Source of the DNA: Hysterium pulicare CBS 123377
Lineage: Eukaryota; Ascomycota; Dothideomycetes; Hysteriales; Hysteriaceae
Reading direction: 5' to 3'
Length of the DNA stretch: 64,000 bases
Assembly (NCBI GenBank): GCA_000467715.1
Contig: AJFK01000355.1
Location: forward strand, 1 to 64,000
Shown: piece by piece, positions 1 to 64,000 of the stretch
Numbering within the stretch: the first letter of the stretch is position 1
How the letters are laid out: the number at the start of each line of letters is the position of its first letter
Notes under the pieces: model-generated
Seen by the model: only the letters and a program-made list of their open reading frames with translations
Database searches by the model: none
What the model was told of the DNA's origin: nothing
Position numbers and translations under genes: made by a program

Positions 1-480
1 ACTATATTTTAGAAATACTATATTTTAGAAGCTAGTTCCGGCGGATGCTTATCGCTGCTTAGCGGCACGGCGGGAACGTCTCCTCTCTCCCTCCGCAACT
101 AACTCATCTCAGTGCTCGGATTAGTACATAAATCATCCAGATGAACGCCCAACATGTTCCGAAACACCACTTCGCAACTACTGCTCTTCAGAAGACATCC
201 TCGCCCATTCAAAGGAATCGTACTGTAAGATGACGTTTGTATCTCCCCTGCCGATCCTTCAGCAAACGAGACCGCAGCAAAATGGCCTATGCTCAAAAGG
301 GAAGCTCGGGGACCAACTGTGCTGCTACAGCCAAACATAGGCCTCCAATGGGCAGGTAGCCAGCAATCGTACAGGTACGACATGGCTAATCGACGAAAAC
401 GCGTTGCAGGCGTATAAGGCCCGCGAACTGCCCGGCATGGAACATTCAGTCATCCCAGTCCTTCGTTCATCGGGCCCATC
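1..480. other. Left-edge intergenic stretch
   Basis: No coding region is supported here. The extreme left end has a 14-base motif (actatattttagaa) twice in a row within the first 30 bases, possibly the edge of a repeat lying outside the window. The remainder is probably the promoter and 5' untranslated region of the protease gene that starts at 481. Confidence 0.4.
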
Positions 481-2815
481 ATGCATTTTCCCTCAGCCCT
501 TGTCGTGGTTGCACTGTTTTTACCAGCAGCTTTGGGTACTCCTGTTCCAGATACTCATGTGGTGCATGAACGACGTGGTCTCCATACGCTGCATCACACG
601 CTATCACCATGGACGAAGCGGAGCAGGTTGCATGCCGAGAGCGTCCTCCCAGTACGGGTAGGGTTGAAGCAGAATAATTTGCATAAAGGTGAAGAATGGC
701 TTCTAGATGTGTAAGTTCTTTCGCCTGCTTTAACTTAATCAGACTGGGCAACATCTTCGAACGGGTGAATTTCGGCGTCCAAAGCGGTATTACAAGCACT
801 AGCTTAACGTTGTTCTACAGCTCGCATCCGTCTTCGCCAAACTTTGGCAAACATTGGTCTGCCGACAAAGTAACTGAGGCATTCAAGCCATCCGAGGAGG
901 CCGTGGATTCTGTTCGAGACTGGCTCGTCAGTATTGGCGGAATTGCCAAGAGTCGTATTCTTCACTCTGAGAATAAAGGGTGGCTGGCTTTCGATGCCAC
1001 GACGGAAGAAGTTGAAAGACTTCTTCATACAGAGTTTCACGAGTTCTCTCATGCCAAGACTGGAAATAGCGTTGCAGCATGTGACGAATATCACGTTCCT
1101 AAGCATGTCCAGAGGCATATCGACTACATCACCCCCGGCATCAGAGGCGCTAGGATCTCTAGGTCCCTTGCAAAGCGAGGATTCAAAGGTCGCAACCGGA
1201 AGACGTACAATCCTCCAAAGATGAGAGATCCTTCGTACAAGCCATCGAATAGCAGCGACCTTGCCCATTGCGACACGGCAATCACTCCAGCATGCATCCG
1301 AGCTCTATATAAATTCCCAATACAGAATCCGCATGCGAAAGTCAGTCCCAATAACTCCCTAGGCATCTTCGAAGAGGGTGATTTCTACTCCCAGACGGAC
1401 TTGGATCTTTTCTTCGCCAACTTCACGCCGTACATTCCAGCTGGTACGCATCCGATTCCAAACTTCATCGATGGAGCCTTTGCACCCGTCAACGTGTCTG
1501 ATGCTGGCGGAGAATCGGACCTTGATTTCGAGTTGGCATATCCCATCATCTACCCGCAAACGACTACACTTTACCAAACCGATGATTTGATCTACGCAAC
1601 TACTTCCACGAACGCGACTGGCATCTTCAACACCTTCTTAGACGCTCTCGATGGAGTGAGTACTTCTATATTCTCCGTCCCAATCAAATTTCTGATACTG
1701 ACCCACCAGTCATATTGCACATATTCTGCATACGGGGAGACAGGAGATGACCCAGTACTTGACCCAACTTATCCAGATCCAGACCCAGACGGTTATCAGG
1801 GTCCACTCCAATGCGGAGTCTACAAGCCCACTAATATCATTTCCATCTCATACGGCGAGCAAGAGCAAGATCTACCTGCCTACTATCAGGAGCGCCAATG
1901 CAATGAGTACGATGATTCCAAAAACATTGCAATAGCAGCTAACACCATCTCCTCAGATTCCTCAAACTAGGTCTCCAAGGCGTCTCCATCTTCGTAGCCT
2001 CGGGTGACACCGGCGTCGGCGGCCTCCCAGGCGACGGCGCCGCCAACGGTTGCCTGGGCCCCAACGCAACAATCTTCTCTCCAACGCAACCCAACAGCTG
2101 TCCCTGGCTAACCAACGTCGGTGCAACCAAAATTTACCCGGGTCACACAGTTTTCGAGCCCGAGAGCGCCGTCGTCGATACACCAGGCCATCCCTACCGC
2201 TCCGCCTTCTCCTCCGGAGGTGGGTTCTCCAATATCTTCGGTATTCCAAAGTATCAGGCCGAAGCCGTCTCTACGTTCTTCAGGGATCATAATCCACCGT
2301 ATCCGTATTATTTCAATGGAAACTATGGAAACGGTACTGGATTATACAATCGCAACGGCCGCGGTATCCCAGGTAAATTAAACCCCACCCACGAAGTCCT
2401 GCTTCACATTTACTTACCCTTTTCTTTTCTTCCCCCTAGACGTCGCAGCAAACGGCGACAATATCGCCGTCTACAACAAAGGTAAATACCGCCTTTCAGG
2501 CGGTACAAGCGCCTCCTCCCCGATCTTCGCCTCTATTCTCAACCGCATCATCGAAGAGCGGTTCAAGATCGGGAAGGGCCCCGTTGGATTCATTAATCCG
2601 GTTCTGTATCAGCATCCGGAGATCCTGAATGATATTACGAATGGGACGAATCCCGGGTGTGGGACTGTGGGGTTTGAGGCTGTTAAGGGGTGGGATCCGG
2701 TGAGTGAATTGAAATTTGAAAGGGGAGGTGGTGTTGCTGACTATCGGTCCAGGTTACGGGGCTGGGAACGCCGAATTATCCTAAGATGTTGAAGTTGTGG
2801 TTGACATTACCTTGA
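481..2815 (+). CDS. Sedolisin (S53) serine-carboxyl protease, tripeptidyl-peptidase type
   Basis: Secreted acid protease of the sedolisin family, which removes tripeptides or cuts endoproteolytically outside the cell at low pH. Proposed exons: 481-710, 821-1655, 1710-1906, 1957-2372, 2440-2700 and 2754-2815, giving 666 aa with all phases consistent. The N-terminus is a hydrophobic signal peptide (HFPSALVVVALFLPAALG), followed by the S53 pro-domain with the family-typical stretch DVSHPSSPNFGKHW. Catalytic residues are visible: Glu308 and Asp312 (GESDLD), Asp438 (ASGDTG, oxyanion) and Ser583 (GGTSASSP). The C-terminal calcium-binding region ends GTPNYPK. The start is the only ATG that opens a signal peptide in frame. 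It runs convergently to the dioxygenase gene. The family is certain; the subgroup (sed1-4 or TPP1-like) is not. Confidence 0.9.
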
Positions 2816-3097
2816 GTTGTGGAAGACAATTGATGAGGAGGCATTTAGAGAGACCTGGATTTGATAAGTTGAAAATATACGAGATCCAAAATATATACAT
2901 CTTAACGATAGAACTTGATTCTCTGGCTAAACAACCCGATCTCTCGACAGCAATTATCACGTGACTGATACTATACCTACTTGCCATTGGGGATCCACAT
3001 TCAAAACGCTCAATATATCCACAAGCATATCTACCGAAAGTGTCCTTCTCCAATAAATCCAAAGAGTCCTCCTCCACTAAATCCAAAGTGTCCGGGC

Positions 3098-4358
3098 TCA
3101 ATAAAGCGGCATACCCAAAGCCTCCCTCCTCGACTTCGAATTCGGATCTAGATACGGCACCTCCCCAATACTAGACGCTCTAACACCAACCCGATTTCCC
3201 TCAACGAGATGCGTATCAGGCTATTCCCCACATACGAATTAGCATATATCCCAATCACAACCGTTCCAGAAAAGAAAATAGACGCAGAGCAAGTAAAAAT
3301 GGAAGAAGAAGTAGTAGTACAGTACTTACCGTAGCAGCATGCCAAACACAACTATTATTCCAAATGGCCCCCGCCCTCCTCGTCCACTTCATCCTAGCGA
3401 TACAATCATGGTTTTTCGTAATCAACCCCATAATATACCCCCGAATCAACCTATCCTCCTCGCTATAAACATCATTAATACGCGTCACATGGAGCCCAAC
3501 CCCGGCAAAAACACTCCTCCACCCCGTCACGCGGTTCGTCCTAACAACAGGATGCACAGGGCTAAAATTACAATCCGTGTTCAGCGGCGAACCCCGAGGC
3601 GATATAATAGAGTAATTCCCAGCCGCAGACGCGGAAGCGAAAACGCCCTGCGCGCACGTCGCTGTGAGCGTGGAGAGGTACGCGCGCAGGGACGGCGAGA
3701 TGCGATCGTAGATTTCGTAGCCCGAGCACCAGAGCGTGTCGCCGCCGTGCGGGGGCGTCTCTTCCATGACCAGGAAACTGAAGTCCGAGGGCGCGTTCTC
3801 GAATGTGCTGTCCGAGTGCCATTCTCGGGATAGGTCGCGGGGTTCGGTGAGTTCGCGCTTGGGCATGGTTTTGTAGATGCGCTTTTGGGCTTCGCTATTT
3901 ATTACGTAGATGTTTTCGTCTGTGGTTCCGTCTTGCATGGTGAGGTTCCCCGGGTCGTTGTAGAGCGGGTGGCGGTGGAGGCCGTTTTCTTCTGGTCGGC
4001 CGCTATACTTTCCTAGGAGGTCTGTGAATTCTTTCTGCTCTGCTACGCTGAGGTCGTCTTGGGGAGCGCGGAAGAAGCAGACGCCGCGCTCGGAGATGAT
4101 GATGGCTAGGTCGCGGATTTGTTGTTCGGCGTTGGAGGCGTGCAGGATGTCGGTGATTTTGGCGGTTGTGTATTCGCGGCCGATTATGGGAGTTACCTCG
4201 AAGAAGTCGAGGTGGTCGAGAGAGCCGGAGTACTTTAGGGGTTTGGGACAGCTGGATGGTGGAGAGCATGGGATGCCGTCTGTCATTGGGATGCCGTTCC
4301 TATAGGCGGTTGTGCCATTTGTGCCATTCGCACCATTCGTGCCGTTTGCTGAGGGCAT
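3098..4358 (-). CDS. TauD/TfdA-family 2-oxoglutarate/Fe(II) dioxygenase
   Basis: Non-haem iron dioxygenase related to taurine/sulfonate dioxygenases (yeast Jlp1 type), probably cytosolic. Proposed exons 4358-3330 and 3220-3098 on the minus strand, 383 aa, with one 109-bp intron (GTAAGT...AATAG). The facial triad is visible: His181 and Asp183 (REWHSDSTFE) and the distal His340 (VWHAAT) just before the intron. The short last exon supplies the arginine region (NRVGVRAS) and the family-typical tail GEVPYLDPNSKSRREAL, which supports the splice. The N-terminus carries a low-complexity Asn-Gly-Thr run. Substrate cannot be told from sequence; taurine, alkyl sulfonates and other 2-OG substrates are all possible. 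Confidence 0.88.
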
Positions 4359-4944
4359 GGTTGCGAGATGGTTAGGAAGCAGATCCTTGGTCCAAAGAAT
4401 ATGAGTCCAGAAAACAGCGATCTTAATTCGAGATATCTAAAACTGATGCGGGGTATTGACAGTGATATAAAACAATGCTTTGGCGGAGCAAGAAGGAAGA
4501 TGACACCTCCTGCGACTGATCATTCGCTATACGGCGCCGTGCGATCCGAAGAAAGTCAAGGTCGACAATTGCCGAATGAATCAGCACGTATGCAAGCCCT
4601 CTCCTAAGAGTCAAGCTCTGGTTGCTAAGCTCGAACTGTGTTGGAGTGAATGTTAACTGGACTCGACGTTGGAGGTTGCCCCACACTTTGCCCCGCAATC
4701 CATCATCTTTCTCCACATCTCCAACGCCATACATTCGCATATGAAGGGCTGCCTGCCATGCACTTGTACTTCGCCATCTTCTAAAACCGGGGAGAAAAGC
4801 AGACTGGCCGGTTTCTGAATATTGGGACATGGTGAGAAAGATCTCTCTTGATAGATCCCGGTCGGTTCTACCCGTATTCCGACAACGTGAAAGAGAAATC
4901 CGAAGGCATCCACCAACCACAACAACCTTACCCATTCCCCAAGC
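4359..4944. other. Intergenic region
   Basis: Lies between the dioxygenase start and the kinase stop, both on the minus strand. It presumably holds the dioxygenase promoter. Open frames here on either strand show no recognisable family. Confidence 0.4.
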
Positions 4945-7900
4945 TTACCAACTTCCATTCGCTAGCGTCTCTTCTTCGATCAAGTCGTTTTGGGATATAT
5001 GAAAATCGGTCCACAAGTGTGCCTTCAACAAACCCCAGCAATTCTCAAGAAAGTACTTAAACTCCATAGCTTCGTCATCATCGTTAGGGCCGTACATGTT
5101 CCAGAGGTCATCGTCTGTGAGTAGAATTCTAGCGCCTTGCCGGATGCCCTTATATGCATTTGCAATGCGATCTCTCGTCAACTGTAGTTCTGGAACTCTA
5201 TGCCCGTCGCCCAATTTATTCGCGAAATAATTAGCCAGGGTTTCGTGGTCATCGCCGGAGTTTGGACATGATAGTGATGCGCAGTGAAGCGCATTTCTCA
5301 ATAGCCCTCCGTCTTGTACTTCATAAATCGGCAGCGGTTGACAATTCCCTATGAATGCAATAATCCCTTCAAGTGTCTCTGAACGCCTGTGGACAGGAGG
5401 TAAGAGCTGTCCCCGTCTCGGATCTGTCAACTTCACATATTCCATGCCGATTCCGGCGTCAAGAGCGAGCTGTTTGTAAGCGTAACTTTGTCGAAACATT
5501 GGATCGTTCTTCGTAATTTGGCTTTTGAACCAGGCCGCCTGTGCAAGTTGCTCCAATATAAGTGCTTTGAACCCAAATTCTGTTTTTTCTAGTCTCTCTT
5601 CTCGTGGTTGGGATTCGTGACTTGATATGGAATATTTATGTGGAGTGAGTCTATCCAAAACCTGCTTCTGCAGATCGCGAAAGGCATTGTCAACATAAGC
5701 GCGATCGTGGATCCAGTATTTTCCATTCTTGGTGAGGACATGGATTGCAGGTTTTGAAGCTTCCATGAGTGCGTACGCTTGCCATTTCTTGGTTGGATTC
5801 GACTTAAATTGTCTTTCGTCGACTGCGATCGCGATGGCTTGCTCAGCGACTGGATTTGCAACGTCAACTTTCCGACGTTTCCGAGGTCGTCCCTCACCAA
5901 CTCCGAACGCATCCTCCTGGACGTATATTCGCATCTCGGGAGGAAGATCTTTTGTAGATATCTTGCTTTTCAAAAGTTCGTCAAGTTCCGGATTCTCTGC
6001 CTCCATCTGTGCAAGCATTTCGTTGACCTCTTCTCTCAGTTCTTTAAGAGGCGGCCTCCCCTGCTGCTCAAAGGCAAGGCAGCGCTGAATGATGTCGATT
6101 AGTCCGTGGCTGTACATAGCGGGGACTTCCTCGTCACTTGTTTCAAATAAATCGGCTAGACTTATCACTGGGAACTTCCATAATGGTGGGTTCTCGGTAT
6201 AACGCCTGAGCGTATCCCTGAACATAGTACGCTGTGCATCCGAAAGGGTGCTACATCTGACAAGATCCCACATTACTAGCCCTACTACGTATATGTCGGT
6301 TTTCTCGTTGAGAAACCATAGCCGAGGAGGGTAATGCGCAGGATACAATTTGAGGTCATTATTATCGAATTCTTCCTGGGATTATATTAGCTTTTAAAAC
6401 ATTCAACAGGTTGGAGAGAGGTTGCGTCTCACGGGAGCTCGCCAGTGTGGAGTTCCTTTCCAACGATGAGTTTCATGTTCCTGGGGGTGATTCCGAGCGT
6501 GCTCAAAAGCAAGACCAAAGTCACCTAGTTGAATAGTGGGATATGCGGGATAATTTGAATCTGATCCTCCAATGAAAACGTTTTGTGGTTTGATGTCAAG
6601 ATGAGCAATTGACCTCCACGTCGAAATAGGGTCTTCTGAAGGCTTCCTTCCAGATCTCTTTTGCTCATTCTCATAGCATTTCCCCGTTTTTAGAACAAAT
6701 AGGGCGTCTAGTAGACTTCTAAAGACGTACCACAAGAAATGTTCTGGGATCGGCCTGTTACGTATCCATGAGTATCAAAAAATTCCCGCATGTAAGAGCG
6801 GATTTTATGAAAGTGTACCAACATATTATAGTTAAAGTGCGCTTCTATGATCGAGTCCAAGTCTCCACCAGGCGCATAATCAGTATAGAGATAGCAAAAT
6901 AGTTGCCACCAGTGTGGATTTTCCAGATGGCCTCTACGTTCTGATGCACCTCGAAACCCCAGAATGTTCGAAGAGCCGACCTCATTTAGTTGTTTGTGAA
7001 TGCCCGCTTCGGAACGGAGAATTTCGAGAAGCCTTTCAGCGCCTTTCTTGTCTGAACTAACGGCCACCCTTTTAATGATAACGCGCTTCTCAATGATTAG
7101 TGATCGCCAAGCAAACGGGGTAAATGGTCCCAACTTACGTCCGAAATCTGGTTGCTCTCATCGGTGAGTATGAATAGGCTGACGGATCGCGCAGGAGTGA
7201 TGCCACCCCAAGGATGTCCCGAATCTGGGACCTGATATATTATCCTAACGTGTTTATAAGATCCGTTGAGATACCTCCTAACTTCCTCCCTATCGCCTTT
7301 CGTTGGACGAACTTTCGACTCCTTCGGGACCAGAATTGGCGATGGCTCCCCAGAAGTTACAGATGTTTCATCGTCTTCTGATGGGGTTCGAGTATCAGAG
7401 GAGGAATTATATGTTCCCGAAGATTCACTCGTCTCGTGCTCGCCGAATTGCCCGTTAGTCGGAATAACCTGATCATCAGGATGACTGCTAGAGTCTGAAC
7501 TAATGTCATCGGAGCCCTGCTGCACACCTTCCCCATTCTGCTCCTCCACGTCTTGTGTATGATGAGCTTGTTGGGCTAGCTGAGCTTGCAATATAGCATG
7601 AATTGAAGCTGCTGCCTGAGCTTCCAATTCTTGTTGGGCTTCCAACGCAGCCTCAGCTTCCAACGCAGCCTCAGCTTCCAACGCAGCCTCAACTTCCAAC
7701 TCAGCCTGGGCCTGCTGGGCTTGCAACGCAGCCTGGACTTGCTGAGCTTGCAACGCAGCCTGGACTTGTTGAGCTTGCAACGCAGCCTGGACTTGCTGAG
7801 CCTGCAACGCAACTTGGGCTTGCTGGGCTTGCTGGGCTTGCTGGGCTTGCTGGGCTTGCTGAGCTTGCAGCAAAACCTGTTCTTGTGCGATCAATTGTTG

Positions 7901-8166
7901 AGCCTGTGCCCGAAAATTGTTCATTTGGCCAACATTCAGCTTCTGCCATGCGGAGGCTACAAATCTGGCCCTGCTCGGATCTGACCAACGCCATGAATTA
8001 GCAGACAGACGATACTGGTAATGAGAAACGACGTACGGGCGTGCCAAGCGCTGTTGTTTCTTTTCCATATGGTAAAAAGTAGGTATGCCCGTTGGTCGAC
8101 ATAGTTCAGAGTGGTGAAGACATCGTTTTCGCCCGCATATAGAGGTTGTGGTTGGTTCGCAGCCAT
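4945..8166 (-). CDS. Large Ser/Thr protein kinase with Gln/Ala-rich N-terminal repeats
   Basis: Proposed exons, minus strand: 8166-8037, 7980-7207, 7147-6823, 6754-6433 and 6375-4945, giving 993 aa with all phases consistent. The N-terminal third is low complexity, with QAQQAQ, LQAQQVQAA and ALEAEA repeats at about residues 70-150 and then a Ser/Asp-rich stretch. The kinase domain follows: Lys327 (VIIKRVAV), the fungal-type motif IPEHFLWYVF at 412-421, catalytic Asp463 (HLDIKPQN), DFG Asp488 and the activation-segment end GTPHWRAPE. A C-terminal tail of about 350 aa has no recognised domain but carries a basic nuclear-localisation-like run (RPRKRRK). The introns of 56, 59, 68 and 57 bp are inferred; two donors (GTGGCA, GTTGGT) are weak, so those boundaries are less sure than the kinase call. 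The substrate is unknown. Confidence 0.75.
7600..7862. repeat. In-frame minisatellite inside the kinase gene
   Basis: Three kinds of tandem unit sit side by side, all multiples of three: 18-bp units (cagcctcagcttccaacg) around 7639-7700, 27-bp units around 7720-7810 and 9-bp units (ttgctgggc) around 7817-7860. Read on the minus strand they encode Glu/Ala- and Gln/Ala-rich repeats. Because units are multiples of three, copy-number change alters protein length without breaking the frame. Confidence 0.85.
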
Positions 8167-9428
8167 GATGAAGACTATTAGCTTGATGAAGAAGTGATGA
8201 AAGAAATGTGACCGTGGCCGCGAGAGAAAGGTGAAGTAGCGGTTGGGAAGGAGGACATTTCGACGCGTCGAACTTTAGGACTCAAACAAATCCCATGTGT
8301 GGACAAAGAGTGTTCAATACCCAAAGACCAATCATTGTTGATTGTCTTTGTTGACAAAATAAGTCAGTGGGCGTTGGAATAATGGTTCATGAAATGTCGC
8401 AAACGGAAAGGGGCATAATTTCTTTGTGATGCACCCTTTCTGCTCACCACGTGTTGCATATAGCTCGGCAGCTAAATTCCTCTATCAAACACCGGACCTC
8501 TGCAGAACCCGATGATACATATACAAGGCGACCGTGGCTATGCTAAGGAGCTAGATTTGGCGATTAGCATTATCATAGCAGACCTCGTCCCCAAGTTCGC
8601 CAGATCGGTCCGGTCATGATGGAGCCAGCCGATGCCTCAAGGCCAGGATTTGGTTCAAAAAAGCGGTCGGTATGTACAAATAAGCTTGTTATCACTCTCG
8701 AGTCTATTTTAGCAAGAAATAATGCAGATTTTCTGGGGTTCGTGAGCTGAGGAGCACACGATTCCCAAGTTCGTTGCTGGCGGCGAGTATCTTCCGCTTG
8801 AAATGGAGGCATCTAAACGTGCCTTACGTATTGGTGACTTGACTGTGATTATAAAACAGGATCGAGGGGAGTAATACCATCGTTGCGGTAGTAGGTGAGC
8901 GGGAGAAGAGTAAAGTTAACATGTTGAAGCTTGGCAGTATAGCTTAGTAAGGGTCATTTCGGAGATATCCGATCGTCCAGAACGATAGCGATATACCGAT
9001 AGATCCAGGTCACTTATGGAAGAGAAGTAATCACATGAACCATGAACTAACTGCAGGAAGCAATTTATCAATGACAAATAATATCACTTGCCAAACTACT
9101 AAATCCCGAGAAGCCTACCGGGATGATGAGAGATAGATCACAGAATGAGATGGCACGTTCAAAACCCAAAGAAATGCATGTGTGCGCCCATACCCATCCC
9201 GCGAAGCGACAATCAGACCACGCTCTCCCAGCAATATGCAAGAACCCGAATGCAGCCATGAACAACAGGCTACACTAGCCCGAGTCAAGATATACTCACC
9301 ATGAGCAATAGACAGCAACAGCATACGAAAATACGCTCAGCCAAAAAATGCTCAAGGCGATCGGGTATCAAACACCCATATTTCCTTCAAAGTATTTCGC
9401 GAAGTCCGATTGATGGTGTGGAATCAAT
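8167..9428. other. Intergenic region, kinase promoter side
   Basis: No gene is supported. It lies between the kinase start and the stop of the protease gene, both on the minus strand. A short leader frame (about 26 codons from 8258, minus strand) precedes the kinase ATG and may be an upstream ORF. Confidence 0.4.
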
Positions 9429-11308
9429 TTACTCCCTAGCAACTTCCATGCGCTCACGGAATTCCGAAAAGAACTCCTCCATCTCATCGGCGACAAGGTC
9501 CTCGAATTCACGGGAAAGCTTCTCAATCTTATCCTGAAGACGAGAGCCACCCTTGGCGAGTTTGTGACCAGCGGACTTCAGGCCCTCCTCGAACTCAGCC
9601 TCAACCTCGGAGAACTCGGAGATGGTGATGGTGATAGTATCATTCTCCTCTTCAATCTCCCTAGTGACGGTGTAGCTACCCTTGTCAACGATATCGGTGT
9701 AATTAGAAGATCCACCACCGTTCCAGGCAAGGATGTTCTTGGTGTTACTTGGGACGTCAGATAGAGCACCCTCGGTGGCAATGGAGATCAAGCTAGCTTT
9801 GAGCTTCTTCGGTGTGATATCGGCGACGGCATAGGCAGAGTCCTTAGCGGGCTGGAGAGAGAGAAGGTAGGCCAAAAGACCAGCGATATGAGGAGAGGCC
9901 ATAGAAGTACCGGAGATGGTGTTCGTGGCGTGGTCGCTTCCGATCCAGGTGGAGAGGATATTGAGACCAGGAGCAAAGATATCGTTGCACTTGCCATAGT
10001 TCGAGAAGTACGCACGCTCATCGAGAAGAGTAGAGGCGCCAACAGTGACAGCGTTCTCAGCGGCGGCTGGGGAGTAGTTGCAGGAGTCGGCATTGTCATT
10101 ACCGGCGGCTACAGCGAAGTGGATACCAGCCTCAACGGCAGCATTGACAGCCTGGTCGAGAAGGCTGGATTTACCACCGCCCAAGCTCATGTTGGCGGCG
10201 CTGCCCTTGAAGCCCTTCTTCTTACCCTTCTTGGCGTCCTCGACAGCCTTGTTGTGAGCCACGGCGGCATACTCAACGCCTTTAACGACGTCGGACATGG
10301 TGCCAGATCCGTTGGATCGGAGAACCTTGACAGCATAGACGTTGGCTTTCTTGGCAACACCGTACTTCTTGCCAGCGACAGTTCCGGAACAGTGAGTACC
10401 ATGTCCGTTGCCATCCTCATCGGCGTCGTTGGCTGGGATGGTCTTGCCCCAGTGAGCCCGGCCGTCGAAGTCAACGTGCTTCACGTTGGTTCCAGTGTCG
10501 ATGACATAAACATCAACGCCCTCACCACCGTCGGACGAGTATAGGTACTTGTTCCATGTTCCGAAGCTCAGGCTGTTGCGGTGGGAGATACGAGCGAGAC
10601 CCCAAGGAGCGTTCTTCTCGGTCTCGTAGTCGTCATCTTTCAGAGTATGGACCTCAGAGTCTTTCTCGATGAACTCGACCTGTGCATGACACTCCGTTAG
10701 CAAATGGGTCCTGCAGCAAGGTTGCGCAATATGACGAATCGCTATCACGTGCGTCAAGCCGAAGCCAGCCGATCGCGTGAGGGCTCGGCGGACCATGGAG
10801 ATAAGGCAGTTGATGAAAGCAAGTCCATCAACGTATCCGTAGAGGATGACTCCAAAGATAACGGGATGCTGCTAAAGCAACCAAATGGATGCTCCTAAAG
10901 CCTTTGTGACGGGAAAGAGTGGGTGTAACTTACGTCGGGATGCCTCCGGATCTGCTCGACCGTCTCGTCGTCGAAGTGGCCAGAGTAGCCCATCAAGGAA
11001 CCAGCGATGTTGTATGTGTGCTTCAGACCCTCGAAGATCTCGGTCGTGACAGGAAACTGGGAGCGCTTTCGCAGCTCCGTTCGCTCCTTCTGACTCGACT
11101 CGTGGATGGACTGGACCCAGTCGTGGTGGTCTTTGGCGTCAGTGTGCTTGACATGCTTCTTGAACTTTATCATATACGAGTTTGGGACTTCCTTCGCATT
11201 GGTTGATGAAAGGATGGGAGCAGCTTCGTTGTGGATGGTGCCCACGTTGAAGACGGGCGACGCTGACGCAAGAAGCGGCAACAGCGAGAGAGCAACAGCG
11301 GACCTCAT
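9429..11308 (-). CDS. prb1: Subtilisin-family vacuolar protease B (cerevisin type)
   Basis: Serine endopeptidase of family S8, most like fungal vacuolar protease B (yeast Prb1, Aspergillus Alp2/PepC), which degrades and matures proteins in the vacuole. Exons 11308-10934 and 10679-9429 on the minus strand, 541 aa, with a 254-bp intron ending CTAACGGAGTGTCATGCACAG-like. Visible parts: a signal peptide (AVALSLLPLLASASP); an I9-type propeptide at about 40-130; then the catalytic triad Asp186 (VIDTGTNV), His218 (GHGTHCSG) and Ser384 (SGTSMASPH), with oxyanion Asn319 (AAGNDN). A charged C-terminal extension follows the domain (about 480-541, helix-like and Glu-rich), as in protease B but not in the secreted Alp1 type. 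It is transcribed divergently from the BEACH gene. Confidence 0.92.
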
Positions 11309-12010
11309 GGTGGCGGTTCAACTGTGCAGGAGATACAGACAAAAGAAGACGTAGAAAATGGAACAGCGGATGTGCAGTGGTGTAAAGACAAAGAGAATAG
11401 CGATGGGGAGAGGAAGATGGTGAATGGAGGACGGGTGGTAGCTATGGTGATGGGGAAGCTCTTATCAAGGCAGGCAGGTGACGAGGCGGGTAGCTGTGTC
11501 AGGCGAGGCCCTGAATGGAGAGGCTGAGCAGCTGGGGCGAAGGCCGCTAACCATTGCCAGCGATAGCGCCACTATGTGTGTTCCCGCACCCAACACCAGC
11601 ACTCGCCTGCGCTGCTGCCTCGTGAGTCGCTGTCTGACCCTGCACAATTGGGGAGTCATTCTGGTGTTGCGCGTGAACGCTGAGCGCCGTCTTGAAGGCA
11701 GCAATCCGCTTGTCCATCCCTCTCATCCGCCTCCCGAGGACGCGGAGACCATTGCTCACGCCGCCTGTATCAGAATCGGGGTCAAAGCTCTCTTCCTGTT
11801 GCGTCAGTTGGCAGCATCGCATATCTTCCTCAACATCTCATGTAGACGCTGTACTCCGCTTACTGCTTTCTTACTCTGCACCGAACAAGTGCTTTAGGCA
11901 TATCATATCCCTTTCTAGCCATTCCCTTCCCGAAAAGAGAGAGACATGGTCTTTCTTTTTCTCCAGAAAATTCCTCAAGATTCCCTTAGCGGCGGGGGTA
12001 GCACCTGAAC
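11309..12010. promoter_or_regulatory. Shared divergent promoter region of protease B and the BEACH gene
   Basis: About 700 bp separates two divergent starts (11308 minus, 12011 plus). It contains no supported gene. No TATA box or specific operator was identified, so its role as a bidirectional promoter is inferred from position only. Confidence 0.4.
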
Positions 12011-15000
12011 ATGGAGAGCCAGGCGCGCCGTCATAGGTCCTCAACCGCCGCTTCGAAGCCTTTTCTTTCGAATAACCAGACTGCTGAGCTACGTGGTCTT
12101 GCTGATGAGCTCAAGAATGCCTCCGACACCCGTCCTCCCTCCACCGACACCCTCCGTGTCCAGAGCACCGCCCTACATCGTATGCGCCAGCTGCTGATCG
12201 AATCGCCCGAGCAAACCCAGACGAAAGATGGCTTCCGCTACATCCAAGGCTTCAACGTCTTGCTAGGCACCATTCGGTCCGTGTCGGGTTTCTACGACCC
12301 GCTGAAATTGACCGCTGAAAATCGCGTCGATTTCTTTGAGGTGATAAAGGCAACTTTGGACGTCCTGTCCGAGGCCCTCAGCGATCATTCTGGCAACGGG
12401 AGATATTTTGCAAAGAGAGTGGAGGATGGAGGCTGGAATGCACTCGAACAAGCTCTCGGCAGCACCGGGATTTTCGCCAGTCGGTCCAAAAGCCGGCGCG
12501 ATGATGCTGGACAGGAGCAGCTGTTGGGGTGTCTCTTTGCTTTTGCTCTGGGTGAAGAAGCAATGACACGTATTTTTCGTGACGTTGACCGAACTGTCAA
12601 AGATCGGGAAGCGGGGGCAAACGAGGTGCAACGGAAGCAAGATGATGAACCTCAAACCCCCAGCGATGCGGTGAGCGATCAAAATACTCGAAGTGAAGAG
12701 GCCAATGGCGAAGCAGACGTGGACCTGCAATACCTTCGAAGTCACCTTCAAAGGGTTTTCAGTGGGAATGAGGTATTGCAGAATCCAGATGTGATGCCGA
12801 TAATATTACATTTTTGGCTTACGCTATCCGATGACCATTCTGAAGAAAGGCCTCAATCCCTTTCCCTGTCAGTGCTTCTTGCTATTCAAAAGATAGTAGC
12901 AATATCTTCTTTTAACAAAGCTGCTTTACATGTTACTGGAGTCCCCTCCATCATCTTACCGGCGCTCTTCGAAAACAAATGTTCTCCGAGTGAAGCATCC
13001 ATACTCCGCGAACTAGCAGACAGCCTGATTAACTATGGCATCAACCGATTAGAAGACGCTTATTATCTCTTTCGCAAATCTGCCACCTCAGATCAAGCTG
13101 CCGACTTTCTGCTCCATGGTATGCAGGCATCTGGAGAACCACCCTTCATTCAATTTGACCTTTCATTGCGAGGCTATAGCGCAATCGAGTTGCCAGAGCT
13201 TGGGCGACCTTTCCCTCCCACTGCAACCGGGGGTGGCTATACGTTTACTGCTTGGATTCGCGTAGATCGGTTCGATTCAAACTGTCATACCACCATTTTC
13301 GGAGCGTTCGATGCAACTGAAACCTGCTTTGTCATGGCCTACATTGAGAAGGATACTCGTTGTTTTATCCTACAAACGTCAGTACAGTCTTCCGGGATGA
13401 TACCAAGCGTTCGATTCAAGAAAGCTGCCTTGTTTGAGCAAGGCAAATGGTATCACATCGCTGTTGTCCACAGAAGGGCAAGTGCCAAGACCATGGGTTT
13501 GGGTTCCAGCCGAGCGTCGCTATACGTCAATGGCGAATTTACAGAGGCTATGAAGTGCCAATACCCGGCTACTCCACCATCTGGAGAAGGGAGCACTGAG
13601 AGCTTTGCCTCGCTTTCAGCTGGCGGACAGAAGCAGGCAAACGTTGTTGCCTTCTTGGGCACTCCACAGAACCTTGCCCCGCGACTTGGAAGAAATGTGG
13701 TGTGTTCGAAACTGTCTATCGCATCCTTTCACTTATTCCAGGAACCCCTCTCTGATGAGTTGATTGCTGTGCATCATAAGCTCGGCCCTCGATACTGCGG
13801 TAACTTCCAAGATCGACTTGGCTCGTTCCAAACGTACCGAACATCCGCCGAACTTCATGTACAGAACGAGATCCTTCATCCTGGAAAGGAAGAACGTTCT
13901 GATATCGTATCAGCGATACGGGCGAGCGCGGGGAATCTAATGCCCGAAAATCGCATCCTTATCAGCTTTTCGCCGACTTCTGTTATGGATGATGATGATA
14001 GGAACAACGTCGATGAATCGCAGTTGATACGCTCCTTATCAAAAGAGTCGGCACTGGCTCTTCATAAGCACACGAGAATGCGCGGAACGCCCCTCATCAT
14101 AAATGCAGCGGTACCTTCGGTCAACGATGCTCTATCACAGCAGCGCGGCTATGGACGTCTCGCCGGCGACCCCGTAGTCGTAGTCCCACAAGCGCTTGAT
14201 GATGCCATGTGGAGAGCAGGAGGATGCTCTGCGGTGGGTCTCAAACTTGTTCAACTAGCCAATACCCCTTCGGCAGTCTTGCGTGCCGTGAAAATCCTGC
14301 TGGGAGCTGTAGAGGGCAATTGGCGCAACTGCGAGGCCATGGAAAGCAATAACGGTTTTGCAGTACTAGCTGAAGTTCTTCGTCAAAAACTAGGGTTTGG
14401 TCCCACTACAGGTCCCTCCAGTCGTAGATCGATGGAAGTGGAAATATCGCCAGAGGAGCGTGAAACATTCATGTTGCAATTGTTGCAAGTAGTACTGCGT
14501 TTTGTTGGATACGACCAACAGCACCCTACCGAATCTCTCATTATCAATCCACTCGCGTATAGGGTTCTGCTTGTCGATCTTGAAATTTGGCGCAAATCAA
14601 CTTCACTGGATACACAAAAGTTATATTATTCACAGTTCGTCGATTTTGCCAGGGGAAGCAAACATCACCATTACAATGCCAAAAGGTTTCATAGAATCCG
14701 TATGTAGGACATCGAGTGCTTGCGGCTGCTATGCTAACCCTTGTGTAGGAGTGGTGAAGCGGCTAATGGATGCCTTGAAAGGAGAATCCTTTTCTTCAGA
14801 GGCCTTTCCTCACTTCCTTGCGGCCTTTAGAGTTCTCGTAGAAATCAATTTTTCTGGAGAGAACGCCCGTTTTCTGGCCCTATTCGTCACCTATGCACTC
14901 CATGACAGTCGCTCATTTGCGAAAAGAACTCTACGGCCAAAGGCTAGCGCACTACGACTCCGGAAGGCCACTCTTTCTTCCAATACACCGAGCACGACTC

Positions 15001-18000
15001 CTCGGTCAGAAAGCCCGAATCAAGATCCAACCATATCGCCTGGTCTTTCGATCTCTGAACTTGGTGTGGCAATACTCGAAATGCTTGCAGATCTCTTATG
15101 CGACAAAGGGAATACTGGCGACATACAGCGATTCGCAAAGAACGTGACGAACAAGGTGAGTGTGACCTATGACAGCGGTATACATTTGACTCACCCTATC
15201 TCTAGTGGCTTTTGTATCTACTTGCAGAACCTGATCAGCGCGTGGTAATACTTGGAGCCAAGATCCTTGCTCGCCTTCTAGTTATTAATGGCCCACACTA
15301 TGTGAAAAAGTTTTCAGAGAAGAGCGGCGGTTTGATCATCATGAAACATCGTCTGCAGTCCTGGTGGAATACTCCAGGTATTTGGACTATATGTTTCGCC
15401 ATTCTTTTCGATAGGGATGTGGCGAGCATCAACTTTGAGCGGGACTTTGACCTCTTCAATCTCACTGAAGTTTTTATTGGCCATGCTAAGCTTAAAGTCG
15501 TGTATCCTGAAGTCTTTCCAGTTATTGCGGCAATGCTGGAGACAGGCTTGAGAGCGATCGTTCGAGACCAATCCAGCTCATCTTCATTAGGACAGACCCT
15601 GAACGAATCCCAGGCATCGCCCTCCGATCCACTTCGAGGTCGGAGGCGCACAATGTCCTTAAGCGCCAAGCAACCCTCCACAGGTAAATCTATCGCATCT
15701 TTTGGTATTCCTCTGCTGATGCCTCTTAGATCCAAGGAGACCGCAAGCAGAGCGGCTTAATGACTATGCTGCAGTTCTCAACTCCGTCATTCAGTTTCTT
15801 GCTGATATTCACACGAGATCAGCGCCTTACCGAGATTATGCGACATCGTCTGGTTACGTCCAAGAACTACTATTCGTGCTTTATCCAGTGATCGTCACAT
15901 CCGACAGCGTCAGCGCTGAAACGGAGCTCCTCTCCAGAGGATCTGCGTTAACATTCGAGGGTCAAGACGTTGTGATACAACCTCTGTCTAGGTTAAACAA
16001 TCAACAAGCTCCTATCGTTCGCACGACCAATGTGCACGCAACTCCAAGCCCTGAACCTCAAAGAGCGATTCCATTCCGACGTGGATCATCTTTTGTTCTC
16101 ATATCTGCCGAAAAGTCGAATAGTTCAAAACAGATTTCTCGATTAAATCCAATTTTATCCTCCCAGAATGGTGGGCCGATAACACTGAAGATCGGCAGTA
16201 CTGTTGTTGAAGGCATGCTGGAAGTAATTCTCGGTGTGTTCTTGGATCAGTTGTTACAGAGAAAGGATTTTTCCGGCCTAGGTCTATACCAAAAGACACC
16301 TCCTGGCTTCCAAGAGCACCAGGCTTATTTTGAGTCCTACGTTCTCCGAAACGCCATCACTGCTGTCACCAACGCCATACAACTTAACCAGAAGCTCCTC
16401 CATGAGCCCAGGGTTCTCACGAACCTTTCTCGATTTGTCACTCATCTGTCGGAAGCCGTCTTTGAAGGATGGTTCCTCAACGGAGCAGACCCACTTTTGG
16501 ACTTCGCTGGCACCTTGCTGGAATATCTCCAGCGTCCAGATATTGCAGTCATTAAAAGCGTACGTCTTTGCACACAAGCAATAGCAATCATTCGATCTGT
16601 CTTCCTTCGAGTGGTCCTCTTGCGCCTTGCTGGCACAGAAGATTCAAATCAAGAAAGTGACCCAGTGGATTTTATCGACAAAATGATATACTGGCAAACA
16701 ATCATTCTATCCTCAGAGAACAACGAAAGCCTTTTTCTAAGGCTTATCTGCTACCTGTTGTACACCCATTTGATTTCCAACTCTGAACCCGTACGACTAT
16801 CTGCAGCCAACTTCTGGAGATTTTTGCTCGTACAAAAACCTAACGAAACATCCGATATACTAAATCACGCCATGCACGGGGATAAGAAAAACATATTTAG
16901 AGCCTTCCACAAGTTGATGGAACTGGACAACGAGACTTTCTTGCATTGGATCGATGAGAACCGAAAGGACCTCGATAGCTTCTTCCTTGGGACGTTGTCC
17001 AAAAATTGGCTAGATTTCGTACAAGATCAGAATCGCAGAACTGAGGAGACGCTGAGAAATCGGGTCGCAAAGCGGAAGGAAAAGCTGAGACAGTGGATGT
17101 CCGAAGAGACAACCGATGAGACGGTCTGGAGCCGGCACGAGGTTCAAACCAACCACTGGAGATCCAACGTGCATGCTTCTGAACGACTAAAGCATCAGAG
17201 GGTCCTTCAAGACCATCAAGACAACCTCTCCTTCGTCGCATCAGTCATGATTAAGCTGGATCGGCAACTGAAAGGCCCTTGCTCCCTATTCGAAGATAGG
17301 ATTCCTCCGAAATGGCGACTAGATGAGACCGAAGGCCGGAATCGGATGCGCATGCGCATCATCCCGGACAACACCATACGAGAAGATGACTACCAGCCCA
17401 AACGCAAGGATTCCGAGATGATAACAAAGGGCAGGCTAAAGCTTGAAACAGGAGTTTCCCCAATATCTTCGAGAGCTACTGTCGGAGTTACTCCTGTGGA
17501 TAGTGCTGATCCTAACAAAAGTGCCATTTCAGATCCAGGAAAAGCGACACCTCGAGACGATTCTTCGGGATCGGAGCTGGATGAAGACTTTGAAATGGTT
17601 GAAGACCCCAATGAAGATCAAGATGGCTTTGAAGACAAGAATCGAAAGGTCATGAGAAGTTTGCAGCGTGGTGACCAAGTACAACATGTTTGCAATGTTT
17701 CGCGAATCGTCGGCTTGGAGGCATGCGAGGGTCTACTCATTCTCGGTAAAGACTGTCTCTACCTTCTTGATGACTTCTTTCAACGGTCCGATGGAGAAAT
17801 TGTACGAGTGTGGCAAGCACCCCCAGATGAGCGCGACGCGTATCTTCAAATAATTTCGGGGAAGCAGACTTCCAACAGCCGCAGACCACAAGCAAGAGAC
17901 CAAGAAGACTCTGCCAGACATTGGAAGTGGGGTGAAGTCCTCAGCATCTCGAAACGCCGATTCCTTTTCCGTGACGTTGCAATGGAGGTGTTCTTCGCGG

Positions 18001-20442
18001 ATGGGCGCAGCTACTTGTTGACCGCCATCTCACCAACCGTTCGAAATGACCTGCATGCGAAGCTAGTATCTCGAGCTCCACATGTCAACAAACCAGACTT
18101 GTTGGCGAACTCGGAGAATGCTTGGCGACTGGAGTCCCTACGGAACCCAGAAGAGGCACCGCAAACGTTCGGGTCCAGATTTGCGACCGTTTTCAATTCC
18201 GCTGCATCCAACCCAGCAACGAAGAATTGGATGAAGGGTGAAATTTCCAACTTCCACTACCTCATGCTTGTGAATACGCTTGCTGGCAGGACTTTCAACG
18301 ATCTTACCCAGTACCCGGTTTTCCCATGGGTCTTAGCGGACTACACCAGTGAAGAACTAGATCTCACGGACGCACGATCTTTCCGTGACTTCACGAAACC
18401 CATGGGTTGTCAGACAGCATCTCGAGAAGCAGAATTCAGAGAGCGGTATCAGTCCTTTGCGGAGATGGGTGACCATAACGCACAGCCTTTCCATTACGGG
18501 ACGCATTATTCTTCCGCTATGATCGTTGCATCCTATCTTATCCGCCTACAACCATTTGTCCAGTCCTACCTTCTCTTACAAGGTGGCAGTTTCGACCACG
18601 CTGATCGACTATTCTACTCCATCGAAAGAGCCTGGCTTTCCGCATCCCGAGACAACATGACTGACGTTCGTGAATTGACGCCCGAATTCTTCTACCTCCC
18701 TGAATTCCTCACAAACATCAACGCGTACAATTTTGGTCTCAAGAACACGGGTGAGAAGATCGACAACGTCTTACTACCTCCATGGGCAAAGGGTGACCCG
18801 GCAATCTTTATCGCGAAACACCGCCAGGCGCTCGAGAGTCCCTACGTGACTAGACACCTTCATCACTGGATCGATCTTGTATTCGGTTTCAAGCAAAGGG
18901 GCGAGGCCGCGATTGAAGCAACGAACGTATTCCACCATCTCTCCTACCACGGTGCAAAAGATCTCGATAACATTGCCGATCCTGTCGAACGGGTCGCCAC
19001 AATTGGCATCATCCATAATTTCGGCCAAACGCCACTTCAAGTCTTCCAACGAGCTCACCCGCAGCGCGAAGACCTTTCCGTGCGTTTCAGAAGGCTCGAC
19101 AACGCCGCGGAATCGCTCACTCGACTCCCTGCGACGCTGCTAGAGTCACACGAGCGCGTTTCTTCATTGGCGTATAACGCGAAATCCGATCGTCTCCTCT
19201 GCAGCGCCGCCTTCCGACACAACATCCCTCCCCTCTACGACCGCTACATGGAATGGGGTTTCACAGACGGCAGCGTCCGCTTCTACGCCTCCGACAACAA
19301 GCGCCTCCTCGGCCTATTCGAACACCTCCATTCAGGTCAACTCACTACCTCACTTTTCGTAGACGGTCGCACCCTGATCACAGCCGGCACCGACTGCACA
19401 GTCGCCATCTGGACTGTGATAAGAGGCGAAAAAGGAAGCGTAGACCTCCAACCCGTCATCTGCCTCTTCGGGCACAAAACCCCCGTCACAACCCTCGCCT
19501 CCTCTCGCGCCTTTTCTGCGTTCCTCTCCGCATCCTCCGACGGTAAGATCTTCCTCTGGGATCTAAATCGCAGCGAGTTCGTGCGCGAACTAGATCTCGG
19601 ACCGCGGCATCGTCGCAACCCGGTCCCAGTGTCTTGTGCTAGGATTAATAATGTTACGGGGCATATCATGCTGTGCTGTGGGTCTAGACTGTTGCTGACG
19701 ACGCTGAATGGGAGTATGCTTTTGGATGAGGAGATTTGTGATACGGATGAGGGGGATGATGTTATTGGAGCTTGTGCGTTTTATGAAGGGGTGGGGAATG
19801 AGTGGTTGGAGCGTGAACTTATTTTCACGGGGCATCGGCGGGGGGTTGTGAATGTATGTCCTTGTCCCACTTTCCCGCATCCCTCTTTCCTATCCCCTTA
19901 CCATCCTTCCCTTTTCATCTCCTTCTCCCCAATCCCAAACCCAACTAACATACTAGATCTGGAACATCCACCTCTCGCGCCAATCCCGCTGGACCATCGA
20001 CCTCGTCACCAGACTCAACCATACGGACCCTTCGAGAGAAGACGGAGCAAATTACTCGGCGCCTATTACTTGTATTCTGCCCATGGCGCAGGTCGTGTAT
20101 ACGGGGGATGATGACGGGAGAGTGGTATGTTGGCTCATTTCCCTTTCAAATTCTTCGTCTTCTTTTGGGAGGAGGAGGGGGAAAGTTAGGTTGGTTTGAT
20201 GGGGGAAGGGAAAATTGGGCGATTGGGAGAGACGTGGGCTTGTTCCGGGGTGGGCCAGGGTGGGTTCTTGGTGAGGGTGAGGGTGTGGGTGTGGGATGGG
20301 TAATTTGGGGTTAGAAGTTTTCAAGTTTTTTGGTGATGGTAATGGAGAGATGCGTAATGATGATTTTCGTTATTTATGAAGGAAGAATGATGCTAACGTA
20401 TGCTTACAGTATGAATGGGATTGTGTCCAGCGGCATCATTAG
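12011..20442 (+). CDS. BPH1: Giant BEACH/WD40 protein (beige-like, Bph1 type)
   Basis: BEACH proteins are large scaffolds in vesicle fusion/fission, lysosome or vacuole size control and membrane trafficking. Exons: 12011-14699, 14749-15155, 15206-15683, 15730-19853, 19957-20124 and 20410-20442, giving 2632 aa with consistent phases. An N-terminal helical-repeat region leads into a concanavalin A-like domain at about 395-595 (GGGYTFTAWIRVDRF). A PH-like domain preceding BEACH begins near residue 1830. The BEACH domain starts near 2010 and contains NWMKGEISNFHYLMLVN, TQYPVFPWVLADY and FRERYQSF. C-terminal WD40 repeats run from about 2330 to the end. The last exon is only 11 codons (YEWDCVQRHH) and lies after a 285-bp intron, yet matches how these proteins usually end, which supports it. 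Confidence 0.92.
20225..20312 (+). other. G-run cluster in the last intron of the BEACH gene
   Basis: Within the 20125-20409 intron there are about ten runs of three or more G spaced by 1-9 bases on the coding strand, including gagggtgagggtgtgggt. This fits the G-quadruplex pattern G3+N1-7 repeated four times. Whether the structure forms or affects splicing of the 11-codon terminal exon is inference. Confidence 0.6.
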
Positions 20443-21145
20443 ACGTGGTATGGCCATGGTGGGATGGATGGAAGCGTGGTCATCTCTATCGTTGTGGAAC
20501 ATAAAAGTCAGTCATCCAAGAAGCTGGTCCTGGTATCGGCGTTTCGGAACGCGAATCGGGTCTTCGGTATTATCTAGATTCTAGAGCGGCGTCTATTTGG
20601 ACGCGGTATTGTGCAAGCTTAGGTAGAATTTATTGGAGTTCTATGCGCAAAGTTACCTGCTTCAGCCTCCGCATAATAAGTGGTTTGATGCGGGATCTTT
20701 CGGGATGTCATGCTCTGTCCAGCAACTCTACCCACCCATTACTCAATTCCATGGCCTTCGACCGCATGATATATCAAAGACTAAGCTAGTAAAAGTTGCT
20801 TGAGATACTCTCTTCCACATTCCAATTCGAGACGAGATGAGAGATATGGTTCTTGAGATAGCCCGCATGCGTTTAGGTGTCCCTGACACTTGTTGCTCAG
20901 AAGAAGTGTATGTACCTCATATGAAGAGAATGTGTTCGGCGTCCTTGAGGAGTGAACTGAGAGATTGATGGGGGAGATTGTAGAAAGAGGTTCAGCTAGC
21001 ATCAAAGCAGCGTCGAAGGAGCGTTTCGCCAGCCTTATCTATTGTTCCAATCAGCATCACCCAGCATCAAGTTAACTTTTCCCTAGTAGTGTCAAGCTAG
21101 CTTTAATATATATAAAGTAGCAATAAGCTAGCTTTTAGCTAGAAA

Positions 21146-21360
21146 TTTAACTATAGCTAAGAAAATTTAGCTATAGCTAAGAAGATTTAGCTATAGCTAA
21201 GAGAATTTAGCTATAGCTAAGAGAATTTAGCTATAGCTAAGAAGATTTAGCTGTAGCTAAGAGAATTCAGCTATAGCTAAGAGAATTCAGCTATAGCTAA
21301 GAGGATTTAGCTGTAGCTAAGAGGATTTAGCTATAGCTAAGAAGATTTAGCTGTAGATAT
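21146..21360. repeat. 20-bp palindromic satellite, about 10-11 copies
   Basis: The unit is close to gatttagctatagctaagag and is repeated head-to-tail about ten and a half times with few substitutions. Most copies contain the 14-base perfect palindrome ttagctatagctaa, so either strand can fold into serial small hairpins. It is followed by a short A-run (about 21359-21370). No coding potential was seen. Confidence 0.9.
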
Positions 21361-21429
21361 AAAAAAAAAGTAGGTTAAGCTACAATTAAGCAGCATTCAG
21401 CTAGAAGCAAGTAGTATAAGTAAGCTAAA

Positions 21430-21462
21430 GCTAGCATAAAGCTAGCATAAAGCTAGCATAAA
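21430..21462. repeat. 11-bp tandem repeat, three copies
   Basis: Three exact head-to-tail copies of gctagcataaa. Each shares the GCTAGC palindrome with words found around the nearby 20-bp satellite, suggesting a common repeat-rich element. Confidence 0.85.
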
Positions 21463-21703
21463 GCCACCTACACACAGCATCAAGTAGCATCAAGCCAGCG
21501 AGCCTCTCCAGTGCTCCTATCCCGTTCAATTCAATATGCGAAGTAGCATTGCCCATGAAACGTCCCGTCTGGGACAACGAAGTCGGAACCCAAAAGAGAC
21601 TTGGTAGATTAGGGAACTTGGGGTTTTGTGGAGCCAGCGTTTGACCTTGCCATACACCACTCTATGATTGAGGTACAGAATAGGGACTTGATAAGTGCTC
21701 ACG

Positions 21704-23888
21704 TTAATACGCTTTATTCGGAACAACTCTTCTCAAAACCTTCGTCGCGGTATCGGTATCGTTCGCGAAGACCAGTTCGAGTCCCTTGCCCCTCTTCTCT
21801 CGAATCCGGACGGGCTCTCTGAATGTGGCCAAGGTTGCTACGCCAGCGCTTAGATCGCCGAGGTGGGTTGGTGTTTTTGAGTGTAGTGCCAGTGTGGTGA
21901 TTTCGGCGGCGGAGTCCCATGCCGTGGATGTGATGCCGAAGATGAGGAGGTAGATTAAGTAGTCAATGACTAGGACGCAGTAGATTGTGAGGACTGTGAG
22001 CGAGAGTATCACCGTTGTGGAGGATGTGCCGTATCCTTGACCCTGCAAGTACATATTCAAGTCGAGCTTTGTGGCTTTGTCCAGACTTGAGTTCGTAAAG
22101 GAAAGGGTCAGATTGCTTTTACTTGAACTTACAACGGCTCCGTCTGAAGAAGACCATTCCTGGAGATTGGACAAAGCATTTGCAAGCATCGTGGCCAGGG
22201 ATCCTCCAAAAGGCAGTATATCAACGTAGACGTTTGAGAGCATTGGCATCACACAGTCTTCTACTATGCTTTCAATCTGACTGCTCATTTTCCCGATCCA
22301 GGAAGGATCAATGGATATGGACAACAGATTGGGTGAAGTGGGTGTCTCAGCCTTTTTCGGGGAGTCTATCGCTTCCACAAAGGAAACCCCGTCGGAGTCA
22401 ATTCGTCTATACTCGCGTGTCTCCCAAAGAGCATCAACAAAGCAAGCGGAGACTGCGAGTTTCCAGTGATTGGGAGGGTCAGTACGCCTCGTGCTGTTCA
22501 AGCCTGGGTGTAGATTGCCAGTATCGAGTGTAACGTGCCCAATGGTGGAGCGAGCCAGAGGGGCCTGGTTGGGGTATATTTCCATAGTAGCTTTGATGAA
22601 TTGGCTTCTTGAAGAATATTTTCGAGATAAATAAAATCTTTTAGTAAATGGTTATTGGTATTTTCCCTTGGAAATTGGATATAATTATTTCGTCCGAGAT
22701 CAGACCAGTCAGATTGGTTACCAGAATATACGCTGTCATGACAATGCATATGAACTTGGGCTTGAGGTGAGCATAAAGTTGCAATTACACGGCCTTCTCC
22801 AGTTTTAGGTAGAGCTGCGAGGCCTCCAAAGAAGAGCAGATTTCCGGCGACAATTCGGCTGGGCATAGATGCTGAAATATTCACATCGAATGAGGAATTG
22901 CCTGATATAGAGATGTTGAGGACTCTCGACACATCCTCGCCAGCCAGTAGCGAAGAATAATTCTCAGGGTCCGGATCCGTAGTCCCAAAAACGTATTCAT
23001 CAAAAAGTCCTAGTGAGTCGACATGACTATGCGCGTTAGTAACCGTTTGCACGAAGACATGCTGGAGAAGCCAGGTGCATGCTTGACGTTTCAACTTACA
23101 CGGATGCATCATGGGTGATGTTAACGTGGCTTGGGAATAGTATATCCGGAGAGTCAAAGTAAAAAGATGTATGCATTACCTCGAGTGATGACGGGCCGGC
23201 TAGAGGGGCCGACAAGCGCAGCAAGAATAATTATTGACAATACGAAGGAGATGAAAATAAGTTTGCGCCAACATAGCAGCGCAGAGGACCGGGCAGATGA
23301 TGAAAACTCAAGAGACCAGAGATACGATATGTTCGAAGTCTGCACCGGCGCGAAAAGACCACCAAAGGGAATGTTCCCCTGCAGAAGTAGATTTTGAATA
23401 TAGCTCGATAGAATAGCAGCGATAGAGCCTTGCATAAGAAGTTTATGGATCTTCGCAGCGATTTGAAGTTCTGTATTCCAGTCGAATGTGCCACCAACGA
23501 TGTAATGCATGCAGCTCAGAATGATTAGTGTGATCGCCCCGAGCAAGGGAAGAATATGAGGCAGCCAGTGCAGAAATGCTACACGGCGATCTCGGTAGCG
23601 CGCAACCTTCGGAGACTATGCCGGTTTCTTCCAGTGGGTAAGCGGTTGAATGAGTGGATCAAGTATTTGAAGCTTGAGGGATCGTAGGAGAAACCGGAAG
23701 CGATCAGATAACGTGAGCCTAGCTGGCTGCGATTCATCGGGTTCGTCGGAGTCATGAAGCAAAGCCAGTCTAGAAGCAGTACTAGAAGTAGTTAGTCAAA
23801 TTCCACTTTCTGGAAAGGAGGAAACTTACTTGATGCTCGGTTTTGGTGATTGACTTCGGTCCGAAGTCACATCTACGAGCTCTGCCAT
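21704..23888 (-). pseudogene. Multi-pass membrane protein gene with an in-frame stop
   Basis: Fungal integral membrane protein of unknown function. Proposed exons on the minus strand: 23888-23830, 23781-23180, 23009-22722 and 22590-21704, amounting to 612 codons in one consistent frame. Codon 75 is TAG (23618-23616); no splice site in the right phase was found that would remove it, and the reading frame continues normally on both sides. Features: a short acidic N-terminus, two hydrophobic segments (LLGAITLIILSC and a second near FISFVLSIIILAALVG), a long Asn-rich, probably extracytosolic region with several N-glycosylation sequons, and a C-terminal membrane segment (VILSLTVLTIYCVLVIDYLI) before a basic tail. 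The donor GTAACC of the last intron is weak. Alternatives are translation from a downstream ATG, an error in the sequence, or a recently inactivated allele. Confidence 0.55.
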
Positions 23889-24651
23889 TGTGCCAAATGT
23901 GTGCCGTCGAAGATGGGATACCGAAAGGCAGGAGACGGAAAGATGGATTAAAAGGCATTGAGAAAGGCAGCTAACAGTGTGCTCTATATAATGATCTCAT
24001 TATGGGTGCCTCCAGATACCCCTGCGGAGAGACCAATACATCGAACTTTTGGAAGAGGTTGTGGCAGCAAAGAGTGCGATAGGCGTGCGGGGTTTCAGCC
24101 TTACCATTGACATCTCAATCAAGGCGCTAGAATTCCGGATCCATACATGCTATGAGGAAAATGAGAAAAGTCCCAGTAGCGGCGGAACATATGGGCTTCG
24201 ACATCGTTGAAAGTCGGTCAGGGTAGAACCAAATACCTGCGAGGCGGAATCGGAATAGACGATTAGCTTTGCAAGCCTTGTGATTAGTTTCCACGTCGGG
24301 CGTTCCCTCAATTTTGAGGCCGCAATTAATAGCAATCTGAAGGTGCAGATTCGTGACAGCCACCGAAGTGAGCGTTGCATACAGTTATGATATGGCCAGC
24401 GATCCGGGCACGTGCGATAATCATACTCGAGCCATGGCTGATGCATTTGAACGAATTCCAACGATAGAGAGCCGCTGAGTGCGGAGCCCAGCATTTTCAC
24501 ACCCGTACTCCTCCTCAAGTGCGTCGATTCTCAATATGGACAACGGGTATTGTCCCCAGCAAGTTTCCTCAGCCGGCATCGCTGTCCAGGAAAGGCCTTC
24601 CAAGATGAAGACCTTGGGAGCTCATGTCTCGCCTTGCCTCCCCAGTTATTT
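23889..24651. other. Intergenic region
   Basis: Lies between the stop of the NACHT gene and the start of the membrane protein gene, both on the minus strand. Short open frames are present, but none matches a recognisable family. Confidence 0.35.
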
Positions 24652-27084
24652 CTAGGGCTTCGCGAAGAAGGACCGAAACCTATAGTACTTGTAAAGTCGC
24701 TTGAGTTCTGTCCTGTCCCCGTTATAGAGCCTTCGAAGTTCTGTTTTTCGAGAATCAAAATCGTACGTCCTGGGAGCCACTTCAAGGCCTGACTTCAGAG
24801 CTGATAGATTCTGCTTCCTTTGAAAAAGGGATGATCGATCTAGGAAGGCTTCAACATAATCAACAAGGTTATAGCGTACTGCAAATGAGAAGAATTGATC
24901 GAATTTCTCCTTGTCGGTTTTAAGATTGAAGACATAGCCAACATTATCGAGATAAATCTCCTGAAAAATCTGATTGACCTCAGTGGCCTTGCCAATTCGC
25001 AGGGCATACTCAAATGACCATTCAACCAGATTGCAGAATTCGTCATGCTTGGAGCCGGCGGAAGGGACTCGAAGATCGCTTAAACACTTCATTTGCCAAA
25101 GCAATGAATTAGCCCAAGCTCTGTTGGGATCGAAGAAATCGTCGACTGCAGAGGTTACTTTCTGCCAGATACGTGGTGACTCCAAAAAATCTCTGGCCGT
25201 TCTGTGGATATACTGGACATGGCCTTCAGAGGACACCTCCAGCAAACCCTTGTTGCAAGAGTTCACCCGTCGCCGCATCATTGACTTTTTATCGAGATAT
25301 TCGATGTCGGATAAGGGCAAAATTGCAGCTCTTGCCGCTGATCCATAATCATCGTCATCTGCAAAGTACAAAGCTATCAGAGACGGGTAGGCATTTGTTC
25401 TGAGAAGGTGGAATAGTTGACAAGCGCGCTTCAAATAGAATGGTTCGATACTGTCGAGGAGCTTCTCAAACAGCGCCTCCAGGTCTTCCGGCAGAGAATC
25501 GAGACGTGACTGCAGATCTGTTATACGATCAAAATTCGATAGCCCTTGCATAAGTGAGTCTACCACCAGGTAGACCCAAAGGAACACCCCGGAAGCTTTG
25601 TCGACGACATTGCACACAAGATCGTCCGCGGCTTGAGGGTTTTCCTTCATTAGCCGTTTGTATTGGTTGTGCTCATTGAGTTTGTTGGACACATAAAGCT
25701 GGATATCTCTACAAGTTAACTGTTGCAGAGTGAGGCTGGGCCGATTTTCAAATGCATCCTCAAAGACTGGCCACGGGCGACTGGCCACACAGACTTTCAG
25801 GTTGGTATGCTGTGTAACGTCGATGATAAGCTTGATTAATTCAGTATGGTCCCCATCAAATTCATCCAGGCCGTCAATAAGAAGAAAGAACCGTTTCGAT
25901 TGGTCAGACGTGAGAAGTTTTAAAACGCGCGTAAGCTCGGGCCAAGTGAAAGGTTCACCGCCTCCCCTGAAGGAGAGGTACTGTCGCCAGCGGTTATGAA
26001 ACAGCTGCGTGATTATTTCAACTTTACCGTATAGTAGTTCGTAGAGCAGGGATTGCATGAGGCCATCTCGGGACATCTGCATGACGGTTCCGGAGTTCCA
26101 AAAGAAGAAGCCGGCTTTGAACAGCTCGATAGAGCCAGCCCATGTTTCCAGTAATGTGAACGTCCGAGGGTCTTGATAAAGGTAGTTCATGAGAGTGGAT
26201 TTCCCAGATCCAGGTTTCCCGGTGATCCAATAGATACTATTGCGATTGGTGTCACGTAACCAGTCAGTGAGGTCATCCCATGACCGCTCGTTAGAGTCCG
26301 AACTTTTGAAGATCCACTCGAACGTATCGCGGTGAGCTTGTCTGATTGACTCCTGTCGGTCTGGTCTGCCGCGAAAATCAAGAAGAGCAAGGATCATCCT
26401 ACTAAAGCTTTCCTGCAATTGGGATTCGTTGGCCGTGTCGAGATGCTCAGAGAATGAATTCAGGTCCTCTTGTTTGCTCGGCTGCCAGTTGTTGGCGGCT
26501 AGTGCATCTAAAACTTCTCGTTGCCAATTTGCACACCCGGGAGCAATAGTGGGAGTCCGGGTTCTTCTTGTGGAATGGTCACTGTCTAGGCGTTCTCTAA
26601 TTGATGGTCAGCATGAATCACCACGTAGATTATTTGAAGGGGACTAAACATACCGAAGGGAGACCAGCAGGGCTGTATCAACCTGTTTTCTAATATTGTC
26701 AAGTTTCTGCTCTAGATTCTTGACATCTTTAGCAGTCCAGACCGTCTTCAATGCTTGACGAACGCTCTGCCACTTCCGGTTAGGTCCTTTGCGCGCAAGA
26801 CCCTGAAGTACTTTAACGAGTTCGGTGGTCACGTCGTTACATTCTCGACCAAGCTTCTGTAACTGTTTATCCGCCGAGGTAAGTTTTTGTCGATTCTGTC
26901 CATTGTCGCGCAAAGCGATATTGAGATCGTTAAGATTCTTCGCTGTATCTTCTAAGAGAGCATGCTGTTCAAGCATCCCATCCGCTGACGTATAAACCTC
27001 ATGAGTCTGTGAGATCAATCTGCCGGTGAAATCGATGACTTGAATGATATTCGAGGCCAGGCCGAGGGCGCTGATGGGATCCAT
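24652..27084 (-). CDS. NACHT-type STAND protein without visible C-terminal repeats
   Basis: Signal-transducing NTPase of the fungal NLR-like class, used in non-self recognition and regulated cell death. Exons 27084-26654 and 26596-24652 on the minus strand, 791 aa, with a 57-bp intron (GTATGT...CAATTAG). The N-terminal domain (residues 1-145, MDPISALGLASNIIQVIDF onward) is the helical fungal STAND N-domain. The NACHT core has Walker A at about 270-278 (GKPGSGKST) and Walker B at about 382-393 (LLIDGLDEFDGD). After it come helical segments including YIHRTARDFLESP, common in this family. The protein ends FRSFFAKP without ankyrin, WD40 or TPR repeats, so it is short for the class. The start at 27084 was preferred over 27093 because family members begin MDP. 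Ligand and effector action are unknown. Confidence 0.85.
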
Positions 27085-27763
27085 GATGAACAAATTGTCA
27101 ACAGAAAAAGGTTACAGCCATCACACGGCGAAGGAAGCGGGGCTCCCAAGAAAAAAAAATCTTTCAGCGCGGCTGAGGCTGAGGCTGAGTTCAGGCAGCC
27201 GTTTGCCAGTTGGCTGCCGCGCGAGGCTGAACGAGGCTAACCGTAGCATATTTGCTTGGACATAGAAGTTGCTCGGCGTTATTGCCTAAACAAAAGTTTG
27301 AGTGCTCTATAAGATCAATGGAATCTGATGAAAGAAGAATATTACACGCGCGAGATCATGCTTGGAGTTCGTGGGACGGTTGACAAAAGGTATGCGTTTG
27401 ACGAAAAGAACATGGTGCTTATGTAAACGTACTAAGTAGCGCGTAAATGGTCTAGCGCTGAAGCTACTCCGTATTAGGTTTCAGCTCGGGAAGCTGTCAA
27501 ACAACAAAGTATGCTGGAGTATTCGGATATCATTACTTTGCTTGATCAAGTTATGCTATGCTTCTAGCATTATCGTACATATCTCAGAAATAGAAGGAAT
27601 CATCAACATCCAAAGAAATTCCATGAAAGTCCTTTCTCCGACCCATGCATCCAGGAAGCAAGACTAGATGCTCCAACTCCGAGATATGCATATATCATTA
27701 GGTATTCCGCTCTCAGAGCTCATATACGTTGACATGTTCTTATCGCTTTGTCCAGACGTGCCT
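27085..27763. other. Intergenic region
   Basis: Contains the NACHT gene promoter and the 3' flank of the MFS gene. Nothing else recognisable was seen. Confidence 0.4.
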
Positions 27764-29473
27764 TCACGCCATCGGATTTACTTGACTCTGCTGCCTACTT
27801 CCAGCTCCAGGTCTGGTAGCACTGTTTCTCCTGGCCGTAATAAGCGAGCTCCGCCTGTCCCCATGCGCTGAAGGAATCATACTGGGCCTCCTACCACCAG
27901 CATCCACCTTTGCTTGTCCAGCTTCATGAAGCTGCTGAGCGAAGGGTGAGCGCTTCCTCAGAACAGGTCCCTTCCAATAAATGACATAGACGGCCGTCAC
28001 GAGGCAGAAGGCGATACAGAAAAGGATCGTACCGGCATCCTGGAGATGTCGCTGGCCGCCAATGTTCTGGTAGAAGGGGGTTGCGGGGAGGGTCAAGACA
28101 CCAGCGAGGAAATCGCGCGACCATCCATTGCCACCGGTGGCAGAGGCGGAATACGGACCGTAAGCGCAGATCATGTAGTCAATAGTCGCCATGTAAATGC
28201 TGTAGTTGGCGATACCGACGATGGTGCTGAACACCATAGTTCCGATCCAGTGAATGGGTGGGCCGCCGCTCGTCCATGCAAAGCCGAGTAAACCAATAGG
28301 CAGGCAAGGTGCTGTCCAAAGAAGCCACCAAAGTCGAGATTCATACTGTGCGTGCTCGTCGTGAGGCTTGGCCTGGCGTTCGCGGATGTTTCGTTTGATG
28401 GCTGGGAAGAATGAGAACCAGGCAATGAAGTAGCCGATGCCGATAGGGATGAAAGAGAGACCGAGCGCGACGGTGCTGAAGTTCCACTGTTTATATACGA
28501 GAGAGAAAGATTGGATGAACATGAAGATTAGAGCGTCGGAGAAACCGGAGAGGAGGGAGAGAACCAGTACGATGGGTTCGGTCAAAAACATGCGGAATGG
28601 TCGAATCCAGGTGACCAAGACTTCCTTGACTGAGAAGCGGTCTTTGAAGGGAACAAGCTCATTCGGACCCCAGATATTCACGGGTTTGCCATTCTTCTCG
28701 CCCTCCTTGCGACGTCGCTTGGCGATCTTGTCCATCATGATGGTAGTCCTGGTCTCCGGGACGAGGAAGAAGTGCATAATTTGTACTGCTCCTCCAAAAA
28801 TGAGTTGGATCCAGATGCTCCAACGCCAGTCTAGAAAAGCTTCGCTGAAGCCACCTACTACAGGACCAAGGATGGATCCACCGACGGAGGAGAAGACGAC
28901 GAAGGCTACAGCGTATTGTTGATTGTCAGACTCCCACATGTCGGCGACCATGCCAAGCGTGACTGAACCACCGGCAGAAGAAAGGCCACCGAGAGCGCGA
29001 CCGGCGAGAATGGTGCCAAAGTTCTTCGACAAAGCGACTGGGAGCTGCCAGATGTTGACGAGGAAAAGCGAGAGCTGCATAATAGGCCATCGTCCTAGTT
29101 CTTCGCTCCATGGGGCCCAGAGTTCACATCCAAAGGCGTAGAGGATCAAGAAGATGGCGGCACCGAGACGAGCAGCTTGCACGCTAACGCCGAATTCCTT
29201 TGAAATACCTTTGGTTGCATTGGAGTACAGGCTCGTGTTGAAATTCATGGAGACTTGAACCAGGAAGATGATGCTGAGAATGGTCCATTTTTTCCAGGTC
29301 GGAAACGAGAAGCCCAGTTCGTCATAGCAGTCGTCCTCGGTGATTTCGATTTTATCATCTGTTCCGTATTCCTGAGGATGATTGCCGTTGCCGACAGCCT
29401 CTTTTGTTTCAGGCTCTTGCGAGGAGTTGTCCAAGGGCTCCTGTTTCTCGGCCTCTCCATTGAACGCAACCAT
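27764..29473 (-). CDS. MFS transporter, DHA1 (drug:H+ antiporter) type
   Basis: Single-exon gene of 569 aa encoding a plasma-membrane major facilitator with about twelve membrane segments, split 6+6 by a basic cytosolic loop (around MDKIAKRRRKEGEKNGK). The N-terminus is about 65 acidic and polar residues, and transmembrane segment 1 begins near WTILSIIFLVQVSMNF. The segment 4-5 region (GRALGGLSSAGGSVTLGMVADMW) and the motif VVFSSVGGSILGPVVGGF match DHA1 polyamine and multidrug exporters of fungi. The C-terminal tail is Arg/Ser-rich, with possible kinase sites (RRPS, RRSS). It is transcribed away from the Zn2Cys6 regulator at 30910, so co-regulation is plausible. The substrate cannot be read from sequence. 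Confidence 0.9.
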   Translation of the reverse strand: MVAFNGEAEKQEPLDNSSQEPETKEAVGNGNHPQEYGTDDKIEITEDDCYDELGFSFPTWKKWTILSIIFLVQVSMNFNTSLYSNATKGISKEFGVSVQAARLGAAIFLILYAFGCELWAPWSEELGRWPIMQLSLFLVNIWQLPVALSKNFGTILAGRALGGLSSAGGSVTLGMVADMWESDNQQYAVAFVVFSSVGGSILGPVVGGFSEAFLDWRWSIWIQLIFGGAVQIMHFFLVPETRTTIMMDKIAKRRRKEGEKNGKPVNIWGPNELVPFKDRFSVKEVLVTWIRPFRMFLTEPIVLVLSLLSGFSDALIFMFIQSFSLVYKQWNFSTVALGLSFIPIGIGYFIAWFSFFPAIKRNIRERQAKPHDEHAQYESRLWWLLWTAPCLPIGLLGFAWTSGGPPIHWIGTMVFSTIVGIANYSIYMATIDYMICAYGPYSASATGGNGWSRDFLAGVLTLPATPFYQNIGGQRHLQDAGTILFCIAFCLVTAVYVIYWKGPVLRKRSPFAQQLHEAGQAKVDAGGRRPSMIPSAHGDRRSSLITARRNSATRPGAGSRQQSQVNPMA

Positions 29474-30909
29474 GGTCGCGATGGTTTGCGGGCAGACGGC
29501 AGACGAGGGAGGAGGGATTTAGGGCAGAACTTCAAAGCAGCAACGACAGCAGATGGGAGACAAGCACGTGCGACAAGGGAGAGAGAGGGTTCGGAGAGAG
29601 GGTTGTTGACGGAAAACTGGGTTCGTTACCGCAATATGTAGCTAGTCGACGTTATGGCGGGGAGAGGCTTCATGATGGCTGGTGCTTTGTCGGAGGAGTG
29701 GTCTTTCGTCATAGCAGGCCATGAACCTGGTCGTGGGCCGTGGGTCTTTCGGACAGCGGCGAGTCTGTTCGTCCCCCATCTGGGAAATGTGGGTCGAGCA
29801 ACGCCAGCCGCTACTCCCGCACGGCTGGTGCGCAGCGAGGCAGATTGCGAACAGGGTACGCCGTTCGTTGACTCTGGGGTGCACGGGCGCAGAGGGTTTG
29901 AGGGCTGGCGTGAAGTCTCCACACGCGTCGACATTCAAATGCAGCCTTTGCAAACCCCCAAGGAACTCACGATACTTGGCTTGTTGGCGAAGAAAGCGAC
30001 GCGCAAAAAAGCTTTGCGGTGGCGTGGGATCATCGCATTGCCAAGCCAGCCAACATTCTGCGCGCTGCGAATCGGCCATGGTGCGAGCTTCAAGAAGGCC
30101 ATCCGTGACGTCACCGCTCGCCGCCAACCCGAAACGCCAAGACTCCTTCCGGCTGCCAACATGTGCCAATCGGGAGATCTACGGCACCCTTTCAGCCTCA
30201 TCTTGTCCAACTACTGTCATCTCCCGTCGGGTTTTAACGGTCCAGTAATTCTTTTTGAAGTAGGCCAGTATCGCATAGACATTGACTGCTAAAGGAAGGC
30301 TTGAAAGTCGAAGCTTTGGCGCGACACACAATCTCCTAACCAGGCAAATCAGGCCGTCCAACAAACAAATCCTTATCGGACCGTCCGAACTTGGCCAATC
30401 AACGTTAGCGCAATGCCTCAGCATCGAAACGCCTCACACCATCAGCAGTGCAGGTGAGCACTTGACGTATTCGCAGGATTCAAAGTCCAGCAACAAGTTT
30501 CAAATTCCCCAGGCATATCCATGATTGCTCGAGTTGCTGCGGAGACCCCGCAAAGAAGTTGAAACCAACATCCAGAGAGCCTTGCATGGTCGCGTGCTGG
30601 ACGCATACACAGACGCTGAACGTTACTTTTTACCACTCATCAACGGCAATAATCAACCTTTGAATATATGGGTCTTTGACAGGCCTTCTGTCTTCAGTAC
30701 ATCTCATTATCATCTGAACAGGCGACCGTAGTAGGTACTGTGTGAGAAGGAGGAAACATGGGGAACACGATATGGCTTAATCATCCAGGCTGACAAATCT
30801 AGCGCCAATCCTTGAGACCTTCGAAATTGAAGTCTGCCTCCTTCTCCACATAGTAGTCTTCGTGTTTTTCTTCTAAATACTGCTCTCACATCTAATTCTC
30901 TGACATACA
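29474..30909. promoter_or_regulatory. Divergent intergenic region between the MFS gene and the regulator
   Basis: About 1.4 kb between two divergent start codons. Overlapping open frames of up to 212 codons exist on both strands around 29640-30290, but none has a recognisable domain and they contradict each other, so no gene is called. It is the likely promoter of both neighbours. No specific Zn2Cys6 site (CGG/CCG pair) was assigned. Confidence 0.4.
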
Positions 30910-32320
30910 ATGCCTCCACGAACGAGGGCATGTGCCATATGTCGCCAAAAGCGAATCAAATGCGACGCCACCTTACCAGAATGTCAGATGTGTATTCGGA
31001 CCAACCGGAAATGTCCAGGCCCCATTCAAGGGCCTCTTATGATTGATATGACCCCGAATGCTGCGAATAGCCGTGCAAAGAAGTCAAAAACCCGTCCCGA
31101 GAAATGGACTACAGGCATTCTATCTTCCCCGCCCCACGCATCTGTCATGAATGATTTCTTCTATGCGAATTTCCTCTCCTTCTTCACAGCCACTGGAGAG
31201 GGACAAGGACTGGGTAATAGATTGACTTGGCTGCATAAACTGCCATACTTCTCCACCGATGGCACAAATGCGGCGCTGAGCCTGGCTGTCAAAGCTACAT
31301 CGGCAGCCTTTTGCGGCGTAGAGACAGCGAATCCATCTCTATTAAAAGAATCATTCAAGTACTACGGACAAGCCTTGCATGCGCATTCACACTTGCTCAA
31401 AACCTATCCCAAGTCCTCCGAACCAACGGTACATATGATCTCAACATCAGTCATACGATCGCTATTCGAAGTAATGTCAAGCACTACCACCAATGCTTAC
31501 AGAGAACATATCCAAGGTGCAGCAAGGATGATTGAGATAACCGGCCCAGGTCAATGCCATGAGGGCGTCCTCTGCCAGATTTTCTTCCATATTAGAACTC
31601 AACTAGTATGCTTTCCACCTATTCTCCCTCTACCTCGCGTACTGACTCGATCAGGCATTCGTGTATCTAACAAGCCAAAAAGGCCAAGCAATAGCCGTCA
31701 AGAAAATCCTCGACGACACTCTATCGTACAACCCCAACAAGATCCCCATCTTCCAACGCTTGATGACCCACGTCGCTGCGCTCGCTGAAATCTACGTCAA
31801 CAAGGATTCCACACCCTCTTCATCACCCGAGCAAGTAATCGATCTCCAGCGCTACTCTTCCATCAGAGCCGACATTGACTCCTTATGGCACGAATACGAA
31901 ACCGAAGCCGAGAAGCAAGACCGACCTTTGCTGCGACGAGAAGATAACGGCGCTCCGATCTACCGCGACGGCTTCACAGCTCTCTCAATCGCCTACTTTG
32001 ACGTTGCGCGGATTCTACTGACGGCCGTGGCGCCCCGCTTTGAATCTACGTTTCTCGATTTCACGGATCATTATGCTTCTATCCTCAATTGTGCCGCGTA
32101 TCTTCAGGCAAAGCGGATTGGCTGCGCTTACATGCGCATGGCGCTACCGCTGTATCTAGTCGCGTTGCAGAGTCCCTCTATCACGCAACAAGAGCAAGCG
32201 ATATCTTTTTTTGAAGATTGGAAAGAAGGAACTATGACGGGGATTAGTACCATTGCTTTAGAGCAGATCCGGGCGCGGCGGGAGGACAGACGACCAAGTA
32301 CAATTCCTACGCATGGCTAA
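30910..32320 (+). CDS. Zn2Cys6 fungal transcription factor
   Basis: Exons 30910-31605 and 31655-32320 give 453 aa. The N-terminal binuclear zinc cluster has all six cysteines: Cys8, 11, 18, 25, 28 and 35 (spacing 2-6-6-2-6), with the basic stretch RQKRIKC between ligands 2 and 3. The rest resembles the helical fungal-specific regulatory domain (for example YYGQALHAHSHLL and EHIQGAARMIEITGPG). The 49-bp intron (GTATGC...GATCAG, with a CTGAC-like branch) restores the frame into AFVYLTSQKGQAIAVKK. It is divergent from the MFS transporter and may regulate it, which is inference from position. The regulated pathway is unknown. Confidence 0.9.
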
Positions 32321-34329
32321 ACAAATTAAAAAAAGGGAATATTGTATATTTGTAGGGTGATGCCCCTTGGAGTGAGAATACTAGGCTTCAAGATGCAGTA
32401 CACTTCGCCTTAATCCCACCGCCCCCTGTTACAATAATCCCTCAACAAACCGACGAAACCTGCAGCTACCTCTGCTCTCCAGCCCCATGCCCAATCTCCC
32501 AGCCCCATCTTATCCCACGCCGTCTCCGTCCTGTCCCCAACACACTCGAGACCTCCACCGAAGCTGTCAACCCCCCTCGCAAGTCACAGTCTCCCCTCCG
32601 ACGAGCCCCGAGACCCACCGCATCCACATAACTTCCCGATACACTCTCTCTGACAAAATTCACAATCAAACTCTGAACTGCGTCCATCGATCCCCGCCTC
32701 CCGAATATCCTTTCAAGCCCGCTTGGCATAATGAAGTCCTCCTGATCTGCTTAAACGCTTGTACTAGCTATCGATGTTCTCGACTACCATGTGGCGGGCG
32801 GGACTATGCAAGGGATTAGAGATAGGTGGATTGTATAGTAAGAAGCGGTGAGGAATGGAAGGTTGAAGGTAGTGGAATTATGTGGGCGTGGGTAGAGTTT
32901 AGACGGTCTAGGGAGGGCTTGAGGTCGAGCATTAGAGGAAGATATGGAGGGTTGGTGGGCCAGCCTTGATTCTATGGGGCTTGCTTGTGGTTTTCGGATG
33001 AGAGGTGCAATGTTGAAGGGAAACTGAACGCTAACCCTCGACATTTCTTCTCTTCCGTGGGACGAGGAGGTCGGCTGAAAGAGAAACATATCGAGGAGCT
33101 TTGTAGTGTCCGCGCCATTGCCATGATTGTGAAAAGCAATCGCCGTGGGTAGCTTCTCAGAGTAGGTACTGAGTTTCATTTTGGAGGCAATGGTACTACT
33201 GGCATTTGAGGCACTCAGTCGAATCAAAGAGGGAGCGTGATCAGAACTGAAGTCAAGGACGAAGTTGAAGAATCGAAACAACATCCTTAAAAAGAATAAA
33301 CGTCGCCAATTTCTCTTCGAGTACTCCTTAATAACCCATAAACCGCATCCTATCGACTCCTCCCTCTTATATCTCTCGGCTTTCTTGGAGTTAAGTCATC
33401 CAAACACCCGTTCACGCTAGTTCGAAATCTTTCAGGTTCATCCTAGTCACGCTAGCCTTGCTTTCTAGTTTAGGAATACGCACATGATGCCGTAGGTACC
33501 AAGGGCGGGAAGATTTTATCGCTGGACCGTACCTGTATATTCTCTTTTGGAACCCAACGCCGAGAGCTTGCCAGTGAGAGACGGATGCTGGCACTGAGCT
33601 ACCTGGAAGAATTGCGTGTGAGTGCGGCGCAGGCTCTCCGGCGCATGTTGAGGAGAATAGGATTATTGAAGTCCGGTAGCAATTCGGAGGCAGGTTGAAG
33701 ATACGCGATGTTGGCTCCAGAACTTTGGGGTTGAGTTCTGGTGCCGTGCTATCTAGAATAGAGCCGAGATACACCAGAAACAGCGATCATTACACGTTTG
33801 GAGGTACCAGGTGTCTATTAGGTTCTGAATGTTTGGAGGCAGAGGTTATGAGCGTCGACTTATAAAGATGTTTGTCGAAGAGAGGGATGTATTCCGTGAA
33901 GATTTTAAATACGTCGCCACGCCACTTGGTACATGTCATCAGAGAGAACAAGGATTCCTGATGCGGGCGGGACGACCCGTATGATAATTAGGATGTAATT
34001 TTCCCTTATATAATCATAGCCTCCGCTAAAGTCTGTGGCTTCTGTGGCTGCGGGCTGCCTTTCCTCTCCTGGCCCTCGATCGACGGCGAGAGAACCGCGA
34101 CCGGTGTAGGCGCTCTTGGATAATGCCTCAGTAATGTATTCCCTTCGCTTATTATTGCAACAAGAAAATATTGTAAGGCATCGACATTATAATTAGCTTT
34201 CTCCGTGCCTTCTCGTGGATGCCTATTTTTGGTCTGCCAATGCATAAGGCTGTGACTGCGGAGGAGACATCGGGCATTATAAGAAGAGCCAGGCCATCTT
34301 CACGACGTGAGGTCTCACGGCTAGCAGCT
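32321..34329. other. Gene-poor region
   Basis: About 2 kb. Open frames at 32487-32819 (plus), 32784-33284 (minus) and 33412-33774 (minus) are Pro/Ser-rich or featureless and show no family resemblance. No gene is called. Confidence 0.35.
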
Positions 34330-37300
34330 ATGGGATACCTGCCTGTGCCAAGGTTCTACCTGCGTCGACGCTGAGCTACTGCGGCTGCCGTTTCGTGCGT
34401 CGCTGCTGCTCGACAACACCTGCCTGTTCGTCGATTTCCCCCACCGCCAGGGTTTCTCCAACCGCGGCGTGATTGACCTACAGCGTCCCGTATCCGACCT
34501 CGAGGATTTCATCCAGTCATGGCTGTATTTTGGCGTGTTGAGCGAGTGGTGCGGCAAGCAGCTGGATCTGAACAGGTTCGCCGCAATTGACGGCAACGGC
34601 GATGCGTTCGTCAACTTGGACCGCGTGCGAAGTCTCCTAAAGGGTAAGTCTCTCGCACATCCGGCTGTCGCACCCAAGCTCACTTTCTACAGCCTCGAAA
34701 GGCGCAAGTCGAGACTGGCATGCTGATGACGAGCCTACTGGCGACCTCGAAAGCGGTGACGCTGAACAGCCTCGATCAGACGTGTTAATGGAGCTTCGCT
34801 GTTCGCCAGCACGCCGGCACCTGCTAACGCGCAGCGACTGTCTCGTGCGCGCGGCGTATTTAATCAACTCACTCGAGTCGGTGCTGCCGTTGGGCTGCCC
34901 GAGCCTCACCCACATAGTCCTCTCCGTCAAGGTTTTGATCCAATCGCTAGGTGGCAGCATGGGCCACCCAATCATCGAGGGCACTCTGGCTTACCCAATG
35001 TCTACGGTGCTTCTGGAGGAGACAATGCTGAGAAATGGCTGGTGCAGGCACCAGTGGAATCGCATTGGCCGCTCGCTTGACTTCGAGACCGCCCATTACT
35101 TGTCCCTACTGCCCCGAAGGACTCCGGGAATTACTCACGAGTCTTGCACCGCGGCAGTGTGCTCCGCGTGGAGCAGCGGGACCAGCGGTGCCCCGAACCA
35201 TGCCGATCCGACTTGTAGGTGTCGCATGATCAGTGTGCCATATGAGGAAATAAGTGCAATAATCTAAAAGGAACACATTCCTTTGGTATCTATTCACGAA
35301 GACAAAGGACGCTGGCGCATGAAGTGGCATGCTTGGGATGGGTGAGTGTTATCCCCTCACGTGCCAGCCAATCTAACCCTCTAGCTTCACGCCGTTCACT
35401 GCCATATCCCATGTCTGGGCTGATGGACTTGGGAACAAGCAAGCGAATGCACTTCCAGAGTGCCAGCTTCGTAATCTCCAGGCGATCCTTGAGGCAATAC
35501 CTATACACTTTCGACATCGCCACAATCCTCTCAACGTCATTCTCGCTCAACGAAAGGTTCACTATCTCTGGTTCGACACATTTTGCATACCCGTACGGCC
35601 AGGGTCACAGTCTTCAAACCTCGACATGGTCAAGCAGATGGCGATCAATAACATGAGCCTGATATACGCCAACGCCTCTCCCGTGCTCGTGCTGGATGCT
35701 GAACTCCGGAGGCTTTCTTCTGGCACAAACCGAGGAACACTGATGTCTTATGCTAGTTTCTGCGGTTGGACGACCCGTGCATGGACGTTCCAAGAGGGGA
35801 GTCTTCCGGAGTCGGTCGTATTTGCTTTATCTGACGGGATCTTTGACCCTTCACAGCAGGAAGTGCATTCTGCCCGACGCCCCACAGGGACTAATGTGGA
35901 TCTTCTACTGTTTCCGTTTAAACCTTCTATCCGCCAACGCCTCGTCTCCCGCTGGTATAAGCAACCACGTGATTCCCCGGGTAGAGAAGATCGCGGACAC
36001 CAGAACAGAAACATCGAACAGCACCTTCGGTCGTACTGGTCTGAGGATCAGTTTTCAATCTGGCCAGACGCCGATAGGTCGCGGAAGGAATGGGAAGGCG
36101 CGATGGTGCGGCGTCTGTGGAATAAGCTAATCCAGCGTCACACGTCGGAAGAACGAGATTTGCCCCTAATTTTAGCCAACCTCCTCGGTTTCCGAGTGCT
36201 AGACGTCCTTCAGTCGGATCGGCATCTGGAAACCATAATCGGAAGCCTCGAGTATATTCCAGTAGGACTCCTTTACAATATCGGAAAGCGTCATTGCTTA
36301 TCACCTCCGGCGCCGGGAGTGACATCCTCGTCTCAGTTTGGCACTGGCGGGGAAGGTATCGATGATTTCAAGCTCCTCAACCGGGTCCCCGAGGAGATCA
36401 AAGGCTCAAGCATCCCAGATGGGCCAGTCTTTCTGGCAATTGATTCAACCCTTCGACTGCACAACCCGCACTACGCGCGATATTCAGAATCCTCGGCATC
36501 GATATTCACTTCCTATATGATAACTACACCCCCAGCGAGATTTGTTCTCAAACACTCAGCGGATCCTGCCACACTGTACAAGGTGACTGTTGATACGCAA
36601 CCTGACGATGGCATGGTGAAAGAGAAGCTCGGCTCAATAACGGACGGGTTATGCTTCATGATTGAGTCTACTAAGAGCGGTCCACAGCAACACCAGGACG
36701 TCCTCAGCGGAGCCGCTCTTGCAATCGTCAACGAATCATCTTATGAATTGACCACTATGACAACGCCATCCGCGTAGAACCAATACAGGCCTGGGAGGCT
36801 GGACAGGACATCCATGATCTTCCCGTTTTCCTCGCAAATTACTCCAACCCAGAACTTATCGTGGTGCAATATTGTAAGTTATCAACCTATTTCGAGGACC
36901 AACTAACTCGTACAGATGCAGAGGAGCTTGGAAAAGTGTCTAGCACGATCCCCAGGAGCATTGCTGGCCCCATGCACGGACAAGTGCGCACGCTCGTATG
37001 GGGAGCAGTTGTCAACGCCATCGTTGTCGCCTCCAGCCTTTCGCTCGGAATTGAAGGCTCCGGTTCAGTGTACCTCAAATGTCTCGGTGCTTGGGTGGGC
37101 TTTTTGGCAAGCTATGCTATTCTGTTCTGGCTTCTCGGGCCCAGGCTTTCGCGTAACCGGCTTCAGGCCTATCTACGGTCTGCTTCGCCCAGTCGGATGC
37201 GCCGCGCAACCCAGTTCCTCCAGGCAGTGGCCACCTATCCGTTCATATCAGGTTTCGCGGTTTTCGTTATTTGCACCTCGACAGGGATTGCCATACTACT

Positions 37301-37460
37301 AGAAGCCGGAAAGAGAGACTCTGATCACGGGACCAGCTATGCAGACATATTCCTCATCATGTTCATCAGCTCCAGTCCACTCCTTATGTCGTTCTTGAAA
37401 GAAAACTCTGTGTCGTGGGAGAATGAGGTGTTCCGTGCAAACCACGGCCTGATCGATTAG
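34330..37460 (+). pseudogene. Decayed HET-domain (heterokaryon incompatibility-like) gene
   Basis: Coding remnants of a large HET-family gene, a fungal family that triggers cell death when unlike strains fuse. Recognisable parts in order: an N-terminal region (about 34360-34643, ending in a clear GTAAGT donor); a conserved linker with CPSLTHIVLSVKVLIQSLG and CRCRMISVPYEEI; the HET core (FTAISHVWADGLGN, YLWFDTFCIPV and ARAWTFQEGS-like words, about 35385-35830); a long middle region; and a C-terminal part with several membrane segments (GAVVNAIVVASSLSLGIEG, FISGFAVFVICTSTGIAILL). Introns near 34644-34692, 35342-35384 and 36874-36915 still have good signals. The reading frame is interrupted at least twice, so the locus looks broken but not old. 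The 5' end is uncertain. Confidence 0.7.
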
Positions 37461-37669
37461 ACGAGCGAGCCCGAGACGCTGTCAGGACGGCTGTAGTCCT
37501 TTGGTATGAGTGCTGCCTTGATTATTGGAAATTCTGCGGTGCTTCGGAAAAATTGTTCAGTTTTTGGAGGGAAGATCGTAAGGATGTTTGCTTTGCGTGG
37601 GCTTTTCATTCATTCACTGGGTATGGTAAAGTATCCATTTTCACAACCGAACGCTAAATGGTGAGTAAT

Positions 37670-38640
37670 CTACATACCAGTGAGGTTAAGTATAACATCA
37701 GCACAGTCTTGCACAGCCTTCCTTGGATTTCTCAGATATAAACCGGTGGCAGCAGCAAGTTTATCGAACTTTTTCCACTCCCCCAACCCTATTTCTTCCA
37801 GACCTTGATCGACGTTGAACCGGAAATAACGTGGTTTGTCTAAAGCAGTCATATCATCAACTTCATTCTGAAAATCCTCCGCGGTCTTCTCGGTGTCTGT
37901 AACAATAGCAACCAAGGCTTTTATTAATTCAGACCCGCCATCTCCGACGGCCTTCAATTTCGGACGGCCAGTTCAATGCTTAAAACGAATCCGGCCCGTC
38001 TGATGCTCGTTGGAGCCCATATCGTTTTCGACTCATCAACAAGCACTCGGATAGGATTATTCTCGTGAAGACCACCACCTCCATACGATACGGGAGGAAT
38101 TCCAAATACGCTCGGGTCGAAGAACAGTGGAACTGCAGATGTTGCGTGTGCAGCCTGCTAGACTTTGCAATGCGTGCTTGGCTCCCATGTACTAGGAAAG
38201 CTTCGAAGACGCACTGACTTATTGACGCTTCTGTGCGTGGAACAAACGACACTTAAAAAGGGATAGGCCGCGTACAATGGACATGATATAGCACTTACAC
38301 CCTGCAGCTCTCTGCCGCAGGACAAATCCCGTCAAACACAGCATCGCCACCTTTAGAGGTGTTATTATTGACCAAACGTCTGACTTCGTCTTCCAACGCC
38401 TTTTCACTGAATCGTGCAGATCCGCGAACTCCTTTGAAGAGCTTTCCAGCCTTGCTGCCAGCGATGAAACCCTCTGCGGGGAAAATCTTCGGCGCTAATT
38501 CTAAGTATGCCTCGATCGTCTCATCCACAGTCATCCACAAAGTCCCCAGCATTATAGCAATCAACCCAAGCTGGATTGTGTGCTGATAAGTCTCTTGACT
38601 TGCGCTTGATGAGCAATTACTGCTCCTCAAAGTTGCGTTG
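37670..38640 (-). pseudogene. Decayed patatin-like phospholipase gene
   Basis: Minus-strand remnant of a patatin-like acyl hydrolase. Conserved words in order are LIAIMLGTL, EGFIAGSKAGKLFKGV and FFDPSVFGIPP, then a C-terminal part (ALDKPRYFRFNVDQGLEEIGLGEWKKFDKLAAAT, given here in two overlapping words: DKPRYFRFNV and GLGEWKKFDK). The N-terminal part with the oxyanion glycines is absent, the usual GxSxG nucleophile elbow was not found, the Asp-Gly-Gly region is degenerate, and the frame is interrupted. It is therefore not expected to make an active enzyme. Patatin domains occur alone and as effector domains of fungal NLR proteins; its position beside a HET gene is notable. Confidence 0.72.
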
Positions 38641-40802
38641 GCTCTTATTCATATTTGGGGAAGTCTGTCAATAGAATTGGGCAAGGCTACAGTTTTCCCA
38701 GGTTGACATTCTCGAGGAGGTTCAGCTGAAAAGGTGGGGCCTTTATTAGAAAGATCCGCAATTTGGAGATGATGAATAGCTAGATGACCGATCTAGATCG
38801 ACACTTTGTCGAAACCCACTTTGACTAATTCGTTCAGCCTTGTCCGTTAAGTTGGGTTCGTACGAAATACAGCGTGGTATGATGCTGCATGAAGATTACT
38901 ATATCCACCCCTCACCCCCCCTTCCACTGCATCTACCCCCCCTTCCACTGCGTGCACCCCCCCAGGTTCACTACATCCACTTCCCCTTCCCCTAGGCCCT
39001 TGTTTAGGGGGTGCACGCAGTGAAAGGGCGGATTCAGTAATTCTCTATTGAAGATGTGTTGTGGTGTGTGAAATCTGCCTAATCAAGCTGCCATTTCTAT
39101 CATTCATATGCAAAGCACTATCTCTATAAAGATTGACGTCATATGAGAAATGACCATTTTCGGCGAGAGTTGACACTCCACCAAATAATCGCCCAATTCG
39201 GACAGGTATTAGACAAGTATAACGAGTCGTCCGATATGGGAAAGGATCAGCCAGGTCTCTTATTGCCGCTCCAAGAACGAACTGATCCGTAGAGTAGTTA
39301 GGGATGCTTGAATAGTAGCCCGATCTAAAGGGACTTCAGACTGGCCTGATCACTTGTTAGAAAAGGAATAGGCCAAAGCGTTGCTCAAGGACCAGCTAAA
39401 TTTCGGAAGAGGTCAGGCTCAGGCTTGACATATGCTGCGCCAAATACGGAGACTTGGCTCGATCGAGGAGCTCGGATTACAGGGGAGAGACTTCGAAACG
39501 ATGGTCAAGGTCGATGCCTATAGGCTATGAGAGCGTGGAGAGGACACCAACCCATAGAGAGCTAAGGTTCAGGACAGGTGTTGAGTGCCGAGAAGTCTAG
39601 AATACTAGACCTCACACGCTTCAGCCAAAGAACCAAGCCCACTGCAACCTAGATGCTTCAATTAATCTCAAAGCAGTGATCTGGATTTGAGTTGCAGTAC
39701 CAAGCTCAAAACAACACCGTACAGCGTAGCCATCTCCAGTGAGCTGCATGTCCACGCATCAGCTTGCTGCTTTCCCCAGTTCCTGCACTACATCATCCTT
39801 AGTATAAGCCCTGTTTCTTAACCCATCCTCAGCTTTCTCAGAATTACTGCCACTATATTTCTGTGCTCTTTCACGATGTCTTTAACCCCCGCCTCCATCC
39901 AATGTATCTCCACAATGTTGACCGTCTACCTATCCAAGCCTTCTGGGAATATCCGCGGCGCGTAATTAAGGTGGCGGAGAAAAGAGTCATCCTTTCAATT
40001 TGGGATCGAAGCGCCGAGGAAAGGGACCATGGAGTCTAGCCTGAACGTGCCCATCGGCGGTTGAGGAGCTAAGGCGATTCGAATTCGGAGAAGATATGGA
40101 ATATTCGGATCATTGGGAGATGCTTCTGGCAGGCTGGAGAATACACTTCACTTTAGTCTTGAGAAGAAGCTGTGATTAAACGAAGGTGAGGAGGAAGCGT
40201 GGAAGGAAGTGAGTGGCTTTTCCGCAGTCCAGGTAAGCTGGGCTCGAGGGAGAGGTGGAGGTTGGAACCTTCGAGAGTTGTCATTTAGTAGACGAAAGGA
40301 TAGGTCTCTTAGCGGGGTCTGAAGAAGTGCCTGTAAAAGATGAGTATAAGCAGGCAGTCTAGAATGAGATGGGCGTCTTTTGCGTAGCTACAGGAAGCCG
40401 GGAATAAGGGAGAAAAGCAAATTGAGAATCCTCAAGGGTTGCCTTTTAGAGAGAATAGGATTTTGGATAAGATCTAGAACCAACTTTGAGAATATGACCC
40501 TCCAAGCTCATCGATCCCGCGCGCAAAGTGGCAACTGTGAATTGACCCCATATACAAAGCCCAGTTCAAACTCGCTGAATCATACTGTTCTGGCGTTGAT
40601 GTTGTTTGCGAAGCTGATTGTTACGAAAGGGTGACCTACGTACCAACTTCACAATCTCCAAAACAAAAGTGATTTGGCCGCTCTTCTTAACCACCTCTGA
40701 CCGCAACAATTCTTCTCCGGGTAGCCTTTCCTTCTTTTGCTCTCGTAACTACCCAATCACGACCGCGCCGCTACACTTTTCCTCATATCCCCGTTCACTG
40801 TC
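38641..40802. other. Gene-free region with inverted and diverged repeats
   Basis: About 2.2 kb with no convincing gene. It contains the C-run inverted repeat described separately. Two stretches at about 40220-40330 and 40380-40470 look by eye like diverged copies of one another. One open frame (40380-40634, 84 codons) lies in the second copy and is not supported as a gene. Confidence 0.4.
38909..39030. repeat. C-run direct and inverted repeat
   Basis: Two near-identical direct units (ccccccttccactgc) at about 38924-38955 are followed by an arm, ctgcgtgcacccccc (about 38948-38962). Its reverse complement, gggggtgcacgcag, lies at about 39007-39020. A nested pair, cccctag and tagggg, lies inside. 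The whole can fold as a long hairpin, like the end of a small non-autonomous DNA transposon or a cruciform. No partner end was identified. Confidence 0.6.
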
Positions 40803-42179
40803 ATGGACCCTAGACAAACATCCTCTTTGCCCACTCGGGCACCACCAAGCCTCCCAGAAACTTTCACGTCGCGCGAGAGATACTCGTTCGCCCACCTCCG
40901 CGCTTCACCTTCCCTTACATCATCATCCGAAGACACAGACATCATCACAGACTCCATACAGCACCCCGAGCCCGACACAACCCCTTCCAGCCAGCTCACA
41001 CCATCCTCTTACTCGTCCTCCGGTTCCTCCGATACAATGCCTCCCTTAACAGACTTCCCCTCCTCCTACAGCCACGTACGACACCTCGCCAAAGGCGGTG
41101 AAGGGAGAGCAGAGTTGTTTTCTCGTAACGGAACCGGCCAGTTGGTGGTCGCCAAAGTCATCCGCGCCACGGCCTTCCGCCCGCGCGAGGCCAATATACT
41201 GCAGGAGACTTCGGAGTGTGAGGCAATTGTTGGATACTATGGGTGGTTTCCTCGCTGTTTTGGGCCGCGGCAAGACGCTATCCTCTTAGAATACTGCTGT
41301 GGAGGGGACTTGTTTCAGTACTGGACACAATGTCTCGACATCAACGGGGGTAGACTTAGTGAGATTTGCTTGTGGCGGATATTCGGACAGCTGGCAGGCG
41401 CTTTGGCATTCCTGCATGAAGGGAGAGGATCGAGGCAGAGACCGGAAGATTGGTGCATGATCGTACACCGCGATATCAAGCTTGAAAATGTCCTAATCGC
41501 GCAGAATACAGACTTGGCCTCCGGGAGCGACATTCTTGTCAAGCTGGCAGACTTTGGTATGTCAGCTTTCTATGACCCAGCCAACGATCTTTTGGCACAC
41601 GGTTGGGGTACACCTAGCTTCTGGCCACCAGAGCAAACTCCGGACCACCCTGCGGCGACGCCAGCTGGAGATGTGTGGGCAGTAGGAGCCATCATTCATG
41701 AGCTCTGTCATTCGTTTCTGCCAATTTCGGATCCTCAACTGATGATTGGAACAGCTTGGTGGGTGGCTAACGAGTCCAAGATTATGAGCCAGCGCTGGCC
41801 TCCATGGCATATGGAAGCCAGGATGCCTAGACTCGTGTATCCTATCAATCTCAGCGTCAAAGATCAACCCTACGATCAACGAAGGCTCAGGCCGACCCCA
41901 AAGTACAGTGACCGGCTGAACCACTATCTACTCTGTGCCCTTAATAGAGACTCAGGAGCAAGAATTAGGGCAGGAAGCTTGGCACAGCAGATAGAAAACC
42001 AGTACATCTCTCTGTTTGACGGGAGAGAAGCGAGGGAACGAGGCCTGGAGCTCGAAGAGGAAAGGGATGAAGAGGAGGGGGATGTTGGAGAGGGGGACAA
42101 ACATGGGATTGAGGGTAGCGCAGAGCCCAGAATGACTTCGCAGCAAGTGGCCACAGTCGGAGATGACGTAGTAGTGTAG
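40803..42179 (+). CDS. Ser/Thr protein kinase with Ser-rich N-terminus
   Basis: Single-exon protein of 458 aa. A Ser/Thr/Pro-rich leader (about 1-85) precedes a complete kinase domain: a glycine-loop-like LAKGGEGRAELF; Lys118 (LVVAKVIRA); the hinge region LEYCCGGDLFQYW; catalytic Asp224 (VHRDIKLEN); DFG Asp250 (LADFGMSAF); and the activation-segment end WGTPSFWPPE. The last 50 residues are acidic (EEERDEEEGDVGEGD) and disordered-looking. The domain resembles stand-alone fungal kinases with a GTPSFWPPEQ segment rather than MAPK, CDK or AGC groups. The catalytic residues are all present, so activity is expected. The pathway is unknown. Confidence 0.87.
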   Translation: MDPRQTSSLPTRAPPSLPETFTSRERYSFAHLRASPSLTSSSEDTDIITDSIQHPEPDTTPSSQLTPSSYSSSGSSDTMPPLTDFPSSYSHVRHLAKGGEGRAELFSRNGTGQLVVAKVIRATAFRPREANILQETSECEAIVGYYGWFPRCFGPRQDAILLEYCCGGDLFQYWTQCLDINGGRLSEICLWRIFGQLAGALAFLHEGRGSRQRPEDWCMIVHRDIKLENVLIAQNTDLASGSDILVKLADFGMSAFYDPANDLLAHGWGTPSFWPPEQTPDHPAATPAGDVWAVGAIIHELCHSFLPISDPQLMIGTAWWVANESKIMSQRWPPWHMEARMPRLVYPINLSVKDQPYDQRRLRPTPKYSDRLNHYLLCALNRDSGARIRAGSLAQQIENQYISLFDGREARERGLELEEERDEEEGDVGEGDKHGIEGSAEPRMTSQQVATVGDDVVV

Positions 42180-45100
42180 GATTCTTAGGGAAATGATTAG
42201 TATGCCTGGGAGTGACATCTGAAAACTAGCTTTTGTTTCTGTATCTGGGGTCGGGTTTGGGAAGAGAGTTAAAAGGGGATTAATGGTGGCAGCAGACGTT
42301 CCTTTTCTCGTTAATTTGATTAGCGATTAGATAGCTTGCTGAAACAGCTGAATAATAGCCCGATTTCTTTAAAATGAAGCCCCTCAACCCTCTAAGTGTG
42401 GAACAAAACAAAACGTGTCACGTGACGTGCAGCCAGTAGAATTGAAAGATATCAGCTTAATTCTAGACTCCCAAAAATTAAAAATATAAAAAAAACGAAC
42501 CTATCTGAGAATCGATAGGAAGGACAACTCGTGTTAAGAGTTCGTACCATATTGGTGCTACGCAGATAGGGGTAGGGGCGTAAGAAATGGAGAGACGTAC
42601 CTTGAGAGCCCGAAGGCTGAGGAAATCGCAAAATAATATTAATTATATAGGTGTTATTTTTAAGCGAGCTGCGCGAGTTCGAGTCCGGATATTTGCATTT
42701 ATTTTGACCGTGGACATAGTGGAAACAACTCAGAAAATCCCTGAGGGGATTCTGAGGAGCTCAAACCTTTTTACAATGGCAAGTGCAATATAAAAAGTCT
42801 ACAGTTAGGAAAATGAAGCCCCTTTGAGGTCTTGGCGGCCTGTTTGTGTGTGATGGTGTTCGTGGTGATATGCCCCAGCCAGCCAACGACTTGGCGTCAA
42901 CTGCTTCCACACACCACAATCCTGAGATGCCGCAGGAGCATGCACTCATATTTGCTCCCTTCTTTTTTACTCGAGTTGTCGGGCCTTTACTACTTGTCCT
43001 AGAGGCTTTGAGGTTGGAATGGGCTGAGGAGGTCTGCCCGCAGCCGTTCGCACACAGCAAGTACAGCAAGCACCCTCTCCGACGCCAGGTCAACCCCACG
43101 ACAAGGGAACAGCAGATAGTTCCACCCTTTCAACAATAATGCTCGAAACCTCTGCGGTTGCATCGGGTGCGACAACACCTAGTGGATCTCTACGGTATCC
43201 TATTTCGGAGGAAGGTGGCGCCGCTCTAATGCGGAGCTTGGGTACCGCCTCGAACACCAGTCTTTATCCGCGCAACGATTGAATTTCCTCGAGACAGCAT
43301 GATGCGGACCTTGCGATTATACAAGCGGAGCAGCGGTACCATGTCTTGGGCATCCACGCCAGAAATGATGAGACTCTCCGGCGACGTCTTTAATCCACGA
43401 GCAACCCGCATTTACTAGCAAGTCTTCTTGAGCAAGTAAATCACTGGAGGCATGACGGCATCAACGATTTAGACCCGTGTACTGATTGACACTGCCTCAG
43501 GAAAGTCGAACTGGCTCGGATTTGAACAGTCCCACCTCAATTGGCTCACCGGATTCGAGTCGGATTCCTTCGAACGTCCCACGATTCTGAGGTTGGCGCG
43601 AGCTGCTCACTGACCCTCTGCATCCAAACTTGTCGCGCATGGTATCGTCATGCCTTGTATAAGTCATGTGGAAAGATTCCCAGCTGGCAATCACTTCCAA
43701 TGTTTGGGTTTCAATACCTCGCCGGGCGGATGGAGATATCGCAATGAAGAAGGACGATTTGGGATATAACCACGAAGGCCAGGCCATGACACTTGCTCTA
43801 TGGTGACCTAGAGATCTGTAACGCAAGTTGAAAGGGGGGCTATGCATATGGAGACTGCCATATCAGCGGGGAATGTCTTGAACAATCCCAAGTGACCATG
43901 CAGCTGAGGTTCTCGAAAGACTTTCGCGACTGACTGAAGCGGCTCCAGGAGGTTGTGCCAATGGAACCAACGCATCGACCAAGCAAACGGCATTGTCTAA
44001 TCATTTCCTGGGGGAAGTACACTTGTCCGTTTTGCAGGGGCGTCGCTGATGCTTTCCCGGGGCATGGAGGCCTGCGTAAACCATAACACCGGCAGAGCAC
44101 TATGCGTGCTATCTTGATATATGATAACTGACGTTGGAAAATAAGACTTTAGGAAATATCATGAGAGAAAATCGAGAAAGCTTTGGGATTCAAGAAAGAG
44201 CAAGGGAAATACGGCAAGCCCTAACATATGTATAAAGAGAGCTTGGAACTAGGAAAGCATATCGAGATTGACAGGAGACATGACAGAGAAAAAGACCGCA
44301 CGGCTAAGAAAAGGACTGGTACGAGGAGATGCGACGCAGCATGATGGGAAATCGAATTGATTGATTGGCATGTTTGGAAGCAACTTGTCGCCAAAGAGAA
44401 CGATCAGTACGCTCGGTCCGTTCGTATTGAGTTCCCTGGATCTCGCAGTACTGTAAACATTTGGCGCCCGACATGGCTGGATAGATGAGACGTACTCCCT
44501 TAGCAGCTGGACGACCAATGACATGCAGTATGCTCGAGGCAGCACTTCAATGAAGAGAAGGAAAAGAGGGAAGATTGCTGCCAAAGTACGGATGAGTCGG
44601 CGTACTGCTTTCCGGAGCAAGATCTCGGAGAACGCCATACCGCAAGTGCACCAGTCCGGAATGGTGAACCAGAATATCGCTCCTGAATGCTGATAGGGCT
44701 CGCAGAAGATGGATCAGCGCCCTTGGCATTTCAATATTATTGGAATTGCGGGACATCCCATGATGTGTCGTTGCTCGTTCGGTACGGATGCCTATGCCAT
44801 GAGCACCGAAGTGTGCAGCAAGAGCACGTGAATGAACCTCCAGAAGGCACGATGTTCGTATACGCAGCGAAGACGGTGAGTTGCATACCATGATGGACAA
44901 ATCTTCGTATCATGATCGACACACAAGCTGTTCCGAAATGTCGCCTCCTCCAAAACAGCCACCCAAAGTTTTTCAAGTTTGCAAGAACTCGTGGATAGGC
45001 GATAGCTTGGAGATTGAGATGAGTTAATCCTTAGGCTATGAAGGGCCTCAGCTCTCCAAACTCGCCCTGTCTACCAAGGGGTATTGTGTATGATTATGGA

Positions 45101-47217
45101 CCCCGGGAACACGCGCGGCGCGCCCTGCAGCTTAGCCACCTCCGCTGATTTGCTTTGGAAAGGAGTTTGATGAAAACCTCTTTCCCACATCAAACATAGC
45201 ATGCTGCTGGTATCGTCCGAGATTGTTCGTGGGTTATTGGCTCCGACCGGTCGTTGTCATCAGAAGGCGGCCAAGCCAGAGTGACGTGTGATTGGGCCTC
45301 ATCCTCACAGGCTATATCATTGTTGCTTCGAGGTCTTCGATCGTAATGCATCGCATCGGGGTCGTAAGGAGGTGTAGAAGGGAATGCAGGCGGTCGTGTT
45401 GTTGGTCGAAGCCGATCGCGCAGAGGAGAGCTTCTCGGCCTGGCAGAGCAACGTGCAACCCAGTGCGGGCATCGCAACAGCCTCCTTCTCGATGCAGATT
45501 TGCAGAAGATCAGGCAAGTATGCAGCACATCTAACAGTCTTCCTCGCTCTGGCACTCGACGTTGGGAGAGAGGAGGAGAGAAGATTGCAACGAGGAGGGT
45601 TTTGTCGACATTGTGCGCCCTTCATGGGCTAATGCCTCACACTTGAGCTGGCTGGCTCAGCCCGACGATCTCCCATTGTGTACGTCCATTCGAAGGGCCT
45701 TCGCGGATGTGTTGTAGGCTTTGTGGATGTCGCTGGCTGAATGTTGAAAACATGGTCGTTACCAGAAGGTATGGTGTTGAATGGGGGGAGATGGAAGCTG
45801 CGACCGAAGCACCGCGCCAAGCCAACGCCCATGTTGAGCCTCAACGCCACTCCATTATTCAGGAGCGTCGACTTCGGAAGCTCCGAGCGGGCTGAGAGGG
45901 CTCGGGAGAAGATTACACAAGCCTCTGAACCAGACTTTGCTCCAGCGGAGTGCCTCCTGAGGTATTTTCACGTGAAGAGGGTCTTTCAGGAGTCCTCGTT
46001 GGAGTGCAAGAACAGAAACCCTTGCTGATCGATTGCATCACTTTGCACATCCTCATTTGCGTGGTGGATTGGGAGACAACTACGGAGTACAGGGCAAACA
46101 AAGATCCGTTATTGTGCTCTTTGATGAGCTGTCAACAAAGAAGCCACGGAGGAAAGGCGAAAGCGAAAGCGCTTTCTTTCAAAGCTCCCGTCTCCAAACA
46201 CCAGAATGTAACATCACTACCCTATGGCACACGATACAAAGTGGCACTGCAACGTGCACAGCCATATCCCATGCGACCTGCCTTTGTCGATAGGCTATCG
46301 ATAGAGCGCATAACATGCCCCTGGCGATGCCAGCATTCAGGAGAGCGCTCAGATGATGGGTCGGGTGGGGCTGTCAGCGCCGCCAATTGTGGCTGTTGAT
46401 TCAGGCCAGAGCCGCCGCTAGAGACGCCCCGGTGCTGGACAAGACGCCCGTCATCAGGGACCCTGCAACCCGGATTGGCGGACGTGCCCGCTGAGCATGG
46501 GCGGGCGTTCAGCCAGACGTCACCCTCAAACATGCTAGATGTTTCATGAAACAAAGGAGGGCAAGGAGCGAATCCACACACGCCGTAAGCAACTCACCAA
46601 ATTAAAACAGGAGGCCAGAATGATGACCGGGCTTCCCGTGCTGATCAACTTACGGAAGACATTCTATGGCCCGGAGATTGTCATAGGCGGCTTCGTGTAG
46701 ATGGATTCCTTTATAGAAGTGCATGGCTCCCCGCTGACGTGCGTTTCCAACCTCACGTTCACTTTCTTTATATTTTTTGTTGGCACTCTTTATCCAACAA
46801 CACCTCAATGCTTTGTTGAAGTTCAGCCCTCTACTTTCTTTGACGCGGGACGATCCCAACATACTCAGCCTTCTCTTCTTTGTGCATCTTGAAAGAATAG
46901 CTGCATTGTGCATAGCTGGTTGATTCCGAGCATTTCATTCACTGAACTCGTTGCCAAGACCGAATCTGTCGAAACACAAGACAAGCTTTGTGCCCGTTGA
47001 CGACGCACCTTTGACCACTTCTTCACCTCTGCGTCGGCGAATCTATATCCCCTGACCCGAGCAACTTTTCTTGCCCTCGACACAAACGATTCTTCTGTGA
47101 AGACTCACCCCTCTCTATCGGCAAGAACACGCTCCTTCGTCTATCCATCCCCCTGAGCTCGCCATCTTTACAGCAAACCTCATCTACATCTCATTCCCTT
47201 GCCACAAACGACTCTCC
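42180..47217. other. About 5 kb without a convincing gene
   Basis: Short open frames occur in all frames but none shows a domain. One stretch (44249-45000, minus strand) may be a gene remnant and is listed separately. A 10-of-11 match to a pol III B-box (agttcgagtcc, near 42673) has no tRNA fold around it. The last few hundred bases, rich in C/T, are probably the promoter and 5' leader of the Crh-type gene at 47218. Confidence 0.45.
44249..45000 (-). pseudogene. Possible degraded membrane-protein gene fragment
   Basis: On the minus strand one frame gives RALIHLLRALSAFRSDIL then HLRYGVLRDLAPES. An overlapping frame gives LIRTLAAIFPLFLLFIEVL, a plausible membrane helix, then RAYCMSLVVQLLREYV. 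The two pieces abut as if they were once one coding region with a shifted frame. No family could be named; this may be coincidence. Confidence 0.22.
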
Positions 47218-48639
47218 ATGATGCGTGTCTCTACCCTCGTTTCGCTCTTTGCGGGCCTCTGCGCCGCTCAGACGTTCACCAGCTGTGACCCAACCAAGAA
47301 AACCTGCCCTAACAACCCAGCAATCTCAACTCCGTTTGAGACAGATTTCACTCAAGGAGCTGCTGCCCTGAAGGGATGGACGACCACTGCTGGATCTCTG
47401 ACGTACGGCTCCGATGGCGCCCTGTTTACGATCAACAAACGCGGCGAAGCGCCAACAATCCAGACCAACGGCTATTTTCAATTCGGCTATGCAGAGGTCA
47501 AGGTCAAGGCCGCCACCGGTCAAGGTATCATTTCGTCCATCGTGCTCGAGTCTGACGATCTTGATGAGGTCGATTGGGAGTTCATCGGCACCACTACGAC
47601 CAACGTCCAGACCAACTACTTCGGCAAGGGTAACACGACCACCTATGACCGTATGATACCAGCCAATGTCGCTACCCCACAACAAACCGTCCATACCTAT
47701 GCTCTGAACTGGACCGCCGAGTCGCTCGTCTGGCTCATCGATGGCGTTCCTCAGCGCACCCTTCACTATGCCGATGCTGTTGGCGGCAAGAACTATCCTC
47801 AGACCCCCATGAATCTCCGCATTGGTATCTGGGCCGGCGGTGACCAGGACAACTCCCCTGGAACCATCGAATGGGCTGGTGGCAAGACAGATTATTCGAA
47901 GTGTCCATTCACAATGTCCGTTCAGTCTGTTAAGATCATCAACTACTCCCCGGGAACAGAGTACCAATGGACAGACATGAGTGGTTCTTACCAGAGTATC
48001 AAGGTCATCGGGGCTGGAAACGCAGCCGGTAACGCCAACAATACCCTCATTGCTACGGCTACTGGCGCCGCCTCTGCAACAGGAGCTGCTTCTGCAGGCC
48101 TCGGAAGCCTCATCAACGTGCCAACCGCATCTACTCAGATACCATCCGGTGGTTTTGCCACTGCATCCGGTATCTATGCCACCGCATCGGGCCCTTACGC
48201 CAACGGCACAATCCCATCGGTCCCCCAAACCACAACAGGAGGCGCAGAAACCCCCTGTGGGTGCGGCGTGGCTACGGTAACTGTAACAGCTGGAGAAGGC
48301 GGCGCCCCTTCGTCGCTATCCACCATCGTCGTCCCAGTACCACCACCGAGCTCTGCGCCGGCATCTATTCCTGCAGCAACTCCTCCAGTCCCATCCGGCA
48401 CAATCACAGATGGCAGCGTCTCCATCTCAGTGGTAGTCTCTGCCCCTTTGCCAATCTCCACCGAAACAGGAGGTCTGCTAACGGAAACCGCGCCTGCGCC
48501 CTCGGTTCCCGCAGTCGGTAGCAACGCCACGGCTACCCTGAGCACTGGCATTCCACAGTTCACGGGTGCGGCAAGCCGTGGCGGTGTTCCTGTCCTGTTG
48601 CTTGGCGCTGTTGCTGGTCTTGTTGCTGCGGGGTTATAA
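47218..48639 (+). CDS. GPI-anchored Crh-type GH16 cell-wall transglycosylase
   Basis: Single-exon protein of 473 aa. Crh enzymes transfer chitin onto beta-glucan at the outer face of the plasma membrane and in the wall. Visible parts: a signal peptide (STLVSLFAGLCAAQ); a short Cys-rich N-terminus (CDPTKKTC); the GH16 domain at about 35-265 with the catalytic DEVDWE motif, Glu117 as nucleophile and Glu121 as acid/base; and WIDGVPQRTL- and IGIWAGGD-type conserved words. A Ser/Thr/Pro/Ala-rich stalk (about 275-445) and a C-terminal hydrophobic tail (VPVLLLGAVAGLVAAGL) after small residues indicate GPI anchoring. There is no CBM18 chitin-binding module, so it resembles Crh1/Crf1 rather than Utr2. 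The first two residues are both Met; either may start. Confidence 0.92.
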   Translation: MMRVSTLVSLFAGLCAAQTFTSCDPTKKTCPNNPAISTPFETDFTQGAAALKGWTTTAGSLTYGSDGALFTINKRGEAPTIQTNGYFQFGYAEVKVKAATGQGIISSIVLESDDLDEVDWEFIGTTTTNVQTNYFGKGNTTTYDRMIPANVATPQQTVHTYALNWTAESLVWLIDGVPQRTLHYADAVGGKNYPQTPMNLRIGIWAGGDQDNSPGTIEWAGGKTDYSKCPFTMSVQSVKIINYSPGTEYQWTDMSGSYQSIKVIGAGNAAGNANNTLIATATGAASATGAASAGLGSLINVPTASTQIPSGGFATASGIYATASGPYANGTIPSVPQTTTGGAETPCGCGVATVTVTAGEGGAPSSLSTIVVPVPPPSSAPASIPAATPPVPSGTITDGSVSISVVVSAPLPISTETGGLLTETAPAPSVPAVGSNATATLSTGIPQFTGAASRGGVPVLLLGAVAGLVAAGL

Positions 48640-49283
48640 ACTATTGGCATATTGATTGGTGGATCAGCTGAATAGAGGGTGGTTTACTTCAAATTTGTAT
48701 ACTTAGTCTACTTTTGGGTGGTAATGAAAATGATTCACAATAAATAGCGCCAAGAAGCGCATGAATAGCTTAAATAGCTATCTATACATAGAGACCAAAA
48801 AAAAAAATTCAAGTTCAAAGTAATAGTATCTGCCGATATTGTGAAACGTATACATGGTTAGGTGCTCAAGGCAAACAGAATTGGGTTAGGCTGTGGGAAA
48901 CGGACACAAGTGCTCCCGCTACCTTGAGAGCTTGTGGAGATTAAGGCTATATAAACTTCTGGGTTTAGATAGATAGGAAATGAGGTTTTGAAAATATAAA
49001 TATAAGAAAATGGTTCGCTTTGAAAATGCTGAGATGAGGGGTGAATGTTTCCCGGAACAGAGTTGTTCCGCTCCGAGACCTCTTAGCGCCTGGCGGACGC
49101 GACCCGCGTCAGATCGCGATTCACCTTCGAAGACTCGAAGACTCGAGAGACTATTCACCAACTCAAGCATGCTCCGATGAATCCCATCCCACATCCTTGA
49201 TAAGGGCTGAACAGCGACATCGTTGCTTGATTTTATACCCACTACATCCACCACCATAACCACCTGCTCTAGCCACAACTAAC
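48640..49283. other. Intergenic region
   Basis: 3' flank of the Crh-type gene and promoter of SMC3, with A-rich stretches near 48790-48810. No gene is supported. Confidence 0.4.
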
Positions 49284-53153
<3,870 letters not shown>

Positions 53154-54084
53154 TTTAGTGGAATGGTGGGTATTGATACGATAAGGATGAGGTTGCTTTC
53201 TTATGTGAATTATTTCGATTTTGAATGATGCGGGATTTCACGGTATGAGCAATGGGTGGCTGCGGTTTTCATTACTTTCTATCTCATGTCGTTGCTTCAT
53301 GGATAGGGAGCGTTTCAGCTTCATGGCTCTGTTGCAGGATAACGGGATGATGGGCTTGTACGGGTATACCAAGGGCGTTTTAGGGAGGCAGTAAATGTTC
53401 ACAAATGATTATTCCGTTGAACTTCCTTCTTCTTTTCATCCTTCAACATCTATTGAGTATTGAAATGGTATGTTTTCCCACACCTGGACCCCTTACTCAA
53501 GCTAGGCTGATAGATGAGACGGAGCCAGTTTAAGTATCGTAGTTCATTATACTCCGGCTTCCTTTTCCACTATACTCAATATGAGAAGGCTATACCGACA
53601 GCAACTTGGAGGTGTAGATACTCTTCTAGCATTATGCTGAGCTTCAACCGCTACAGACGCCCTGCAAGGAGTGTTGGTGCGGGGTTATTGCCAGCCCATA
53701 GTAACGAATCCATGCGCCTTGTGTTGTTGCTAAGGTGGAATCATCCCTCTCATTATACCTTTCGGTTGCGTAGCCATTGACCATTCGTAAATCTCTGGGT
53801 GTCCATTAGGCAACAATTTCATGTTTTCTGTCCGCATTAGACTCCAACCTCAAGGAGTTCTCGCCATTCTTTCCTCCTTGCCTCTCCACCGAAACTTGTC
53901 GTTTCTCCGATCTCTTCCAATGTCCCATATACTGGGCGCCTTGAATATCCCGGAAGTTGCACTCCTCGATTCGTTCTCTAGTCATTTTGCCCCCAGCATG
54001 CAACAAGGCTGAGGCCTTTTCGTTGCCACTTCTCTGACACCCTTCCTGCAAGCACTTCACCTACCTTCCTCGCGAATTGTCGGA
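53154..54084. other. Intergenic region
   Basis: 3' flank of SMC3. Small open frames at 53514-53780 and 53821-54012 have no recognisable content. No gene is called. Confidence 0.35.
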
Positions 54085-55670
54085 ATGTCTCCATTGTCGA
54101 AGCCGAACGAGCTATGCTCCGACTGCTCGAAGCTCGACTTCGATAAGCTATTCTTTGGCCCCAGAGGCTGTCCATGCATAAGAAAACGGCTCGGCACATT
54201 CGACACGATGATAACAGAATCGGAGAGCTGTAGCTTCTGCCGCCTGTTATCTTTTGGTATTGATCCTCTTTATATTGACACGGAGTGGCGCTCAGTACTC
54301 TTGGAAGACAAATTAGGATGTTTCCTGAAAGCCCAACGCGCCGACTCCGTGGAAGCGTTGTGCATCAAGGACGATGGTGATGAGGATACTTCCTCGACCC
54401 TGACGACTTCCGCAACGACTTTGGCGATACGATTACGATCTTCCGTTTCAAGTCTGTCACCTCACTTCCATTCCATGGTCATAAAACTTGTGTCTGGAAG
54501 CCACGATCATACACGAAGAACATTGCTCGATGGGTGGCCAGCAAGCTATCCGAAAATAAATTTTGATTTCCTCCAAAATTGCATGGCGAACTGCGAGAGA
54601 GACCTTGGAGAGGCTGTGGGGACTTTTCGGACGCTTTGATTGATGATTTATATTCATATACACGTTCCTTTCGCGTTATTGATGTTCGCAATCGGGTGGT
54701 ATTAAACGTTGACATGAAACACGCCAGATACGCAGCTTTGAGCTATCGATAGGGCCTTTCCCAGGACTCCTATCTATCCCGGCAGAAAGAGGGTTCCTAC
54801 AATAACGACGGTCCAGAATCAGAGTCGTCACTTCCACAAATCCTACCGAGAACGATTGAGGATGCCATATCAACGTGCTGTTCACTGGGTATTGGCTACC
54901 TATGGGTTGACCTATTCTGCATCGACCAGCGCCCTTCAGAAGAGAAGGCGCTTCAGCTCCGTAACGTGGGCTACACTTATGGCAATGCTGTGGTTACTCT
55001 TATCGCTGTTACTGGCACTGATTCTGAAGCGGGCCTCCCCGGGATAAACGGAAGTCACCAATCCCAAGAAGGGCGTCCAAATTAAATACGAGAAAAAGTT
55101 GCCGGCTTTGATATGATCACGGGGTTGCCACTTCTCCGGGAGCAGGTTTCATATTGCGCGTGGTCTACAAGACGTGGACTGTCCAGGAAGGCCTACTCTC
55201 AAACGGTGCATCATATTCGGTGGAGCGGTCCCCATTTTCGTATGCAACAAAGTTTTCGATGCAGAATCGTTAAGAAGCTTGCATGTGGAATCAAATGTTG
55301 CTCATGCAGCTCCTGTAGATTCTTTGGCTCTATGCGCGACAATTGCTTCCCGTATCGATCCCTCGAATCGGCGACGGATATTCTTTGACTACGCGAGAAT
55401 TATCGAGAAATATACCGAGCGGGATCTCTCTCGGGACTCGGACATCTTAGATGCGCTTTCTGGCTGAATGGAACCCACCTCGCAGCTCACGAAGACACCC
55501 TTTGTCTGGGTTATACCAAGTGAATGGTTTGTTGATGGCTTGTCTTAGTCTGCCGCACACGGGACAACGCGTGAGCCAGAAAGGTTTCCTCAGTCCCCGA
55601 GCTGGTCATGGCTAGATGGCGGCTCTGACTTTGCGAATGGCGATTCGCTCAGTCACTCAAATCTCTCCAT
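54085..55670 (+). pseudogene. Second decayed HET-domain gene
   Basis: Plus-strand remnant of a HET gene of a different subtype from the one at 34330. The N-terminal piece begins MSPLSKPNELCSDC and has CxxC-type pairs (CSDCSKLDF, CSFCRLLSF), typical of HET leaders. HET core words survive: RYAALSY, IGYLWVDLFCIDQ, AWSTR followed by WTVQEG in another frame, then IFFDYARIIEKYTERDL and SPSWSWLDGG. The reading frame is broken several times (roughly four or more), so it is older or more damaged than the first HET locus. It lies immediately upstream of the RING-like array. Confidence 0.68.
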
Positions 55671-56545
55671 CGCAATGGGACGACAGAATACGTTAAGAGT
55701 TCTCTATCATCATTCAGGACGCTGAAGTTGAAGATGAGTGGCATACCCATTTGCTAAGAATAGCCAAGAAAAGCATTCTCCACCACGATATTTGTCCGGA
55801 ATGTCGTGAAGGAACCAATAGAGAAGGATCACAGTAGGTTTCGGCCTTCGTGGAGCGTGCGATGACTATGATCAGAAGCGTCTTCGAGTTGAGTCTTATA
55901 TTGCACACTTCCAAATATCCGAAGTAGAGACAAGAAATCGGCGAAGTCCCTAGAACAGGAGGGAAGAATCTACCTCTCAACTCCAGACTTCGCTATCCTG
56001 ACAGAAGATGGGCCAACATCTAGCCACGACTTTCGTTTCCTCTTTCAAATTTCATGAGCCAGGAAAGCTACCAATGGCCTGTCGACGGCTAAAAGGAGTT
56101 TCTCATGCTGAGACGCTGGATGAGACCGACTCTTCCAAGACAGCACCTCAGAAGTCCTGCAATTATGCGGCAGCACTGGTTATTCGCCGCCACGGTGTGG
56201 CCCATCGCTTCGGTATCGCTGCTATATCTACGAAGGTCTAGGATAGGGCGCAGTCACAGCCAACAATTGGGTACCTCGAGTAAAGCTCTTTGTACGTGGA
56301 ATCATCAAGGCAGTTCCCGTTGTAGTGACTGCTTGTGACTGCTTGCGACGGTTGGGATGAGTAACGCCCGCCGCTACCCTCACCATCTATCTTAACCTAC
56401 TGAAAGCGGATTCCAACACCGATAAATCCACTTCGGAATATCTCGCTTCAGTCTTTGCTATTCTTCCTGGTCATCGACTTCTTCTCCGCTATTTCTCAAG
56501 TCTGCCTTCTTATCGCAACTATCTCGTGAAAGCCAATCAACACGC
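55671..56545. other. Intergenic region between the HET remnant and the RING-like array
   Basis: May include the decayed 3' end of the HET locus. Open frames of 77-88 codons at 55714-56338 show nothing recognisable. It also contains the promoter position of the first array member. Confidence 0.3.
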
Positions 56546-57175
56546 ATGAAATCGCTCCGGACCGCGCTCGACATCTTCTCAGCTGCTGATTTCGACATCA
56601 ACACGAATGTTCCTCCACCTCTTGAGAGTCAGAAGTGCAGCTACTGTTGGGAGAGTTTTGGGGCAAATCATCCAGAAAACCCAAACAAGGTTCCTTGTCA
56701 GCCAATCGGCCTCCTTCCTTGCAATCATCTCATCGGGAGAGTGTGTTTCGACAAGTAATGTCGCAGCGGCAACGACCTTTGCCCAATATGCCGAGTCCAC
56801 CTATCGAAGAAACCGCTCACTCGATTAAATGAGTACAGTTTTCACAGTATTACGTCGAGGATTTGCGAAACGAAATGGTCTAGATTCCATGATACTTCTT
56901 GACGGTCGTCGGAATTCTTTAGCTTGCCGTGGTCACTTGCAAGACGGAAGGATTACTGCAAGCGAAGCCTGTCTACTTTGGGTCGACCACATCCTTCGCA
57001 TTTCTGTTCTTCTCCCAATGAAGTCTTTCTATGCTATGATAGCCATCATTTTGATCAGGGACTTACGGATCTGTTCTTGTTGCATACATGGAGTTTTATT
57101 CTACTTCTCAATATTGCGGCCTCTTCATTGGTTTTGATCGGTCTTTTCTGCCTCGCGGTTTCCAAGAAGGTTTAG
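56546..57175 (+). pseudogene. RING-like membrane protein, array copy 1 (broken)
   Basis: First of five tandem relatives. The N-terminus (MKSLRTALDIFSAADFD) aligns with copies 2 and 3, and the zinc core is nearly complete: CSYC, a Cys in VPCQP, CNHLIGRVC, CRSGND and CPIC. A TAA codon at 56756-56758 lies inside the core, where copies 2 and 3 have Leu, and the same frame continues after it through CPICRVHLSKK. Further on, the region equivalent to LQDG.ITA..A..WV.H (LQDGRITASEACLLWVDH) and the last membrane segment (ILLLNIAASSLVLIGLFCLAVSKKV) are in other frames. There are therefore about three interruptions. The good preservation of the pieces suggests recent loss. Confidence 0.75.
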
Positions 57176-57577
57176 GGAGAGTGAGAGGTAGAGCTCATTG
57201 ACCGGAGTCTCTTGTTTTACTCGGTAAACGTATGAACATGAGTCATACTGAACAAATAGTTCTGGATATTTTCCCCCCTCTCTAAGCTTAGGTCTCATTT
57301 TTTGTGAGCGTTTGTCTCGCGTCTCGTCTGCATACGGGAGGTTGCCTCGGGCGGACGAATCAAAGACCCCTTCACCATGCTTGTTTCCACAATGCATACA
57401 TCGGAGAATCACACCGCCAGTCTATCATAAACGTCCCTAATTTCCAATCCAAAGTTTCACAATATCATAACCATATCTACCGCTATCTCCCTTCATGGGA
57501 AGCCTCCCAACTCTCGGATAACCGGCTCCTCTTGCAGTGTGCACTGCGATTTTTCAACCCTTCAACCAAGCTTCCCA
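57176..57577. other. Spacer between array copies 1 and 2
   Basis: About 400 bp, presumably the promoter of copy 2. No TATA-like box was recognised and no gene is supported. Confidence 0.35.
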
Positions 57578-58444
57578 ATGCTATCGCTCCGCGCCGCTCT
57601 CGATAGTATCAGGTCCGATGACTTCGTCACAACGACCGATGTATCTCCTCCACAAGATGAATACTGCTTCATCTGCTGGAGCCCATTCCCAAGTTCGGAC
57701 GATACGGATCACGAAGCCACTTGCGAAGCTATCGGCTTTCTACCATGCAAGCACCTCATCGGGAACCAATGTTTCAAACGCCTCTGCGAAGATGGAAACA
57801 AAACTTGCCCAGTATGCAAGGTTTGTTTGACAAAGAAGGATCGAGCTCGTCCCAGCACATTGAGCTTTCTTGGTATTATGACGAGGATCTGTGATTCGCG
57901 TTGGTTCGCTATATTCGACACATTGTACAACGTCACTCCCTCCGAAGAAGACACATATCCACTTCTCGTCGAGCGTCACCGGAAGAGGATGCAGGACGGA
58001 ACCATTACAGCGGGCCAAGCATTGTCGGTCTGGGTCAACCACGTTTGTTCGGCCTGCCTGTTCTTGCTCCTATTCTGTGGATACCCCGTTCTCCTCTACC
58101 GCACCTTCTCCCATCTCTGTTCTCTCGCTTGGTACAAATTGTACGACTTATTGAACCCAAGCCCGAGAAACTACCAGGAAACCTATATTTTTGGCATTAC
58201 ATACATCATATTAGCAATCCTAATAAGACTCTATTACGCCATACTTCGTTACGTCAAGACGAGAACCCTAAAAAGAGTGGCGGGCTTCCTGATCTTAGCA
58301 TATGTCTTTGATCAGTCCACTGGCTTATACTTCGGGGATCTTTGGGGCTGGTTGTGGTTGGCGAATTTCGCAGCCTTCCTGGTCGTACTCGCTGGTTTGC
58401 TTTGCTACGCTGTTACTAAGAACAAGGTCCAAAGAGCCGAATAA
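57578..58444 (+). CDS. RING-like zinc-finger membrane protein, array copy 2
   Basis: Intact single-exon gene of 288 aa. The start at 57578 (MLSLRAALDS) was chosen over an in-frame ATG at 57539 because it lines up with the N-termini of copies 1 and 3. Zinc core: Cys30, Cys33, Cys49, Cys57, His59, Cys65, Cys70, Cys77 and Cys80. It resembles a RING finger, but Gly62 sits where ligand 5 normally is (CKHLIGNQC). The core is followed by a conserved helix-rich stretch (MQDGTITAGQALSVWVNH) and about three to four membrane segments (ACLFLLLFCGYPVLLY, FGITYIILAILIRLYYAIL, FAAFLVVLAGLLCYAV). The likely role, by family, is a membrane-anchored E3 ubiquitin ligase or a zinc-binding relative. Substrate and organelle are unknown. 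Confidence 0.82.
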   Translation: MLSLRAALDSIRSDDFVTTTDVSPPQDEYCFICWSPFPSSDDTDHEATCEAIGFLPCKHLIGNQCFKRLCEDGNKTCPVCKVCLTKKDRARPSTLSFLGIMTRICDSRWFAIFDTLYNVTPSEEDTYPLLVERHRKRMQDGTITAGQALSVWVNHVCSACLFLLLFCGYPVLLYRTFSHLCSLAWYKLYDLLNPSPRNYQETYIFGITYIILAILIRLYYAILRYVKTRTLKRVAGFLILAYVFDQSTGLYFGDLWGWLWLANFAAFLVVLAGLLCYAVTKNKVQRAE

Positions 58445-58996
58445 TCTGACCGTGGGTCTCTTGGGGGGTCAACTTTGGTCGTGCTCAACAAACCGCTTGT
58501 GGATTAGGGCAAACGGGTATTATCATATGTTGTGTTCGGACGGTCTGTCTGCGTCTACCACTTTCTTTACTACCAGCCTACAAGGTCCAGCCAGACTCGG
58601 TACCAGTCGTTTGAGCAAATTGCCATCCTTGAGGTTGTTCCGAAAGTAGCATGTAAAATGACACCTCTCCAGGCTTGTACGGTTATGAAAGTCGGTTGTA
58701 TGACGGATACTGACACCCATCGTGGTGTTCGTTGTTCAGTAATGATGAAAAGTATCCTGAAAGGGAGTGAATGAAATGATTTATTTGGAAAGTATCAAAA
58801 CAATGTTACGAACCTTAGAGCTTCAACACGGTCTACACAATGAATCCACAGAATACCTATATAAAGCCTACGCACTCCTCCATTTGTTCCTCAGATTACC
58901 CCTCTGATCACTCCTCTGATCACTTCTCAAATCATCAGTCCTCGGATCACTCCTCCCGGATTTCCCCCTCGAATACACAATTGTCACCTTGGAAAA
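58445..58996. promoter_or_regulatory. Spacer with TATA box upstream of array copy 3
   Basis: A TATA-like box (tatataaag, 58858-58866) lies about 130 bp before the ATG of copy 3. Between them are adjacent copies of cctctgatcact (about 58890-58915), with a third variant near 58938. No gene is supported, although 58532-58774 is open. Confidence 0.5.
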
Positions 58997-59839
58997 ATGC
59001 CCTCCCTTAAGGTGGCTCTCCATAACCTCACAAGCGACAACTTCGAGGTCACAAAGGATTTCTCGCCCCCTGCAGCAGATGACAGATGCAGCTACTGCTG
59101 GCGGAATTGGGGAACGAAGTATGATGAAGATGACCCGAACGAAATACCCTGTCAACCTGTTGGCCTTCTCCCATGCAAACATCTTATAGGCGAAGAGTGC
59201 TTTGATAGCTTGTGCCTAAGTGGCAATGATCTCTGCCCGGTATGTAGGGTGCAGCTCACGAAGACGCCCAAAGTAGCATCTGGTAGGTTTAGCTTCGAGT
59301 CTATTCTGACGGCACTCTGCAACACCACACAATTTGAAATGATGGATGGTTTTGCGGAGGAATTTGACCAGATTTCGGATCTGGGTCCCTACCGCGATAA
59401 GCTCCAAGATGGGTCTATAACCGCTCGAGAGGCGGGGTGGATCTTCGCAAATCATGTCCTTCTATCCCTAGGCGTGCTCCTCGCAAGGTTCATCTTTGAC
59501 ATTCCGTTATTTCTATTCGATAGAACTCGGTTTTCTCTATCTCCAACTCCTGAGTCCGCTACTTTTTGCATGAAACTCTATGTCCTTTTGGTACTTGGGG
59601 GCTTGTTAATGGAATCCTTTTCCGTTCGCCTTAGACATTCATCCCTCTGGAGAAACATGACTTTCTGTCTACGTCAAGTCGCAAGGTTGACTTTGTTGTC
59701 TACTCCTTATGCTGTTAAGGTCAGTCTGGTAACCAACTATATTTATTTTGTGCCTTACCTCTCCATAGTAGTATGTCTACTTTACGTTGCGGTAACAAAG
59801 AAGCAGAAGTTAGCCAAAGGGCTCAAGAAGAACGAGTAG
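58997..59839 (+). CDS. RING-like zinc-finger membrane protein, array copy 3
   Basis: Intact single-exon gene of 280 aa. Zinc core: Cys31, Cys34, Cys52, Cys60, His62, Cys68, Cys73, Cys80 and Cys83, with Gly65 at the ligand-5 position (CKHLIGEEC). After the core comes the family stretch LQDGSITAREAGWIFANH and then hydrophobic segments (VLLSLGVLLARFIFDIPLFLF, KLYVLLVLGGLL and YIYFVPYLSIVVCLLYVAV), ending in a Lys-rich tail. It is closest to the broken copy 1 in the core (CSYCW, PCQPxGLLPC, GNDLCP). Family and function are as for copy 2; outside the zinc core the two differ a great deal. Confidence 0.83.
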   Translation: MPSLKVALHNLTSDNFEVTKDFSPPAADDRCSYCWRNWGTKYDEDDPNEIPCQPVGLLPCKHLIGEECFDSLCLSGNDLCPVCRVQLTKTPKVASGRFSFESILTALCNTTQFEMMDGFAEEFDQISDLGPYRDKLQDGSITAREAGWIFANHVLLSLGVLLARFIFDIPLFLFDRTRFSLSPTPESATFCMKLYVLLVLGGLLMESFSVRLRHSSLWRNMTFCLRQVARLTLLSTPYAVKVSLVTNYIYFVPYLSIVVCLLYVAVTKKQKLAKGLKKNE

Positions 59840-60352
59840 ATCCAGCCTATTTTGTAGCAGAATATAATAATTACAAGAACGAAATTAAATCACATGACAA
59901 ATTGTGGATTTTAGTAAGTGATTCCAAGTCCCTAAAAACCTCGCTCCTATCTCCGAATGCTAAACTTCTCTACGCTAATGTTAGTGCCGCTCATCCATTG
60001 AGAGTTATGATACTATTTTCAGCAGTATTGGAGCAGTGAGAATGTCATCACCAGGGAGCAAGTTCCACTCGCCCGACCTACGTCTTTGTCAAACTCGTAT
60101 CTTCACTCCACAAGCCTCGGTTCACGTCGACTCTGACTCAGGGCGTGTGACAGAATATGACTCAGTGAATCTATTCATTTTCTAGAACAATTTCCATGAT
60201 GACGATGAATCATGTCCCGGGTGAGTTGAACGGGAACCACTCGGTAGCATATAAAAGCATTATACCTTCTCTCCTATTGTTCTCTCTCAACCAATCCCGA
60301 TTACCTCCCCGCGAAAGCATCCCCCATCGTTCTCTACGACTGGACTCCAAAC
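59840..60352. promoter_or_regulatory. Spacer with TATA box upstream of array copy 4
   Basis: A TATA-like box (atataaaag, about 60249-60257) lies about 100 bp before the ATG of copy 4, with a C/T-rich leader in between. No gene is supported. Confidence 0.5.
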
Positions 60353-61255
60353 ATGGCCTTTCCACAAGGTGCACTCAATGCTATTACGGTTGCCGTAACT
60401 GACGATATTCCCCCACCACCAGCGTATTCTTATTGCTACCTCTGTGCTCGCGAATACGGTATGAAGCTAGGCAGCATCGACCCATATGAAGTCTGCTATC
60501 CCGTTGGCCTTCTTCCATGTGGGCATCACTTAGGGACGGAATGTTACGAGCAACTCCATATGGCAGGCGTAACCCACTGTCCGTTTTGCCAGATTCCACT
60601 ACTCCAAACCCCGCAAGTCAGCAACTCGCTCTTTTTTTCCATCCTCACAAAAGTTTGCGAAACGCGGTGGTTTCAATGCGTCGATACATGGGTCTGTCAG
60701 TGGACCGCCGGCCCCTTCAGGCTCGCAAATGGCACTGCTAATCGAAGAAAGGTCACACTCGGTGGCAGCATAACATTCAAGGAAGCTGTCCCGGTGTGGG
60801 TCAATACCTTGTCACTACTTTCGCAAATGGCCATCACTTTCTTCTTGATCACTTTGGTGGTTGAATTCGCCGCCTTGGCATGCACGCTCTTTATGGCTAT
60901 ATCAATTATCATGGCCACGAAAGCGTTTCCGCAGATCCATGATACAGCAAACCCGATAGTGGCTCAGCTCCTCGGATCAACTTTAGTTGTGTGGATGCTG
61001 TTTCTAACCTTTTGTGTAACTAGGCGGACGCTGAAGGTATTATACGTTGCAGCTGGACGGAAGTGGACAATGATAACATGCTTCGAGCTTGGATTGGTCA
61101 TGTGGTTACCGTTGGGCTGGCAACCTCTCTTTGCATTATGGATCGTGATGGTAGCCAACCTTGCTGCCTATGGTTTGGTAGTAGCTGCACTCCTAGCATT
61201 CGCGATGTTGAAGAAGAGGCATTGGAAAAAGGTCATCCAGAAGCAGAGGGGGTAA
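60353..61255 (+). CDS. RING-like zinc-finger membrane protein, array copy 4
   Basis: Intact single-exon gene of 300 aa, more diverged. Zinc core: Cys28, Cys31, Cys48, Cys56, His58, Cys64, His69, Cys76 and Cys79, with Gly61 at the ligand-5 position (CGHHLGTEC). His69 replaces the Cys that copies 2 and 3 carry four residues after the preceding Cys. The family stretch is GGSITFKEAVPVWVN. About four strong membrane segments follow (MAITFFLITLVVEFAALACTL, LLGSTLVVWMLFLTF, CFELGLVMWLPLGW, AAYGLVVAALLAFAML), then a basic tail (KKRHWKKVIQKQRG). It has the most hydrophobic C-terminus of the array. Confidence 0.82.
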   Translation: MAFPQGALNAITVAVTDDIPPPPAYSYCYLCAREYGMKLGSIDPYEVCYPVGLLPCGHHLGTECYEQLHMAGVTHCPFCQIPLLQTPQVSNSLFFSILTKVCETRWFQCVDTWVCQWTAGPFRLANGTANRRKVTLGGSITFKEAVPVWVNTLSLLSQMAITFFLITLVVEFAALACTLFMAISIIMATKAFPQIHDTANPIVAQLLGSTLVVWMLFLTFCVTRRTLKVLYVAAGRKWTMITCFELGLVMWLPLGWQPLFALWIVMVANLAAYGLVVAALLAFAMLKKRHWKKVIQKQRG

Positions 61256-61959
61256 GGGCTTTTGGGACTGACTGCGGAAGAAGCAGGCGTAGAGAAGCCC
61301 GTCACTGTTCCAACGCCAAGGACGTCCGATGGGCTGTAAGTCCGATCTAGCATAAATACCTTCCCACGTGATCTTACTTGTAGCATCAGAATCCCATCTG
61401 TTTTGTTTTATTATCCCCATTATCTTGGTTCCAACCATGCGCATTTATCAGTCTATCGGAATGCGGCCACTTTCTTTGGATGAATCCGCCCTTTCGAGAA
61501 GACAACATTGTGAACGACTGAACCCACCACGACGGAACCCACCGTTATTAATTCCGGCATATAAAGCATGCACAACAATATGAACAATGAATTGCACTAC
61601 TCCAACTCACATACCTGATAATCAAACGGTTTGTTTCCCGTTATTCTTTCAGTGAACACTAGTTGTGGAAACTTTCGACTGTGAAGAAAAGTTTGTTTAG
61701 TGACTTCACAGCTCATAGGCTGACTCTCAGTCGTACTTGGTGTATAAACTGCGTGTGAATGACAGCCCTGCCTTTCCATTTAGCAAACTAAAGTGATATA
61801 CCTTTATGTGCAATGTCCATATTAAGATTTACGCAGTCCACCTCTGCTCTACCCAACCCAGACATCCACGACAACCCCTTATCAACTCTGTAAGTTACCA
61901 TCCATTTCCTGAAGATCTATTAGTAACATGGCAGAAATAACCTCCGATACTGGACCGCG
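61256..61959. other. Spacer between array copies 4 and 5
   Basis: TATA-like words occur at 61558-61566 (catataaag) and 61741-61749 (tgtataaac). A short frame opened by an ATG at 61929 overlaps the start of copy 5 in another frame and may act as an upstream ORF. No gene is supported. Confidence 0.4.
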
Positions 61960-62655
61960 ATGGCTCCGAACGAAACCACGAACTGGAAGTCCGACACAGG
62001 ACTTTCCTTTCGTGCCAGCTTCCTCCGCGCGCTCCGACACCCGATGAACGCGTGTGATATAACCCAGACCACATTCGTCGATGACACCTGCTTTATCTGC
62101 AAACGTAGGTTTGGTTTCGTTGAAGAATTGGGCGAGGTGCCGGAGCATGCCTTTCGGGTACCAGGATGCGGCCATATTGTCGGCGTTCACTGCCTCCTGT
62201 CTCATGTTGACCCATCGCCGGAAATGGTCGATCGCGGGGTTGTACCAATGAACACTTGTCCTTATTGCTCAACAAACCTGTTTGATTGGCGTGTGGGTCC
62301 TGTGGAAGATCAAGTCCAAGATCAGGTAGAGGAGCAACTCCAGGGAGAGGTTGAGGAGCATGTTGCAACGGAAGTTCGTAAAGCTCCTAAAGTGCGTATT
62401 CTCCTCTCCCGAGATCTTCAGGCAAAGATTAGACAAGAGGCTGAGCGACAATTTGGCGTTGAACTACCCCCTGACCAATATGTTGGAGTGACGGTCCAGT
62501 TCCGTGCGCCCCCTGGATGGGCCATTGATGAGGATGGAAATTGGCGGTCAACTGAGAGGCCGCCCGGATATCTTGTTCGAAACGCAATCCCGCTGGGAGT
62601 CATCTTGTTTATGTGTGTCTTCAGAGTAGTGGCATACTACTTCAGATATCAGTAA
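61960..62655 (+). CDS. RING-like zinc-finger protein with one membrane segment, array copy 5
   Basis: Intact single-exon gene of 231 aa, the most divergent member. Zinc core: Cys44, Cys47, Cys70, His72, Cys78, His82, Cys100 and Cys103, with Gly75 at the ligand-5 position (CGHIVGVHC). The spacing to the final CPYC is longer than in the other copies. Instead of several membrane helices it has an acidic Gln/Glu-Val repeat (EDQVQDQVEEQLQGEVEEHV), a mixed region and a single C-terminal hydrophobic segment (AIPLGVILFMCVFRVVAYYF), suggesting a tail anchor. It may be a true family member or an older relative that shares only the core. Confidence 0.75.
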   Translation: MAPNETTNWKSDTGLSFRASFLRALRHPMNACDITQTTFVDDTCFICKRRFGFVEELGEVPEHAFRVPGCGHIVGVHCLLSHVDPSPEMVDRGVVPMNTCPYCSTNLFDWRVGPVEDQVQDQVEEQLQGEVEEHVATEVRKAPKVRILLSRDLQAKIRQEAERQFGVELPPDQYVGVTVQFRAPPGWAIDEDGNWRSTERPPGYLVRNAIPLGVILFMCVFRVVAYYFRYQ

Positions 62656-62884
62656 GGCCTAAGGAGAGAGTTATGAATGAGTCCAAGTCTGGGCTATGGT
62701 GTTCTCGAAGTTTATGTGAGAATCTGACTTGTCATCAAGTCCTTGATTGGGGATAGCAGAATTTATCAAAATTTTCATATGGGTAGAAGGCATAAAAGTT
62801 GGCTTGGCATGGTTCGAGAGCAGACTTGGATTTTGCCAGTGGTTTTTGTGAGCGTGCCGCCATATCATTCATACAATTGTCCCA

Positions 62885-64000
62885 TCACTTCGTTCCCTCC
62901 TTGACAATGCGATCAAGCATTGCATGCCTCTTCGCAGCATGAGCAAAGTCTGTGGTGGCGTCTTTCGTGCATTCTCTGAAGGCCTTGTAGTGTCTCCTAG
63001 GGTTCGCGAACACCAAGTTATTCCCATACATACTCCACTCACCCGTCGTATCCCAGTTGACGTCAATCATATCGGTCTTTCCGTTCTTGGCCAGTCTGAT
63101 CTCGGCTGATAGGTCTCGAAGGAATTGGCCCTGCGTCTGTGTAAATTCAATCACGCCTTTAGTCCCTGTGATCAGCCAGCGGAATATTTTACCATCCGAA
63201 TCGCTGTTCCCAAGTACGGAAATGCAGGGAAGCAGTGGCTCCACCCGCCAGCTTTCCCTGAACCAAGATCTGATCCAGAGCGGTACGTTCGACGACCTTG
63301 TATGAAACAGACTCGGGATCTTGTCGTACTTCCCCGAGCTGTGAGATAGGGATATGGTAAAGCTTGACGTGCTTGTCATTTGTAGCCAAGAGAGGATTAA
63401 AAAACTCAAACTCGCCGAGCGTGACACAAAAGGCGTCCAAGAAGTGTGCAAAGTGAGTATGCAGCGAGCTTTGACCGCTCTCCAATATACAAGTAGAACT
63501 CCGCTCGCTTTGACCAAACATCCAGCGCTGGTCCGAGGCTTCCCAACACATCAGTACTGGTCACCGTGTCGATCTCACCGGAAGTAAGTAGTTCGCGAAG
63601 TTTAGTGCTGACAGGTGCAACACGGCTCTCTATGTCGACCATTGTTTGAACATCCTTTTCGGCGGCAATCGTTGCTAACTCGTTTGCCTCGTCATAATTT
63701 GCTGCAAGCGGCCATTCGCTGAAGACTATCTTTACTTGTTGAAGAGCTGTCTTGGCTATTTGGTAATAGTACTTCACCTCAACACATATGACTACCAGGT
63801 CGATGGCTGAGTCTTTTGCGAGGGAATCGGCATCAGCGAAGGCCTTCGTTGCCGGAGGAAGATCAAACTTTTTGATTGCTTCTTGCGAAGAAGATAAAGT
63901 AGAGTTGAGAACAGCCACGATTTCGTAATCAGGACTGTGCTGGAGGTATGGAAGGTGTGCCATCTTAGCCCAGCCGGAGTTGGACTTGGGGGAGAGGCCC
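62885..64000 (-). pseudogene. Gfo/Idh/MocA-family oxidoreductase gene, frame-shifted and cut by the window edge
   Basis: Minus-strand NAD(P)-dependent dehydrogenase of the Gal80/Gfo/Idh/MocA type. The reading frame is open to the right edge (GWAKMAHLPYL), so the Rossmann N-terminus lies outside the window. Family words are DLVVICVEVKYYYQIAKTAL, FSEWPLA (the conserved EWPLA, reading EKP in classical members) and then HFLDAFCVTLGEF. The coding sequence moves to a second frame near 63470 and to a third near 63230 (GKIFRWLITGTKGVIEFT onward, ending KEGTK). No introns of sensible length explain either change, so two frameshifts are inferred. Sequencing error is an alternative. Substrate (galactose, xylose or other sugars) is unknown. 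Confidence 0.65.

Follow-up and report, generated by a model that had tools for sequence, protein, structure and literature searches.

The window analysed here is a stretch of 64,000 nt from Hysterium pulicare CBS 123377 (contig AJFK01000355.1), and the array occupies positions 56546-62655. It reads as a row of four related genes (copies 1-4, of which copy 1 is dead) with a look-alike fifth neighbour (Table 1). Copies 2-4 are three intact open frames on one strand (starts 57578, 58997 and 60353). Their stop-to-stop lengths of 337, 324 and 335 codons exceed the longest stretch found in 200 shuffles of the region (268 codons; mean 129), a maximum that the 242 codons of gene 5 do not surpass. The conserved gene SMC3, named by inspection, ends 3.4 kb upstream, and an Rfam scan of 53500-64000 returned no match.

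Table 1. Features of the array and its immediate borders.
Feature	Position	Strand	Evidence
Broken HET-domain gene, about 1.5 kb upstream of the array	54567..55082	+	Pfam HET 5.8e-16 on piece 54753-55082; reading frames
Broken copy 1: N-terminus with the zinc core, in a single frame interrupted by a stop at codon 71	56546..56896	+	tblastn matches to copies 2-4; 117 aligned columns 46% identical to copy 3
Copy 1, conserved QDGxIT piece, different frame	56928..56993	+	tblastn with copy 2, 50% of 22 residues, same joined match as core
Copy 1, final hydrophobic segment plus a tail containing KK, first frame again	57041..57169	+	tblastn with copy 2 residues 241-282, E 8.6e-6
Intact copy 2 (288 aa), with its RING-G core at 57665-57817, the motif at 57980-58045 and a hydrophobic part at about 58037-58420	57578..58444	+	
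Intact copy 3 (280 aa), with its RING-G core at 59087-59245, the motif at 59393-59461 and a hydrophobic part at about 59450-59803; C-terminal KKNE	58997..59839	+	
Intact copy 4 (300 aa), with its RING-G core at 60434-60589, a divergent motif at about 60761-60802 and a hydrophobic part at about 60806-61207	60353..61255	+	
Gene 5 (231 aa), with a RING-G-like core at 62089-62268 and a single hydrophobic segment near the C-terminus at about 62587-62643	61960..62655	+	Pfam zf-RING_2 E 0.0048, below cut-off; profile tests
Oxidoreductase gene (GFO_IDH_MocA and Gal80p_C-like pieces), downstream array boundary	63189..63999	-	Pfam

Relatedness of copies 1-4

By sequence comparison, copies 2, 3 and 4 are homologous across almost their full length. 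Blastp within the set of four proteins gave E values of 5e-37/1e-38 for copies 2 and 3, 2e-27 for copies 3 and 4 and 1e-21 for copies 2 and 4, and leave-one-out profiles recovered all three, with scores of 112-148 bits and E values between 4e-31 and 3e-42 (search size 177,635). Identity beyond the RING core is 29-32% in the linker and 21-30% in the membrane part, and copy 1 shares this wider homology piecewise. A preliminary description of the locus had proposed a tandem family of membrane RING-like paralogues with one loss, and had named similarity limited to a generic RING as the observation that would speak against it; the family stands for copies 1-4, and near full-length homology at these scores removes that objection for copies 2-4. 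When the 1,313 six-frame stop-to-stop pieces of the window (at least 30 aa) were searched with the profile, only the pieces of copy 1 and gene 5 were found at E < 0.05 beyond copies 2-4, with the next-best piece at E 0.89.

Over the first ~117 residues, identities are 46% for copies 1 and 3, 43% for 1 and 2, 44% for 2 and 3, 42% for 3 and 4, and 32% for both 1-4 and 2-4. The 46% between copies 1 and 3, set against 43-44% for 1-2 and 2-3, does not make them the close pair described earlier. Third codon positions are the most divergent, differing at 0.67-0.75 of sites over the whole length, a saturation that precludes a selection test. The duplications look old, and a birth-and-death history of old duplications with one later loss is a reasonable reading for copies 1-4. 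Together the four genes make up a genuine tandem family of membrane proteins, old in origin and of a type that is broadly familiar.

The linker of copies 1-4 carries short conserved stretches. One of these, previously given as QDGxITxxxAxxWVxH in all four copies, is present as QDGxITxxxA in copies 1-3 and is replaced in copy 4 by the diverged form 'LGGSITFKEAVPVWVNT'. The string D-K-L-Q-D-G-S-I-T-A-R-E in copy 3 prompted an EF-hand reading of this QDGxITxxxE stretch, which was rejected by eye, most of the acidic residues being absent from copies 2 and 4.

Copy 1 is a pseudogene, evidently a real broken relative marked by a stop, frame shifts and a deletion between 56546 and about 57170. Its first 117 codons keep one frame despite the stop at codon 71, and the 'LQDGRITASEACLLWVDH' piece (56928-56993) lies in a different frame. 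Between the last two pieces there are 47 bases, versus 84 codons (residues 157-240) in copy 2. We rejected by eye the possibility of a live gene with an intron, because an intron of usual size covering the stop would also drop zinc ligands, and because frame shifts and the deletion follow. Repeat-induced point mutation (RIP) was also considered as the cause of decay. The indices of copy 1 (TpA/ApT 0.51, (CpA+TpG)/(ApC+GpT) 1.30) are near those of SMC3 (0.51, 1.28), and copy 3 has the highest TpA/ApT (0.90) yet a second index of 1.18; there is therefore no clear sign of RIP.

The zinc core

All five genes carry a RING-type pattern with glycine at ligand 5, in agreement with the N-terminal zinc core originally described for them. 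The strict pattern, C-x2-C-x(9-39)-C-x(1-3)-H-x(2-3)-C/H-x2-C-x(4-48)-C-x2-C with eight ligands, is matched at seven of the eight ligands and in all spacings by copies 2-4, gene 5, and copy 1 when read across its stop. Glycine at metal-ligand position 5 with the other ligands kept is the definition of C3HGC3 (RING-G), a known RING subtype (PMC3166285), and all five genes fall within it. A Cys eight residues before ligand 3 and a Cys/His five residues after ligand 6 are conserved in all four copies and may serve as replacement ligands in a putative zinc site.

Pfam RING models matched all five sequences scanned weakly (best 7.4e-5), and none reached its curated cut-off, the best being 23.1 bits against 27.3 for zf-RING_2. 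In PDB sequence searches the core matched RNF168, Arkadia and other RING proteins best. A model of the 110-residue core had a mean pLDDT of 62 (residue blocks 31-90 at 55-79); with this moderate confidence, Foldseek against the PDB returned 305 matches at E<=10 and none at E<=0.001 (best E 0.012, prob 0.99). Judged by their titles, the 50 matches listed are all either RING domains, among them those of RNF13, RNF38, RNF165, HRD1 and gp78, or larger complexes that include a RING subunit, as cullin and APC/C complexes do.

Gene 5

Gene 5 is probably best described as a neighbour with a similar core, not demonstrably of the family of copies 1-4. The five-gene family first proposed thus holds for four members: gene 5 scores 12.9 bits with the copies 2-4 profile and 11.4 bits (E 1.7) with the A1 family profile, whereas the best 60 of the 79 PDB sequences found with the family profile at E 1 or better all score at least 13.3 bits, and 59 of these 60 are RING-type. 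Its similarity is therefore no greater than that of a generic RING, which the preliminary description itself had taken to count against membership. An hhalign comparison with the family gave 78.8%, limited to the core, with no similarity beyond it.

Gene 5 could instead be a remote member of one five-gene family that lost the linker motifs and most of the membrane part, a reading compatible with the others considered here and one that we regard as tentative and somewhat doubtful. It lies on the same strand and in the same row, its RING-like core sits at the same N-terminal place as in the copies (its spacer ahead of the last CPxC is longer), and its single hydrophobic segment is C-terminal. 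Of 500 shuffles in which all Cys and His, and any Pro following a Cys, stayed fixed, 1 scored as high as its 12.9 bits. It also shares the glycine at ligand 5, a feature of 6 of 139 Drosophila RINGs (PMC3166285, Table 2). Against remote membership stand the higher scores of unrelated RINGs with the same profile and the restriction of the similarity to the core.

Membrane part and topology

The C-terminal membrane segments attributed to the array are found in copies 2-4, which have three strong hydrophobic segments and one that is weak or overlapping, and the last is kept in copy 1; gene 5 has one. Copies 2 and 3 have a weak third segment (1.28 and 1.08), and the last two peaks overlap in copy 4. 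With boundaries set by hand, the loop between segments 3 and 4 measures 6, 2 and 0 residues in copies 2, 3 and 4. Lys+Arg counts for the 25 residues before the first segment, the three loops and the tail, on the same author-set boundaries, are 4,2,3,0,2 in copy 2, 3,2,3,0,4 in copy 3 and 4,1,5,0,7 in copy 4. This alternation fits four helices with both ends cytosolic, clearly in copies 3 and 4 and weakly in copy 2. The number of helices, an uncertain count of three to four, is best read as four, and the RING and basic tail would most likely face the cytosol; three helices instead of four would place the tail on the opposite side of the membrane. The end of copy 3, KKNE, fits a KKxx ER-retrieval signal, and a tail of this type is limited to copy 3. 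Modelling of the full-length protein gave a poor result, with a mean pLDDT of 51, and a PDB sequence search gave one chance-level match for the membrane part (E 0.58), the RING alone being matched otherwise.

Searches for relatives and comparison with known RING proteins

No family name for the copies came from sequence searches of Pfam, NCBIfam or the PDB. Searching NCBIfam with copies 2-4 and gene 5, and PHROGs with the members of the A1 profile, gave either no match or weak ones far under the cut-offs, and none of the papers retrieved names this family at the level of titles and abstract openings. Three non-fungal collections, in which absence says little, gave 4 pattern matches in viral contigs and 19 in GTDB genomes, none a confirmed relative, and 0 matches in plasmids with copy 3 alone as query.

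Like C3HGC3 proteins, the copies retain seven ligands and have glycine at metal-ligand position 5, and a taxonomically restricted expansion of RING-G proteins is described in Drosophila (PMC3166285). Unlike the Drosophila proteins, of which none of six is counted as a membrane protein (Table 2: 0, 5, 0, 1; PMC3166285), copies 1-4 have hydrophobic segments, and their core has two further conserved Cys/His positions. They resemble the ER membrane RING E3s (RNF5/RMA1 and RNF170, PMC4021871; Hrd1 and gp78) in combining a membrane anchor with a RING, and RNF5 has a C-terminal anchor in the ER (PMC4021871). The HRD1 and gp78 RINGs, as noted above, are among the Foldseek matches listed for the core. 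Unlike in these E3s, to which the match is limited to the RING, three to four segments follow the RING of the copies, and ligand 5 is glycine. In Hrd1 and gp78 the RING lies after the membrane part. RNF168 (PDB) shares with the aligned core the C-x-H, the sixth ligand and CPxCR, but its aligned ligand 5 is Cys; RNF168 and Arkadia are the best sequence matches, but at 16-20 bits this is generic RING resemblance. The membrane RINGs known from fungi are for the most part conserved proteins of ERAD, the Golgi and the peroxisome.

Predicted function

We consider copies 1-4, with an N-terminal RING-G core, a linker, helices and a basic tail, to be most likely membrane-anchored E3 ubiquitin ligases, an assignment that we favour with a little more than even confidence. 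In this model the RING would keep an E2~ubiquitin close to an internal membrane, that of the ER or of another compartment, and substrates would be chosen by the membrane part, which changes faster. The residue after the last ligand is a cationic 'linchpin' in most RING/E2~Ub structures, although not in every RING E3 (PMC12326332). This position is R, K and R in copies 1, 2 and 3, Gln in copy 4 and Ser in gene 5.

The absence of a cationic linchpin from copy 4 and gene 5, the glycine that replaces the fifth ligand throughout the five genes, and the Pfam RING scores under cut-off would also suit membrane scaffolds with a pseudo-RING, which would bind zinc and proteins without activating E2~ubiquitin and regulate or block other ligases or membrane proteins. 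We think this unlikely, as copies 1-3 have R or K at the linchpin position and copies 1-4 the possible replacement ligands; the insect survey, in a passage silent on activity, also counts RING-G as a regular RING type (PMC3166285).

If common in filamentous fungi, the ligases that we favour would add a lineage-specific membrane set to the kingdom. The glycine-for-ligand core may offer a handle on how RING-G domains hold zinc, and the tandem array is a place to measure ligase birth and death between strains.

Genomic neighbourhood

Besides the broken HET gene next to the array, in which a stop codon interrupts an apparent N-terminal HET motif, the window contains a SesA/NACHT-type gene (24655-27111) and a further HET domain (35377-36774). 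What speaks for the suggestion of the preliminary description, that the array acts in recognition, stress or quality control, is its position beside these HET/NLR genes. These neighbours and the strong divergence of the paralogues would be consistent with RING proteins in a fungal non-self recognition or cell-death locus that control incompatibility or NLR protein levels and diversify alongside, which is compatible with the ligase reading. We regard such a role as quite improbable: the argument is one of position, the adjoining HET gene is broken, the conserved SMC3 also lies close by, and saturation precluded a selection test of the divergence. Position near HET genes has little specific weight because 42 of 69 HET-domain genes in Neurospora have lineage-specific genes no more than five genes away, most of the latter without functional annotation (PMC10684091). 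The main text of a review of the fungal immune system contains neither 'ubiquitin' nor 'ring finger' (PMC10197012). Very improbable is the fullest version, a fungal family, restricted to one lineage, of polytopic RING-G ligases whose zinc site is rearranged so that ligand 5 is replaced by the Cys preceding ligand 3 or by the Cys/His following ligand 6. Its members would diversify through tandem duplication and loss next to allorecognition genes and would control non-self or stress responses from the membrane.

Upstream sequences

Among the 400-base stretches upstream of the array genes, blastn-short found no match at E 1 that would indicate shared promoters. A TATA-like pattern was not found upstream of copies 1 and 2; such sites occur 139 bases before copy 3, 103 before copy 4, and 217 and 400 before gene 5.

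Organization and kinship of the array

Judged from their sequences, copies 2, 3 and 4 are paralogues across nearly their entire length. Blastp E values are 5e-37/1e-38 for copies 2 and 3, 2e-27 for copies 3 and 4 and 1e-21 for copies 2 and 4, and a profile built from any two of them detects the third at 112–148 bits. Identity is 30–50% in the N-terminal zinc core, 29–32% in the linker and 21–30% in the membrane part. Along the full sequences, third codon positions differ by 0.67–0.75, which is close to saturation, and the other two codon positions are less changed; the duplications therefore look old, and the proteins have been under constraint. Stop-to-stop lengths of copies 2–4 exceed the longest stretch (268 codons) in 200 shuffles of the region, and that of gene 5, a neighbor with a similar zinc core, falls below it (242 codons). 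When the 1,313 stop-to-stop pieces from the entire window were searched with the profile, the only matches below E 0.05 were copies 2–4, pieces of copy 1 and gene 5, the last weakly (E 0.0047; next piece, E 0.89).

Features of the array and its surroundings
Feature	Position	Strand	Details
Array of copies 1–4 and gene 5	56546-62655	+	
Copy 1	56546 to about 57170	+	Broken; ahead of intact copies
Copy 2	57578-58444	+	Intact, single frame, 288 aa
Copy 3	58997-59839	+	Intact, single frame, 280 aa
Copy 4	60353-61255	+	Intact, single frame, 300 aa
Gene 5	61960-62655	+	Open gene behind copies 2–4, 231 aa
Broken HET-domain gene	54567-55082		About 1.5 kb upstream of array; Pfam HET 5.8e-16 on downstream piece
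Second HET-domain gene	35377-36774		Pfam 4.9e-8
SesA/NACHT-type, fungal NLR-like gene	24655-27111	-	Two open pieces; Pfam
SMC3			End 3.4 kb upstream of array; inspection of reading frames
Gal80-like oxidoreductase gene			Downstream of array

The first 117 codons of copy 1, interrupted by one stop at codon 71, share 46% identity with copy 3, 43% with copy 2 and 32% with copy 4. The piece carrying the conserved linker stretch QDGxIT lies in a different frame, and the last-segment piece, which matches copy 2 residues 241–282, returns to the first; 47 bases separate these two pieces, versus 84 codons in copy 2. In the zinc core, copies 1 and 3 differ by 0.38, 0.32 and 0.62 at the three codon positions, and because the third-position excess survives, the loss is recent relative to the duplication. 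The preliminary description regarded copies 1 and 3 as close, which is not borne out: over the 117-codon stretch, the pairs 1-3, 1-2, 2-3 and 3-4 all share 42–46% identity.

Zinc core

Copies 1–4 and gene 5 all show the pattern C-x2-C ... C-x-H-x2-G-x2-C ... C-P-x-C, with Gly where the aligned RING of RNF168 has Cys. Pfam RING models gave weak matches, below cut-off. A model of the core, built from five window sequences, has a mean pLDDT of 62 (55–79 in blocks of residues 31–90); its Foldseek matches in the PDB are RING domains, with RNF13 first and HRD1 and gp78 included, at a best E of 0.012 and with none at 0.001 or better. The Gly-type RING is named C3HGC3, or RING-G, in a Drosophila RING survey, where it accounts for 6 of the 139 RINGs of the fly; one of the six has an ortholog in humans, and the authors suggest a taxonomically restricted expansion (PMC3166285). 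Two further positions are conserved in copies 1–4, a Cys lying 8 residues ahead of ligand 3 and a Cys/His 5 residues past ligand 6, either of which could be a candidate replacement for the missing ligand. A second short conserved stretch follows the core at about residues 98–112 (SFHSITSRICETKW in copy 1, SFLGIMTRICDSRW in copy 2, SFESILTALCNTTQ in copy 3 and FFSILTKVCETRW in copy 4), its Cys retained in all four.

Membrane part and proposed mechanism

Hydropathy indicates three strong segments in each of copies 2, 3 and 4. An additional segment shows weakly in copies 2 and 3, and in copy 4 it overlaps the adjacent one. Four long helices occupy this part in the full-length model of copy 3, which is of low confidence. 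Positive loop charges alternate in a pattern that fits four helices with both termini cytosolic; the alternation is clear for copies 3 and 4 and weak for copy 2, and the counts vary with the segment boundaries, which were set by hand. Copy 3 ends in KKNE, which fits a KKxx ER retrieval signal; copies 2 and 4 have no KKxx-type C-terminus.

By anatomy, we lean slightly toward copies 1–4 being membrane-anchored RING E3 proteins, for which binding of zinc and of an E2, the location and the substrates are inferred. The RING would lie on the cytosolic side, joined to the membrane part by the linker with its conserved stretches, and the more variable membrane part could select substrates. The linchpin, the residue after the last ligand, is cationic in copies 1–3 and Gln in copy 4; the former would favor activity and the latter suggests weaker or different activity (PMC12326332).

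No family name for copies 1–4 was found in Pfam, NCBIfam, PDB sequence searches or the literature searched; fungal genome and proteome collections lay outside these searches, so the family may exist in databases as uncharacterised entries. The array is familiar in kind (membrane RING proteins, the RING-G subtype, tandem paralogues with a pseudogene), and its notable point is that a RING-G core is joined to a polytopic membrane part.

Position of gene 5

Gene 5 carries a zinc core in its N-terminal part and a hydrophobic segment in its C-terminal part. The family profile scores it at 11.4 bits (E 1.7 at PDB set size), and the same profile reaches 79 distinct PDB sequences at E 1 or better; 59 of the 60 listed among these 79 (13.3–20.4 bits) are RING-type, with a small number of proteins represented by many constructs, and the remaining one is named as an ARNT-like protein. 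Hhalign gives 78.8% for gene 5 against the family, confined to the zinc core, and phmmer returned no RING matches for gene 5 in the PDB up to E 10. Against this, its score of 12.9 bits with the profile of copies 2–4 was reached by one of 500 shuffles that held every Cys and His, plus Pro after Cys, in place; this result and the uncommon Gly at ligand 5, common to gene 5 and the family, argue in favor of kinship. Gene 5 is thus a candidate member only, and the remaining conclusions stand independently of its membership.

Neighboring genes

The NLR-like gene combines a SesA-like N-terminal domain (6.2e-6), NPHP3_N/NACHT and DUF7791. The HET gene upstream of the array is interrupted by a stop codon within its apparent N-terminal HET motif, and open pieces lie nearby in several frames. 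An open piece following the second HET domain (region 35377–37460) has membrane-like segments by eye and no Pfam match. HET neighbors are common, 42 of 69 Neurospora HET genes having a lineage-specific gene no more than five genes away (PMC10684091), and they therefore do not demonstrate a recognition role for the array.

Short tandem repeats lie upstream of copy 3 (58888–58955; 12-base unit, 5.4 copies) and of gene 5 (61514–61543; 15-base unit, 2 copies). The minus strand carries kinase-like pieces at 4945–8281, beside a repeat stretch rich in Gln and Ala; they may represent a kinase gene that has diverged or been broken. Of these pieces, 6708–7157 matches Pkinase at E 0.00093, below cut-off, and 4948–6381 has no Pfam match.
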